DNA of 64,000 nt, taken from Prostheceraeus crozeri (taxonomy: Eukaryota; Platyhelminthes; Polycladida; Euryleptidae). A program made the position numbers and the translations under genes. Positions 1 to 64,000 of the stretch are shown piece by piece (the first letter of the stretch is position 1; the number at the start of each line of letters is the position of its first letter). The notes under the pieces were generated by a model that saw nothing but the letters and a program-made list of their open reading frames with translations, had not been told where the DNA came from and searched no databases. The stretch spans positions 1 to 64,000 of the forward strand of contig CAJQUW010003186.1 in NCBI GenBank assembly GCA_907163375.1, written 5' to 3'.

Positions 1-196
1 TACGAATGCGCGGCCATCTCCATAAATTTTCGATTCGGAAACGCGCGAGACTACCTAAGGATGACTAACTTGGTAAGTGAAAAAGTAAATAAGATAGTAT
101 ATCCTATTCTAATACATATCATTTTCATTGCAGATCTTTGCCCGCCTTCACCACCCCATCAATTTACTCCCGAGAACGAACCATCGGCTCTCTTAA
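1..196 (+). CDS. 3' end of a spliced gene of element 1 (partial)
   Basis: Frame 1 is open from the first base to 72, where a good donor (GTAAGT) begins. A pyrimidine-rich acceptor ends at 133 (TTGCAG). The 61-nt intron is in phase 0 and the frame stays open to a TAA at 194-196. That stop lies inside the first copy of the 137-bp repeat. An in-frame ATG sits at 61, but the frame extends upstream out of the window, so the start is unknown. Short introns of this kind recur in element 1 (polymerase; gene at 18231-19006), which supports the model. I recognise no domain. The call rests only on splice signals and an open frame. Confidence 0.4.
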
Positions 197-326
197 GGGC
201 CACCTAGGGGCAAGACATGATAGAACCTCCACGCGGTTTGCCCTGGGCAGTCTTCGGACTGGCGAATACTATCATTAAGTTGAATCTGCTATCAGTCAAC
301 TTGAACGTTGCGTCGCGTTAGAGGGG

Positions 327-334
327 TATATAAA
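327..334 (+). promoter_or_regulatory. TATA box TATATAAA
   Basis: TATATAAA lies 32 bp before the ATG of the 366-632 ORF, in a GC-richer context (GAGGGG upstream). Confidence 0.6.
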
Positions 335-365
335 CCACTGCCTCTCATTTCATTTCATTTCAATC

Positions 366-632
366 ATGCAGACGCCGAACAGTCAAGTCAGCTCTCCTCG
401 CGGACCGCAGTTAAGGCCGCGAAATTTATTTGAGGAGTTCGTCAGGCTAGAGGAGCAAGACAGAGTCCACAACAATCTTGCTCGGATTGGCAATCCGATG
501 ACAGCAACTGCTGCCAATCCAACGGAATGGCGCTACATTCCACTCTATACTCACATGCCAGTTAGTGTGGAAGTCGACAGTGCTACCAAAGAGAGAGTCT
601 TTGACTCTCTCAGCAGAATTGGTAGGCTGTAG
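366..632 (+). CDS. Small accessory protein, 88 aa, element 1
   Basis: This short ORF has an ATG at 366 directly downstream of a TATA box at 327-334 and ends just before the second copy of the 137-bp repeat. The product is soluble-looking and mixed in charge, with a Pro/Arg-rich first 20 residues and no membrane segment. I recognise no domain. Its place in the left accessory arm, with its own strong TATA box, resembles early regulatory genes of DNA viruses, but that is only an analogy. A longer open frame lies antisense (447-1097); I prefer the sense ORF because of the promoter. Confidence 0.45.
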   Translation: MQTPNSQVSSPRGPQLRPRNLFEEFVRLEEQDRVHNNLARIGNPMTATAANPTEWRYIPLYTHMPVSVEVDSATKERVFDSLSRIGRL

Positions 633-848
633 GATGACGACTCCCGAGAACGAACCATCGGCTCTCTTAAGGGCCACCATGGGGCAAGACATGATAGAAC
701 CTCCTCGCGGTTTGCCCTGGGCAGTCTTCGGACTGGCGAATACTATCATTAAGTTGAATCTGCTATCAGTCAACTTGAACATTATGCAGTCGATTGCTAT
801 CCCTGAAGCATTCTGATTCGCTGTTGAGCAATTCATTGTTGAAAACCC

Positions 849-856
849 TATATAAG
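849..856 (+). promoter_or_regulatory. TATA box TATATAAG
   Basis: TATATAAG lies about 41 bp before the ATG at 897. The same octamer recurs before many genes of both elements. Confidence 0.65.
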
Positions 857-896
857 CCAGAAGATTGTAGCGCTTCTCATTCAATTTGAAGTCACG

Positions 897-1148
897 ATGG
901 AAGCGACATCTGCCGACAATATTCCCGTCTTCACTGATGAAGACAACGGTATTCCCGAGTTCGTCATCCTCGACGAGTGGGATGAGGATGAGAAGAAGGG
1001 GAAGATCAAGAGGATCGTTTGGACGGATGAGGTGTGGACTCCAAATACCACCCGCATCCGAAAGGTGCCAGATGCACCAGCACGGCTTAGGCGGCACAGG
1101 GTTTATGACAACCTAACTGTCATACCTATTGACTATTCAAGCCAATAG
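897..1148 (+). CDS. Small acidic accessory protein, 83 aa, element 1
   Basis: The ORF starts at an ATG at 897 behind a TATA box at 849-856 and stops just before the third copy of the 137-bp repeat. The N-terminal half is very acidic (Asp/Glu-rich, residues 10-35), while the C-terminal half is basic with an Arg cluster (RLRRHR). There is no Cys/His cluster and no membrane segment. I do not recognise the family. Together with the 366-632 ORF it forms a repeat-TATA-ORF cassette series. A transcriptional or host-interaction role is possible but unsupported. Confidence 0.45.
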   Translation: MEATSADNIPVFTDEDNGIPEFVILDEWDEDEKKGKIKRIVWTDEVWTPNTTRIRKVPDAPARLRRHRVYDNLTVIPIDYSSQ

Positions 1149-1300
1149 TCAACTTAATTGTCACCGAGAACGAACCATCGGCTCTCTTAAGGGCCACCAT
1201 GGGGCAAGACATGATAGAACCTCCTCGCGGTTTGCCCTGGGCAGTCTTCGGACTGGCGAATACTATCATTAAGTTGAATCTGCTATCAGTCAACTTGAAC

Positions 1301-1641
1301 GTTGCAAATGAAGTTCGGTGTAATACTTCCTTTCGACGGGCGTTCCTGTAAAGGGCGGCGGTGAAACCCGTAGCTATGTATACCGCAAGGGACATTCGGC
1401 AATGGTCAATCTTGTTAAACCTCTCTGCGTCATGTTTGCAAGTGATTGCCTCTGTCTCAACGTAGCATGCATTCGCGTCAGGGCGACATTTAGCCAACTG
1501 TCGAAGGTTGCCTAAAACTTTCCATTGCATACGTTATGAGAACCATGAGTTCTACCTGTCTCTATCAATGAGACGAATTGATGAATGGAATGAAATGGGA
1601 GGACACTCACGCGCCACACGCAACATAACACACTTCTCTCT
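1301..1641. other. Region without a supported gene
   Basis: This 340-bp stretch follows the third 137-bp repeat. It has antisense open frames running through the repeat but no TATA box with a sensible ORF and no recognisable product. Confidence 0.4.
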
Positions 1642-2256
1642 TCCGTAGTCTAACAAGCTCTTTACACATGGATCGCAGTCGATTGCTATCCCTGTATCAG
1701 AAGTGTAAGCTATCTTAATTTATTTGACACTATTTTATCTACCATCATCGTCCATATGAAATGTTTTTAGATTTACAAGTTAGACTAAGCGTGCTACTAT
1801 TTCCAAATGAAAAAGTATACATGCTTAAATCATCCACTTAAGCCCATCCGTAGTCTAACAAGCTCTTTACACATGGATCGCAGTCGATTGCTATCCCTGT
1901 ATCAGAAGTGTAAGCTATCTTAATTTATTTGACACTATTTTATCTACCATCATCGTCCATATGAAATGTTTTTAGATTTACAAGTTAGACTAAGCGTGCT
2001 ACTATTTCCAAATGAAAAAGTATACATGGTTAAATCATCCACTTAAGCCCATCCGTAGTCTAACAAGCTCTTTACACATGGATCGCAGTCGATTGCTATC
2101 CCTGTATCAGAAGTGTAAGCTATCTTAATTTATTTGACACTATTTCATCTACCATCATCGTCCATATGAAATGTTATAAGATTTACAAGTTAAACTAAGC
2201 GTGCTACTATTTCCAAATGAAAAAGTATACATGGTTAAATTATTCACTAAAACCCC
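1642..2256. repeat. Tandem array, three units of 205 bp
   Basis: Units begin at 1642, 1847 and 2052 (TCCGTAGTCTAACAAGC), exactly 205 bp apart. Units 1 and 2 are nearly identical; unit 3 has a few substitutions (for example TTATAAG for TTTTTAG). Each contains a 20-bp segment shared with position 786-805. No ORF runs through the array. The unit length and lack of spacers rule out a CRISPR. Confidence 0.9.
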
Positions 2257-2305
2257 ATTCAAGTAAGTCAGTATGAAAGCAAAGATAATACGAAATAAAC
2301 ATTTA

Positions 2306-2743
2306 TTATGGCATGTATTTCAAAAGGTCTTCATCGTCAATATCGTCCCAGAGTCTGGCTTCACATAGATTACAAAAACAGTTGAGCTGCTTTAAACGTT
2401 CTTCTGCAGCGTCCCTCACTTTCTCAATGTACGCCCACTCCGCCACGGTTCGCGGTTGGGAGTTAGGGGTGTACCACTCCCATATTTGATGCAAGTGCGA
2501 CTTGCTGGTCATCTCCATCACCCCTTCGGCATCATATTGTAAATATTTCCACCGTATGCCTGTTAGGTCGGGCAACTCCTCTTCATCCTCCTCCGATAAT
2601 GATAACTTTCGTATATTGTCGAGATTGTATGTCTTCTCCACCTTCGCCTTTCTTGGTGCATTTGCTGTAACGAGCACCTTTGCTGATGTATATGGAGAGG
2701 AGAACTCCAATGCGGTATTTGGTGTTGTTGGAGGACTTGTCAT
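2306..2743 (-). CDS. Accessory protein, 145 aa, element 1
   Basis: The ATG is at 2743 and an AATAAA lies close downstream. The protein has a Pro/Thr-rich N-terminus (first 20 residues), a basic patch (KAKVEK), a very acidic stretch near residues 50-60 (EEDEEELPDL), and a C-terminal CFCNLC motif that may bind metal. It is transcribed divergently from the polymerase. In element 2 the corresponding left-arm minus-strand gene (38882-39175) is also small and Cys-containing, but I cannot align the two convincingly. Function unknown. Confidence 0.5.
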   Translation of the reverse strand: MTSPPTTPNTALEFSSPYTSAKVLVTANAPRKAKVEKTYNLDNIRKLSLSEEDEEELPDLTGIRWKYLQYDAEGVMEMTSKSHLHQIWEWYTPNSQPRTVAEWAYIEKVRDAAEERLKQLNCFCNLCEARLWDDIDDEDLLKYMP

Positions 2744-2856
2744 GTTGTCTTTGAAATGCTGACTTTGAATAATGATAACTTTAACATTTTTCTAATTCTT
2801 AAGTATACACAAGCAGCCAATCAGAATGAACATCCAATGAATGAAGAGGATGAAAG

Positions 2857-2864
2857 TATATAAG
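2857..2864 (+). promoter_or_regulatory. TATA box TATATAAG of the polymerase transcript
   Basis: The octamer lies about 143 bp before the proposed start codon at 3000, leaving a roughly 110-bp leader. Confidence 0.65.
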
Positions 2865-2999
2865 CAAAGTGACATTCAGGTCATTTCATTTAATCTGTGA
2901 ATCATACAAGTGACGAACGCACGATCTCTCTCTTTGACTATTATTTGAGTGAAGTCTCTATCTTGTAGAAGTATCAACCTTAAACTTGATTTCGTTGAA

Positions 3000-5900
3000 A
3001 TGGTAAGTTGAAAATTTCCTCTCATCTCCCTCAAACGTGTGACTAATAGCATCTTCCTCAATTTCAGACATCAACTTCATCACCAACGCCCTCTCTTCTC
3101 GAGGAAAGTTTAGAGTTATTGAGTCAAGGTAGGTTGTAACACTACACTGAGGCTTGAACAGAGATGAAAGAATGATTTCTCTTTCAGGTGATGTGAGTTC
3201 CAGCTCAGGACTCTCGCGGCAAGGCAACGAGTGGGAATGTGCCGACTGCGGACATATGTTTACAAGGAAGCACAGTCTCCTTCGACACATCAAACAACGT
3301 GTGTGTCAACGCAAAGCGGCGTCAATCTCCGGAGGTGAAGTTGATTCTGACGATGACATCTCCTTTCCTTGCGATTTGTGCCCTCTTTCTTTTGATAGTC
3401 ACTTTCAGCGATCTTCGCACAGACTTCAACACACGCATGCAAATGATCACTACACCAACGGTACCTCTACCATCTCCCTCATTAATGTTTCACATAATAA
3501 TTTAGTACGCGACTACTGCATGGAGTCCAATACTCAAATTGTAGATTTTCCTGAGTGGCTCCTTCAAAATTCTAACATTATCGAAGCGCTCTTCAATAAT
3601 TTAGACAATTTTAGAATGAAGGCGCTCATCTACCTTAAACTAAAATATATTAAAATAGATTTTCAAACGGGTCAAGTGACGGAGAGAATACAGTTTCATA
3701 TTCCTTCCTCTTCCGCAACCGAAGTTGTAGACTGCGAGTCTTGGCTAAATTTTCACATTCAATGTTTAAAATCAAATGTAGATAAATTCAATCAACGCGA
3801 CAGCGCTCTCATTTTTGATGGTGTGGACTCAGCCATATTCAAAATTTCCCTATTAGAAAGTCATGCAGCTCGAGGCACATTTAAACTTCCAAAAACGTTG
3901 TATAATAAGAAAGCTGTCATCAATGTTGATTGTAAATCACAGTGTTTCAAATATGCAGTCCTATCCATCCTTCACTATAATGATATCAACGCGCATCGAG
4001 ATCGCACCTATAGCTATAGACAGTGGGAGGATGAACTAGACTTTGAAGGTTGTGATAGTAACAACATGAAAATCAAAGATGTAGAAACGTTCGAAAAACA
4101 TAATAAGATTAAAATTGTCGTTCACGTGTGGGAGAAGGGGTTGAAGGGTGCCCGCTATAATTCACGTTCAACTTGTTATGAACGTGTAGTCAACCTCTTA
4201 TTAGTAAAACAAGATGATAGCGAGGAATGGCACTACTGTGGTATTCCCAAAATCTCTCGCTTGTACACTCACTTGGGGCACTCTAAAAGAGGTGAACATT
4301 TTGTATGCGACCGCTGCATCCGCTCATTTTGGAGTAAAGATAAATTTGAAACTCACTATGAATGGTGCAAGCGAGGTAAATTACAAATGGAACGCATGCC
4401 CAAAGATAAAATATTTTCACATAGGGATAATGGTGACGAATTAAGTCCCCTGCGTGTCATTTACGCAGACATAGAATGCTACATTGATGATATCATCCAC
4501 AAGCCAGCAGCCATATCCTGCTATGAAGTATGGCATGACCACTTTAGGAATAGACAAAACAAAATGCATACTTGGCAAGGTGAAGATTGCATTTCAAAAT
4601 TTCTAGAATTTCTCGATAAAGCTGCAAAATTTCAACAATCATATGATTCCCAATTGCAGCGTAAGTCACTACATATGTCAGATGAAGACAAACAAAAATT
4701 TGAAAGTTGCACATCCTGTCCTAAATGTCATAAAACGTTTGATGACGATAAAATTAAGAAAGTGCGTGATCATGATCACATCACTGGTAAATTTAGAAAC
4801 GCACTCTGCTCCAAATGTAACTTTTCACTTAGGTTGAGACGTCGTGTACTACCCGTCATTTTTCATAACTTTAAGGGCTATGACAGTCATATGCTCATAA
4901 AAGGAGGGTTGAGCCAGATGAAATCGTGGCAGTTTAATGTAATAGCACAAACGAGAGAAAAATTCATGGCAATGACAGCAAAAGTACCAGTAGATAAAAC
5001 TAAAGAAAATAAGACAGTCTTCTTCGAAATAAAATTTTTAGATTCATTTCAATTCATGTCAGCGTCACTAGCTTCTCTCGTTCGTAATCTCAAGTTTCTT
5101 CCCCATAGTCAAACTTTGAAGAAACACTATCCAAACTTAACGGATGAAATAATCACTCGCAAAGGAGTCTTTCCTTATGCGTATTTTAGCTCAATGTCTA
5201 AACTAAATGAAACAACCCTTCCTTCCATTGACAAATTCAAAAACGATTTGACGGGTGAAGATTGTCCAGTAGAGGACTATGAACATGCTCAAGAGGCATG
5301 GTTAAAATTTAATTGTAAAACGTTTGGCGATTATATGATCGCTTACTTAGAATTAGATGTCATTTTGCTGGCTGATGTCTTTCAGGAGTTTCGACGAGTG
5401 GCATTAGAAGAAGACAAATTAGATCCTATCCACTTTGTCAGTCTACCAGCCATGTCCTTTAAATCAGCCTTTAAAATGACTGGTGAGACCATTCATCTCT
5501 TACAAGACCCGGAGATGTATAATATATTTGAGCGCGGAATACGCGGTGGTCTCACATTTGTAAATAAACATCATATAAAATCTGAAACAGTAGGTGATGA
5601 TCATATCCACCTAAAGTACTATGACCAAAATAATTTATATGGCAGTTCACTGTCTAAACCACTACCTCATTCCGAGTTTAGTTGGTTAAATCAAAATGAG
5701 CTTGAGTATTACTCCAACCCTTCAAACATACTGAATATTCCAGATGAAGGTGATTGGGGATATTATTTTGAAGTGGATTTGATTTATCCAAATAGTATTA
5801 AAAATAAAACTGCTGATTTCCCACTCGCACCTGAATCTGGCGAAGTGACTGAAGATATGTTTTCACCATTCATGTCACAATTTCATAATAACTTAACAGA

Positions 5901-6972
5901 GTGTGGACAGCCAAGGTACAAACCATGCCGCAAACTTTTACTCACCCAATATGATAAGAAAAATTATCTCGTACACTTCTGCATATTAAAATTCTATTTA
6001 GAAATGGGCATGCTTCTAAAGTCAGTTCACCGCATTATCAAATTTAGACAGAAAGCCTTCCTCAAACCCTACATAGATAGTAACAGTCAAAAACGTGCAC
6101 TCGCCCAAAATAATTTTGAAAAGGATTTTTATAAATATAAGAATAATAGTCTATTCGGAAAGACCATGGAGGATGTTAGAAAACGTATGAATTACAAACT
6201 AGTCGTTGATGAACAAAAATATCACAAATTGACCTCATCACCTCTTTTCATTGATAGAGACATCATCGATGAGGATCTTGTAGGTGTTAAAATGATTAAA
6301 TCAGAAGTTGAGTTGTGCAAACCCATCTATATTGGGCAAGCCGTTTTAGATTATTCCAAGCTTGAAATGTATCAACTCTTCTACAAAATATTAAAACCAT
6401 GCCCTCTCGTAAAAGAGGTTCGCTTGCTGGGTGGTGATACAGATAGTTTCTTTTTAGGAATTACCACTCAAAAAGATTTAAATTTTAATGAAGTAGGTAA
6501 GTCATTAGAAAAATATTTCGATACATCTAACTACAATCCCACTCATCCACTCTATTCCATACAGAATAAAGCCAAACTTGGTTGTTTTAAGGATGAAACA
6601 GCAGGAAAGGAAATAGATGAAATGATTCTCCTCCGTCCTAAAATGTATTCCATGAAACTAAAAGAATGTGCAGATAGTATTAAGCGTGCTAAAGGTATAT
6701 CAAAATCCATTGTTCATAAAATGAAACATCGGTCCTATAAGAAGGCCTATAAAAATAAAACTATAACGTTTGTCAATATGACAATCTTAAAATCTCAAGT
6801 TCATACTGTGAAAACGTACACGTTCAAGAAACGAGCACTTTCAGCATGGGAGGATAAGAGGTGTTGGATAGGACATAACACATCTCTTCCACATGGACAT
6901 CCTGACACAAACATACCTCCACCCAAAAGAATAAAACTCACGCTACCACATTCAGGAGATGTATTGACATAA
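3000..6972 (+). CDS. POLB: Protein-primed family B DNA polymerase, spliced
   Basis: Replicative polymerase of the element. I place the ATG at 3000-3002, with intron 1 at 3003-3067 and intron 2 at 3129-3187; the exon at 3068-3128 reads in frame into the long exon from 3188. The long open frame alone begins at a TTG (3154), which is not a credible start. Features in order: two N-terminal C2H2 fingers; a domain with a conserved Cys (VNVDCKSQCFKYAVLSILHY); another zinc finger; exonuclease I Asp/Glu at 4468-4476; an endonuclease VII-like RDHDHITGKFRN near 4765; exonuclease II NFKGYDSH near 4869; exonuclease III YLELDVILLADVF near 5344; polymerase A DQNNLYGSSL near 5623; polymerase B KNNSLFGK near 6143; polymerase C DTDS at 6436-6447. 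The catalytic residues look intact. The long N-terminus fits a terminal-protein/primase-type extension, but which part primes is unknown. Confidence 0.95.
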
Positions 6973-7122
6973 TCAACTTTAACTCAGTATTTTGATGTTG
7001 CTTTTTGTAGATATACATGGTTGTTTTATGTATCGCATGAGATCGTTTCTTCCTTGTGAATATATGCCTACAGTCAGCCCATTCCCCCTATATCTGTGAA
7101 AAGACTTTTTCATATACATATT

Positions 7123-7136
7123 TTTATTTCAATAAA
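7123..7136. terminator. Overlapping bidirectional poly(A) signals
   Basis: AATAAA on the plus strand (7131-7136, for the polymerase) lies next to TTTATT (7123-7128), which is AATAAA on the minus strand for the convergent gene at 7152-8672. Confidence 0.65.
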
Positions 7137-7151
7137 CATATCACAATGACT

Positions 7152-8672
7152 TCACTTTGTTTTCCGAAACACTAAAGTTACGAGGGATTTAGTATCTTTC
7201 ACATGGATACACTCTTGTAAACCATTGGTAATTTTGATAGCAATAGAGGGTATAGTTTGTTTGACGACGGGATGATAGAAAATAGATTCAAACATCTTCT
7301 CGACTATTCCATATGAAGCGTCTTTATCATGAATGAAATCACGTAAAATGTATTCTTTTTTCTCGCCAACAGAAATAGGTAGAATCAAATCACTTTGAAT
7401 GTAAAGGTGCTGTTCATGTTTATCAAGTGTCATTGGTGTTTCTATACCAATCGTATGCGCAGCAGCAAACACAGTTTGTAGCATTGAAAAACCAAAGAGT
7501 TTTTTCAAATTTTTACTCAATTGACATTGAATGTCATCACCCAGTTTCAGAACAACGCGTTGATTTTCAATTGAAAACGAAATGTGGTGTGTCTTTACAT
7601 CATATTTACTTTTCATCACATGCTTCAACTTCTGTTGTATATAAGGATTTACTACATGAATGAAGCTTTCAACTGTATGATATAGACGCGGCATTATATT
7701 GATAGCAACTTTAGATTCTTCATAAGACTGGTAAATTTTCTTGATGCGATCGCCATAGATGTCCACCCACCATTCATCATTAACTGAATCAGCTTTAGTG
7801 TGATATTCATGAGAAGCATACACCACACCGCTTCCAATAATAGGTGTATAATGTCTTACAAAATGACGCAAGGTTGGAGAGAAATAAACTGTAAGTTTGT
7901 CATTATATTTCTGAATAGCCAACTTATTTTTGTCCGCCATAATTTTCTCTCCATACTTCTTACCCACAGTCTCATTCCATCGTTTTACTAACTCAATAAG
8001 TGATAAAGGTTGAACACCACGCTTTTTCAAAATGATGCGTTCTTCGCATTCTACAACATCTTCATCAAATATTTTAAATCTATAATGAAATTTGTTGATT
8101 CGATTTGAATAAACTTTTCTAACATTTGCAGTAGCAATTGACGTTAGATGTAGTCCATGACCAAAACCGAGATGCGGATAGAATTCACTATCCAACCTCA
8201 GCGTAAGACCTTTAGTAAAAGAATGAAAGCGGAGGAACTGTCTCCCACTCCAATGATAGATAGTAAACTCATAAGCTTTCTGATTTTTATTCTTCATGAT
8301 GGAAGTATTACCACTGTTGAATGCCTTAATAATTTTCTCATTCCCAAATGGCTCATAAGAATCTGATTTTATCTGAATCCATTCATAGTTCCACTTTCCA
8401 TCTGATGTTAAATTGTATGGGAACTGGAATGCATTATTCATCGTTATTCCATCATGGGTGCGAGGAGTCAATATCATTTCTTCCAAATCATTCACATTCT
8501 GAATATTGCTATCATAGCAAATACTAGAAACGCCAACCTCCCATTCACCTTCTAAATGCAGTGGCCGATTTAATTCTACTCGATAGTCTGATGGTTTATT
8601 TTTGGGAAATTTATTCATAGAAGCATTACTGGGCAAGTAGATTAGAAACGAGTCCTTATTTTCACTTTCCAT
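7152..8672 (-). CDS. Penton-like structural protein, paralogue 2
   Basis: About 506 aa from the ATG at 8672; the open frame extends to 8702. The N-terminus (FLIYLPSNASMNKFPKN, then LEGEWEVGVSSICY) is the signature of a conserved Polinton structural protein, and the C-terminus (LYIQSDLILPISVGE) is a diverged form of its closing block. It is a diverged tandem paralogue of 8712-10109; element 2 has only one member (51713-53290). I take the family to be the minor capsid (penton-like) protein from the jelly-roll-like start and location among virion genes. That assignment is an inference; a fibre or vertex protein is the alternative. The C-terminal block has lost the usual GDxxAPLL motif. Confidence 0.6.
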   Translation of the reverse strand: MESENKDSFLIYLPSNASMNKFPKNKPSDYRVELNRPLHLEGEWEVGVSSICYDSNIQNVNDLEEMILTPRTHDGITMNNAFQFPYNLTSDGKWNYEWIQIKSDSYEPFGNEKIIKAFNSGNTSIMKNKNQKAYEFTIYHWSGRQFLRFHSFTKGLTLRLDSEFYPHLGFGHGLHLTSIATANVRKVYSNRINKFHYRFKIFDEDVVECEERIILKKRGVQPLSLIELVKRWNETVGKKYGEKIMADKNKLAIQKYNDKLTVYFSPTLRHFVRHYTPIIGSGVVYASHEYHTKADSVNDEWWVDIYGDRIKKIYQSYEESKVAINIMPRLYHTVESFIHVVNPYIQQKLKHVMKSKYDVKTHHISFSIENQRVVLKLGDDIQCQLSKNLKKLFGFSMLQTVFAAAHTIGIETPMTLDKHEQHLYIQSDLILPISVGEKKEYILRDFIHDKDASYGIVEKMFESIFYHPVVKQTIPSIAIKITNGLQECIHVKDTKSLVTLVFRKTK

Positions 8673-8711
8673 ATTATTCACATTGGAAAAATATATTAGC
8701 ATACGTTTGCA

Positions 8712-10109
8712 TTAACTCTTCATTCGGAAATGGAGTGTGATACTTGTCACAGCATCTTTATGAAAAGGAATTAACGCACCAGCATCGTCATAAATGGCAA
8801 TATCAATTTGTGGGATGTAGTTTGATTTCAGCTTTGTATAATGCACTTTCTTGAAAGTATGCTCAGATAAAATACTGCAGCTCTTTGGCTGGTATGGTAT
8901 CATTGCTAGCAATGGAGCTTCAACATCTCCCACACGTACATCTTCACCAATATTGGAATATATCTGAAAATAGTTAATACGACGCGATAGCGACATGTCT
9001 GCGCTAGCTTTGGTTACAGTACCACTTTTAAAGATATTTTGGTCAAAACCCAAAATGTCCATTAGAGTTTTATCCATAATTAGTTCAATACCTTTTCCAC
9101 TTATAGTGAGAGACAAAGTACCTTCTTTTTCAGAAAATGAAATATGTTGGTCATTAATCACTTCATTTAAATAATCTACAACCAATTTAACTGAAGTAAT
9201 GATGCGAGGCATCAACACTCTTGTTTCATGTAAGATACCACCGAAAGGCTCTACACACTTTCTGTATAAAGATACGGTCCATTCTGTATCAAATTGATTT
9301 GACCTTTCACATGGTAAATGTTGCATATTAAATTTTCCATGAACAGCTGCAGAATGATGTCGCAAGAACTGATGAAAATCTTTTGAACAAACTAATACTA
9401 GATCATCATCATTTAATTTACTTATTGCAATATGATTAGATGATTTAATATAAGTCAATGTTGCCACTTGTTTACCATCAACTCGAAGGAGATAATTAAA
9501 TTTCTTCAATAATGTTTCAGGAGTCATGTTTGTCTTTCTTGGCTTAATCACAATCTTCTTCACCAACGTCTTCTCATTTTTTGGAATAAGATCTACATAA
9601 TAAGCTTCCTCTCGATATATTAACTGTTTATGAGCACTTATGTGGTAATTAACGTTAAAATTATCATAGGTTGTCAAGGCGCTAGCGAGGTAACCTAAAT
9701 CATTTCTTAAACTTGGACTTAAACCAACAATCCAATCTTTCTCAACTACATGATGTATATAAGTATAATCATCATTGTGTGGAGTAAATTGGGCAATATG
9801 TTTACACGCTTTATTCAAGAAATCATATATAAACTTTTTACATGATAAGAGATCTTTCTTTGGCCACTGTGGAATGTATACTCGGCAGCCCTTTTCACAT
9901 TGGTAAGCAGCTGTACGTCTCATATTAATAGTCATCACCTCATGATCAAAAGTATAGACACAGTTGCTATAAACAAGTTGAGTGACACCCACTTCCCAAT
10001 TCCCATTTAGCTGTTGTGCATGATCAATGGGAGTAGAAAAGAGTGCGGCTCGATTACTAGTAAATCTCTTTGTAGCCGCATTGCTAAGCAAAATATGATA
10101 AAACGACAT
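8712..10109 (-). CDS. Penton-like structural protein, paralogue 1
   Basis: About 465 aa from the ATG at 10109, chosen because MSFYHILLSNAATKRF aligns with the start of the element 2 homologue; the frame is open to 10130. The family signature is complete: ELNGNWEVGVTQLVY-like N-terminus and a C-terminus with YSNIGEDVRVGDVEAPLL, IDIAIYDDAGALIPF and a terminal LHF. The role is probably virion vertex or minor capsid protein (inferred). It is divergently arranged with the PC4-like gene at 10145, only 35 bp between the start codons, sharing a compact promoter. Confidence 0.65.
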   Translation of the reverse strand: MSFYHILLSNAATKRFTSNRAALFSTPIDHAQQLNGNWEVGVTQLVYSNCVYTFDHEVMTINMRRTAAYQCEKGCRVYIPQWPKKDLLSCKKFIYDFLNKACKHIAQFTPHNDDYTYIHHVVEKDWIVGLSPSLRNDLGYLASALTTYDNFNVNYHISAHKQLIYREEAYYVDLIPKNEKTLVKKIVIKPRKTNMTPETLLKKFNYLLRVDGKQVATLTYIKSSNHIAISKLNDDDLVLVCSKDFHQFLRHHSAAVHGKFNMQHLPCERSNQFDTEWTVSLYRKCVEPFGGILHETRVLMPRIITSVKLVVDYLNEVINDQHISFSEKEGTLSLTISGKGIELIMDKTLMDILGFDQNIFKSGTVTKASADMSLSRRINYFQIYSNIGEDVRVGDVEAPLLAMIPYQPKSCSILSEHTFKKVHYTKLKSNYIPQIDIAIYDDAGALIPFHKDAVTSITLHFRMKS

Positions 10110-10144
10110 TTTTATATTGCTAATCTGCAACTTTGCATAACATC
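10110..10144. promoter_or_regulatory. Compact divergent promoter with TATGCAAA motif
   Basis: The 35 bp between two divergent ATGs contain TTTGCATAA (10132-10140; TTATGCAAA on the minus strand) and an ATATAAA on the minus strand next to the penton-like start. The same TATGCAAA-type motif lies before several other structural genes. Confidence 0.4.
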
Positions 10145-10501
10145 ATGAAGACTTGGATTTTGGACTCTCTACAATATATCAGAGTTGATCGTGATGGAAA
10201 CGTACATTTCAAAAATTCTCATGGTCATACATCAAGAGGAATTACATTAACATGGCGACAATTTGTCAACCTCAATGATATCATGAGGGATTTGGAATAT
10301 TTTGAAACATTAAGATTCATCTCCTTGGGTGATCAAGTTTGGCTTCAACATTACAGAAATGAAATTCAAATCTACCATTCTCATTCCGCAAACTGTTTCT
10401 CATTTCGCAAATACAATTGGGAGAAGTATAGAAGATACATACATCGCTCCATCATGACATTTATTCGTCGTGAGTTCATCGCCCTACTATGCAAATCTTA
10501 A
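10145..10501 (+). CDS. PC4-like single-stranded-DNA-binding protein, copy a
   Basis: 118 aa from the ATG at 10145; the open frame begins upstream at a TTG. The pattern follows the transcriptional coactivator PC4/p15 fold: a strand with an aromatic start (TWILDSLQYIRV), a hairpin (NVHFKNS), an RGITLTWRQFVNL block resembling PC4 KGISLNPEQWSQL, then an amphipathic helix. The whole protein is basic and aromatic-rich. It is followed after 22 bp by a paralogue (10524-11174). PC4 binds melted DNA and stimulates transcription; a role in transcription or replication of the element is inferred. Similarity is by pattern, not by search. Confidence 0.5.
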   Translation: MKTWILDSLQYIRVDRDGNVHFKNSHGHTSRGITLTWRQFVNLNDIMRDLEYFETLRFISLGDQVWLQHYRNEIQIYHSHSANCFSFRKYNWEKYRRYIHRSIMTFIRREFIALLCKS

Positions 10502-10523
10502 TCAGATATGATTACCACGCACC

Positions 10524-11174
10524 ATGAGTTGGAAATTAGATTCCCTACAACGTATTGAAACGGATCATGATCGAAACGTCTATTTCAAAGATTCAACTGG
10601 AAATGTGAGAAGAGAGTTTGTTTTATCTTATCGTCATTTTCAATCTCTACATCATATCATGAAGGACTTGAAATACTTCTATATGAAAAGACATTCACGT
10701 ATTGGAAATCGCATCTGGCTGCGCGTCAACAATCGGCGAATTCAACTCTATCATTCCCAACTTCATACTAACTTCACATTTCATCAAGGTAGTTGGGAAA
10801 AGTATAAAAGGAAGGTACATCGCTCAATTTACTCATTCTTTCATCATGAAGCGCCATCGCTACACCATCGTCAACATTCTCCGTCGCTTCAGACTCTACA
10901 CCAAAATCGATCTCACAACATTACGCCAACAGCTTCCAAACAGCAAGTATTACCCGGGCCGTCCTCAAATGTTAGTGGTGAAGATGAACAATTCACGGAA
11001 TCTTCAACTCTTCCCAAATGGGACTGTACAGATTCTCGGCGCCCTTTCTCATTCATCGGCGCAGTCAATGCGCTTAGAGCTACAGAGACTACTACGTCGG
11101 ATATGGAAGAGGGAGAGGTGTGTGATGTCGAATCTGACTGTGGACAATATGGTGATCTCTACTCAATTGAGTGA
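10524..11174 (+). CDS. PC4-like protein, copy b, with long tail overlapping the TBP-like gene
   Basis: 216 aa, ATG at 10524. Residues 1-105 are a clear paralogue of copy a (WKLDSLQRIETD, NVYFKDS, LSYRHFQSLHHIMKDL). The tail (about 105-216) is His/Ser/Gln-rich and then acidic (MEEGEVCDVESD) and is read through the same DNA as the first 110 codons of the TBP-like gene in another frame. Element 2 repeats this arrangement (48373-48933 over 48734-49303), so the overlap is a conserved feature rather than chance. The tail may be little constrained in itself. Confidence 0.6.
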   Translation: MSWKLDSLQRIETDHDRNVYFKDSTGNVRREFVLSYRHFQSLHHIMKDLKYFYMKRHSRIGNRIWLRVNNRRIQLYHSQLHTNFTFHQGSWEKYKRKVHRSIYSFFHHEAPSLHHRQHSPSLQTLHQNRSHNITPTASKQQVLPGPSSNVSGEDEQFTESSTLPKWDCTDSRRPFSFIGAVNALRATETTTSDMEEGEVCDVESDCGQYGDLYSIE

Positions 11175-11391
11175 CAGTCTATCATTTTTGAAGATTCGTA
11201 CCAGCAGTTACAGTTTGTGTTATGAACCCGAACTTTTTCCTGCAGCTCTCATTAGTTGTTGGTTGCCTGTGCATGTGGCAATCTTTCATAATAGTAAAGT
11301 GATCATTACTGGACTAAAATCTCATGAACAAGCAAATATGATCCTAGACTATCTCATTGAGTATGTACGTACCCAGCGGATTGTAAAATAA
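10846..11391 (+). CDS. TATA-binding-protein (TBP) homologue encoded by element 1
   Basis: 181 aa from the ATG at 10846 (frame open from 10702). Both repeats of the TBP saddle are visible. Repeat 1: IVNILRRFRLYTKIDLTTL, PNSKYYPGRPQMLVVKM, LQLFPNGTVQILGA. Repeat 2: MVISTQLSDSL, then CYEPELFPAALI, VAIFHNSKVIITGL. These match, block for block, eukaryotic TBP segments such as YEPELFPGL and the two GK-V-TGA hairpins. Three of the four DNA-kinking Phe positions are Phe; the first (in the NPKRF block of TBP) is Pro. The length matches the bare TBP core without the usual N-terminal extension. The gene overlaps the PC4-like gene by 329 bp. It presumably recognises the element's own TATATAAG promoters. 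Confidence 0.85.
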   Translation: MKRHRYTIVNILRRFRLYTKIDLTTLRQQLPNSKYYPGRPQMLVVKMNNSRNLQLFPNGTVQILGALSHSSAQSMRLELQRLLRRIWKRERCVMSNLTVDNMVISTQLSDSLSFLKIRTSSYSLCYEPELFPAALISCWLPVHVAIFHNSKVIITGLKSHEQANMILDYLIEYVRTQRIVK

Positions 11392-11422
11392 AAAACAATT
11401 TTTCCAACATGATGTTTTTATT
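11387..11422. terminator. Convergent poly(A) signals embedding both stop codons
   Basis: AATAAA at 11387-11392 contains the TBP-like stop (11389-11391); TTTATT at 11417-11422 is AATAAA on the minus strand and contains the protease stop (11418-11420). Confidence 0.6.
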
Positions 11423-11879
11423 TCAAATCATGATAGAACTTACAAATCATTTTTTCATTAGAGGATGGATTACATGAAAAGTTTTGAATAACAGATGCAA
11501 ATCGAGATACATGTAAACGTTTTAAGATGAAGTACAGTACAAAAGCACCACACGTTGATGAAAGTGGATGTTGTAGTATGCGTTCATTTCGCTGATATTG
11601 ACGCGTATGTTTTCTCAACCACTGCTGTGTTGGTATATTTGGAGGTTGAGCAAGAGAGTCAAATAGTTCACCACGTCGGTCTTCTCCAATAAAGATCGCT
11701 TTCCAATGCTCACCGCCTAAATTCTGTGAATGAGTGTTTAGCACAATAAAGATGGGATAGTGATTTACTGCAGGTGGTAAGGTATCGAGTGAATAGACAT
11801 TATCGAAAGCTTTCAACGTCGCTTCGTCTGCATTACGCTGCACTTTAGTCTTAATATCGTCAGCAGTCAACCAACTCAT
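11418..11879 (-). CDS. PRO: Adenovirus-type maturation cysteine protease
   Basis: 153 aa. The catalytic set is visible: His58 in GGEHWKAIF, Asp74 in LFDSL, Gln103, and Cys110 in STCGAFVLYF. The Gln-Cys spacing of 7 equals that of adenovirus protease, and the C-terminal nucleophile block is typical of this Ulp1/adenain clan. It would cleave capsid or core precursors during virion maturation. The ATG overlaps the stop of the capsid gene by one base (TAATG), so expression from a shared transcript by reinitiation is possible. Confidence 0.92.
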   Translation of the reverse strand: MSWLTADDIKTKVQRNADEATLKAFDNVYSLDTLPPAVNHYPIFIVLNTHSQNLGGEHWKAIFIGEDRRGELFDSLAQPPNIPTQQWLRKHTRQYQRNERILQHPLSSTCGAFVLYFILKRLHVSRFASVIQNFSCNPSSNEKMICKFYHDLK

Positions 11880-13156
11880 TAACGATTATACTGAAGAATC
11901 ACGTCACGATACTTTGTAATTTCAATATTTGAATCGAAGACTGCATAAATTAATACATTGATCGTCTCAGGTAGTGTTCTTTTGAACGTCAAATCCAAAC
12001 GAATATTATGAGGCACGTTCGCTTGACGATAGGGTGCACTAATATCGCTGTCAGCAGTCAAATCAAATGCATAAATAGTATATCCACTCTTAAATTCTTT
12101 CATAGTCAGTCCGTTGGTATCATCCGTATTGTAAAAGCCAAAGACATCCATAAAATCAACATAACTGCGCATAAATTGATCCGAAGCAAAATCTGGTTTG
12201 TAGGGTGGACCAGGATGACTCACACCATTAACACGTAAAGCAATTTCACTTAACTGATTGTGTTTAAAATTGAAAGGATTCTTCTTTATATTACCATTAA
12301 ATGCATCATTTTCAACCATTGCCACCATGAGGAGCTTCGGTGCTTCCGATGGAAAGAGGCCATCTTTCATGAAACTCTTTTGATCTTTCGGAATTGTAAA
12401 GGTGAGAAGCTTTGTATGCTGAACGGGGTAAATGGCATTTTGGCGGTTAAGACCTTCAGCATGCCCTCTAATGACACTTGGATTCGGTACTACTCGACGA
12501 ATGTAAAGTGCAATATCTTCCACATGAATTCTAAAATTGTCAACTTTAGCAAATGCATTCAGGGCAAATTCAGGCTTATTCAATGTCAGCTTGAGTCGCA
12601 TGCTGGTATTACAGAGTAAAAACTTTGACTGTCTAAAGAAGTCTAAATTCAGCGGACCATATAGCTGACATACTCTACTATCTTTAATCATAGCAGATCG
12701 CTTTACAAAGCCACTGTTTGTTTCAACATCAAATTTTCCTGCTTCATCTCTGTACCATCCCATGGCTTCCATATGACTTTTTTGTGCTGCTGGATGAAAC
12801 TGTGATACATGATTGAAATATGATTTATAGGGATAATCGCTTTGACCACCTTCCACCTGCTGCTCTCCAATCGTTAGAGAAACATCGCGAAGTAATGTAG
12901 TCAATGGTAAATTGTTCAGTCCAACTTTATGTGCATCGTCAATAGCAGTTCCATCTGCTTGCTGAATTCTAAACCTCAAATCAAGCATCGCATAACTCAA
13001 ATCTATGTAGTCATCACTACCACCAGGAATAACAAATTCAATGGGGCCAGCATTCTCAGCTGTTCGAGGATGATAATCTACAATACTTGAACTAAGAATA
13101 TCTGTCTGTATGGCTTGTTGATCGAACAAACAAAAACCGGAAGTTTTACACTCCAT
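11879..13156 (-). CDS. MCP: Major capsid protein, double jelly-roll type
   Basis: 425 aa, ATG at 13156. The protein belongs to the family annotated in invertebrate genomes as F54H12.2-like: QTDILSSSIVDYHP, PIEFVIPGGSDDYIDLS, LLRDVSLTIGEQQVEGG near the N-terminus, then KNPFNFKHNQLSEIALRVNG and DTNGLTMKEF in the second half. Length and two similar halves fit a double jelly-roll hexon-like capsomer. I am confident of the family; the jelly-roll assignment follows from published work on Polinton capsid proteins and from gene context. It lies between the protease and the core protein, with only 2 bp before the core gene's stop. Confidence 0.85.
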   Translation of the reverse strand: MECKTSGFCLFDQQAIQTDILSSSIVDYHPRTAENAGPIEFVIPGGSDDYIDLSYAMLDLRFRIQQADGTAIDDAHKVGLNNLPLTTLLRDVSLTIGEQQVEGGQSDYPYKSYFNHVSQFHPAAQKSHMEAMGWYRDEAGKFDVETNSGFVKRSAMIKDSRVCQLYGPLNLDFFRQSKFLLCNTSMRLKLTLNKPEFALNAFAKVDNFRIHVEDIALYIRRVVPNPSVIRGHAEGLNRQNAIYPVQHTKLLTFTIPKDQKSFMKDGLFPSEAPKLLMVAMVENDAFNGNIKKNPFNFKHNQLSEIALRVNGVSHPGPPYKPDFASDQFMRSYVDFMDVFGFYNTDDTNGLTMKEFKSGYTIYAFDLTADSDISAPYRQANVPHNIRLDLTFKRTLPETINVLIYAVFDSNIEITKYRDVILQYNR

Positions 13157-13158
13157 GA

Positions 13159-13614
13159 TTAGAAGTTATAGCAGCGTCGTCGTTTAGCGCCTGATGAATG
13201 ATTAGAGCCTCTGCGACGTTTGCGTGAATGCCTTTTGACTGAAGATCGCACCTTACCAGCTCCGCGATGTTTCCTCCTTCCTTTTCTCATTCGTTTAGGT
13301 GATTTCTTTCCTTGAGTAACACCAGCAATGGTCTGCTTCAATGTTTTTAAACCGCGTTCCTTCCCACGATTCAACAAACTGCTCTTAAAACTTCTACCTC
13401 TGGAAAGATCACTAGCAACATCACCAGCAAAGCCAACGGCATTACTTAAAACATTTCGTTTTAAAGATCTACCGACATTGGATATGAGAGGTGCTACAAC
13501 AGATTTCAGTGCACCAAGTATGCTACCTCCACGTTGGCGGCGAGCACCGATGTAAATTTGTCCTCCACCACTTACGTAGGAGGGTCGTGAATAAAATGAG
13601 GCAGTTGGATTCAT
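13159..13614 (-). CDS. Basic core/condensing protein (adenovirus pX/pVII-like in character)
   Basis: 151 aa. The N-terminus (YVSGGGQIYIGARRQRGG) and the SILGALKSVVAPLI segment are typical of a small Polinton virion protein found next to the capsid gene; the C-terminal third is extremely rich in Lys/Arg (KSPKRMRKGRRKHRGAGK). This suggests DNA condensation inside the particle. The N-terminal GG sites could be protease targets, as in adenovirus precursors (inference). Homologue in element 2 at 51187-51669, where it is interrupted. A TATGCAAA-type motif lies about 35 bp upstream. Confidence 0.75.
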   Translation of the reverse strand: MNPTASFYSRPSYVSGGGQIYIGARRQRGGSILGALKSVVAPLISNVGRSLKRNVLSNAVGFAGDVASDLSRGRSFKSSLLNRGKERGLKTLKQTIAGVTQGKKSPKRMRKGRRKHRGAGKVRSSVKRHSRKRRRGSNHSSGAKRRRCYNF

Positions 13615-13645
13615 AGCTCAAACCCTAAACATTGTTAGTTACAAC

Positions 13646-13652
13646 TTTGCAT
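13646..13652 (-). promoter_or_regulatory. ATGCAAA motif upstream of the core protein gene
   Basis: ATGCAAAGTTG on the minus strand, 32 bp before the ATG at 13614. It matches motifs before the penton-like (10132-10140) and ATPase (16247-16255) genes. Confidence 0.35.
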
Positions 13653-13655
13653 GAA

Positions 13656-14744
13656 TCACTGTCGATCACTTAGATGAAAGATGTCGGCACGACGCATCCA
13701 AGAGTTCATACTTGAAGGATAACCAGTCCATTTAACAAGACACCATTCTTCACCTTGCCGTTTTTTACATCGAATGATTTTCTCTACCAAATATGTTTCA
13801 CTTTCAGTGACTACCTCAATCTCATCGCGGTAAAAGCTACCCTCAATTTCTTCATTATCGTAATCTTTCAACTTGTAGGTGGTCGGAGAGTCTTTTTGAT
13901 TAATCCTTGATACTGTAAATACCTCCTCTGTCCAATTCGGGAGGTACCCTTTAGCAAAAACACTTTTCACTTTTGAGATACGAACTTTATCGCCAATTTT
14001 CACATCACTTTTCACATGAGTGCGTTTACGTTGGAATGATTCGCGCACTTTATCTACATTGTCAGCATTTACATCTACTGGTCTGAGTCCAATAGAACGA
14101 TGGATAGAGTGATTGTAGGCATGGAGTGTATCTTGTAGAACCTTTGTCCAATTTTGTGTCAAGTTGGCAGTAAAATGTCGCCACAAACGATTTTTTAATG
14201 TGCGATTAAAACGTTCAACGAGTGCAGCTTTATAAGCGCTCTTTACACTAAACAACTCAATGTCATGCCTCTCAAATAATCTTGTCACATGCTGATTTTC
14301 AAACTCTTTTCCTTGATCACTCTGAATTCTTTTTGGAATGCGACCTTCTCGAAAAATTGTTTGGAATGCTTTTGCTACTCCTTTCCCTTCTTTAGTTTTT
14401 AAAGGTTGAGCCCACGCATAACGCGAGAAAATATCAATGACGGTTAAAATAAAATTATTGCCCGAGTTATGTTTTGAAATGGAGGCAACATCGCACAAAT
14501 CTGCTTGCCACTGTTCATCGATGTCATGAACAATATAATGGCGGGTGCGGTACTTCTTTTTCGCTTGTTTGTGGAGTGTATAGGTAGCCTGACCCTTTAA
14601 CCATCGTTTCACTTGTGATTGTGGAAGACCACTCGCTTTTGATAATTTCTTGATAGATGCAAATCCTGCCGGATGTTTTACATCATAATAGATTGACTTC
14701 AAACGTTCAGTCGATGACGGCTGACTCTTTTTCCTCCTTCTCAT
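13656..14744 (-). CDS. INT: Retrovirus-like integrase with C-terminal chromodomain
   Basis: About 362 aa from the ATG at 14744; the frame is open to 14870, but the extra residues are not conserved. The DDE catalytic triad is in WQADLCDV, IQSDQGKEF and ALVERFNRTLK, all intact. A helix-turn-helix-like segment precedes the core (LSKASGLPQSQVKRWL). A chromodomain lies at the end (YLVEKIIRCKK, WCLVKWTGYPSSMNSWM). It inserts the linear element DNA, with 6-bp target duplication in this family. The upstream Cys-rich ORF (14707-14916) overlaps its first codons. Confidence 0.93.
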   Translation of the reverse strand: MRRRKKSQPSSTERLKSIYYDVKHPAGFASIKKLSKASGLPQSQVKRWLKGQATYTLHKQAKKKYRTRHYIVHDIDEQWQADLCDVASISKHNSGNNFILTVIDIFSRYAWAQPLKTKEGKGVAKAFQTIFREGRIPKRIQSDQGKEFENQHVTRLFERHDIELFSVKSAYKAALVERFNRTLKNRLWRHFTANLTQNWTKVLQDTLHAYNHSIHRSIGLRPVDVNADNVDKVRESFQRKRTHVKSDVKIGDKVRISKVKSVFAKGYLPNWTEEVFTVSRINQKDSPTTYKLKDYDNEEIEGSFYRDEIEVVTESETYLVEKIIRCKKRQGEEWCLVKWTGYPSSMNSWMRRADIFHLSDRQ

Positions 14745-14916
14745 CTTTTTTCTTTCTTGCCTTTCTACATTTACAACAACTGCAGCATTTAGCGGTTTTG
14801 CGATCGTGTTCACATTGCTTAGGGGTTTCATTATGAGAGCTGGCGCAGCAAGTGCAAGTGACAACGACATTCACCTCTGGCGGCTCATTACATGGCAAGC
14901 AACACATCTGCTTCAT
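14707..14916 (-). CDS. Small Cys-rich protein overlapping the integrase start, 69 aa
   Basis: ATG at 14914-14916. It carries 14 Cys, in pairs: MCCLPC, TCTCCASS and KCCSCCKCRK, followed by a Lys/Glu-rich tail. It ends inside the integrase N-terminus in a different frame. Element 2 has a Cys-rich ORF at the same place (54226-54552), with a matching EV-x-C-x-CC-S pattern, which argues that the gene is real. It could be a zinc-binding or membrane-anchored (palmitoylated) protein. No family recognised. Confidence 0.55.
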   Translation of the reverse strand: MKQMCCLPCNEPPEVNVVVTCTCCASSHNETPKQCEHDRKTAKCCSCCKCRKARKKKDEKEEKESAVID

Positions 14917-14917
14917 A

Positions 14918-15610
14918 TTAATAGTCTGAGAACATGTATTTCCTAGGAGGAGCTGTTTTACGTTTTCCTTTTACCAGTTTTAGTGGCGATACAGATCTAC
15001 GTCGAGTTCTTCCCCTTGTTTGCTTAGTGAGTGTGGGAGGGGATGTAGCAGGTGACGTCTTAAACCAATTTGTTGGCATTTTCATCGCCTGAAGCATTGG
15101 AGTAGTAGCCACTGTTGAATCAAGTTCTTTCAATGTCTCATTATTTAAAGCAAATTTTGGCACATTATGCTTTTTCAATAGTTTAAGAAAGTATGACCAA
15201 CCAGGTGGAACATAGCCCTGACGGCGCTTTCTACGTGTCGCATACTGAATCAAGTCTTCATAACGTGAAGCATCAATCACTTTATTTTCATCTGTAATGA
15301 TTTCTCCTCTATCATTTACATTGAGATGGGGTTCAATACTGTTGAAAAGAGATATGGCATGTGCGCGAGATGCTAAAGGTGTAGCAGTCGATACAGAGTC
15401 ACGCATCTTATTCTTCAAGTTTTTCAATTGCTCAACAGTTTCCGATTGTAATAATACAGCACGATGTGGATCTTTGATGTGAACATTTTGCTGATAATCT
15501 ATTTCTTTCCTATACATTTGATTTGCAAGAGGTTGCTTTACTTGCTGCATGGCAGTCAATTGTACATATTCATCCTGAGGAATAACAATCATGCGAGAAT
15601 AAGAACTCAT
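14918..15610 (-). CDS. Conserved Polinton protein of unknown function, 230 aa
   Basis: Homologous to 54587-55237 in element 2 at both ends: the start (YSRMIVIPQDEYVQLT) and the middle (RRKRRQGYVPPGWSYFLKLL, with the same Gly-Trp-Ser-Tyr-Phe). The C-terminal third is basic and Pro/Ser/Thr-rich. There is no membrane segment. It sits between integrase and ATPase in both elements; its ATG overlaps the ATPase stop in an ATGA. This placement suggests a packaging- or virion-related role, but I do not recognise a domain. Confidence 0.75.
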   Translation of the reverse strand: MSSYSRMIVIPQDEYVQLTAMQQVKQPLANQMYRKEIDYQQNVHIKDPHRAVLLQSETVEQLKNLKNKMRDSVSTATPLASRAHAISLFNSIEPHLNVNDRGEIITDENKVIDASRYEDLIQYATRRKRRQGYVPPGWSYFLKLLKKHNVPKFALNNETLKELDSTVATTPMLQAMKMPTNWFKTSPATSPPTLTKQTRGRTRRRSVSPLKLVKGKRKTAPPRKYMFSDY

Positions 15611-16224
15611 AGTTTGTAGATAATCATGGGAGTTTTCAAAATATCACTTCGAAATCTAAATTCTTCCGGACACTCTTGCGTAAAGTCAATGAATAAGTAA
15701 CCGTATGGTTTTTCAGTAGCTGCTTGAAAAATTTCAATTAAGGCTTTTGATCCTCTGGGTGCAACTTGTCGCGCTAAAATTTCAAATTGACTTTTATCTC
15801 GCGGATTCTTGAAAATAGCATAATAGTGTGTATTCAGGTTTCGTGTACGAGCTTCTTTTCCATCAGGAAACAAATTTTGTGTAATATAGATGATAAAACA
15901 CCTTTTATGGTGTGCTGCGCGAGTGAACATATCTGTAACATCTTTTGAATTCTTACTTTCTTTTAATAAATCATCCAATACAACAACATCATTAGACTGA
16001 AGTTTATCCACTGGAATAATTCCTTCATGTCGAATAAAGTTGCGACTTTGCAATTCCTGAAACAGCGACGGTTGATAAATACCATAACACCAAATCACTC
16101 GATTGATAGGTTCCTTAAACAACTCCCTTCTTTTATCCAATAAATTCAGCGTGAAAACAGTTTTACCTGCATGAGATGGACCTGATACAGTCAGAACTTT
16201 ATCACATTGAAGTCTGAAATCCAT
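15607..16224 (-). CDS. ATP: FtsK/HerA-type genome packaging ATPase
   Basis: 205 aa from the ATG at 16224; the upstream open frame begins with TTG, and the element 2 homologue starts at the equivalent place. Walker A is GPSHAGKT (residues 15-22), Walker B is VVVLDDLL, and the sensor-like ITQN follows. The C-terminal GYLFIDFTQECPEEFRFR block is typical of Polinton and A32-like packaging ATPases. It pumps DNA into capsids. The stop overlaps the next gene's ATG by ATGA. Confidence 0.93.
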   Translation of the reverse strand: MDFRLQCDKVLTVSGPSHAGKTVFTLNLLDKRRELFKEPINRVIWCYGIYQPSLFQELQSRNFIRHEGIIPVDKLQSNDVVVLDDLLKESKNSKDVTDMFTRAAHHKRCFIIYITQNLFPDGKEARTRNLNTHYYAIFKNPRDKSQFEILARQVAPRGSKALIEIFQAATEKPYGYLFIDFTQECPEEFRFRSDILKTPMIIYKL

Positions 16225-16246
16225 TTTATTACTTTGAGACTCAACA

Positions 16247-16255
16247 TTTGCATAA
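16247..16255 (-). promoter_or_regulatory. TTATGCAAA motif before the ATPase gene
   Basis: TTATGCAAATGTTG on the minus strand, about 25 bp before the ATG at 16224. It shares TATGCAAA with other structural-gene promoters. Confidence 0.35.
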
Positions 16256-16612
16256 TTAACGCTTAGAGCCAAAGATATTTCCCAATAGGTTGCCCACGGC
16301 AGGAGCTATCATTGGAAGTATTGCTGAAAGGAAACCGCCCTTTTGTGTTAGAGTTTTCCTCTTTCTTTGAAGGGCGACTTTAGGATTGGAGATGAAACGC
16401 AATTTCGTAGCATATCGCTTAAGTAACTTTCGTTGTTTTGGCGCTAATTTCTTCGTCCTCAACTTCCTCACATGAGAAATAATTTCACAAATGAATTTAT
16501 CGTTAGCATGTCGTATAGCATTGTATCGCTGATTTGCTTTCATTCGTCGGAGAGCTTGAATGGCTGAAGAAAACTTTTGACTTTTACGTTTCGTCATTTT
16601 ACGTTTCGCCAT
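16256..16612 (-). CDS. pVI-like small basic virion protein, 118 aa
   Basis: The ATG at 16610-16612 gives MAKRKMTKRKSQKF, a basic N-terminus, then a helical basic region, and a C-terminal QKGGFLSAILPMIAP segment that is hydrophobic and likely amphipathic. The GG followed by a hydrophobic tail is a recurring feature of this Polinton gene and resembles adenovirus pVI/pX processing products. A membrane-lytic or DNA-bridging role is plausible (inferred). Homologue in element 2 at 56917-57309, with a matching RGGSGFLNML block. Confidence 0.65.
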   Translation of the reverse strand: MAKRKMTKRKSQKFSSAIQALRRMKANQRYNAIRHANDKFICEIISHVRKLRTKKLAPKQRKLLKRYATKLRFISNPKVALQRKRKTLTQKGGFLSAILPMIAPAVGNLLGNIFGSKR

Positions 16613-16663
16613 TTTCCGTGTTAGTCTTTGCTAAAACCTATCTTTACCACATTTGCATAGGTA

Positions 16664-16987
16664 CTAACTATTGCGACATAAGTGACACTCGAAATGAGCA
16701 ATGTCACAGTGGTTACATTGGCAAAGTTGAATGCAATTACGTATGAAACAGCGTTGACAAAAAGCATGCTTACATCTCTTGAAGATGCGCTTTTCATTTC
16801 CATCCTTTCGCTTACATACATCGCAACACATAGTTTCACCGTTACTGATGTCTATAGCAAGTCTTTTTGAAGATATGAATTTGCTAGCCTTTTCTAAATA
16901 ATAGACGCATGTACAGAAGGAATATACTTCGAGAGTGAGCAGACATAGCTCGAAAACCAGTTGTGCTACAATCAAGTACCACTGCAT
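16664..16987 (-). CDS. Membrane-anchored RING-finger-like protein
   Basis: 107 aa from the ATG at 16987. Residues about 1-32 form a hydrophobic segment (YLIVAQLVFELCLLTLEVY), which suggests membrane anchoring. The C-terminal half has a RING-like metal ligand series: CDVC, then FKRCKHAFCQRC, then Cys pairs ending HLC. RING proteins act as ubiquitin ligases; a role in host defence control or virion egress would be inference. The gene is packed 2 bp from the next one. Confidence 0.6.
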   Translation of the reverse strand: MQWYLIVAQLVFELCLLTLEVYSFCTCVYYLEKASKFISSKRLAIDISNGETMCCDVCKRKDGNEKRIFKRCKHAFCQRCFIRNCIQLCQCNHCDIAHFECHLCRNS

Positions 16988-16989
16988 TT

Positions 16990-17400
16990 TCAATTTTTCT
17001 TTATGGAAAGTTGAATGTGAATATCTGAAATCGCTTCAATCACTAGACTGCTACCATGATGGTTAAATGCGTTAAGACGTTCAGCAATTTTTATCATATG
17101 TCTTTTAAAAAATTCTTGGGGGTGATCTACCACTTCCATTGAATAAGAAGCAAAATGGAAAGAGCGACTTTCCACCTCTTCCTTTCCAAAATGACTAAAC
17201 TTAATTTTCGCAACTAATCGCGCCATGATAATGCTATCAGAGAATGTATTCATTAACTCTAGAAATAGAGTGCTAGCATCATCGACCACTGCTTCGATGT
17301 CGGTCTCATCTTTATGAAATTTTATCACATAATCTTGAACAGCTCCTTTTAAACTTTGCCTATGAAAACGTAATGTTCCGCAGTCGTTTGAGAAAGACAT
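16990..17400 (-). CDS. Free-standing copy of a domain from the polymerase N-terminal region
   Basis: 136 aa. The core reads ARLVAKIKFSHF, then SFHFASYSMEVVD, then a helix and SLVIEAISDIHIQLS. The same order (ALIYLKLKYIKIDF, IQFHIPSSSATEVVD, SALIFDGVDSAIFKIS) lies in the polymerase at about 3610-3850. I infer common origin; the domain is widespread in invertebrate transposon proteins, but I know no function for it. It may interact with the polymerase or compete for its partner. Confidence 0.5.
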   Translation of the reverse strand: MSFSNDCGTLRFHRQSLKGAVQDYVIKFHKDETDIEAVVDDASTLFLELMNTFSDSIIMARLVAKIKFSHFGKEEVESRSFHFASYSMEVVDHPQEFFKRHMIKIAERLNAFNHHGSSLVIEAISDIHIQLSIKKN

Positions 17401-17487
17401 GATCGCCCTTTATCTAACCCATCCATTGCATGAAAACAACAACTCTTCTCATAGTAACATTTATTGAATAATGGTAACAAGCATGCA

Positions 17488-18018
17488 TTATAAATCAATG
17501 GTTTGAAAGAGATAAAATAGATACAGCTGGTAACTATCATACAGCGAGCAATGATAACCATACAGGACTTTGGCAGTGTTGAGGTAAGGAGGAAAGAAGC
17601 ATTGGTTATGAACGTAGCTACTACAACGAACAGACAAAATAGGAACACACAAATCCTTAAAACGTTTTGTGACTTCATGATAATGTTGATTCACTCTACT
17701 ATCCCAAGGTGGGAGCAAAATATCATCAATGATTAGATTGGGAAATACTTTCCTCTCCTTACCAGGATTATTACAAAAGATGCGTATAACATTGAAAGCA
17801 GCTAACCATCGTTTAAAGTCAATAAGAAGAGCACTCTCACAAGAAAAGCCATAGTCTTGCAAATATTTCAGATTAAGTCCATGAATGTGTTTTCTCGCCC
17901 ATTGATCAACATTGGGATCGCAGTTGGCATGTTGATGATAGACACTAACAATCTGATATGTCCAATTGTTCATAGCAATAGCACTGAGCTCCTGTACAGG
18001 TTCACCCTCACAATCCAT
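17488..18018 (-). CDS. Exonuclease-like protein, 176 aa
   Basis: It starts MDCEGEPVQELSAIAM, in which Asp-x-Glu is reminiscent of motif I of DEDD 3'-5' exonucleases. An HGLN motif and a later Asp pair (LIIDDILLPP) follow, then Cys/His residues. I remember similar reading frames from invertebrate mobile elements but cannot name the family. If real, it could proofread or trim DNA ends. An upstream acceptor-like TTTTAG before 18018 raises the possibility of an additional 5' exon. Confidence 0.45.
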   Translation of the reverse strand: MDCEGEPVQELSAIAMNNWTYQIVSVYHQHANCDPNVDQWARKHIHGLNLKYLQDYGFSCESALLIDFKRWLAAFNVIRIFCNNPGKERKVFPNLIIDDILLPPWDSRVNQHYHEVTKRFKDLCVPILSVRCSSYVHNQCFFPPYLNTAKVLYGYHCSLYDSYQLYLFYLFQTIDL

Positions 18019-18070
18019 AAAAATGATGATAGAAGCCTAAAACGGAAATTTACACATCTAAGGAAACGTT

Positions 18071-18271
18071 CTATAACATATTACAAAATGAAGAATTACA
18101 TCGATGCTTTTCACGACAAAATACACAAATGATATGATGGCAACGAAGAAGTAAAATGTATCTAATAAGACCACGTCTACGACACTCAAAGCACATAAGC
18201 GAATTGTCATAGGGTAAAGTTAGGAAAGGACTAGCAATTCTCCTTCTTTGATTTGCGTTTTGATGTAGCAT
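18071..18271 (-). CDS. Second RING-finger-like protein, short
   Basis: 66 aa from the ATG at 18271 (a TTG-initiated frame reaches 18319). A RING-like series is visible: MCFECRRR, then LLRCHHIICVFC, then CNSSFC. The spacing suits a C3HC4-type or degenerate finger. The 5' end overlaps the last 41 bp of the gene at 18231-19006. A shorter start at 18196 is possible. Confidence 0.45.
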   Translation of the reverse strand: MLHQNANQRRRIASPFLTLPYDNSLMCFECRRRGLIRYILLLRCHHIICVFCREKHRCNSSFCNML

Positions 18272-19006
18272 TCTTCTCCGACTTGCGCTTCGTACCACTG
18301 CTGTTAAGGATTTGATCAATTATGTCGTCCACGTTGGGTGGTTTCGGAATATATAGGATGGATTCCATATGCATGGAGAGAGAGGCTATTTTATTATCCT
18401 TGTGTCGACCATAATATAGCCCATTCACTTTGAAAAGGATATCCCAAGTACCTTCTCCGAGCTCATCACATCTGATGGGTATTGAATGATCTCCCTCCTT
18501 CTTATAGTAAGTACACCAATGTGATACCGGTAGGCAAATGTGATTACCATCCCAAATCTTTCTATAGGGAGTATCCTTGTCATCTCTCGCCTTCCACTCT
18601 TGAGCAAGAGGAGTAGGAATGTCCATATTTAATGTCACGTACTCCTCAATAATATCAAGTTGGTGGCGAATGTACGGACTCACGGGGATCAGTATGTAGT
18701 CCCCATACTGATTGTGCATTATCTTGACATCCGTGGAAGGGAGCATTCCCGTTTGGAGTACTACGCTATGATCATCATAACGCAAGGCTTGTTTAAATTT
18801 ACGCTGTAGCGGTGTAGGATTATGTACCTTGGATGTTTCTTCCACTGGCCTCAGTTGTAGATGATCTGACCGTAGCGAACCTTGTAACGTTTGACCGCCA
18901 TTTTGTCCTACTAGTGCAGCAGATGGAGTAGATGCCTGAAAATGAAAAAAGATTGTATTAAGTTTACGTTCAAGGGAGGAGAGGGAGGGAAGTAGCGACT
19001 TACCAT
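18231..19006 (-). CDS. Accessory protein conserved in both elements, spliced
   Basis: 235 aa. The unspliced frame starts with GTG, but a donor (GTAAGT) follows immediately after an ATG at 19004-19006 and an acceptor ends at 18936. The 68-nt intron leaves the frame intact from 18935. The element 2 homologue is at 56021-56767; both share a GNGLYYG/VNGLYIG-type segment, an acidic-basic middle, and a Lys/Arg-rich C-terminus (TSKRKSKK) that may be a nuclear signal. No domain recognised. A TATA box (19105-19112) lies about 100 bp upstream. Confidence 0.7.
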
Positions 19007-19104
19007 TTTAGTTGGATAATAGAACAGGGAACTAGAGAGAGAAAATGTGCGTCCGTCACTCGTGTGATTCAACGATGGAATGATTCTCACTGTGGAAGGC
19101 TCGC

Positions 19105-19112
19105 TATTTATA
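19105..19112 (-). promoter_or_regulatory. TATA box TATAAATA for the 18231-19006 gene
   Basis: TATTTATA on the plus strand (TATAAATA on the minus strand), about 100 bp before the start codon. Confidence 0.5.
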
Positions 19113-19379
19113 AAGAAATGCTTGATTCTCATTGGATGATGATCCTCATTGGACAATAACATCAAGTTGATTCCAAATCTGGCATCCGTTTACCAATCCG
19201 ATAGTTCGTTTTGAAGCTACAGCCCAAAACGTCCCAAATTCTAACTCTGTCGTTTTTCACCAATGTCCCAAAATCTTAAATGGCGTCTCACATGTAAACG
19301 AAGGCAGATACGAACAAGCCGATTCTTTCACTGAATTTGTCTCACTCTTAGCTTTCAAACGAGCTATCGCACGACAAAA

Positions 19380-19830
19380 TCCGTCCACTGGAAGCAAGCT
19401 GTCCAGGGGGGGGGGACGTCAGCCGAAAATTTTTTCTCTCCGATTTCGCTGGAAACATCCTTCCTAACCCAAAATTTCACGTAGATTCCGAATCTGGCCT
19501 CCGTTTTCTCATCCGATGCTTCGTTTGGGCGCTACACACCAAAAACATCACACACTATAGCCTCAAGACTAATCCTGGCGGTCGCCCACGTCAACCTAGA
19601 CGGTCGCCCACGTCAACCAGGCGGTCGGACCAACGCACCCGAGTCTCACTCTGTTGTTGCAGAGGGGGGGGGACGTCAGCGAACATGTTGTGAACGTGGA
19701 CCCACCCGGCCGGCACACCACGACAGACCACAACCTCTGTCGTTCCAGAGGGGGGGGGACTCAGACACGAAGCACCACGGCGGCCGACCACGACACTCTG
19801 CCGTGCCAGAGGGGGGGGGACGCAGCGATG
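19380..19830. repeat. GC-rich segment with four long G runs
   Basis: Four runs of 8-10 G occur, each next to AGA/CAG and ACG(T)CAGC-like sequence (near 19407, 19663, 19750, 19811). The segment also contains degenerate copies of GGTCGCCCACGTCAAC (near 19580). It is much more GC-rich than its surroundings. ORFs across it have no recognisable product. Confidence 0.6.
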
Positions 19831-21275
19831 GCCGCCATCTTGCGCGGTCCAGAAGTGGAGTTTTGCTTACTACTAGTATTTTCCTGCGAATAAGCGGCTT
19901 ATCTGACTTTCAAGGCGTAAATCAAGTTGGAGCGGCTTGGGTGCTTCTATTCTTCCCCTCCCACATTTTTGTTGTTTCCACCCGCGAGTGTTGCACAGCC
20001 AACGATCTTCTCTTGCTCCTGGTTAGTCTATACAGTCGCGTCCGGGTGTATAAAATTCTTCTAGTCTGTAAAATTCACAGCACTTGCCTTGTCGTTCACT
20101 GCTACAGACAACAATCCCACGAAGTTCATGATCACAGGTGTATCTTGTATTCTGAGTATCCAAGGTAAAATACTGTCTAAAATTGTCTAAAATCCGCAAA
20201 AATGAATCAACCGTCACAAAGCTTCAGATACACGTATTTCAGTATATTTTCTACCCACAGACAAAAATTTATACAAATCCGATTAGTACTTTTTGAATTA
20301 GAGACGACAACTTGAAGTGTAGCGATTTCAGCAGCTTAATCTGACTGTCTGTTCGACGCATTGTTGTTACTCGGGTGTGCATTGTTGTCTTCTGTCTTCG
20401 TCTCATCCACTGCTATTTGAAATCTTCCCACGACCACTACCCTAACACAACTTTCTTAAGTTAGGCATATTAATGGAAAGGATGTGTTCTGGGCAGTGTT
20501 TTTGAGCGAGCGAGCGGCATTTTTTCAAGTTTTTGATGAGCGGATGAGCGAGCGAAAAAATTATTCTGTGAGCGAAAATTGAGCGAGCGAGCGGTGATTT
20601 TTTGTCGTGAGCGAGCGGTTGAGCGAGCCATTTTTAGAAAAACAAAAAATAAAAGATCAAATAATCAAAAAAGCGAAATATTTGAAAAATCTTTTAAAAA
20701 ATGCTTTCTTTAAAAGTTCTTTTATAGCACATGCATGTATATAACTTGATTGATGAATAAAACATTCGAAGTTTTTCTCTCTTCTGTGGTTCTCACACTC
20801 CTGACGAAATGCATTGAATGCGTGTCTGAATTCTTTTTATGAATATGAACTTATCAAGAAGAAGGTCTTTGTGATCGATGATGCACTCAACATCCGACCA
20901 TCGACACATTATTTATTCACACATCTTTTGAATCGGTCTCCCAAACGTCGCTTCGCCCCATAGATGTATTAATATCTATGCAAATGCAGGAAGACATTAT
21001 AAAATGCTTTCATTTGATAGAAACATTTCGTTGCTGGAACACATCAACATGCAGATCCTTGAGAGACATTCAGTATCGTCAAACGTGAAAGAACTGCGAA
21101 AGAACTTCAAATTTTGGAAGAATTGAAACCAACCAAATTAGGCCTACACACAGACAATCCCCATGTAGGCATATATGGCTTCCACTGTACGGTACATTGA
21201 TTTTAAGACCATGGCCATTGATTCATTTGAACCCTATCCATACCGGACTCTGAAGCGCGTAGGACTGAATCGGCC

Positions 21276-22439
21276 TTAAAAATAGTCAAATAATTTGTAT
21301 GCATATTTTGTAGAATTATATTTCACGTTTTAGCTTAAGGAACTAACATTAATTCTCTTACACACCTGGTAGATTTTAGATAGCGTAATCCCGTTGTGTT
21401 AGCTAGATCTGGTATTTTGATGTAACAGACCTGTCCTCTTATCATCTGAATGGGCAGACTGTTAAATAGGATCTTTTCAATATATAAGTGATAAATATAA
21501 TTTTGAACAGAACGACTTACTCGCCAATTCATTACACATGAGGAGAGGAGAAGCGTTGTTTGTCCTTCTAGTAAGCATTTTTTAAAATTTTTAGACATTT
21601 TAGGATATAAAAATTTTCTTTTAAATCATATTTTGTACCTATTGAAAATTAACTAGTCATTAGCTTGTTTTGTTTTTTTTTTAATTTTGTTACCTTGACG
21701 CACTTTGCTACGTTGAATTGATTTTGCAGCACGTCTTGAGTTGAAGGTGGATTATGTCCCCGCCTCTTGACCTCTACTGGCTGGACTCTGTCCTTCTTTC
21801 AAATGCCTGAGGTACATTTCAGTCAATAGTGACTCTATTTTTTTTGATAGATGCTAATCTTTCCCTATTATAAATATAACTTTTGAGGCTGTGCATCTTA
21901 AATGTACAGGACCGCGCTTGGTCGGGTTTGAGCGTCCAGGATGAAGCGGTCGAAACGCGATCGTCCTGACCAAGTTCCTGTTGATGACCTCATTAAAAAT
22001 AGTCAAATAATTTGTATGCATATTTTGTAGAATTATATTTCACGTTTTAGCTTAAGGAACTAACATTAATTCTCTTACACACCTGGTAGATTTTAGATAG
22101 CGTAATCCCGTTGTGTTAGCTAGATCTGGTATTTTGATTGGAAACAGACCTGTCCTCTTATCATCTGAATGGGCAGACTGTTAAATAGGATCTTTTCAAT
22201 ATATAAGTGATAAACATAATTTTGAACAGAACGACTTACTCGCCAATTCATTACACGAGGAGAGGAGAAGCGTTGTTTGTCCTTCTAGTAAGCATTTTTT
22301 AAAATTTTTAGACATTTTAGGACATAAAAATTTTCTTTTAAATCATATTTTGTACCTATTGAAAATTAACTATAGTCATTAGCTTGTTTTGTTTTATTTT
22401 TTTAATTTTGTTCCCTTGACGCACTTTGCTACGTTGAAT
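21276..22439. repeat. Two direct copies of a ~445-bp repeat
   Basis: Copy 1 is 21276-21718, copy 2 is 21993-22439; both start TTAAAAATAGTCAAAT and end CTACGTTGAAT. They differ by small indels and a few substitutions. The 274-bp spacer has a stem (CTTGGTC/GACCAAG) around 21918-21980. The ends lack the TG...CA of LTRs. The nature of the repeat is not recognised. Confidence 0.85.
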
Positions 22440-22839
22440 CACCTTTACCATCCAAACCAATGTCCCATATCACATGAAATTCACGGTACAACATATTTAG
22501 GTTTTGAGCTTTCTTATCGTGATGTTCATTTGCTCCAACTCATTCATCCCTCCATGGTGTAAAAATCATTTCAAGATGTGAAATCACCAATTTTGGCAGA
22601 TTTTTTAAATTTGAAATTCTACCGAACTTAAGCGAAAAATCTCCTCAATGATGAGGATTTCTGAGTGCACGCTCGCCTGGACAAATAATGGAAAGATGTC
22701 CTCAAACATTATGTTAGAGGACATTTTTCTATTCTGTCTCCTCAGATTGATGTGTAGACCCTACGTAGAATAGCCTACATGTCAAACATAAATACAGTCC
22801 GTTTCATAAATAGTTAGAAATTATCTAGAACAAGGCATT

Positions 22840-24548
22840 TTATAGTAAAACAGTTATTAGAAAAGGACTAAAAGGACTAGACCTTGCCGGCCAGTCTAAG
22901 GTTCGTATTCCTGCCTGTCTTTTATACCACTGAGTTGCATTGGCACGATGGCATGGAGCATTGTCATCCATGAGAATCCAGTCAGTTGATGGATCACCTA
23001 AACTGAATGCTAAAGGATAAACATGTTCTTCAAGCACTCGAACGTAGCGTTCGGAGTTCATGTTTTCCCTCATAACATGCAGTGAACTGCGACCATCACT
23101 CCCAGATGGCTCCATAGATGAGCAATTTCCTGTAATCATCCTGACTCCTCGATGTAAAAAAACGATCAGGAATGTCTTTCGATGATTATGTCTCATACTC
23201 AGGGCATTTGAACGGTCATATTTTTCATCGTTCGTTCGATCTTCCGTTCATTAGCCTTTCAGACCCGTTCGTTCGTTCACCGCTCGATTGACCTATCACC
23301 CCCGTTCCGTTCGTTCATGGCATAAAGCACCCGTTCAATCGTTTCTTGTAAGTCAAAACAATATTCAATTTTGATGGACCCTATATAGTGCTGTTGAACC
23401 TTATACGAGTATAGTGCTGTCGTTTCTAGCTAACATTGACTTTTTCAGAGAAATGTGGAAGCTGGTGATGCTCACAATGACAATGCGAAACATAGGTTGA
23501 CGTCAAACGGTACACTTCACACACGCCCTTTGTATCAAACCCAATTAAACTGGAGCATCATGACAAATTTAGTTGTTTAATGGAAAGACGTGGAACTTTT
23601 TCAGTCCTGCTTCTTCAGTTTTCACCACTGCTAAACCGCATTGATGGTGATATGCTTAGATGTATTAGTAGATGATGAGCAGTAGAATAATTACATGTAT
23701 TTTTGGAACATTAAATCAATAACAAGAGATTGAAGCATTGTGTATTAGCAAGTCTCTTGTCATTATATTCACGAAATGTCATGGAACTCAATGCTTGAAC
23801 AAGCAATTTCGAGGAGCATCAATAGATTTTTCTTTTATCAAAATTTCCGAGGTTTCACTACACCACGAAAGCCCAATGGGTTACTGGTGACCCTTGCCCA
23901 AATTGGCACTTAAATATTTTCAAATTTCAAAATGCTACTTTCGTGAAGTCAATGTGTAAATAAGCAATTTTGGAAAGTATCAAGGATTTTCTACCATTAT
24001 TTGTTATACTGGGTTTCCGGGGCTAAATTACCGTTCAATCACGTTCAATCAAACAAAAAAGCAGTTCGTTCCGATCACAGTTCATCGGCTTCTCAGACAT
24101 GCCGTTCGATAATTCGTTCATCAGAAAATGAAAAAAGTACCGTTCAATCGTTCGTTCAGACCGTTCGTTCAAATGCCCTGCTCATACCTCTGCTGATGTG
24201 ACACGATAAGGAATCCGACCCTCAATGTCATCTGTGTGACATACCAATCTTTGCTGTGCCCTCTCTGGCTATCATGTGGCACTGCAGAGAGCATGCTACA
24301 CGCACCGGTACGGTTTGGTCCTGCAAACGATTGTGGAGGCAGTCTCTCCACCCCACGTGTATGAAGTTAGCGGAACCACCCAATGAAACCACTTTTATCT
24401 TCAAACTTGAATTTCTCGATAACAAATGCGAATTTGTGCAATCTGATCGGGGGTCTGAAATCGATGATGTAAAAATCAGCAAGTAAAATATAGAAGAATC
24501 ACGCTTTAATAAAAAAATGGTTCCGTTGGGTAGTTTCGCTAACTTCAC
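22840..24548 (-). pseudogene. Tc1/mariner transposase remnant, interrupted by a hAT MITE
   Basis: Minus-strand fragments at 22840-23196 (with the catalytic block WILMDDNAPCHRA) and 24181-24548 belong to one Tc1-like transposase that is split by the element at 23200-24180. Both sides contain frameshifts and stops. It is an inactive copy. Confidence 0.7.
23200..24180. mobile_element. Nonautonomous hAT element (MITE), 981 bp
   Basis: Inverted ends CAGGGCATTTGAACG and CGTTCAAATGCCCTG, flanked by an 8-bp duplication CTCATAC(T/C) (23192-23199 and 24181-24188, one mismatch). Subterminal CGTTCGTTC motifs occur at both ends. No ORF of note lies inside. Confidence 0.85.
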
Positions 24549-24659
24549 ACACGTTCATGTAGATGTTGCGATACTACCGTTTTCAGCTGCATTGTTGTGA
24601 AAAATTAAGTTATTTGTGATCATTGAATATCGAAAGAGAGTGACATCTATTATGTCAAT

Positions 24660-24780
24660 ACAAGACAACCAACACCCTTGATTCCCCGACCGCACTCGCC
24701 CGACCTAGGAATTGAACCGAAGTCCGCGGTGGAGACGAGCTCACACCTTCTTCACTAGGCCACGCTGACGGTTCAAAAGG
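24660..24780 (-). repeat. tRNA-derived SINE
   Basis: On the minus strand, an A-box-like TGGCCTAGTG (24753-24762 complement) precedes a B-box-like GGTTCAATTCC (near 24708-24718 complement) at tRNA-like spacing. There is no credible cloverleaf anticodon arm, so this is a SINE head, not a tRNA gene. Confidence 0.6.
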
Positions 24781-25205
24781 AATGCGAATGAAGGCAGAAG
24801 TCATCTCTAAGTGATATCGACAGCTTATTGTCCTTTTATTTGATCAGTGTCACAAATTGGAACACGGCAATGACAACATAAAATTGATTTACTGCGCCTA
24901 TCAGCGAAACTCAGAAGTTGGCTCCGCTAACTTCACAACGAACCACTTTTATCTGTAAACTTGAATTTCTCAGTGCCGACTGCGAATTTGTGGAATCTGA
25001 GCCCAGATTCAAGAGGCTGATCTTGATAAAGAAGAAGTTGCTTCGAATAGGATCTCGCTGTACTAAATAATGGTTCTGGTCGGTACGCCAACTTTACACA
25101 CGTCCCCCCACAGGTAAGTAACGTGAATTGACTTTGTACCGAGTAGTCAAAGAAAGAGACGAAAGACTCATCGTGCGATCTGTATCGCGGAAGTGGGAAG
25201 CTTGA

Positions 25206-25660
25206 GTGGATAGACAACTGCCAGATGAATTATCCCTATCTGACCAGCGACCTCATCTAGCGTTGATCAACGCGATAGGGAAGAGAATAATTATGGGCAA
25301 ACTAGCCGTTCCCTGGGAAGAGAGCATTAGAAATACCCACGAAAGGAAAACTGCCAAATATGAAGAATTTTCCAAATGGAAGCAAGGGTGAAAATGTGAG
25401 CTCATGCCTTCTGAGAGCAGGATGCCGCGATTTTTTTCTCCGTCGGTGAGGATATTTCTTCTCAAAGCCGGTATTTAAGTGTAAAGATAACCATGAAGAA
25501 ATTGAGGGCAAAGGTGGAAGAAGGTAGGACCTGGGCACGACGAGCTGCTGCAGATCAACCATCTCGACAGATACTGAACTTGGTGGGCCGAAATTTCAGT
25601 GACGGCTGGCGCCGATGTCGCAGGTCCTTTTGGGTGCAGCATTTGCTGTTTTACATAATT
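25206..25660 (+). pseudogene. Non-LTR retrotransposon remnant (region after the reverse transcriptase)
   Basis: An open segment with VPWEESIRNTHERKTAKYEE followed, after stops, by pieces resembling the C-terminal region of LINE polyproteins in aquatic animals. It has several stops and is a fossil. Confidence 0.4.
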
Positions 25661-26575
25661 CAACAATTTCGTTTATCAAGTGATTTTATTTATAGCAGAT
25701 TTCTAACATTTATTGATTACTCAGTACTCAGTCACTCATAAGTCACGCATGTTGTCTTCAGCTATTTTTAGGAATTATCTATTATTTTGTCACGATTTCA
25801 TACAAGTTCATTTTCAATTGTCAACACATTACATAGCTTCTTAACGCACCTTACGAACTTTGTCCACGTATTGCGATTCATGTTAGTATATACGTGTACA
25901 TCCAAGTAAGTATGAACCAGAATTGTATACTGATTCATGTGATCAGCATGTAGGATTTAGTTTAGATTATTGGCCATTTCTATAAAAAGAATTCTGTGGT
26001 TATATTCATCAAAATATATTCTTTCAACTAATTTCGTGCAATTGCTAATTCAATACATTGGTATGATGGTCTACATTTTTTCATCGTGTGTTTCAAATTT
26101 AAACTAAAATGAAATGGTGAATTTCACTTCAGCGCCTATAAAAGGTGTTTATTTGATTTAAAGCATGGAATTTGCTCTGAAATAAAAAAGTTTGTAGAAT
26201 TAAGGAGGGTATTATCGAGAAATGAGCGAGCGAGCGGCATTTTTCGATGATTTTGAGGAAATGAGCGGTGAGCGAGCGAAAGCAGAATTTCGATCCGCTC
26301 AAAAACACTGGTTCTGGGTCATTGTCACTTCAAGGGTTGTCGCGACATGACTTTGTTGACCTAGTTCTGTCTGCTAAGATGATGTCAGGCGAAGTCAGAT
26401 TAAGCTGCTGACATCGCTAAACTTCACGTCATCGTCCCTAATTCAAAAAGTACTACTCCGATTTGCATAAAATTTTGCATATGGGTACAAAAATGCACTC
26501 AAATAGGTGTCTCTGAAGTTTTGTGATGATCGATTCATTTCTCTGGATTGTAGACAAATTTGAAAGCGTGGGGGG

Positions 26576-29500
26576 AGAGAGATAACCCAGAAGTACCCAA
26601 TGTATTGAATAAACTTCACTATGCACTCTGTAGTCTTCTACAACAATCAGATACATTCAGTTCAATTACTTAGTGTACTTGATTAATGATTCTACTTACG
26701 TTGACTAATTAGCATGATAATTGTAAATATGGATATTCAGATATTCTACAGGCAATAAGAGTGAAGAAATATAAAACTTGCCTTCCTCCATTGTCACTTT
26801 AGTTTCTTAATGACTTTTGAAATTATGGCATAGAAGGGCAAACTAGGGTTGTCGCATTTATGACAGTTAAGTTGCTTAACAATGGTTCAAAATACCGGAT
26901 GTCTAATTTTAGCTGAAGCTATCAGGAAGCATGCATGTGACGATAACAGATTTTCTAGCTATTGTTATTTATAATTACCCTATTTATCATCATTTGCATA
27001 TGACACTTCAATATTGATGTTTATAACTGAATGATATCTGCGATATCCGTAATACATTTCACACATGTAGTCCAACCACCTAAATAAGTGGCTGTGAGTC
27101 TTAATTAGCAAATTGATAGGTATCCGGAAACTAGAACTTCTGAAAAATCAAAGTTAACAAGTCATCGATACTTCGATTACGTGTTTCCCACGCTTAATGA
27201 AGGATAAAAAATCAAAGCATCTGATTCGATCATAAAAGCAAATTTGCTTCAGTAATTAAATTCTCTTTAATGTACATTTGTAAAATTGCATGCTTGTGGT
27301 TGTGTTCATGTTGAGGGGTCTCCGGTGGGCGATTGTGCACTGGAGACGGGGAGGTGTTCCAGCTATGGGTAAAAAGTCGGATTGCTTCGGAAAGGGTATC
27401 CACCATAAAACTCTCCTCCATTTTTTTCTTGTGGATCGTGAATTGTGATAATGGAATGCGCAATGTCCACCCCGAAGGATGTCGTACGCTGCTTCAACGG
27501 CAGCTCTGCCAGTGTGAATTGCTTTCTCATATAGCCTGCACTACAAATATGAATATTTGCTAATATTTTGTAAACGTTGTTGATCTAATGATTTGAATCA
27601 TTGAAGTATTACTTTGATCGAGCAGACTATCAGATGCCGGGTTGACATCGCTGGTCACAGCATTTCTTCCATTTGTCTCTCGATCGTGCTATTCTTCTAC
27701 ATGTTGGTCCAAACGTTCTCGTCAGGTCGTCTTATCATCTTCTCGGGGGCCTTCCTGTGTTGGTCTTCTCTACTCTCGTGGGTACCACTCTCATTGATGT
27801 ATACTTATTCTTATTACAAGATTGATTGAAGAAACGTTAAATACCTGCAGCTATGTTCGAAAAAATATGGTTGATGAAGACCAAAAGAATCAAAATTGTG
27901 AAGCAAGAAATCATGTATCTTAGTAGATACTTCATGGCACTTGTGTTGCTTCATTGTAGGTATAGATTTTATTCTTCAACTTTTCTTTTTTTTTATTCCC
28001 ATAAATAGATTCTCAAGACTTTTTATGTCTTGCTTACGACTTCTAATGTGTTCTGATAGAAAATGCTGTATTCCCAAAAACTGTACAAATAGAGTGCTAA
28101 GTTAATTATTAGAGTAGCGAAAAGTTTAGTGTCTAATTAGACTAAGTGTCGCATAGTATCAATTTTAATGGAAATTATCAAATTCATAATGAAGCTAGTG
28201 GACTAGAAATAAGAAATACTGCACGCTAGACTAGTTATAAACTTCTAATCACTAAATTTGAGAAATTTCCAAAATATTCAGAATAGCGCAATTTCCGATT
28301 AATCGTGCCCTGAGTTGTATGATTCGGAATCGCGCCCGCCACTAGCTTGCATTTTAATGATTTCACACACGTTCAAAATTAGTTTTATGCCTATTTAATA
28401 CTTAGTCTCATTTTATGCTTCATGTGATTTATACAGTTTGAGTAGCTTCTTGCCACTTTTCTTCCATGATAGCTTCTTATTCCCTTTCAACCAAAAGTTG
28501 TCCTCTCTAGTGAACGGCATTCTCAAGTAGAAAGAGAACTCTTAGCCATAGAGTAAGCATTAGGTATAGTGTCGACTCAAAAAAGTATTTGTATACAGTG
28601 AAAATTTTTATATGAAAAGATTCAGCCTTTTGCAGAGATAACGTTCCTGTGGTGCAAAAAAATATTTGAGCAGCCTTTTAAAAAGCTAAATTTTTGCAAA
28701 TTATTCCTGTGTTTATCTACTATCGACATGAACCTAATATACAAGTATGTGAAACATGTTGGATATCAAAAGGAATGAATACTTGCTAACACGCATCTTA
28801 ATTGAGCGGAACTTAAGCTGATTATCAAGAGAATTTCATTATCCGCATTATAATGCAAGTCTTCATGAAAAACTTGAGATCTCATTGTGCATATTGGCTG
28901 AAATTTCAAGGTTTAAATTCCATTTTCATCGGTGTGATTTTATGATTCACTAAATTTATGTTTCATTTCTTGAATCTGAATAGTAACGTGGACGTATTTA
29001 CATCTTTTCAAGTTAATTGTGATCATTGTATTTGATGATATTATTTTGCTTTTCCAGTGTCAGGTATAGTTTGTGATATGATCACGCTTAAGAAAATACT
29101 CTTATAAAGAAGTTTGAGAATTAAAGTAACAACAACCTTCGAAATGCTAATTTAGCGAATATTACCTCTCCAAAACTGTCAAGATCTGTAAAATACAATT
29201 ATTCCTTCTGCATTGCAATCATGATCAGTCAATTCCGTGGTTACTTCTTCAAAACTGCAAAAATTTGCATATCTCGCATTTGGCATCAATACCCAGAGTT
29301 GATTCAATAAAATCGAAACTGTATGCACATTGGGGAGTTAACTGATACTGAGTTGCTACTCTACCTAATATACTTACTCTATGCTCTTAGCTTTGGTGCT
29401 CGGCTTGAAGCTACCTCCTGAACGCTGAATCACTTTTCATTTAAGATTCTTGCTTCTGACTGATCAAGCGCCTAATTGCCACTGTAAAAACATTGTCGAT

Positions 29501-30461
29501 CTCTTGAGCAGATTTCTATGATGACTGGTCGCTATTCAGCAATTCGATTTCGATGCTGTGCATATAGGGGGCAGCAAGAATATTCTACCCGATTGCCAGT
29601 TGAGAAATTCTATATCTGGGACACAAAGCTACGAGGAAAATTCTGAATTTGCTACTTGCCGAATATATGATGAACTCAATTCCTCTGCAACTTAAGGATA
29701 TTGCTGACTTCAGTTCGCAATTCAAGCTATCACTGATGGTTAGCCAATAAAATCGGAAACATAAGTACTTAAGGAAACAACAGTCACTTGTCCTTCTTCG
29801 ATATTGCTGCTTCATAAATGCAATCAAGCCATATTTGCTCAGTTACTATCAACCAGTGAGATAATGCAGATAGTGATACTGTCAATAAACTCGCTATTAT
29901 TCACAACACCACGTTTTCAAGTATGACAGATTTTATTAGAACAATCAAATTTACATGTAACATGTGGACTACAAATTCTCAAATATATACGAACGTAAGT
30001 GATCTACGTGCTTAATTCGTGAATATTGACAATGCAAACGAATTAAATCAATGTGGGAAAGAAGGTATTTCTATGGTGAAAACCACGATGAATCTTTATT
30101 GCACGTGAATTTCACATCGGGGAAAATCTATCTGAGGTTGACTACACATTTCCAATGTACCAGTAATCCTTCCTCGGAGTCTCAAAAGGATATCCGCGAT
30201 AGAATTCACAAGTCTCCCACCAACAACGAAAATGTTTTTTTAGGTTTTTAGGATTATATTTTCCAATTCAAACGCACTAAATTTCATAAAATTGACGTCA
30301 TCTGACTAGATCAAATTACTATTATCAATTTGCAATAGAAAAAATCTGATTTACGGGATAAGGCACCAATATTTTTCATTGCATTGTACATGTTATGACC
30401 TGCGATCATGATTAGACTTTTAGTACTCAACTTAATTCATACGCGAGGCTGCCCAAATTAA
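26576..30461. other. Intergenic stretch without supported genes
   Basis: AT-rich DNA of about 3.9 kb. The only coding trace I see is a weak minus-strand remnant near 27640-27790 (GRPPRR, stops, then RIARSRDKWKK), resembling the extreme C-terminus of endonuclease/reverse-transcriptase LINEs. Short ORFs elsewhere look random. Confidence 0.5.
27640..27790 (-). pseudogene. Trace of a LINE polyprotein C-terminus
   Basis: Minus-strand translation gives GRPPRR, two stops, DDLTRTFG and RIARSRDKWKK, which matches the usual GRP-x-R-W-x-DD-to-RD-x-W ending of such polyproteins. Short and degenerate. Confidence 0.35.
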
Positions 30462-30938
30462 TTTCAAAATGAAAAGTCGATGTGTCACGACCGATTTCAG
30501 TCTATTTTAGACCATCATGGCATGGCAGGCATGGAAAAAAATCGACTAGTTTTTGAAAAGTTTTTGCGTTCTCTTAACAGTATTCACCGTAGTCTTCGTT
30601 TTACTTGTGAGAAACAGGTGAATAGTCAATTAAAATTCCTTGATGTGATGGTCACTAAAAATGCTAATTCTTTGAATTATCATTGGCATCTAAAAGATAC
30701 CAACACTGGTTTATACATTCCTAACAGTGCTCATGCTCCTGTTAGATATAAAACGTCGGCCATTCGCGCATTGATTATTCGGGCTAAGCGGTTAAGAAGT
30801 AGTCAAAATGCCTACGAAAGTAGTTTCTCTATCATCAAAGGTATTTTCACTGCCAATGGTAACTCTAATGAACATATCGACAGAATCAAAATTAATGTTG
30901 ACAATTTCCTAACTAGCAATCGTGATATCAAAAACATA

Positions 30939-32379
30939 CAGCTGCCGCCAAAAGTCTCTTGACCGGCAAGAAATTAAGTCAAAACAAACATGACGATATA
31001 TTTATCTTGCATCTTAAAAAGTCAAACTAATGGACACCCACTAAACAAAGACGTGTTAAAAGTTATAAAAAAAAAAGTTGTTAAAAATCAGTATTTTGAG
31101 TGTTCACCACCGTTTTCAAGCACAGTGGCAACCCGACGTGGCATGCTGTCTACCAAATCTTGGCATCGTGTTGGCGTGATTTCCATGCACCAAACTCTCC
31201 TGATAGTTTCCTTCAAATCATTCAAGCTGGTTGGCTTGTGTTCGGAAATCTTGTTCTTCATGAAGTTCCATAAGTTTTCAATTGGGTTTAAATCTGGGCT
31301 GTTGCCAGGACATGGCCCAAGGACTTCAATGCCTTCGATGGATAACCATTCACTGACACATCTCGCTTTATGTCATGGAGCACCATCATGCATAAAGATG
31401 TTTGTCTGTCGAACTTGCATCATTGTTGGGAGACGATCTTTCAACAGTTCGAGGTAGTTGCTGGCTCTCATTGGGGTCCTAGGAGGCAAGAAATACAGAT
31501 TCACTCGCCCACTGCTGGAAAAACTCCCCCAAATCATAACTTGCGGAGAGTGCTTGACCGTTGGGACAATGTAGCGTTTGTTATAACGGCTATTAGGTGG
31601 TCTACGAATTTTATTTGATCCACGATTTGAGAACTGTTGGACAATCGTTTCGTCATTGAAAAGCACTTTCGCCCACATTTCAGGAGTCCAGTCTTTCACT
31701 CGATTGCAGAAAGCAAGTCGATCGCGGATATTCTTTGGAGATAATGCCGGTTTTTTTGCTGGTCGATAGGCCTTTAAATTGAATTCTGTGCTTAGTCTAT
31801 TTTGAATTGTTCGTGTTGACGGTGCGGATGTGTTTGCAGGCAAACCGGCGCGAATTTCAGCAGCAGAAATAGTTGGATTCGCCACACATGCACGTCGTAT
31901 GCTTCTGTCAGTAGCAAGTGATGTCACTCCCGGGCGGCCACTTCGAGTGCGAGATTGAAACTCACCAGTCTCTTGAAATCTTTTTATTGTGTAATTCACA
32001 CTTTGTTTGGAAATACCCATTTGTCTGGCCACATCAACCTGACTCATGCCAGATTGAAAGAGAGCGACTATTTGTGCGCGCTTTGTCTCGGCAAGCTCCA
32101 TTCCTCAGTTGGGTTGTTGCGTAATCGCTGGCAGTGCAAGAAGTGAAGAACGTATTGACAGCCATTGAAACATAACGGACGCCCGTGAGACGTGTTCATA
32201 TTCAACAAGGCTGCGCTAGAATGCATGAGATGATCAGGCCATAGAAAGCCGACTTCTAGAGAGATTAATTGATATAACATGAAAGATTTTTTATGGTTAA
32301 TTCAAATAATGAAATTATGATATGTTATATTAAAATTTATGTATTTTTACTTCGGTCAAGAGACTTTTGGCGGCAGCTG
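30939..32379 (-). mobile_element. Complete Tc1-like transposon, 1441 bp
   Basis: Perfect 27-bp inverted repeats (30939-30965 and 32353-32379, beginning CAGCTGCCGCCAAAAG) flanked by the TA target duplication (30937-30938 and 32380-32381). The transposase lies on the minus strand. The perfect ends indicate a fairly recent insertion. Confidence 0.95.
31088..32101 (-). pseudogene. Tc1-like transposase with one in-frame stop
   Basis: 338 codons from the ATG at 32101 to a TGA at 31088-31090. The N-terminal helix-turn-helix (SQVDVARQMGISKQSVNYTI) and GRPG linker are present, as are catalytic Asp (LFNDET), Asp (FMHDGAP) and Glu (DLNPIEN). A TGA at 31373-31375 follows GAP, where this family usually has Cys. 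The rest of the frame is open. The spacing between the second Asp and Glu counts as 35 residues including the stop. Confidence 0.9.
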
Positions 32380-32929
32380 TATACTGGCGCCTCCCTTATG
32401 TCAAAAGTCTTGAAAGTCAAATTAAAAAGACTGTTGATAGTTTGAACAAAATCCTTCCAGCGAATCATAAAATTATTGTTTCTTACAGAACTCTAAAGAC
32501 TGCTAACCTTTTTCTAAACAAAGACAGATTGAAGTTTAGTCTCTCCTCTGATGTCGTTTATAAATTTACTTGTAAGCTGTGCTCAAGCAGCTACATTGGT
32601 GAGACTAAGCGTCATCTCTACACTAGAATGAAAGAACATATTCGCGGCATTCCTAATGAAACTGAAATTTTCAAACATTTGCACTCTGCTCACCTTGACG
32701 ATTTCTCGATAATCTACAAAACCAAGTACACGAAAATAGCTGAAAGTATCGCTCTTTGCCATAGCACTGACAGAACCTTACTGAATGAACACGATTCCTC
32801 ATTTAAGCTGCGGGTCTTTCTGTGACCGACGCAATTTCTGTGACTCGTAATTTTATTGATTACTATTCTCTTCTCTTTTAACTTTAATCATTGTTGTATA
32901 TAAGTCGATTTTTTCCATGCCTGTACATA

Positions 32930-32966
32930 CACCTGATGATGGTCTAAAATAGACTGAAACCGGTCG
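32930..32966 (+). ncRNA. Hammerhead ribozyme motif of the Penelope-like element
   Basis: The core is complete: CTGATGA (32933-32939), stem II GTCTA/TAGAC with an AAA loop (32942-32954), GAAA (32956-32959), then palindromic ACCGGT ending in C at 32965. Penelope-like elements are known to carry minimal hammerheads of this form. A diverged inverted copy lies at the left end (about 30490-30520). Confidence 0.8.
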
Positions 32967-33000
32967 TGGGTCGTGACGCATCGACTTTTCATTTTGAAAC

Positions 33001-35128
33001 AACTTAATTCATGTTATAACTACCTATTTATATGCCTGTAGCGGCATGTGCCCAAAGAAAAGAAAAAAATATTTCATACCAAAACTACATAATGAGTTTG
33101 GTTGGAACGTTATTGTCACGATAACAACGAAATAATTCTTGCCATTAGAATTCGATGATTGTTCTATTATCTATAATTCATCAAAAAATTAAGATTATGA
33201 AATTAAATCAGAAATATCAGATCTGATTCGTAATATGATTACTATGGTCAATGGCACTAAGATTATCATACGTATATGAAAGCTTAGGTACCGCAAGTTA
33301 ATACTGTTCGCCATAGTAGCACGACATCTCGTCATATTCATCGATATAATCAAATCAACCATATTTAACTCGACCTGAGTCGTTGACTGCAGAAAACACG
33401 ATAATTCAGTGGAACATTCAAAATTCAGCAACGTCAGATCATTCACGTCACGCATTTCGCAAACCAACGATCGAATCTGCAAAAATGAATATTGCGATTA
33501 GTTATCCAAGTTGGATAGCACGATATGGAAAAGATCACTGAGAACACATGACTTTACAGAAGCAATTTTCGGTAAAATTTTCGATCAATTATCAAGAGAG
33601 AACTAAATAAATTTCAACACTGATGAAATAACAGATTTTAGGTTTTTTCGGAGGAAGTTATGTTTATATGAAGAATTTATGAAATAATTCTGTTATTTAG
33701 GTTATTTAGGCTTTTTAGGTTGAATGGGAGGCCTGAATTCATTTCTTGACTATCATAGAAACATAGTCAATTCAAAATAATTTTTTTGCACAATCCTACT
33801 GTTGAATTGACTGATTCAGATGTCGATCATAGATATCCGGTCAGTGGCTATAAAAATCTTGCCATCAAATAATCTAAAACAAAAGATTTACAATGACTCA
33901 ATGTCGACACGAAAACTAAACACGACCCCATACGACATGAAATGATAAGGCTAAACAAGACACCACTTGAAATTCATGTCACAAACGCATACCCCTGATT
34001 CATACCAATACCTTTTCCATGCTTTAATGTTTCCTGTGATGTTGCTGATGTCCATTGACGATAAATCAAGTCTTCTACTGATTTTTATTCCTTTACTCGT
34101 ACATTTCAGACTTTCTGAAATTCTTGTGGTTTGACATACCAATACAAAAAATGCGACGTTCACATTTTTCAACTTCGGATGCAACATAACTACTCTGATT
34201 ACACCTTGTTTTCAGAAGACAGACGTTTTTAATTATCACTTGTCCACTTAGACGAAATGTCAGAAGTGTGCTAAAAGTAATATTTAGTGACTAAATACCC
34301 GCGAAAATTAACTCTACACACTTATTGCGTATCTCGAATACACTATGATACCAAATTCATGCTGGTTCTCTCCGCTGCAGTTCCTTCGCAAGAAATGTCG
34401 CAATTTGATAGACTATTACAGATGACATGCTGAAGCAGTCCAATACATAGGCAAACACAAAAATCGATCTAATCTTATCACATCCATAAATGCGAACCAA
34501 ACACATTCATAATAAGCGTTTGTGAAGTCAGGTCAAGCTGCAGATGGCGCTAGCAAAATCAGCGTTTTTGTATGCCAAATTTATATCCTGAGTTTATCAA
34601 TATTCAATTTCCTTTTCTTAATGATATAATATCGATTTGAAGATCGATTGTTGCCCAATGATAGTTGATAAAAAGCTAGATTGCGAGCATGCATCAAAAT
34701 TGAATGTAGACCTTGTAATACGTAAATGCATCTTCATTGCCAAACCTTCCAATCTCCTTATCACTCATGAGGAGCTGAAGATAACAGCTATCGTTATCTG
34801 CGTCAAGTGGCAGTGCGGAGTTTCCGATTTTATCGATCACAGTCATGTAATCGCTACAGCAATGAATGTCTACACACAATATAGCGCAATAAGCACAATG
34901 TCGATCTATTATCTTTTAAACATGCTTTCAAATAACTGTCACCGAATAAAACATACAGAGTGCGAATATTCTCATTTAATACATGCCAAAATCCAATCTG
35001 CTAACATATTGCATATTAATTACTTCGGGCAATTTCAACCGAATTGTTTCAAAACAAATCTTCAAATTTTATTCAAAAAATTTGAAATATAAACGTTGGC
35101 GTGTATTGTCATATATAGCCAGTATGTA

Positions 35129-35130
<2 letters not shown>
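33001..35130. other. Intergenic stretch without supported genes
   Basis: AT-rich; no ORF longer than about 150 codons with recognisable content. The 34637-35092 open frame has no domain and no promoter. Confidence 0.5.
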
Positions 35131-35163
<33 letters not shown>

Positions 35164-36191
35164 CGAGGAATTGAATCAATTTCCGTCAAAGTGCTCAACT
35201 GTGAAAGGAGCAACGTATACCCAAAGTTAGGAGGAAAAACTCAGAACTCGGTACTCAGAGTTTCATGTTAACACAATCATCAGCCAAAGCTAAGGAACGA
35301 ATTTTACAAAGTTAAAATATTGAAGTAAATATGTAATCGGAGTAACCGTGACCTTTACAATTTAAAAAAATATGCACAGTTACAATAGAAGAATATGCAT
35401 TCGGTGTTTATCGTGACCTTTGCAAAGCAGGACACAAAGAAAGTTAATGTCTTGATAGCAAATACTTATTTCGGTGCCTGCATTTGGAGACAAGTTCATT
35501 CCGCTTGTTGAGTAGGTTATCACCGTCGTGGTCCAAAATAAAAAGCTTCTCGCTGAGACAGAGGTCGCACCTTTTCGTTACTTGGTTGAAGGGTTTGCAA
35601 ACTTTTTTTATCCTCCACTTTACTATTGGGCTGGAACCTGCTTCCTTCAGCCTCCAATATTCCTTAGACAGTTCAGTTTCATGCTTGTATTTTTCATGGG
35701 AAAACGACTTCTTGTGATTAGAAGAATGATGAAACTGAACTGTCTAAGGAATATTGGAGGCTGAAGGAAGCAGGTTCCAGCCCAATAGTAAAGTGGAGGA
35801 TAAAAAAAGTTTGCAAACCCTTCAACCAAGTAACGAAAAGGTGCGACCTCTGTCTCAGCGAGAAGCTTTTTATTTTGGACCACGACGGTGATAACCTACT
35901 CAACAAGCGGAATGAACTTGTCTCCAAATGCAGGCACCGAAATAAGTATTTGCTATCAAGACATTAACTTTCTTTGTGTCCTGCTTTGCAAAGGTCACGA
36001 TAAACACCGAATGCATATTCTTCTATTGTAACTGTGCATATTTTTTTAAATTGTAAAGGTCACGGTTACTCCGATTACATATTTACTTCAATATTTTAAC
36101 TTTGTAAAATTCGTTCCTTAGCTTTGGCTGATGATTGTGTTAACATGAAACTCTGAGTACCGAGTTCTGAGTTTTTCCTCCTAACTTTGGG

Positions 36192-36223
<32 letters not shown>

Positions 36224-36300
36224 TTATTAGTATATATTATATAGTATATATATATATATATATAGTTATTATTAGTATATATTATATAGTATATAGTATA
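35131..36300. repeat. (TA)n microsatellites flanking the palindrome
   Basis: (TA)n tracts at about 35131-35159, 36191-36220 and 36240-36265, with a short repeated TAGTTATTATTAG motif on the right. Confidence 0.85.
35216..36195. repeat. Palindrome: head-to-head pair of Penelope-like 3' ends
   Basis: Arms 35216-35682 and 35729-36195 (467 bp each) are symmetrical around 35705.5 with no indel and appear identical; the spacer is 46 bp. The right arm reads on the plus strand as KRCDLCLSEKLFIL and KRNELVSKCRHRNKYL, a zinc-binding C-terminal block seen in Penelope-like GIY-YIG proteins; the left arm reads the same on the minus strand and continues into the spacer (HKKSFSHEKYKHE). Two 5'-truncated copies therefore abut in opposite orientation. 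Confidence 0.85.
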
Positions 36301-36315
36301 TCACCCGGTAAATAA

Positions 36316-36840
36316 TTGACAACAATTATTCATGCTTTTGTTACTTCCTCCTTGGACTATTGCAACTCACTACTCATTGGGGCACCACAATGTCAACTGC
36401 ACAAATTACAAATAATTCAAAACTGGGCAGCAAGACTAATATTAGATTGTAGAAAAACGGACATGCATGTAATTGAAATGATGAATAAGCTCCATTGGCT
36501 TCCTGTTCGCAAACGAATTGAATACAAGGTATGTCTTCTTGTATGGAAATGCTTTCATAGGTTGGCTCCTGATTACTTAATCAAAGACCTTACGGTCTAT
36601 CAACCATCACGATCTGGTCTTAGACATCATGATGATTTGTCACTATCACAGATAAAAACATCAAATGTAACGCATGGTGATAGGAGATTTTCTGTTTTCG
36701 GAGCTATGGTATGGAATAAGTTGCCTTACAATATTCGCGCAGCAACCTCACTTGCAACTTTTAAAAAACTATTGAAAACATTCTTCTTTTGTAATGTGCT
36801 TAATGTATAGCTGCTTGAGACTTTTTGTAAAGCGGGATAA
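36316..36840 (+). pseudogene. 3' end of a non-LTR retrotransposon
   Basis: A 164-aa open segment (SSLDYCNSLLIG, LQIIQNWAARLIL, LHWLPVRKRIEYK, FGAMVWNKLPYNIR) is the standard end of CR1/L2/Jockey-type LINE polyproteins. It is followed by an (ATT)n tail at about 36847-36864. The 5' part is missing. Confidence 0.85.
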
Positions 36841-36864
36841 AAATTAAGGAATTATTATTATTAT

Positions 36865-38446
36865 AGCCAGTGGAATATGACTTCACTTCACGAAAAAAGA
36901 TTTGTCGAGAACATTATGGTTACTTGAACAGGCACACATCATTTTCTCGCATATATTTTTGGATACGGATAATAATTTATATCCTCGCATTATTTCTGAA
37001 GTTCGCTCTGTCTCCATTTGTTCTCTGAGAGACAAGTGGGTCTCAGTCAGTCAATTCAACGATTATATGTTAATTAATCACGCGATGTTGTTGTGGAGTC
37101 GACTACATTGATCGTACTGAGAACCACTAACCGTCTAATCGATTTCTAACAGTCTATAACGTATTTTACATTCCTAGTCATCAACTTCAAGTGCATTGAG
37201 GTGTGGACTCCACTGTTAAATTCTGTCTGTTGACTGAGTACAATAAGGTGTAGACTGATGACGTTTCTCAATATTGAATCCAAAGAATTTTTAGAAGATA
37301 ATAAGAATATATCGATGCGATCAGAGAGTGGAGAGAAGACATATCATGCGTGAGACGGATGGGCATCACAAGAAATCCCCATGGTCCTACAACGATCGAA
37401 GAACAGAAATAAATCTACCTATGTAAATAGGATTGATAAATATTGAGAAATTCACTAAGAATATTATTAAATAACGCAGAAATTTACTCAATATGCTCAT
37501 TGCAGGAGTCTCATCCCAAAACAATTGGATTTTTGCCACTTCCATTGCTAAGGCGGTGAAAACAATTTTTGCCACATGCTCTTCTTTTCTAGTGATGATG
37601 ATAGAGTGACAGCAGGAATATAAATGGCATAATTAAAGTGCTTACCGCAATGTCAGATCATTTTTATTCAATTTTAAGAAATACCATTGCACTAATGTGA
37701 ATTTTCCAGCACTTAGTTTTCAAATTATATATTTCTTCAAGAAAGTATCCGATTTATTTATGAAAATAATCATTCATGGCTACGGCAAATAATCGAGAGC
37801 GGCTACTGTTAAAAGAGCTAACCGGCTTATGGAAAGCTGGTTGAATATTGGGCATTTTTATGAATGCAGTATTTATCGATACTGAAATTTACTTTTCGCC
37901 GAAGTAATTGACTGAAATTGAGCCGACAGAAAAATTTCTGAATTTTTGAAGTATGATGTGACACCAAAGCCGACAGAATATGCGCAGCCCGTAAATTTTT
38001 TGATATGTCTATATCTATGTTGATATGTCAATGTAGTTTTTCATTTTACACTTTGCTATGCTAACAAAATTATGTTTAACAGTTCTCATAGCACTAAGTA
38101 GAGATGTGCAAAGCTGAGCAGCGCTGAACCTCTTGAGTAACGACTCGGCGCGGCTACAGATTAAGGAGTATCATCAGGTCGGGGTCTCGGGGAAGAAATA
38201 TCAGCAGCATTTTAGCCGATATGATACGTGGGACAAAAATTAAAAGCAATTCTGTCAAAATTGAAAAATTCACCCAACTCTGCATACCTCATGTTTTATC
38301 AGTATTGTGTCATAATATCTATTTGCATTGATGCTAAAGGCTATATTTGCACGCAAAGATATTTTTCATGAAAGCCATCAACGAAACGTGATCACGATCT
38401 TGTTGCTCATCTCGTCCCAATGGCTCTGTTAGTGATGTGACCCGCT
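36865..38446. other. Intergenic stretch up to element 2
   Basis: No gene or repeat recognised in about 1.6 kb. It is the insertion site flank of element 2. Confidence 0.5.
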
Positions 38447-38452
38447 CATATT

Positions 38453-38781
38453 AGTAGTTAATAATGTGAACGCAAAAAGTGAGGATTAAAACGAGGATGC
38501 GAACATGGCGTTCCAAACATGTAAATATGAACATTTGAATTCGAACCGCGTTCCGATTGGGATTTGAATTTGAGTTCATGTTTCGAGGTTCGGTACAATC
38601 AATTGTGTACTGGGGTTGTAACAGCCTGTTCCGATTTTGAATTAAAGTGAGTGAATTAGAACAGGGATGCGAACATTTATTTCGGAACTTGAATAGATAG
38701 TTGTTTGTTTTGAGACTGCTTGCTCAAATGCGACAATTGTGGCCATTGTGACTATGATGACAATTTTATTTATTTTCATAA
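38453..38781 (+). repeat. Left terminal inverted repeat of element 2
   Basis: 329 bp, matching 58636-58964 in inverted orientation with one mismatch seen by eye (TTG against TCG in GATAGTYGTTTG). Confidence 0.95.
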
Positions 38782-38881
38782 TGCGTTTACAGATCAGAAA
38801 TTATGTTCAATTATTTGCTAATCAGAATCCCATTTACAGAATTTGTGAAATAAAAACAAGAGGTTTACAATGTAAGTGTAA

Positions 38882-39175
38882 TTAACCATAAAAAATGAAA
38901 GAAGGTAAGTCACGTCCCTCGGGGGACTCCGTTAACTTCAAGAAGTACTCGGCCCATTCGAGGAATGTTGCATTGTTTGTGAAGTCGTGATCACACTCGT
39001 GTATAGGGCACTTCGCCGACAGTCCTTTTCTCCTTTGGAGTGCTGTCACTGTTAAAGTCTTCCAGAGTTCCACTTTGCATCCGCAACACAAATTAATCTT
39101 CGCATCCAACGCTCCACCCATAATTATTTGGCTTTCATTGTGGTAACAGAACAGTTGTTTCTGGGTACTCATCAT
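38882..39175 (-). CDS. Small Cys/His-containing protein, 97 aa, element 2
   Basis: The open frame has an ATG at 39175 and a TATATAAG box on the minus strand at 39254-39261, about 80 bp upstream. The protein contains FCYH, CCGCK and CPIHECDHDF, possible zinc ligands. It lies just inside the left terminal repeat and is divergent from 39413-39808. Function unknown. Confidence 0.55.
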   Translation of the reverse strand: MMSTQKQLFCYHNESQIIMGGALDAKINLCCGCKVELWKTLTVTALQRRKGLSAKCPIHECDHDFTNNATFLEWAEYFLKLTESPEGRDLPSFIFYG

Positions 39176-39253
39176 GAAGTAGATTCGTAATAGATTCCTA
39201 ATGTCTACTCAAGTCACGAGGATTAGAACTTGCTTAATTGGAACAATGTCATC

Positions 39254-39261
39254 CTTATATA
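39254..39261 (-). promoter_or_regulatory. TATA box TATATAAG (minus strand)
   Basis: Promoter box for the 38882-39175 gene, 62 bp from the opposite-facing box at 39323-39330. Confidence 0.6.
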
Positions 39262-39322
39262 TCCCTTTAGGGAAAATCGGAACCTCTCTGATTGGCTGTT
39301 GGGAATTCCTTTGTTTAAAAAG

Positions 39323-39330
39323 TATATAAG
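39323..39330 (+). promoter_or_regulatory. TATA box TATATAAG
   Basis: Lies about 83 bp before the ATG at 39413. Confidence 0.65.
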
Positions 39331-39412
39331 TCCTAGCTGTGTACCAATTCTCATTAAAGGTTCTAATCCTCAAGTACCATACTGAAAGTCATCTCTTATA
39401 ATTACGCTAACC

Positions 39413-39808
39413 ATGCATAGTATCAATACACCACCCGCTTCTCCAGCTGAAGTTGAAAGGATCGAATCGGAACAGGTATTCGGAACAGGACCCATAACTC
39501 CTCCGGAGTCATCCGAAGATGAGAATTGCATGGTACAGAGTAGTGTGTTCAAAACACCGGTGGAGGCCTTGATAACGGTGAAGACACGCTGTGGAAGAGA
39601 TGTTCGGAATGCGCCCAGGAGGATCCACACGAAGCGAATATGTGTGCGTATGGAACCCGATGAGAAAAATCTCACAACTGCGCTGGAGTTCAGCATTATA
39701 GAACCACCAACGCCTCGCCGCTGCCCTGGTGCCCCCAAGAAAACAAGAGTGTGTGTTCGTGTTGACTTAAAAAAAATCATTCCTTTTCCCAATATCAACA
39801 ACATCTAA
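39413..39808 (+). CDS. Accessory protein, 131 aa, element 2
   Basis: ATG at 39413 behind a TATA box. The N-terminal third is Pro/Ser/Glu-rich and acidic (TPPESSEDEN), the rest is basic with repeated Arg-Val blocks (KRICVRMEP and TRVCVRVDL), suggesting an internal duplication. There is no recognisable domain. It occupies the position of the small TATA-driven ORFs of element 1. Confidence 0.55.
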   Translation: MHSINTPPASPAEVERIESEQVFGTGPITPPESSEDENCMVQSSVFKTPVEALITVKTRCGRDVRNAPRRIHTKRICVRMEPDEKNLTTALEFSIIEPPTPRRCPGAPKKTRVCVRVDLKKIIPFPNINNI

Positions 39809-40690
39809 CTTTTTATCTTAAATATGACTATACATAAATGAACAATCTTGTTTTTATAATTTCACAAATCGAATTTCTGATAGGATTTGAATGGGAACTG
39901 GGGATAGATATATTCATCTCTGAAATAGCTACCTATAAGTATTTCTAAGTTTAATATTTCGAAGATATATATTTTAAATCACTTGTTTGAGACTTTGAAA
40001 CAGCACCGAACATACTAGAACAAATTTGAAATGAATATTAATGTGTAATTCAAATGATAGTCAAATTGGATGAAAGTTTGAATATATTTACAGTGTTTTT
40101 GAATGCTTTTTTTCACCTTAGGATGATATCATACATATTGCATACAATACATCATTAGCTAGAGAATGAAAAGATCTTTCTAATGATATAAGCTATGTAC
40201 CCATTCGATGAAGAAATCCCTGTTGTATGCAAGTGTATGCAGGAAGAAAAAATTATGATTTCAATTTTTAAGTTTCTCAACTAAATTCTACCTATCTTTC
40301 AAAGGGCTATAGTTGCTTCGGATGGTGTCATAAATATTGCATACAATACATCATTGGAATCAGAATGAAAAGAGCTTTCGAATGATATAGCATATGTACC
40401 TATTCAATGAAAAAATCCTTGTTGTATGCAAGTGTATGCAACTGGAAAAAATTCTAAGTTTTTCTCAAAAATAACTAAGTTTCCAAGTTTTTTAAAATTT
40501 TCAAAGTTAAAGTTTGATCACTCGAAATGACCATAATGCATAAACTTCCACATGAACTTGACCTTTGACTTGACCTTGACCTTCATACACTTCATACACG
40601 GCGGGGGGGGGGATTCGCGCACTTCGCGCACTCGAAAATTTATTTACCCATGGGCTCCGGGTGCCACAGCTATTCTTTTTTGCATAACTA

Positions 40691-40718
40691 AAACCTAACC
40701 CTAATCCTAACCCTAACC
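40691..40718. repeat. Interstitial telomere-like (CCCTAA)n
   Basis: About four imperfect CCCTAA units inside the noncoding part of element 2. Confidence 0.7.
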
Positions 40719-40730
40719 TATTATTTGAAT

Positions 40731-40865
40731 TTTGGCGCGAATTTAAAATTTCGAAATTTGGCGCGAAATTTAAAATTTCGAAATTTGGCGCGAAATTTGA
40801 AATTTAGATATTTCAGATTTTAATATTATCTCCAAGAGTTTTAAGCCAATATTTTGGCGCGAAAA
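40731..40865. repeat. 27-bp tandem repeat with TTTGGCGCGAA
   Basis: TTTGGCGCG recurs at about 40731, 40758, 40785 and again near 40853; the first three are 27 bp apart with AAATTTAAAATTTCG between. Confidence 0.75.
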
Positions 40866-41208
40866 TTAAACTTTAGAAATTGACATGCAATTCAAATATC
40901 TTAAAATATTGACTTCAAACATGTTACCATATATATTTACGAATTGAATAATTGATTTGTATGTAATAATGTTCAAACTCTCTGAATTCATTTGAATTAA
41001 CTTGCTTGTGTTTATAATAGATACATATAGTAGATTTTATACTATTTACAAGAGTCATATTCATAGCATTTGATTGCCATTCCATTCTAATGGATAAAAT
41101 GAGCCAGCTGATTATTATTTTGTTTAAAATTGTCAAGTTTGTTTTGCTGTACCAAATTGATGACATGATGTCATCAAGTCTTTGTTCATGGTTCCTTTGT
41201 TGAATCTA

Positions 41209-41216
41209 TATATAAA
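41209..41216 (+). promoter_or_regulatory. TATA box TATATAAA of the multi-exon gene
   Basis: Lies upstream of a proposed noncoding exon that ends at a donor at 41323. Confidence 0.55.
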
Positions 41217-41930
41217 GAACTTGTAGAGCTCCGTTCTTCACTCAGTTTTGAATTATTTGGTGTGCATACAAGACCTCGTTCTCCGCTTCTCCGTTTCGTC
41301 GATTTACAATTATATTTCTGAAGTGAGTTTCATCATTTAGAATTTACTGCTTTCTAAGTTTGGGAAATAGGTACATTACTAACTTCTTATAACCAAATAG
41401 TTTAAAATACATGGTTGGCTTTTAGGATAGGAAACAACACAATGTTATATTATTAATCACAAATCTTTACTTCGTTTTTTTTATTATAGCATATGAAATA
41501 CACATGAATCAAGCGATCTTGATTGATGTAGTGTTTGAATTTAAATAAACATCACAAGATTTCGTTTCTAAATAATAAAACACTAACACATTAATTTCAT
41601 TTTCAATCAGCTGTTCTTCTAATTAAAATACTTTTAATCAATCTCTACACTTTCGTTTTTTCGAAAAGTCAGTTTCGTTTCAATGTTTTTTTTCGAAATT
41701 AAATAACATTTACTCAGCTGATTCCAAACTTGATGTTTCTATATTAAAAACACCTCTTAAAAATTGATTTAAGAGTTCGAATCTCGGTTTCTGTTTCATC
41801 TTAATATTTTTCTAATTGAGATTATTAAACTTTTTAATATTACTTCTTTAAGTTTGGAAAATAGATTCATAAATGAGTTCCAATCTACAGAGAGATAAGA
41901 ATATAACAAACGATTATTTCCTTTGTAGAA

Positions 41931-44010
41931 ATGGTTCGAACGTCAAGCATTTCCCGACAGAGACTTATTTTTCATTATTGCAGTACTTGCAATTTGCCAG
42001 TTCGCCACGCTAGCAAAAGCAGTCATAAGGGTTGCTCTTTTAAGGAGGATGGTACATATCTGTATTGCCTTACATGTAAGGCATATCTGAAGAGTACTGA
42101 GAAGGCGAACAGTGAGGAAGATAAGACTTTTATTCAAGCCCATACTGCCTGTGCACTTGGTAATGGACGCAAAGGCATCAATTTGACCTCGACCGCTGAG
42201 AAGCGGAAATTGGAAAGATTGTTTGCCAAGGAGGACAGGCCGGCGACAGGGGTTTTGAGCCAAAGTGATGAGGTCGCGAAGACTTCTAAACCTCCAAAAA
42301 AGACGCGATCCATCAGAGTAAAGTCGAGAAAATTCATTGATAGTGACACGTCACTATCTGATTATGAAGTGAGTACTGTTAAATGCTTATTTTAAATTAG
42401 GTTTTAATGAAACAATGATGAATGCCACCTACGATTCTAGTGCAAGTATGCATGTAGTAAACATATTTTTTAACATTTCAGAGTTCAGAACTTCCAACGA
42501 AGAGTGCCAAGGTACTTTTAAAGAAATTGCCTACAGCAAGAGATGTAAGTATTTTACAGTTAAAATTTTTATGATTTTAGATATGTTTTACTACCAAAGT
42601 CTTTCTTTCAGCATTTCAACAGTCTGCCACCTGTTCCGAAATTGACAATGGTGGAGAAAAAAGTGAATCCACATCCCGTAAGTAATTTTTACAAGGTCTA
42701 TACGTATATAACTAGAAATTTTAAAACATTGTTAACTTTTCAGCTGTTTCAAAGTCTACCCCCTATTCCCAAGTTGAGAACGGTGGAAAATAATGGATGT
42801 CAGACACCTGTAAGTATGATTGTTGCAGTCTACACTCATGGCAATCTATCATGTCTTAATAATCACTCTCTAATCATTTTGTCTTTATTCCTATTGCAGG
42901 CAATTCGATCTTTATCACTGAAAAAGACTCGAGATCGCAGTGTCCTCTCAACGCCACCTACATCAACGTCTATGGAGGACAATGAGGAAAAACCCTACAC
43001 CATCCGCGAGTCCTCATCAGATGAGTCCTCTTCGGATGAGTCCTCTTCGTCAGCGACATCATCGCCAACTTCTTCTGATGATGACAGTGATGATGGCAGA
43101 ATTGCTAAGGTAAGTACAATATAAGGAATGAATATGAAAGCAGATAATTGAAATGTAAAAGATTGTAACAGTTAAATTCTGATTTTAGAATAGTTCATAC
43201 AACGTTGCGGTGGAAGATGGATCTGATCATGAGATCGTCATGACTTCTAAGGTAAGATAGCTTTCAAACACTAGAAAACATGTTTACATTATTTAAATAT
43301 TATTATATTGTTAATTCTACAAACATTATTAACTTCTTTCCCATATAATGATGCATGGATAATACAAATATTTTCTATTCTCATTACAGGATGCAGCGGT
43401 CTACGCATCACAGGAGGAAGAATCCTTCTCCAACATTCGATCGTCTCCAACCTGCAGCGTCCACTTCCCCTTCACTCCTATACTGGAGTATAGGGGTGCA
43501 TCACCACCGCCCACAACACAACCACCTACACCGGGGACTGCTCCTACGACTTCCCACGATCCTACTCCTCCTACTACACCATCACCTACGACTTCCCATG
43601 ATCCTGCTCCCCCTACGATCTCCAACACTACTATCCACGCTCCTGCTTCCATCATGCTGCGAACCAAGGAGTACAATGTCGATCTAGATGAATCCAATGA
43701 CAATAGTGAGTTGAGACGCTGTGAGGAGCGACTGCGACTCGCTGAGGAAAGGGAAGCGAAGTTAAGGACTGAAAATCGTGATCTAATTCAATCTGTGCGA
43801 AATCTAACACAGTCAAACTTGCATATGGCATCACTCCTTTCAAGAGGCAACAAGCCTTTTGAAAAAGAGACTTTAATGCATATTGAGTATGCAAATTCAA
43901 ACATTGATAAGGTGAGGCTGACTCACATGGAAGACAGGGGTGCTTGCTCTGCACAGTGTCAGCACATCAAGATGTGCCACAGTGGCATTGTAAAATGCAT
44001 AAAAATGTAA
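41931..44010 (+). CDS. Seven-coding-exon gene inside element 2, function unknown
   Basis: Coding exons: 41931-42368, 42482-42544, 42612-42677, 42744-42809, 42900-43109, 43189-43251, 43390-44010. Each has GT-AG borders, is a multiple of three, and every intron is in phase 0; together 508 codons. A noncoding first exon probably ends at 41322. The first exon encodes Cys/His pairs (HYCSTCNLPVRH, YLYCLTCKAYL), a likely zinc domain. The third and fourth exons are 66 bp each and encode related peptides (SLPPVPKLTMVE and SLPPIPKLRTVE), an exon duplication. The fifth is Ser/Asp-rich; the last has a Pro/Thr repeat and a coiled coil (CEERLRLAEEREAKLRTEN). No homologous gene is evident in element 1. It may be a regulator captured from a host. 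Confidence 0.7.
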
Positions 44011-44175
44011 TGTAATGTACTTTACTTTTTTCTTTTGGAAAATGAAAATTATTGTAAATCCTGAATTTTTTCCTTTATATCATCGACCGGTAATACTACA
44101 TCTATCTCAAAAGTGAAGAGATCGGAACAAATTCTATTGGGTGGTAATAGCTCTGACGTCATAGAATGATGAAAA

Positions 44176-44183
44176 TATATAAG
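44176..44183 (+). promoter_or_regulatory. TATA box TATATAAG of the element 2 polymerase
   Basis: Lies 41 bp before the ATG at 44224. Confidence 0.7.
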
Positions 44184-44223
44184 GACTATCAAAAATTATA
44201 ATCCTTATCATTTACTATTAAGA

Positions 44224-47200
44224 ATGGTTGTCTGTTCCAAGTGTGGAAAATCTTTTACTCTTTATGGCAATTTGCAACGTCATGAAAAATTTTGTAAGTT
44301 GGGGATAACATATAAGTGTAGCAAGTGTCCATATCAAACGAATAGGAAGGATAATCTAAAGCGACACAATCTAGTTTGCAATTTAAGTTCAAATTCTCAA
44401 AATATGTCAGTTGTTAATCAAGTAGAATCACAAAATAATCACATATCCAGATCTAGTATTGTTGAACCAACGTCTAGACATACGTCAACCAGCGCTTCAA
44501 ATAATACCTTTATGCAATGTTGCTCCCATTGTGGCAAAAATTATAATTCTGTTAGCAAATTTCGTCAACATATGAATGTACATAATACAAAAAGTGAGAT
44601 GAATATTCATAATAATCATGGAACTCTAAATCTCAGTGAAAGCGCACTTAATGGTCACGCTCGTGTATATGACATCACACCATCAACACATACAATCGAC
44701 ATTAATTCTTTTTTATTGAGTATGCGACCTATAATAGGGGACTTAGTGTCAAACCTTCTAGAACAATTTCAACTACGTGGCCATCTAATTGCACAAATTC
44801 GTTATGTGCGATCAAATCCTCAAGAAGATGAAACGTTTCTCGCACACTTTACATCATCATCTACAAACTATATTTATGACTATGATACCTGGTTCCAAGA
44901 TAATTTGAATAGTCTTTCAAGCCATATTGAAGCATTTGCAAATAAGGGTAGCAACTGGGTTATAGATGAAATACTTAATATTGAATTCAATGTTATTACC
45001 AGTCCACTACTATCCGGTGGACAAACATTTACTCTACCAAAGAGCTTGAAAGATTATAAGGCTGTAATCAATGTACACTCAAATGCAAATGACTGCTTCA
45101 AGTATTCAGTTTTATCAATACTACATTATGATGAAGTACTTCACTCGAGAAATGAGATGAAATCATATAGCAAGTGGACATCTGATCTGAATATGGATGG
45201 CATTGCCACACCAGTATCAATAAAAGATATTTCTAGGTTTGAGAAAAATAATGACATCAAAATTAACATTCATTTTTATGAAAAAGGACTCAAAGGTGTT
45301 CGTTATAGTAGCAACTTTATTGGTAAACGAACTGTCAATATACTGTTAATTGTTAACAATGAACGCGCACATTATTGTGGAATCAGAAAGATATCGAGAC
45401 TATATAGGAAAATTAATAAAAGATTTAAACATTACTGTGATCGATGCACCCAATCGTTTACATATAAGACAACTCTAGACCGACATTATCAATTTTGTGT
45501 TCGAGGAAAAGCGCAAATAGAAAAAATGCCTAAACAACTAGAGGTAAGTACAAGTAGCATGGAATATCATCTAAGTCCACCTTTAGTAATTTATGCAGTT
45601 ATAGAGTGCTACATCGATAATAAAGTGCATAAACCTGCAGCAGTTGGAGTTTATCATGTTTGGCACAACGCTCTCCAATCAAAATTTGATAACGAATATT
45701 ATGTCTTTAAAGGAGAAAATTGTATTATGAACTTCTTAAATCACCTAGAAAATGTAGCACAAAATTTGTATGACAATCAGCGTGCAATAAGTAGACAACC
45801 GATGTCTCTATCCCATGATGAAGAAGAAAAACACAAAAGCGCACAGAGTTGCAGTAAATGTAAATCTAAGTTCAGTGATGATTGTATCAAAGTGAGAGAT
45901 CATGATCATATAACAGGAAAATATAGACAAACATTATGTAGCAAATGCAACCTTCGATTGAAACTGAATAGGCGGGAACTGCCCATATTTTTCCACAACT
46001 TCAAGAATTAGACAGTCACATCGTTTGCTACAAAGCAATTGGAAAGAAGAAACCATGGAAATTAGAAGTGGTAGCAGCCACAGCTGAAAAATACATAACT
46101 TTATCCGCTAGTGTACCTGTGAACGAGTACAACGGAAAAACAATATATTTTAAATTAAAGTTCTTGGATTCTTTTCAATTTTTAAGTGCATCACTAAGTG
46201 AATTAGCAAAAGGATTACAAGTGTATAAGCATGTAGAAAAATTAAGAAACGAATTTCCACTGATTAATGATGACATCCTATATCAAAAGGGAGTGTTTCC
46301 CTACTCTTATTTCAAAAGTCTAAATACATTGTTGGAAAATAGTCTACCACCACAATGTGAATTCTATAATGATCTCACACGAGAGCATTGCTCAGACAAA
46401 GAATATGAACACGCTTGTAATGCGTGGATCGCTTTCAGTTGCTCCAATTTTGGTGATTACATGCTTGCATATCTCAAATTAGATGTGTTATTGCTGGCAG
46501 ATATTTTTGAAGTCTTTAGATCATTGAGTCAAAATGAAGATGAGGTGGATCCTGTGCATTTTGTCAGCCTTCCACACCTTAGTTTTACTTCAGCTTTGAG
46601 TTTTGCTTCATCTGATCCTCCACACTACATACAAGATGAAAACATGTACAATCTATTTGAAAGGGGAATAAGGGGAGGTATGACATTTACAAATATCCAC
46701 ACCGAGCGCGTGCACGCATTACGGAATTACAAAATAATACAAATGAAAGCCGTTACTTTTCCTACATAGATGTCAACAACCTTTACGGCTCGTCACTCAG
46801 CAAGAGTCTACCACATTCAAATTTCAAATGGTTGAATGAAGATGAAATAGGCTACTTTTCAAACGAAGTTAATATTCAAGTCATAGATGATGATAGTGAA
46901 ATCGGATATATTTTTGATTTAGATTTGGAATATCCTGCAAGCATACATGATGACACTGCCGATTTTCCATTGGCACCAGAAATGCAGATGATAGAACAAA
47001 AAATGTTTTCAAGTTATATGAAAGACTTGTATAAAAAAGTAAGACCAAATACTAACTTTTCTTCAACTAAGAAACTATTGCTACACCAATTTGATAGGGA
47101 AAATTATGTTGTACACTATTCAATATTAAAATTTTATTTATTTATGGGTATGAAAGTTAAAAAAGTTCAAAGCGGTGTAAAGTTCACTCAAAAGCCCTGG

Positions 47201-48112
47201 TTAAGAACGTTCATCGACATGAATTCCCAAAAGAGAGCTCAGTCAAGAACTGACTTTGAAAAGTCATTTTACAAGTTGAAGAATAACTCTTTATATGGCA
47301 AGACAATGGAAAATGTAAGACGAAGGAGAAAATTCAAATTAGTTAATAGTGTTGAGCAATGTCAAAAATTATCAAATCATCCACTCTATGTTCAGCATAA
47401 GATCTTCGATGAAGATCTAGTTGGCATGGAAATGTACAAGCCTTCAATAATGTTGAATAAATTAATTTATGTTGGTCAAGCAGTTCTTGATTATAGCAAG
47501 TTGGAAATGTATCAACTATTTTACAATGATTTAAAAAGATGTCCACTGATAAATAGAACGCGACTTTGTGGCGGTGACACTGACAGTTTTTTCCTATGTC
47601 TATACACCTCACCTTCTGTCCGTCTGGAGGACATACTTCTATACTTTGGTGAAAAATTTGACTCTTCAAACTATGATGTACATCACCGACTATATTCAAC
47701 TGCAAACAGAGCTAGGTTGGGCTGTTTTAAGGATGAGTGTGCGGGAAAGTTGCTTGAGGAAATGATCTTATTAAAACCGAAAATGTATTCAATGAAATAT
47801 CTAGATTCATCTTGTCACAGCATCAAACGTGCAAAAGGAGTGCAGAGAGCTGCAGTTAAAAAACTACAACATAATGATTATAGGACCGTGTACTACAGTG
47901 AAATGGATACAAGTGAAGAAATGACAGTAATTAACTCGAAAAACCACTTAGTTACTACAAAATCATTCAGGAAGCGAGGACTTTCACTCTGGCAGCATAA
48001 GCGCTGTTGGTTAAATAAAAATTTGTCACTACCATATGGACACTATAGCTTGGGACTTCCCCCACATTCAAAAAGAAGGAGAATCCTTCCTGCTATAGGT
48101 GATGTAGAATAA
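44224..48112 (+). pseudogene. POLB: DNA polymerase B of element 2, two frameshifts
   Basis: The gene is collinear with the polymerase of element 1. Three C2H2-like fingers open it (VVCSKCGKSF, YKCSKCPYQT, CCSHCGKNYN); the endonuclease VII-like RDHDHITGKYRQ is kept. The reading frame is lost near 46012, just after the exonuclease II block, where one base appears missing, and again at about 46720-46740. Later segments (46068-46769 and 46832-48112) hold exonuclease III, LYGSSLS, KNNSLYGK and GGDTDSFF. In exonuclease motif I the first Asp is Val (YAVIECYID), so proofreading would be lost as well. There is no 5' intron here, unlike in element 1. I do not reconstruct the frame. Confidence 0.95.
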
Positions 48113-48372
48113 GTCTAAATAGATTCAACAAGGTAATTTACAAGTAAACTAACCAATCGTCACATCTTTCTGCTTAGTTATGCTTACTAATATATAGGTA
48201 GTCTAAACACAAAATGAAATTTCTACATTTTTCCGATGTGTAGAAATTATTACTAAAATATAGGTAGTCTTATTATGAATTTAAGACATAGCACTCAACA
48301 TCATTCCGATATGTTGAGATGTGAAATAGCAAACTTTATGCAAACAGATGAATTAGGTTTATATTTGAAAAC
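48113..48372. promoter_or_regulatory. Spacer with TTATGCAAA before the PC4-like gene
   Basis: The spacer holds TTATGCAAA (48336-48344), 29 bp before the ATG, and two copies of ATATAGGTAGTCT (near 48192 and 48260) of unknown meaning. Confidence 0.35.
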
Positions 48373-48933
48373 ATGCCTCATTACACTAGAACATGGAAAC
48401 TAAACGACTTACAAAGCGTTCACATAACAAATTCTAAGAAAGTAGTCTTTCGTCACTCAATAGCAAATAGTGGTGGAAGACATCGTGGCGTTTGCATTAG
48501 CCTTGACGCATTATCTTCACTGAAAGACTTCGCTGATCTGATTGACAACCATAAGACACGGATGAAGATTCCCCTCGATCAAAAGGTATGGATAAAGTGT
48601 GACTCTACCGTCAAGCTGTACGTCTGTTCACCAAAGAGAGAAGATATTGACTATCGATTTTTCCGTTTCAGTGACGTCACATGGAGAAACTTTACAAAAG
48701 AGATACTACCACATATGATTTCTTTTATGAAGGATGGAGGACATCAAGCGGATGGAAGTCGTGAATCGCATGTTAACTACAAAAGTAAACTCAAAACTCA
48801 ATCTTCAAGAAATCGAGCGCAACATTCCCAATCGAAAGCAATGGTTATTAATAAAACACAAGATGAAGCCGACAACGAATCTACATCTGGGAAGACCCTC
48901 AATGTTAACATGGAGGATACAGAGGAAGGATAA
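48373..48933 (+). CDS. PC4-like protein of element 2
   Basis: 186 aa. The N-terminal domain follows PC4: WKLNDLQSVHITN, KKVVFRHS, GRHRGVCISLDALSSLKDF, then an amphipathic helix; the basic VWIKCDSTVKLYV repeat follows. The tail (about 125-186) is Ser/Gln/Lys-rich and ends acidic (MEDTEEG), as in element 1. The last 200 bp overlap the TBP-like gene in another frame. Only one PC4-like copy occurs here, against two in element 1. Confidence 0.6.
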   Translation: MPHYTRTWKLNDLQSVHITNSKKVVFRHSIANSGGRHRGVCISLDALSSLKDFADLIDNHKTRMKIPLDQKVWIKCDSTVKLYVCSPKREDIDYRFFRFSDVTWRNFTKEILPHMISFMKDGGHQADGSRESHVNYKSKLKTQSSRNRAQHSQSKAMVINKTQDEADNESTSGKTLNVNMEDTEEG

Positions 48934-49303
48934 ATATGTGACTATCCTATTCTTTCCAAATGGAACAATCCAGTGTGTTGGTGGCTTCACTGATGGTGAT
49001 CTACCATATCTACATTCTACATTGGAAAATTTACTTAGTGACTCATTATCTGAATGGGAAGTGAAGACAATGACTGTGTTATGTGAATTGAACTATCATT
49101 ATGACTTTCGTAAAGTCACATCATCAAATAATCTCACTTATGAAGTGGAACTATTTCCAGCAGCACAGATGACTAACTGGCACCCATATCATGTTCATGT
49201 ATTCCATAATGGAAAGATTGTGATAACCGGCATTAAAGACATAAATGATGTTCCTCCCATCCTATGTGATTTGAGAAAAATATTTGTGAAATCTACATTG
49301 TAG
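48734..49303 (+). CDS. TBP homologue encoded by element 2
   Basis: 189 aa; start at 48734 or the in-frame ATG at 48752. The two saddle repeats are visible: VVNRMLTTKVNSKLNLQEI and VTILFFPNGTIQCVGGF, then YEVELFPAAQMTNW and VHVFHNGKIVITGI. It matches the element 1 protein and TBP over the whole core. As in element 1, the first DNA-kinking Phe position is Pro (HLGRPSML) and the other three are Phe. The frame is open despite lesions elsewhere in the element. Stop at 49301-49303. Confidence 0.83.
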   Translation: MEDIKRMEVVNRMLTTKVNSKLNLQEIERNIPNRKQWLLIKHKMKPTTNLHLGRPSMLTWRIQRKDKYVTILFFPNGTIQCVGGFTDGDLPYLHSTLENLLSDSLSEWEVKTMTVLCELNYHYDFRKVTSSNNLTYEVELFPAAQMTNWHPYHVHVFHNGKIVITGIKDINDVPPILCDLRKIFVKSTL

Positions 49304-49422
49304 CTATGTAAATATTTAGAAAAGAACTGGACATTTGTAAATACATATTGAAATGTAAACATGTTTTGCTTTCCCTCTAAACCCAACGATTTGGAACATA
49401 AAACAAGGATATTTACATATAA

Positions 49423-49436
49423 AATAAAACTTTATT
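49423..49436. terminator. Convergent poly(A) signals
   Basis: AATAAA at 49423-49428 serves the plus-strand genes; TTTATT at 49431-49436 (AATAAA on the minus strand) overlaps the protease stop. Confidence 0.6.
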
Positions 49437-49896
49437 ACAAAACAGTTTCAATATACTTTGTAAGAATTACATCATTTTTATAGCAGTCTTTCGAAAAAAG
49501 TTGTAAAACACTTTTACAGTTATTTTTCAATGGTCTCTCGTTGATGAAATATAGCACATAACCGCCGCACATGAGAGATACATTGCTTTGGAGTGGAAAC
49601 GATGTAACTTTCTTAATCGTCCAGGAGAACCTATTCATCCATAGTGCAATGTCATGTAAGCGAGGTAGATTAAGAGAGTCAAAATATTCAGCCACTTTAT
49701 AGCGATTGATGTACACTGCAATCCAATGTTTACCAGGAAGATTGTTGCTGTCCGTATTGATGATAAGCGAACAAGGATAGAAAGGAATTGAATTAGGTAA
49801 ATTATCTCTAGAAAAGACATCAAGAAATATTGACTTGGAGTAGGGATGAGCATTTCCCATTTTCCTCAAGATTTGTACGTTGCTTAAGTTACTCAT
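49435..49896 (-). CDS. PRO: Adenovirus-type maturation protease of element 2
   Basis: 153 aa, the same length as in element 1. Catalytic His57 (PGKHWIAVY), Asp73 (YFDSL), Gln103 and Cys110 (LMCGGYVLYF) are all present, with the Gln-Cys spacing of 7. The frame is intact. Its ATG overlaps the stop of the capsid gene in an ATGA. Confidence 0.92.
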   Translation of the reverse strand: MSNLSNVQILRKMGNAHPYSKSIFLDVFSRDNLPNSIPFYPCSLIINTDSNNLPGKHWIAVYINRYKVAEYFDSLNLPRLHDIALWMNRFSWTIKKVTSFPLQSNVSLMCGGYVLYFINERPLKNNCKSVLQLFSKDCYKNDVILTKYIETVL

Positions 49897-51176
49897 CTCT
49901 GATAGCTGACAGTTACGTCTCGCATTCTCGTTATTTCAACTTTGCTATCATAGATAGCATAAATGAGGCAAGTAATTGTTTTCTTCAAAGGTGACTCAAA
50001 TGACACCTCTAGTCGTAGATTACCAGGCTTTGTAACTCCTACGCTTTCACCGCCTAGATCTGCATCTGCTGTGAGATTGTATATAATGAAGAAGTAACCA
50101 TTTTTATACATATCCATTGTAATTCCATTTGAATCATCTGTGTTAAACATGCTCAGTGCAGTGAAAGTAGAACCATATTCACGTACAAATTTGCCCTCTT
50201 TAAAATTAGGCTCATAAGCTTTGCAAGCAACAAATTTTCCATCCTAATAGAGTGCTAGTTTACTAATGTTAAAGTGTTGGAAATTAAATGGATTCTTTTC
50301 AAAAGCACCAATAAATGACTCATTTTCCACAAATGTGATATACACCGCCTTCGGCATCGCAGTGGGAAAAAGATTTGGGTAGGCATGAGAGGATGATCCC
50401 GCACCAATTGTGAAGTTTGTTAACACACTGTGATTAACTGGATATATTGCATTGCTTTTCCTCAATCCTGTCGCATGCTCGTTGATGACTGACGGGTTCA
50501 TTGTTACTCTCCTTACATTGAGCACGGCACTACTTATGTTGATTTGATAGTTGGTAGCTCCAAAAGCCATTAACGCGAACTCAGGATTTGCACGAATAAA
50601 TTTTATTTGCATTTTAACCTGTGATAGTAGATATCTAGATTGACGAAGGAAATCAAGATAGACAGGTCCTTTCAAGTATAATTCCTTTGAATCTGCTGTC
50701 AATTCCATTCGTTTTTTTAAACCTCCATTTGAAACCTCATCAAATTTCCCTTGCTGATCATCATACCAGCCGGCAACTTGCAAGTGTGACTGTTTAGCTC
50801 GCTTCTGAAATTGCGTCATTGTATTTATGTATGCTCCATAGGGATATGCTCGATCCCCTCCTTCAATCTGTTTGTCATTCAATATTAAATACACATCTGA
50901 GAATAGACTGGCAATAGGAAGATTTGTCAATCCCACTTTATCCTTAGTTGAATCAATATTGGTACCATCAGTCTTCTTAATTTGTATACACAATTCTAAA
51001 TCAATGGATTGACAGTCAATATAATCTTGAGGATTAGCAGGTATATCAAACTGAATAGGCTGTTGGTTACCATCGATATTTGTTGTGGGGACTATATCAA
51101 CAATAGTTGAGGAAATTATGTCAGTTTGATGAGGCGGTGAATCGAAGAAACACAAAGCCGAATTGATACTCTGCAT
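49893..51176 (-). pseudogene. MCP: Major capsid protein of element 2, one in-frame stop
   Basis: 428 codons including the stops, close to the 425 aa of element 1. A TAG at 50244-50246 falls right after FNISKLALY; the following codons stay in frame (50243-49893, with DDSNGITMDMYKNGYFF). Otherwise the family blocks are kept: QTDIISSTIVDIVP, PIQFDIPANPQDYIDCQ, KNPFNFQHFNISKLAL. A single base change would explain it; readthrough is possible but unsupported. Confidence 0.93.
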
Positions 51177-51186
51177 CGTATTAGCT

Positions 51187-51669
51187 TTACAAATATGTTG
51201 TCTTCCTTCGTTTTGACTTGTTTCCAGTCGCTGTGGAATTTCGTTTGCGCTTTCTTGCTTTCACACGACGTCTTGATTTAGAACGTGCTGCTCTGGTGGG
51301 CTTTTTACTTCTCCTACGCCTTTGCTTAGTAACTCGGCCTGATCCAACTTGTCTTGACTTCCTACGTTTCTTCCGAACTGTACGCCTCGTCTTTGTTAAA
51401 TCATCTAATGCGTCTATGGCAGATTGCTGTGCACGCAATTTCATGGATTCACCGATATTCTCCCCTTGAAGTGCATCAGCTGCAACATTTGCACCAAAGT
51501 CTAAAGCTCTGTTTCCAACCCGCTTCATGAATGGTACGCCATACTTTTTGAGTGTTGGGAGAACCATACGTCTTAGTGCACCGAATATGCCTCATCCAAC
51601 TTGTCGTCTACCTCCAGCAAACACGGGATAGCCGCTCTGATAGGATGGACCACTGTAAATGCCTGACAT
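51187..51669 (-). pseudogene. Basic core protein of element 2, one in-frame stop
   Basis: The frame starts at an ATG at 51667-51669 with GYPVFAGGRRQVG, hits TGA at 51592-51594 (codon 26), and continues in frame into the Lys/Arg-rich C-terminus (KKRRKSRQVGSGRVTKQRRR). The stop falls at the GG-type site of the element 1 homologue. An internal ATG (51567) would give only the basic part. Confidence 0.85.
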
Positions 51670-51712
51670 TATGTCCTGTAGATAATTATAGATCCCACAA
51701 TAGCGTAAAGCC

Positions 51713-53290
51713 TTAATCTCGTGTCCTGATGTGTAGTGTTAAAACAGTAACACCACCACAGAATGGTACTACTTCACCTGTATCATCATGAATTGATATG
51801 TCAATTCTATTGATGACATTTCTGCTCATTGGTACATACATCGTGTTAATAAATTCTCGATTGATTAGTTGCTTCCTTACGGATGAGAGAGGAAATGTGC
51901 GCAGAAGTGGGGCCTCAATGTCGCCAACCCTTGTATATTCAATAATGTTACAATAGACGTATAAGTTACTTATATCACGCTCTAGTGATGGGGCTCTATC
52001 GCCTATTGATGTGCCTTCATAAATAGTTGATTTTGAGAATCCCAATGTGGACGTTAACACGCTATCCAGCTTGATAAGAGAGTTCTTTCCTAACTTTAGA
52101 ATCATGCGTTTCTTATGTGGATCATTAGAAAAGTGATATTCATCTGCATCAAGGTAATCTACACCAAACTCATTTAACTTTGTACATAATTCAGATGGCG
52201 TTTTCAAGCTTTCAATGTTCAAATTAACTCTTTTTACAAGTTCACTGGAAGTAGACAATTCATCACCCAATATGTCTTCGCTGTATACGTGGATATCCCA
52301 TGAAGCATTTGTTGATGCTTTGAGTTTAGAAGAGGACAATTGAACCTTGAATGTATCATTTAACTCTGTCAACCAAGGTGCGCTTTCAAGGCCCTTAAAC
52401 ATCCCAATCATTTCAGATCCGAATTCAATAACAGCGGACTCAGACTTTTCCAATGGTGTCTTTTTAGTAAAAACAATAAATTCTGCCTCCGTTTCAACAG
52501 TAAATAAAGTTACTTTCTCTTTCTTATATTCACAAGTCATTAACGTTTCTGGCACTGATCCTTGAAACTTTCTTGCAAAGTCTTCAACACTTCTAATGAC
52601 CTCAAATTTATTTTTTACTCGGATGCTCCTTTTTTGTAATGCATACAATGGCACAATTCTACATTGAAAATCAGTGACTTTCCTCTCCGAATTCCACCCA
52701 CGTCCATTGTAACAATACCTTGATGAGAAAGTTGTTCTGGAATACCCAAAAGTATGACTCAAATCTTTACCTAATACAAGAAGAACATGCTTCCCTTCCT
52801 TCATCAATTTTGTTGACCCCTTTATGACTGGTTTGTAGAATTTATTCAAAGTCAGCTTGAAGAGATCATTTATTCGTTCAAACATTCTACCGATTTCCTT
52901 TTCTGTATCTTGCAAGCTCATTGTGGGAACCTTAGAATCAAAAGTTGACGTTGCAAATGCCTTTTGAATTTTAATCATGTTTTGGACAGATGGTAAAGAT
53001 GTTGAAAACGGATGTAAAGTTAGATGATGAAAAGCCCATGTACCATGTAGACTATTTTGAAATATGCGAAAGCAATCATCCTTCTCTCGTACTTCTTTAT
53101 GTAATTCAAAATAGTTGTTCTTTAGCAAACTGATATCGTTGTAATAAGTAATTTCAGTTAGAGCAACTTCATGGGGTCCATGCAGAGTAATTGGATTAGC
53201 GAATTCAACAGAGTAGAGAGATGGTTTGTTACTTGGGAATATCTTGGGGTTGCTATTGCTTGGAAGAATGATGTTGAAGTTAGTAGACAT
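51713..53290 (-). CDS. Penton-like structural protein of element 2
   Basis: About 525 aa from the ATG at 53290; the frame is open to 53317. N-terminus: FNIILPSNSNPKIFPSN and LHGPHEVALTEITYYND; C-terminus: LYVYCNIIEYTRVGDIEAP, then IDISIHDDTGEVVPF and LTLHIR. This is the single member here of the family that is duplicated in element 1. Its place is between core protein and integrase, whereas in element 1 both copies moved next to the polymerase. Minor capsid function is inferred. Confidence 0.7.
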   Translation of the reverse strand: MSTNFNIILPSNSNPKIFPSNKPSLYSVEFANPITLHGPHEVALTEITYYNDISLLKNNYFELHKEVREKDDCFRIFQNSLHGTWAFHHLTLHPFSTSLPSVQNMIKIQKAFATSTFDSKVPTMSLQDTEKEIGRMFERINDLFKLTLNKFYKPVIKGSTKLMKEGKHVLLVLGKDLSHTFGYSRTTFSSRYCYNGRGWNSERKVTDFQCRIVPLYALQKRSIRVKNKFEVIRSVEDFARKFQGSVPETLMTCEYKKEKVTLFTVETEAEFIVFTKKTPLEKSESAVIEFGSEMIGMFKGLESAPWLTELNDTFKVQLSSSKLKASTNASWDIHVYSEDILGDELSTSSELVKRVNLNIESLKTPSELCTKLNEFGVDYLDADEYHFSNDPHKKRMILKLGKNSLIKLDSVLTSTLGFSKSTIYEGTSIGDRAPSLERDISNLYVYCNIIEYTRVGDIEAPLLRTFPLSSVRKQLINREFINTMYVPMSRNVINRIDISIHDDTGEVVPFCGGVTVLTLHIRTRD

Positions 53291-53330
53291 GTTGATCTCA
53301 TATATGTAAGAAGTCACATGCTATATTAGC

Positions 53331-54419
53331 TTAAAAGTTACGAGTGGCTCCCACCTCCACATTTTGTAGATCCTGGTGCGTTATCCAGCTATTAAATGAA
53401 TCAGGATATCCTTTCCATTTAACTAGATATTTCCTTTGATTGCCATGACCTTTCCTCCTAATTATTTTGTCAATCATATACACCTCTTCACTTCTGTCTA
53501 CTACTTGCAATTCATAAGAGTAAAATTTTCCTTCAATTGGATTGCCATGGTAATCTATTAATTTATACATGGTGGGTCTAAATTTTGTATTTACTTCATC
53601 CACAAAAAACTCTTCTTCAGTCCAATTAGGTAGATACCCCTTCTCAAATGTAGACTTAACCTTTGAAATCCGAACTCTATCACCAACATTAATTTTCTTT
53701 TCATTGGAAATGTTTTTCGCTTTCTTATCATACAATCGAAGCCATACATCCATCGCATTATCTGGGGTAACATCAACTGGTTTCATCTTAATGATTCGAT
53801 GGTAGCTTTCATTGTAATTCTTAACAAATTTCTGCAGCTCACCTACCCAAACATGTGTATTTTTTGCAGTGAAATAGCGCCATATTTTTGTCTTCAGTGT
53901 GCGATTGAACCTCTCAACCATGGCAGCTTTATAAGCACTTTTGACACTAAACAATTCCACATTATGACTTTTAAGGAGACTTCGAACATGAGAGTTTTCG
54001 AATTCCTTCCCTTGATCGGTCTGTATTCTTTGCGGAACACGCCCCTCATCGAAAATGCTCTGAAAAGCCGCTTCAACTTCTGGTCCTCGTTTAGATTTCA
54101 GGGCACGTGCCCAAGCATAGCAAGATAAAATATCTATTACGGTTAAGATGTATTTATAGCCATCATTGTACTGTGATATCTGTTGCATGTCAGCCAAGTC
54201 CGCTTGCCATTGACTATCTATATTGTTAACAACATATTTTCTCGTTGGAAACCGCTTTCTCGCATTTTTGTGAAGAGTGTAAGTCGGTTGACTCCTCAAC
54301 CACTTCTTGACTTTCTCTATCCCCACACCAGCTGCACGAGCTAGAACCTCCGGACGACTGAAACTTGCGGGGTGATTTAAGTCGTAATAAATCTTTCTGA
54401 GTTTCACTGCTGTACTCAT
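53331..54419 (-). CDS. INT: Integrase with chromodomain, element 2
   Basis: 362 aa from the ATG at 54417-54419 (frame open to 54482), the same length as in element 1. DDE residues: WQADLADM, IQTDQGKEFEN, AAMVERFNRTLK. Chromodomain: VYMIDKIIRRKG and KYLVKWKGYPDSFNSWI. Catalytically intact by eye. The first codons overlap the Cys-rich ORF. Confidence 0.94.
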   Translation of the reverse strand: MSTAVKLRKIYYDLNHPASFSRPEVLARAAGVGIEKVKKWLRSQPTYTLHKNARKRFPTRKYVVNNIDSQWQADLADMQQISQYNDGYKYILTVIDILSCYAWARALKSKRGPEVEAAFQSIFDEGRVPQRIQTDQGKEFENSHVRSLLKSHNVELFSVKSAYKAAMVERFNRTLKTKIWRYFTAKNTHVWVGELQKFVKNYNESYHRIIKMKPVDVTPDNAMDVWLRLYDKKAKNISNEKKINVGDRVRISKVKSTFEKGYLPNWTEEEFFVDEVNTKFRPTMYKLIDYHGNPIEGKFYSYELQVVDRSEEVYMIDKIIRRKGHGNQRKYLVKWKGYPDSFNSWITHQDLQNVEVGATRNF

Positions 54420-54552
54420 CGTCTTTGTTCTGATTTGCACGCGTATTACTCCCACAGCAACTGCTAACACAATTGATATCAACCTCTATGCCCTCTTCTC
54501 CTTTACCTTCGAGCGCAGATTTCAAACAGCAGCAAAACTTTTGTAGCGACAT
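54226..54552 (-). CDS. Cys-rich protein overlapping the integrase, element 2
   Basis: 108 aa. Starts KFCCCLKSAL, followed by EVDINCVSSCCGSN, and ends with more Cys (SCSWCGD, KICC). Position and the EV-x-C-x-CC-S pattern match the 69-aa ORF of element 1; the overlap with the integrase is longer here (194 bp), and the distal part may be only read-through of integrase sequence in another frame. Confidence 0.5.
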   Translation of the reverse strand: MSLQKFCCCLKSALEGKGEEGIEVDINCVSSCCGSNTRANQNKDDEYSSETQKDLLRLKSPRKFQSSGGSSSCSWCGDRESQEVVEESTDLHSSQKCEKAVSNEKICC

Positions 54553-54586
54553 GATATGAGAGAAGCAAAGCTTAATTTATATTTGC

Positions 54587-55237
54587 TTAATATTTACTAT
54601 AATCCTTTCCAACACGCATTGAGCGCCTAGTAGCTCTTTTTGGTTGAAGATCATCGGAATCATGAAGCTCTCGCTTGACCGCCATCGTGGGTGTTTTACT
54701 TTTTGTTTCATCTTGTAAGTGACCCTTGTCCAACTCATTCACAGTCGGTCCTCCAATAATATTGTGTGGTACATTTTGATCAGATAAAATTTTCTGAAAA
54801 TATGACCACCCTTGTGGTGCACCTAGTTTTCGCCTTACATCTCTGACAGCATATTGCAGAAGGTCATCTATGTGACTATTTCTAATAACATCACCAGTTG
54901 TTTCATCTATTATCTCCCCTCTCTCATTGAACTTCACATGTGGATCAATGAAGTCAAATAATCGCTCAGCGCGCACACGATATGGTCGAGGTGTTGACAA
55001 GGTTATAAATCGTCGCAACTTATCACGAATCTGTCGCCTCTCATCAATGTTTTCAGCTGCTAACTGCATTCGTCGATAGGGATCCTTAATCTTCTGAATT
55101 TCCATATCCTTTTGTGTTAGTTCCTTAAGTTGATTCGTAATAGGTTGATCTATATTTTTGACTTCCTGTGCACTTTGTAATGTAGTCAATTGTACATAAT
55201 CCTGTTGAGGAATGACTACCATCTTTGAATACGACAT
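54587..55237 (-). CDS. Conserved Polinton protein of unknown function, element 2
   Basis: 216 aa, homologous to 14918-15610: YSKMVVIPQQDYVQLTTL at the start and APQGWSYFQKILSDQNVP in the middle. Charged, no membrane segment, basic C-terminus (ATRRSMRVGKDYSKY). It lies between integrase and ATPase in both elements. Confidence 0.75.
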   Translation of the reverse strand: MSYSKMVVIPQQDYVQLTTLQSAQEVKNIDQPITNQLKELTQKDMEIQKIKDPYRRMQLAAENIDERRQIRDKLRRFITLSTPRPYRVRAERLFDFIDPHVKFNERGEIIDETTGDVIRNSHIDDLLQYAVRDVRRKLGAPQGWSYFQKILSDQNVPHNIIGGPTVNELDKGHLQDETKSKTPTMAVKRELHDSDDLQPKRATRRSMRVGKDYSKY

Positions 55238-55278
55238 GTTTGTAATAATAATAAGGCAACAAAGTACATTGCTTAAAA

Positions 55279-55914
55279 CTAGCTGTGAACCGAGAAAACT
55301 GTCATTGGTTCAACGGAATTAGGTATGATATTAGTTCGAAATCGAAGTCGTTCCGGACATTCCTGGGTTAGATCAATAAATAGATAGCCATGTGGTTTCT
55401 TAGTTACATCTTCATATATTTTTGAAAGAACTTTAGGTTGTTGAGGTAATATCTGTCTACTGAGATGATGTATCTGACTGCTGTCTCTTGGATTTTTAAA
55501 TATTGCCAAATAATGTGTATTCAAACTTCTAGTTCTTTGCTCTTTCCCTCCATCAAAAATGTTTTGGGTGATATAGATTATGAAGGCTTCCCTATGATGT
55601 GCTGTCTGAATAAACATTTCAGTTACATCTTTCGATGATTTGCTTTCACGCAATAGATCATCTAGCACAATTAAGTCACCTGCTTTGATGTCTTCAGTTG
55701 TCGGTAACCCTTTCTTCACATCATAACCTTTCTGGCGAAGTGCAGAATGTAGTTGTGGTTGAAATATGCCATAACACCATTTAACTCTTTTAATTTCTTT
55801 ATTAAACATCTCATTTCTAAATTGTAGTAATTGAGTTACAAAAGTAGTTTTACCGGACTGACTTGGTCCGGCCACACACATTGTGCGATCAGTGAATAGG
55901 CGAAAATCTGTCAT
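55279..55914 (-). CDS. ATP: Packaging ATPase of element 2
   Basis: 211 aa, ATG at 55912-55914. Walker A GPSQSGKT, Walker B LIVLDDLL, ITQN, and GYLFIDLTQECPERLRFR are all present. The frame is intact. A TTTCAG sequence stands right before the start codon, so a 5' noncoding exon is possible. Confidence 0.93.
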   Translation of the reverse strand: MTDFRLFTDRTMCVAGPSQSGKTTFVTQLLQFRNEMFNKEIKRVKWCYGIFQPQLHSALRQKGYDVKKGLPTTEDIKAGDLIVLDDLLRESKSSKDVTEMFIQTAHHREAFIIYITQNIFDGGKEQRTRSLNTHYLAIFKNPRDSSQIHHLSRQILPQQPKVLSKIYEDVTKKPHGYLFIDLTQECPERLRFRTNIIPNSVEPMTVFSVHS

Positions 55915-56020
55915 CCTGAAATTTCAAAAGCTTTAAAGACCAACACCCACCAGTTTGCTTAGAATAAAACCATAACTTCCATAACAACTTTATTTACATT
56001 TAGAAACTTTCATTTCACAT

Positions 56021-56767
56021 TCACAGCATTTGTGTTTCCTCATCAATGTCAGCATTAAAATAACTTCTCGCGTCAATTTGAGCATCTTGGCGTTTCAATT
56101 TCAACTTAACACTCCCTTCCTTGAATTTCCGTCCCCGCTTTTTGCTTTCTTCAACATCCTTCCCATCTTTTGAAGCAGGTTTATCGATGGTGATTAGACA
56201 CTTATCAATCGGCATTGGCTCATAAACCAACTGTAGAACTTTCATTTGTAACGATGCCACTTTTCCGGTTGAGCCGTGAGCACCAATGTATAGTCCGTTG
56301 ACGTGTATTAAACCCATGTATCGTCCGCGCTTAAGATCATCACACTCCATTGTATTTCCAAGTAGATCGAATGCTTGAAAGTGATCGGACAATTTCAAGA
56401 ATAGCGTATCGAACTCGGGTAAATCCTTATAGCCACTTCCTTCCTCTAACGCCTTCCTCCAATGTGTAGGAGCACTTTCGGGCAACACAACGCATTCCTT
56501 CGCCAAAGAGTCGATGGTTTTGAGTATCATCTACTGCCATTTCGGAAAGGTCACTCGCATTTGTCTCATGTTGCTATATCCAGATGAAGACATACCATTA
56601 CTATGGAAAAATGGAACTTGAAGGTAGAAACCATCGTCACCATAGCTCAAAGTTTGGAAGTAAAAGGTATTTCCAATCCCTTGAACCTTCCTTGTCGGTC
56701 GGAATTTAAAGAGATCACGTTCAAATGAGTCGCTCTCCTCTCTAACTATAAACATTTTTTGAGACAT
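56021..56767 (-). pseudogene. Accessory protein of element 2, split by a TAG
   Basis: Homologue of the spliced gene 18231-19006. The frame from the ATG at 56767 meets TAG at 56531-56533 and continues in the same frame to 56021 (next codon ATG at 56530). Shared features are HVNGLYIGAHG, the YEPMPIDK segment, and a Lys-rich tail (KKRGRKFKEG). Total about 248 codons. Either a nonsense mutation or two separate proteins. Confidence 0.7.
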
Positions 56768-56854
56768 AATTCAATGTTGTACTTATTCGGAGCTTTTCAA
56801 CCGTCAGCGATGAATGATAGCTTGAAAGTGATTAAAGAGTACAAGCGCGTCTCT

Positions 56855-56862
56855 CTTATATA
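56855..56862 (-). promoter_or_regulatory. TATA box TATATAAG (minus strand)
   Basis: CTTATATA on the plus strand, about 88 bp before the ATG at 56767. Confidence 0.6.
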
Positions 56863-56916
56863 CATATTCACATGAGTCATCAATCAATGATGACGTGTCA
56901 ATCCATGATTCGTCGT

Positions 56917-57309
56917 CTATATCAACACTGCGGCACCTGCTACAACTTTCCCTAGTGGACTGTTGAGTACATTGTAAATGCTGTTTCCAATATCATTCAG
57001 CATATTCAAAAACCCACTACCTCCACGCTGAACTAAGTTCCGCCTTTTCATATCACTGCTTCTTGGATTTGAAAATTTTCTAATGCTGTTTAGAGAATCA
57101 GTACTCAATAAAGGCTTGTATATTGGGAGGCATTTGTGTATTGCAAAAGCCGAATCACGGATGAAATCATCACTTGAGTTTTGAATTAATTTGCACTTAA
57201 CTTTATTGTTTCGCATGCTGTTTAACTTTCGCAACGCCTTCTTAAACTGACTTGAAGGTCTAAAAGAACCATTCTTCCGAGAAAAAGATGCCTTTCGTTT
57301 TGCAGTCAT
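56917..57309 (-). CDS. pVI-like basic protein of element 2
   Basis: 130 aa from the ATG at 57309 (frame open to 57366; the element 1 homologue starts at the equivalent MAKRK). Basic N-terminus (MTAKRKASFSRKNG), middle helix, then QRGGSGFLNMLNDIGNSIY and a hydrophobic end (GKVVAGAAVLI). Same architecture as 16256-16612. Confidence 0.6.
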   Translation of the reverse strand: MTAKRKASFSRKNGSFRPSSQFKKALRKLNSMRNNKVKCKLIQNSSDDFIRDSAFAIHKCLPIYKPLLSTDSLNSIRKFSNPRSSDMKRRNLVQRGGSGFLNMLNDIGNSIYNVLNSPLGKVVAGAAVLI

Positions 57310-57375
57310 TTTTATTGTGTTAAAAGCAAAGCATTTATGAAAATATACATTTTTGCCTAGTTCCATGCAACAAAG

Positions 57376-57987
57376 TCAAACGGTAACAGATGGTAGGTCG
57401 TAGTCATCAACATCACTCAAAGTCTGAGTCGTTGCAGTTATAAGCTTTTCTATATTACACATTAAATCCTTTGATAGAGGACAGCATGAACAGCATGGTT
57501 TTGAAGCGAAGACTTTTAAAAGATTAGCATAGTATGCTCTAAACTTGATTATGTCCCGGTCATCTTGCACTGCCACATTGACGCTCATCGACGGGGGTCC
57601 GGTAAACATGTCCACCTTGAATTTACCACCATTTTCGTCATAGTGGCTAAATACGACTATATCATACAAACAAGTCTTCAATTTCCGTGTTCTCATTTCA
57701 CAATAGCAACGAGAACTCTGTGGAATAGCTTCCGTCAAACTCAGAGGCTTGAACACTTCATCGAGCCAAAATCGTAGTACTCGCGTAAGGGCATTGGTCA
57801 ATGTCCTCATTAAGAGTTTCTGAAGTTCAATATCATCTTCACAATGATAGAATGTGACAATATCCTCCATCAGATCTATGAGATCAGCTTTGTAACCAAT
57901 AACATCATTTGCAGAGTAGAAAATCTTGCTAGTAAACAGATTGTCTTTGTGAATAATTGAAACAGGAATGATCGTGGTAAATGGCAT
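57376..57987 (-). CDS. Unknown protein of element 2, 203 aa
   Basis: ATG at 57985-57987 behind a TATATAAG box (58043-58050). It is an acidic to neutral, helix-rich protein with a Cys cluster (PCCSCCPLSKDLMC) towards the end. It occupies the place between the pVI-like and RING genes, where element 1 has the 136-aa protein, but I see no clear similarity. Not recognised. Confidence 0.6.
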   Translation of the reverse strand: MPFTTIIPVSIIHKDNLFTSKIFYSANDVIGYKADLIDLMEDIVTFYHCEDDIELQKLLMRTLTNALTRVLRFWLDEVFKPLSLTEAIPQSSRCYCEMRTRKLKTCLYDIVVFSHYDENGGKFKVDMFTGPPSMSVNVAVQDDRDIIKFRAYYANLLKVFASKPCCSCCPLSKDLMCNIEKLITATTQTLSDVDDYDLPSVTV

Positions 57988-58042
57988 GTTTATTAATGTC
58001 TACAATCCTCAACAAGTATGGTTCTAATAGAAGTGTGATAAC

Positions 58043-58050
58043 CTTATATA
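58043..58050 (-). promoter_or_regulatory. TATA box TATATAAG (minus strand)
   Basis: CTTATATA on the plus strand, about 56 bp before the ATG at 57987. Confidence 0.65.
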
Positions 58051-58097
58051 CAAAAGCTGCACAATAGCAACCAATCACAGACACGCATGATGACTCA

Positions 58098-58601
58098 TTA
58101 TGAACGATATACAGTGACTGTTGAAATTATTTCTTCATCACAAAGGGGACAAAATGTAGTTTCCAAGGGTATATAGCATGTAGAACACATGACAAAATGA
58201 GAACATGGTAACAAGAGAAGGGATTTTTCCCGTTCAAAACACCTAATGCAGTTCCTTTCACATGATAATTCAAACGTCTCTCTTTCTAATTTCTTTCTGA
58301 AGTCACTTTCATTGATAGAACATTTCGATAAATCAATTGAAGGTTTCACTTTTTTTATCTCCGTTTCAGAAAGTTCTAATTTCATCCTCCTAATTTCACT
58401 GTCTTTATGATGTAGCATTGAGAAATCTTCTATCCAACTACGATCCAAATTAGCATTCATGGTATGCTCATCCAGATCCATTAGTCGTTCAATTAAATCG
58501 CCAGCTTTGATATTTTCATTTAGATTTGTAACAGTTTCTATGGCCTTTAGCGAATAACCAAGGTCTCTTGCAACAATCCATGAAATTGGGAAGATAACCA
58601 T
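58098..58601 (-). CDS. RING-finger protein of element 2
   Basis: 167 aa, ATG at 58599-58601, with a TATAAATA-like box just upstream (near 58617). A C-terminal RING is clear: CIRCFER, LLPCSHFVMCSTC, TFCPLC, of the C3HC4 type also found in IAP proteins. The N-terminus has a short hydrophobic stretch (VIFPISWIV); the middle is helical and charged. It is the rightmost gene before the terminal repeat. Probable ubiquitin ligase; targets unknown. Confidence 0.8.
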   Translation of the reverse strand: MVIFPISWIVARDLGYSLKAIETVTNLNENIKAGDLIERLMDLDEHTMNANLDRSWIEDFSMLHHKDSEIRRMKLELSETEIKKVKPSIDLSKCSINESDFRKKLERETFELSCERNCIRCFEREKSLLLLPCSHFVMCSTCYIPLETTFCPLCDEEIISTVTVYRS

Positions 58602-58635
58602 GAAGCAACTTCCACGTATTTATAACTTAACCTAG

Positions 58636-58964
58636 TTATGAAAATAAATAAAATTGTCATCATAGTCACAATGGCCACAATTGTCGCATTTGAGCAAGCA
58701 GTCTCAAAACAAACGACTATCTATTCAAGTTCCGAAATAAATGTTCGCATCCCTGTTCTAATTCACTCACTTTAATTCAAAATCGGAACAGGCTGTTACA
58801 ACCCCAGTACACAATTGATTGTACCGAACCTCGAAACATGAACTCAAATTCAAATCCCAATCGGAACGCGGTTCGAATTCAAATGTTCATATTTACATGT
58901 TTGGAACGCCATGTTCGCATCCTCGTTTTAATCCTCACTTTTTGCGTTCACATTATTAACTACT
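58636..58964 (-). repeat. Right terminal inverted repeat of element 2
   Basis: Inverted match of 38453-38781, 329 bp, ending in ACTACT followed by the duplicated CATATT. Confidence 0.95.
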
Positions 58965-58970
58965 CATATT

Positions 58971-61900
58971 CGTAACTTATGTGATATGCAAGATTTTTTA
59001 TTAACAATCGCGGCGAATCTTTGCAGTGTCTCATCGGATGAACAACTTGCAGTCTTTGAATTAGACTATTGAACTCCTCCTCTAAACTGTTCAGGAGGTT
59101 TGACTTCCTTACTTCAGGTTCGCAGCCCCGGATCCAGCCAGAGCCGAGAGTGTGATCGGGCCTACAACTGACCTAAAACGAAGCCGCGTGCCTACCTAGA
59201 ATCAAAATACGCAATTTTTCTGATTCACGTGTGAGATTGAGGTCATCAGAATTTGGTCGATTTTCTTCGAATGTGCTAACAGAAAACATGCTGCTTGATT
59301 TAGACGTCTAAAACCTGCTTAGTCGCGTCTGGGTAAGTTTTCTCATCACGGCTGCGGCTCGGCTTAAGATCAAGTAAAGTCGGCTGTCTTCTCTCAGTTT
59401 TATCCAGCCTATTTCATAGTCTTCAATTCCACGAAAGTTTCTTCGTCACAATGTATATTCAAGGTGCTGATTTATTCAAAGAAGTTGAGTAGGTGGACGA
59501 ACTGAATCATAGACCACTCAGTTTAATAGTAATTAATACTTTATTTCTACAGGATGTATGTTTTGATAATGACAAATATGCAGTAACGCGGTTGAGAATC
59601 ATTGCATTACAAAAATGTACAAACATAAATTAATTCAAAGGATACTCCAGAGCATTATTTGGTTTTTCTGGTTCTTCATATAGTCCTACCAAAACTGAAA
59701 TTGAAACAAAGATCATCGACAATGATTTCAGAATCCTAAGTCAGTTAAAAGAAAACACATGAAAAGCACAATACATTAGGTTGAGCGAAATCTAAACGAG
59801 CACACGCATGAGCTCGAATTCACTGAAGAAAGCGGTAATATATCGCTTTCTTAATGCATACATACAATTATAAAAATGTATGATGCATAATACATGTGCG
59901 TGAAAAACGCATGCATAAGCAGAATATCATCAGGAATTTGCTGGTACTATGTCAGTAGCATCTTATTTTCGTATTCAAGAAATAAGAATAAATAATTTAT
60001 TTCTGAATGATTGCCTGTCCAAATTCTGTTGCAAACCATAGCCGCAATGTATTGTATTCAGTGGAAGCATCTCAAATGAGAATTAATGTTGATTAGGTAC
60101 GGTATTATTTTAGGCGCTAGCATCACGTTCTAATGTCATCATCTCAATACATCGATGCTCCTTGCAAATTCTAATATACCAAAAGTTCATCTTTATTACA
60201 GAATCAATCTTTTAATAGGATCAAGCAAACATCAATTTCCTCAGTGTCATGTACCAAGTATTGAAGTATTTTTGAAGAAAAAATTCCAACATCCGCAAGT
60301 AATTTCACCGAACATAGAATAAACTACAATAACTGTAGAATAATCCGGAAATCCTAATCAAATGTTGGCTTGACAGAAATTGGAATTCATGCAACATTAG
60401 CTGACTGTTGCCTCAGTAGTATTTGAAAAAGTGTGATATTTGACCTGATAAGCAAAACTGGACATGGATGAGGATTCATACGCATCCGCGCGGTTGCGGA
60501 TTGGATTGAATGTCTTCAGAAATCTGCGGATGCGGATTGCATTGAATGTTTCCGGACATCTGCGATTGAAGATTGGATTGGATCGCTGGATGCAGATTTG
60601 CGGATAACCGCAAATCCATTTCTGCATTATATTTGTAGAGTAAAATACATTGTGATCATTGACTTGAGTGAAGCAAATTTCCTATGCTACCGCAACGCTG
60701 GTGCTGATGAAAACTACGTCAGAAGCAACTGACAGGCTTCTCGACAATTCCTATCATCAATTATTTCACGCTTAGTTCCTTAATGTGAGAATAATTTATG
60801 ACAAAACATCAGTCTGACAAGCGTGTTTGCCCCCCCCCCTGTGACCTAGTAACAATTAGTATTTACTAAATAGGTGTGAAACTTGCCTTAAGACGCCCTG
60901 AATAATTAAAAATATAAACAGCATAACATTGGGCTGTTTATCTTTTAAAAAAATGTGATATCTAATTGCATTTTAATGATTCATGTGATTCATGCTATAA
61001 TTAATTTCACCCAAATGCCACCAGTGCAATGCATTTTTGTGTCCTCTCCTTCCAGGATTATATTATCAGTTATCATTTTCTGCCATTTTCACGATATCCT
61101 CATATATTAATATTTCATTTCATATTAGTTTATTATTTCATTTACATTACCATGTCTCAGCAACATATTGCAAATACATCGTTCATCTCAGTCGCGTAAT
61201 TTACATCATCACAAGCATTTGCAACATAACTACTTGTCATATCCCATGTTCGTGTTCTCTGTTGAGAAATAAATGCTTTGATATTTCATAGTTTGATATA
61301 ACAGTGTATAACATGAGCTTCGAACTACTAGTTGATTGTACTCTATTACATGCATAGTATTGTATATTTCACATTATGTCAGCTAATATCCTATTGTATG
61401 TAATGACAGTATATTTAATAAACACGCTTGAAAATGATATCTTTTGAAGAACTGAGAGCGATTCATCAGGAGTAGCCTGCATCATTATTGAATTTATCGA
61501 AACTGAAGCTTCTGCAGTAATTCTTCATTTCGGCAACTATGGTTTGAATGGCAGCTAGTTATAACAATAGAAAAAAATAGAGTCAAGGTCATGCCAATAC
61601 AGATAGCATGGCATCTAGGTGTCGAATCGGATTAGTTGAAGTTAGACCGTAGGTATATATTATACTTATCTTTACCGACTCCCGCAACTCCTGCCCCCAT
61701 AGCAAAATCGACGCACACAAAAGTCATCCCTGGGACGCAGACGATGTAGTAATATAGAGATCTAGTCAGACACCAATGAGTGACCTTGGGCTTTAAAATA
61801 CTTGGAAAACGCAGTTAGTGGCGTAGTGCTTAGTGCTTGGCCTAGTGATCTTTCGACCCAGTCGTCGAGCCCCGACAGTCATTGGAAGTCGGCAAGAAGG

Positions 61901-64000
61901 GCATCCGGGCTTTCAGATCTCAACGCTCCAGATGAAAGTCTGACTATGTCAAGCACCATCCAAGCCCGCAGTATGGGGGAGTAGCGACAAACCATCATAT
62001 AACTAGCGACCAGTTTGTTATTATGTCGATCAGTTTCGCGTGAATAGATTTTCACATCGAACGTGTCAATAGTAGGGTTGCAAAAATGGTTGTCTATCTA
62101 TCATATCTTAAAAATGTTTTAAATATACTTCAAATATGCTTTTTATGTTCTTTTGATGAGAACTTCGGTAGTGCATAAGGCGAATTAAGTCAACATCCTA
62201 CCTACAAGACTTATTGAATTAAAGGATTATATAGCATAACACTAATAAGCCAACGACTTTTTTAATTTGGGTAAGTCTTTAGTTAGATTGCTTAATAATA
62301 ACATTTCAAGTTTGAAAACCGCTGAAAGTGGCATTTTATAATTTATTTTGGAATGTTTATCATTTCTTTTTCAATTTATTTCAATACACAGGCTCACCTT
62401 AGAAGTAATATAAAAATTTGGTCAGATTAAGCGAAATGAAAGAAAAAATGAAAAGAAATAAATAACCAATTATTAGGGATAATGATAGAAAAGACAAAGT
62501 GACATTTGAAAAATATATTACCGTACGTCGCAAAAGAAAACAAGAGGCTGATAAAGCAATTATAAAGATGAATAAAAATCACAGCAATAACAGATCTTCA
62601 TGATAAGGGATATTCACTCAGCACACAACGTCACTCACTCAGCACACTCAACATCACTCAACACACGAAACATCTCAGAAAACATTGAACGTCACTTTCG
62701 TCATCAGAATCAAATAGGAAGCAATCATTAGCAAAAAATTTCTTCTTGTAATCTGCTGATACACGCAATCTTCATGAGTTCAGTAACCTTGCCATGCTGA
62801 TGCTGGTGATAATCAGCCATAGCATCGCAATTCCACAGAAGTTGTACCATGGTAGATTCGATTATGATTGCCAAAGGTTATGGAGTAAACTTACTGTACT
62901 AGCATTTCGAAAGTGCTTTTTTGTCAAAAGATTTATTTACTGACATTTCATGCGCAATTATGCATACACAGAAGGGATTACATCGTCTAAGGAATTGTGG
63001 ATTGTGTATCGAGAAAGGAAAAGACGCCTTTTGCAGGATAAAACAAAAAAAACATAAACCATATTTACAACGTATTAAAAATGTATTTTTAAAGCATCAT
63101 ATTTTAAATATCGCAGCCCTAGTAAATAGTGAAAGTTTGTCAATGAGCTCAATTCAGAGATAATTCGAAGAAATATATCTGATTTGAAGTCACTTTGGTT
63201 ATCTTTACTTTAAGTGTGGCATCTACATTTACCTAATTTAACCTGCGAGTCAAACGCGATCCCGATATCCGGCATATTGTGTATTTCTTTCCTTTATAAA
63301 GTCATCTATGCGTCAATGCAACACAACAGAAGGCCAGTGCAAGTTAAATAAATTATAGAGATCAACTGGCTTACAAAGGATTATGTATCAAACACAACAA
63401 ATGTCGAAGACACAAATCTTCCACAAGTACAATGCTTTGATTGGTTAGGCTGAACCATAGAGTAGCCTACAATTCAATGATTGAGCTTAATATTTTTTGA
63501 ATGGCATAAAATACATAGCTGCAGTGCAATTTAGTCTTTCATTTAGCGTTCTACTTTCTTCGAATTGCGATGGTTATGATAAATGTCACTAAATAATACT
63601 GTTCAGAAATATAATTGAAGCGGAGGTCGAGACGGGCTGGCCGATTAGGCTGTGCTTGTTTTCTTACATGATATCAAGAAAACAATCCATTGATGAGGCA
63701 TTGTGTTCCTCTCAAAGTTCCCTTCATTCTGGTATGAACATTAACGGTCGCAGAAAATGCCTGCACGAGAAATCAAAACTTAGCACGCGTCAAAACTTGA
63801 GGGATCGGCAGCGATAACATCTTACATAAATTACAGACATCTAATTTAATGGCGACATCCAACATTTAAATCCAACATCGCATGCGAACCCGGGCCAAGT
63901 ACCGAAAATCCATGATGAATCAACTAATGCTTCATACTCAACCTTAAAAAGAGATACAGCAGCCAGATTTATGTCTTTCATCAATGCTGATCAAATCTTA
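58971..64000. other. Intergenic stretch without supported genes
   Basis: About 5 kb of AT-rich DNA. I see a purine-rich GCGGATT-type low-complexity segment (about 60470-60620), a C run near 60830-60841 and a SINE-like segment near 61810. The ORFs here are short and show no domain. Confidence 0.5.
61810..61895 (+). repeat. Possible tRNA-derived SINE remnant
   Basis: An A-box-like TGGCGTAGTGCTTAG is followed by a degenerate B-box-like GTCGAGCCCC. Weak. Confidence 0.3.

Follow-up and report, generated by a model that had tools for sequence, protein, structure and literature searches.

Polintons in the genome of the polyclad flatworm Prostheceraeus crozeri carry a gene for a homologue of the TATA-binding protein (TBP). 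The protein consists of two TBP repeats in series that are predicted to form the TBP saddle, and several of the Polinton lineages in the genome encode it. It probably recognises the promoters of the elements and recruits host TFIIB and RNA polymerase II to them. The window analysed is a stretch of 64,000 nucleotides from one contig (CAJQUW010003186.1) and contains two such elements, each with one copy of the gene (Table 1).

Table 1. Features of the two Polinton elements in the window, with the TBP genes and the ORFs that overlap them
Feature	Element	Position	Strand	Remark
PolB-like ORF	1	3154..6972	+	homologous to element 2 PolB pieces; Endonuclease_7 7.5e-07
Tandem second companion copy	1	10133..10501	+	43% identity to first copy
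Companion ORF, identity unproven	1	10524..11174	+	relatives P0077-P0080; HMM matches in fetched loci
TBP homologue, 181 aa	1 (lineage A)	10846..11391	+	PF00352 match, predicted saddle
Cysteine protease-like ORF	1	11418..11879	-	convergent with TBP; Peptidase_C48 E 0.0012, 19.2 bits (cut-off 20.7)
Capsid-like ORF	1	11879..13156	-	name from Polinton gene order
Integrase with chromodomain	1	13656..14870	-	rve 1.2e-10, Chromo 6.5e-07
Packaging ATPase-like ORF	1	15607..16272	-	53% identity to 55279-55914 (element 2), 36% to L003 ATPase
Target-site duplication CATATT, left	2	38447..38452		flanks left terminal repeat
Left terminal inverted repeat, begins AGTAGT	2	38453..38781	+	inverted repeat pair
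PolB piece (gene split over different frames)	2	46068..46769	+	DNA_pol_B_2 5e-11
Companion ORF	2	48373..48933	+	overlaps TBP ORF by 200 bp
TBP homologue, 189 aa	2 (lineage B)	48734..49303	+	PF00352 E 4.6e-14, two stretches
Protease-like ORF	2	49435..49896	-	same position after TBP; Peptidase_C48 E 0.063
Integrase with chromodomain	2	53331..54482	-	rve 3.9e-12, Chromo 1.3e-09
Right terminal inverted repeat, ends ACTACT	2	58636..58964	-	inverted repeat pair
Target-site duplication CATATT, right	2	58965..58970		flanks right terminal repeat

The TBP gene of element 1 is an ATG-started frame nested in a longer open reading frame (ORF) listed from a TTG at 10702. A sequence-only reading of the window had placed both repeats of the TBP core in this frame, and the Pfam comparison bears it out: PF00352 matches in two stretches (E 7.6e-21, 74.2 bits, cut-off 22.9), and the sequence includes CYEPELFPAALI as well as both hairpins, FPNGTVQILG and FHNSKVIITG. 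The diverged copy that had been claimed at the same place in element 2 is also a two-stretch match (52.5 bits, same cut-off), with 31% identity to the first (54 of 172 columns). In a search of PDB sequences, TBPs are the top-listed matches for both window proteins. A profile of 77 family members finds the TBP of M. jannaschii over nearly its full length (E 1.5e-25), and aligned with yeast TBP by hhalign the family reaches a probability of 98.5%, the positive control for the comparison of the companion ORF described below. Structure prediction, applied to the element 1 protein, gives a two-lobed TBP saddle over residues 1-181. A chance ORF is ruled out by the Pfam match together with the residue conservation and dN/dS values given below.

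Element 2 has the ends of a Polinton or Maverick. It spans 38453-58964, with (AGT)2...(ACT)2 terminal inverted repeats that are 99% complementary and a 6-bp duplication on the two flanks, the length of target duplication typical of Polintons. Ends of the AGTAGT/ACTACT type are the commonest in vertebrate Mavericks, according to PMC8097293. No inverted repeat pair was found for element 1 within the window; its left end probably lies outside, and a candidate right end, ACTACT, occurs at 19869-19874. The gene types of element 1 are those of element 2. PolB and a retroviral-type integrase are present in the window elements, and the packaging ATPase is recognised by the identity of the two window ORFs to each other and of the element 1 ORF to the ATPase of contig L003 (described below), which passes Pox_A32; taken alone, the ATPase-like ORFs of both elements fall under the Pfam cut-offs (AAA_14 7.7e-05 in element 2). 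The protease-like ORF of element 1 also matches Peptidase_C5 under the cut-off (E 0.043). The capsid-like ORF of element 1 has no Pfam match, and its name is assumed from Polinton gene order. The element 2 copy is not intact, because its PolB-like gene lies in pieces and different frames and its capsid-like gene is interrupted. The overall reading of the gene as a Polinton-encoded TBP homologue is supported.

Several other features were noted in the window. The PolB-like ORFs at 3154-6972 and 44224-46011 (both on the forward strand) contain an Endonuclease VII-like domain together with C2H2 zinc fingers; the fingers are clear in element 2 and score below the cut-off in element 1. A RING-finger protein, possibly a ubiquitin ligase, is encoded at 58098-58601 on the reverse strand (zf-C3HC4_3, E 3.5e-10) and adjoins the right terminal repeat of element 2. 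Near-identical direct repeats (95.6-100%) occur close to the left end of the window (166-1305 and 1642-2255) and to the right of element 1 (21276-22439). The window has no Rfam match at gathering scores and no tRNA.

In both elements the TBP gene lies between the protease-like ORF and a companion ORF that the sequence-only reading had labelled PC4-like, the position claimed for it. In element 1 the companion and TBP frames overlap by 329 bp in different frames. Among 40 loci fetched from the genome, 39 have a companion-family ORF that overlaps TBP on the same strand (the exception, L035, belongs to lineage E), and in 32 of the 40 the ORF with the largest overlap starts upstream of TBP; for these counts ORFs were delimited by stop codons at both ends, the overlapping tail was part of the companion HMM, and the frames of some loci are broken or fused. 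The companion frame is also kept at full length in two database relatives, known as proteins, which are 79% and 68% identical. Both overlapping frames appear to be maintained, since both are seen in the fetched loci. While the neighbouring ORF itself is there as claimed, its label fared less well: Pfam lists no PC4 family for 11 distinct companion proteins (13 scans), and in an hhalign comparison with a two-sequence PC4 profile, query columns 3-51 are colinear at a probability of only 4.8%, although the score is matched by only 1 of 300 column shuffles. A PC4-like identity of the companion is weakly supported and unproven. An internal duplication of the companion ORF is not supported.

Residues were counted over 77 aligned members, two from the window and 75 from databases, in yeast TBP numbering; P0001, a fragment identical to the element 2 TBP, was excluded. 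The second repeat is well conserved, both on the DNA side (F190 in 76 of 77, F207 in all 77, N159 and V161 in 61 each, T215 in 76) and on the TFIIB side (E186 in 76, E188 in 74, L189 in 68). In element 2, N159 and V161 are both replaced by Thr. The first repeat keeps F116 in every member and N69 in all 51 that have a residue at this site. Of the 60 members with an aligned residue at F99, 59 have Pro; V122 is Gln in all 77 (two genomic copies outside the set have Arg and Lys), and T124 is Leu in 55 and Thr in none. K138, presumably a contact for TFIIA or a repressor, is Glu in 45. Invariant positions are F116, the Gln at 122, P191, F207 and G216. Of the four intercalating phenylalanines of canonical TATA-binding TBP (F99, F116, F190 and F207), F99 is lost; the acidic TFIIB contacts of the second stirrup, E186 and E188, are retained. 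In Table 1 of PMC2265533, the DNA-side positions and L189 are among those at which yeast TBP becomes null for DNA binding, and E186 and E188 do not appear there. Substitutions at F99, V122 and T124 other than those of the family abolished DNA binding by yeast TBP in the same table (PMC2265533), so DNA binding by the family could be weakened. The importance of the TFIIB-contact acidic residues, numbered E184 and E188, is described in PMC12529657.

The genome searched comprises 2.05 Gb in 14,165 contigs. At least 150 of 10,982 candidates exceeded the cut-off for PF00352, among these at least four pieces of the host's own TBP and of a TRF2-like gene. The element 1 and element 2 proteins each found at least 150 matches, 100% and 99-100% identical, respectively, among the matches listed. 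For lineage A, a 35-mer taken from within the TBP gene has 4,683 exact matches in the genome, and for lineage B the number is 321; the backward-pattern controls give zero. This copy number and the identity of the lineage A proteins among the matches listed suggest recent bursts. The 40 loci were hand-picked for variety from the PF00352 matches, and for that reason all contain TBP; together with the window and loci L026-L029 they were assigned by sequence and gene order to lineages A, A2, B, C, D and E. In some of these loci protease-like and capsid-like genes come after TBP; in lineage C a PolB is located about 1 kb further on, in most cases on the other strand. One further locus, L019 (G000:C3829:150235-153438), is a piece of a host gene which we take to be TRF2/TBPL1-like; the canonical host TBP exons are found at L018 and L020. 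Together the host TBP and this TRF2-like gene point to an animal host.

Nei-Gojobori dN/dS values were derived from 27 distinct sequences among 34 ORFs of at least 170 aa with the start motif, after removal of four that lacked it; they refer to pairs inside set distance limits and include the region overlapping the companion ORF. Lineage A against its sister A2 (L045, L054) gives 0.24-0.36, or 0.35-0.42 for the damaged copies L057 and L061, and the one pair within A2 gives 0.53. Values are 0.28-0.40 for C against D, 0.33-0.47 for A against C, 0.43-0.59 for A2 against C, 0.33-0.34 for D against L054 and 0.37-0.46 for three pairs with E, all with dS above 1. Pairs within lineage A that include L057 or L061 reach 0.56-1.09. 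By these sequence comparisons TBP is under purifying selection between lineages, and the pattern fits selection while elements move followed by near-neutral change after insertion.

Relatives also occur outside this genome. Two protein database searches (E <= 0.001) yielded 16 of 37 and 60 of 99 candidates, 76 proteins in all and every one with PF00352; these are known as proteins alone, not as Polinton genes, on contigs of at most 24.7 kb, many below 3 kb. A scan of a genome collection added one relative among 51 pattern matches. This is L003, a contig of 3.4 kb catalogued with a bacterial metagenome-assembled genome, which we read as a mis-binned Polinton fragment. Its ATPase matches Pox_A32 at 2.7e-05. 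Its TBP, truncated by the contig end, is a match at 6.6e-38. It shares 44% identity with the yeast protein (64 of 146) and retains both F99 and V122; T124 is Leu and K138 is Glu, as in many family members. No relative was confirmed in IMG/VR with the element 1 TBP, the 77-row profile, the capsid-like ORF or the ATPases as queries, and the element 2 TBP found no match in a phage collection. An IMG/VR contig of 17,382 bp (L009) encodes an archaeal-like TBP with one in-frame stop.

The tree has 38 rows: 21 of the family (six from the host genome and 15 database proteins), L003, and 16 cellular and IMG/VR sequences. Ten of its inner branches are open, some rows are long, and its viral rows are IMG/VR contigs of no known kind. 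All 21 family rows group together as a clade (100/100), which sits on a long branch. With the midpoint root as drawn, L003 is on the cellular side; the branch that splits L003 and the family from the other 16 rows has support of 97/91, which makes L003 sister to the family given a root among those 16. Host TBP clusters with the yeast protein, apart from the family, and this rules out a recent capture of host TBP. A single old acquisition would be the simplest reading of the family's origin.

The promoter-factor reading draws on homology, fold, family, residues, selection, companion and tree, and on the precedent of the herpesvirus protein ORF24. Polintons would encode a fast-evolving TBP as an element-specific promoter-recognition factor. 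Once an element is expressed, its TBP would bind and bend the element's own promoters and recruit host TFIIB and RNA polymerase II. The host polymerase is suggested because a Pfam scan of 33 window ORFs showed no RNA polymerase gene or subunit. The C-terminal repeat would retain the contacts with DNA and TFIIB. The N-terminal repeat, because it is altered (Pro at 99, Gln at 122, Leu at 124 and often Glu at 138), probably reads a different half-site, and it may evade factors that hold on to the corresponding half of the cellular protein. The overlapping companion may act as a partner in the promoter step. Weighing against this reading are the substitutions at F99, V122 and T124, the Thr residues of element 2 at N159 and V161, the higher dN/dS values of some lineage pairs (up to 0.47 for A against C, 0.43-0.59 for A2 against C) and the lack of TATAWA enrichment ahead of element genes. 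Elements that carry their own altered TBP may thus bring their own means of promoter choice.

The same residues bear on other functions. A TFIIB side that is kept (E186, E188 and L189, as counted above) beside altered DNA contacts in repeat 1 would also be expected of a decoy, one that occupies host TFIIB or promoters but starts no productive transcription and in this way dampens host expression during the element's activity. However, a pure TFIIB decoy would have no need of the three kinking phenylalanines, kept in 76-77 of 77 members, or of the Asn pair, kept in most, and a general inhibitor expressed from thousands of genomic copies would presumably impose a cost; we consider this function unlikely. 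Another alternative is a role in replication, at the termini or in packaging, for instance as a bender of DNA at element ends. TBP folds bend DNA, and the neighbours of the gene are replication and capsid-like genes, but we know of no use for conserved TFIIB-contact residues in such a role, which seems very improbable.

The element could instead be a dependent, virophage-like one, its TBP matched to the promoters or polymerase of a large virus co-infecting the cytoplasm. Giant viruses do carry TBPs, and several named ones are among the BFVD fold matches; yet these viral proteins are distant (7-20% identity among the best 50 BFVD rows, several of them unnamed), the viral rows of the tree are IMG/VR contigs and include no BFVD protein, and the conserved TFIIB residues suit host polymerase II. 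This dependence is quite unlikely. Finally, the dN/dS of lineage A pairs with L057 or L061 is what a captured host TBP without present function might give. Such a capture, already disfavoured, is extremely improbable, as the ratios between lineages are mostly 0.24-0.47 (at most 0.59, A2 against C), five positions are invariant in 77 members, and the family is a single clade apart from host TBP.

Compared with cellular TBP (yeast, host and archaeal), the Polinton protein shares the two repeats, the full-length saddle, the YExELFP motif, three of four kinking phenylalanines and the TFIIB-side glutamates. It differs in having only 22% identity to yeast TBP (38 of 176), in the substitutions at F99, V122 and T124, and in lacking an N-terminal extension. 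Giant (nucleocytoplasmic) viruses likewise encode TBP folds, as the BFVD matches show. However, many TBP-carrying giant viruses encode their own RNA polymerase, whereas the window elements have no polymerase subunit among the 33 scanned ORFs. KSHV ORF24 is a herpesvirus TBP mimic that directs late viral promoters via host polymerase II, and it replaces hydrophobic groove residues with polar ones, comparable to Gln at 122 in Polintons (PMC12529657). According to that paper, ORF24 requires all four phenylalanines, lacks the TFIIB acidic residues and binds DNA with a further C-terminal domain, whereas the Polinton family lacks F99, has the acidic residues and consists of the two repeats alone (PMC12529657).

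Vertebrate Mavericks (PMC8097293) share the terminal sequences of element 2 and the PolB, ATPase and integrase genes, and have a protease gene where the window elements have a protease-like ORF; the main text of that paper has no TATA or TBP and places further genes in accessory regions. In line with the sequence-only reading's view that Polintons are not generally described as carrying a TBP, none came up under Polinton, Maverick or adintovirus with TBP terms in the open-access listings and passages covered. TATA or TBP as a word is absent from PMC11071308, PMC8097293, PMC4028283 and PMC10120064, and PMC12220804 has no TBP, its two occurrences of TATA being an author's name. Sporadic TBP genes are reported in endogenous elements of putative mirusvirus origin (PMC10675990) and a TBP in a megavirus (PMC11464507).

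The Polinton TBP connects the strategies of transposons, herpesviruses and giant viruses. Polintons are the proposed ancestors of many eukaryotic DNA viruses and, to our knowledge, their transcription has hardly been studied. A conserved TBP of their own offers a direct handle on it and suggests element-encoded promoter choice, exerted by a likely promoter-binding protein with a measurable site. The family also amounts to a natural experiment, with one lobe of TBP re-engineered and the TFIIB face left unchanged, and the number of copies of the 35-mer ties the question to genome evolution.

Two candidate promoter words were counted. TATAWA is not enriched upstream of the window element genes (4 in 28 genes, 2.6 expected) or in 25 regions ahead of genes in other lineages and in L003 (5, with 3.1 expected), a set in which some loci are near-identical and the start of some ORFs is not clear. 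WWGCAAA, spotted by eye and then tested on the same data, has 11 sense sites upstream of 9 of the 28 genes of elements 1 and 2 and one antisense site, and none of 2000 random draws was as high. It is a lead only, because the enrichment is absent from the 25 other regions (1 site, 1,332 of 2000 draws as high). A more specific initiation module, in which the altered TBP (Pro99, Gln122) would read a non-TATA promoter such as WWGCAAA and, with a single-stranded-DNA-binding, PC4-like coactivator from the overlapping frame, would supply thousands of element copies with host TFIIB and polymerase II while sparing host promoters, is a tentative and rather doubtful extension. In L003, TATAAAA is seen by eye ahead of two genes.
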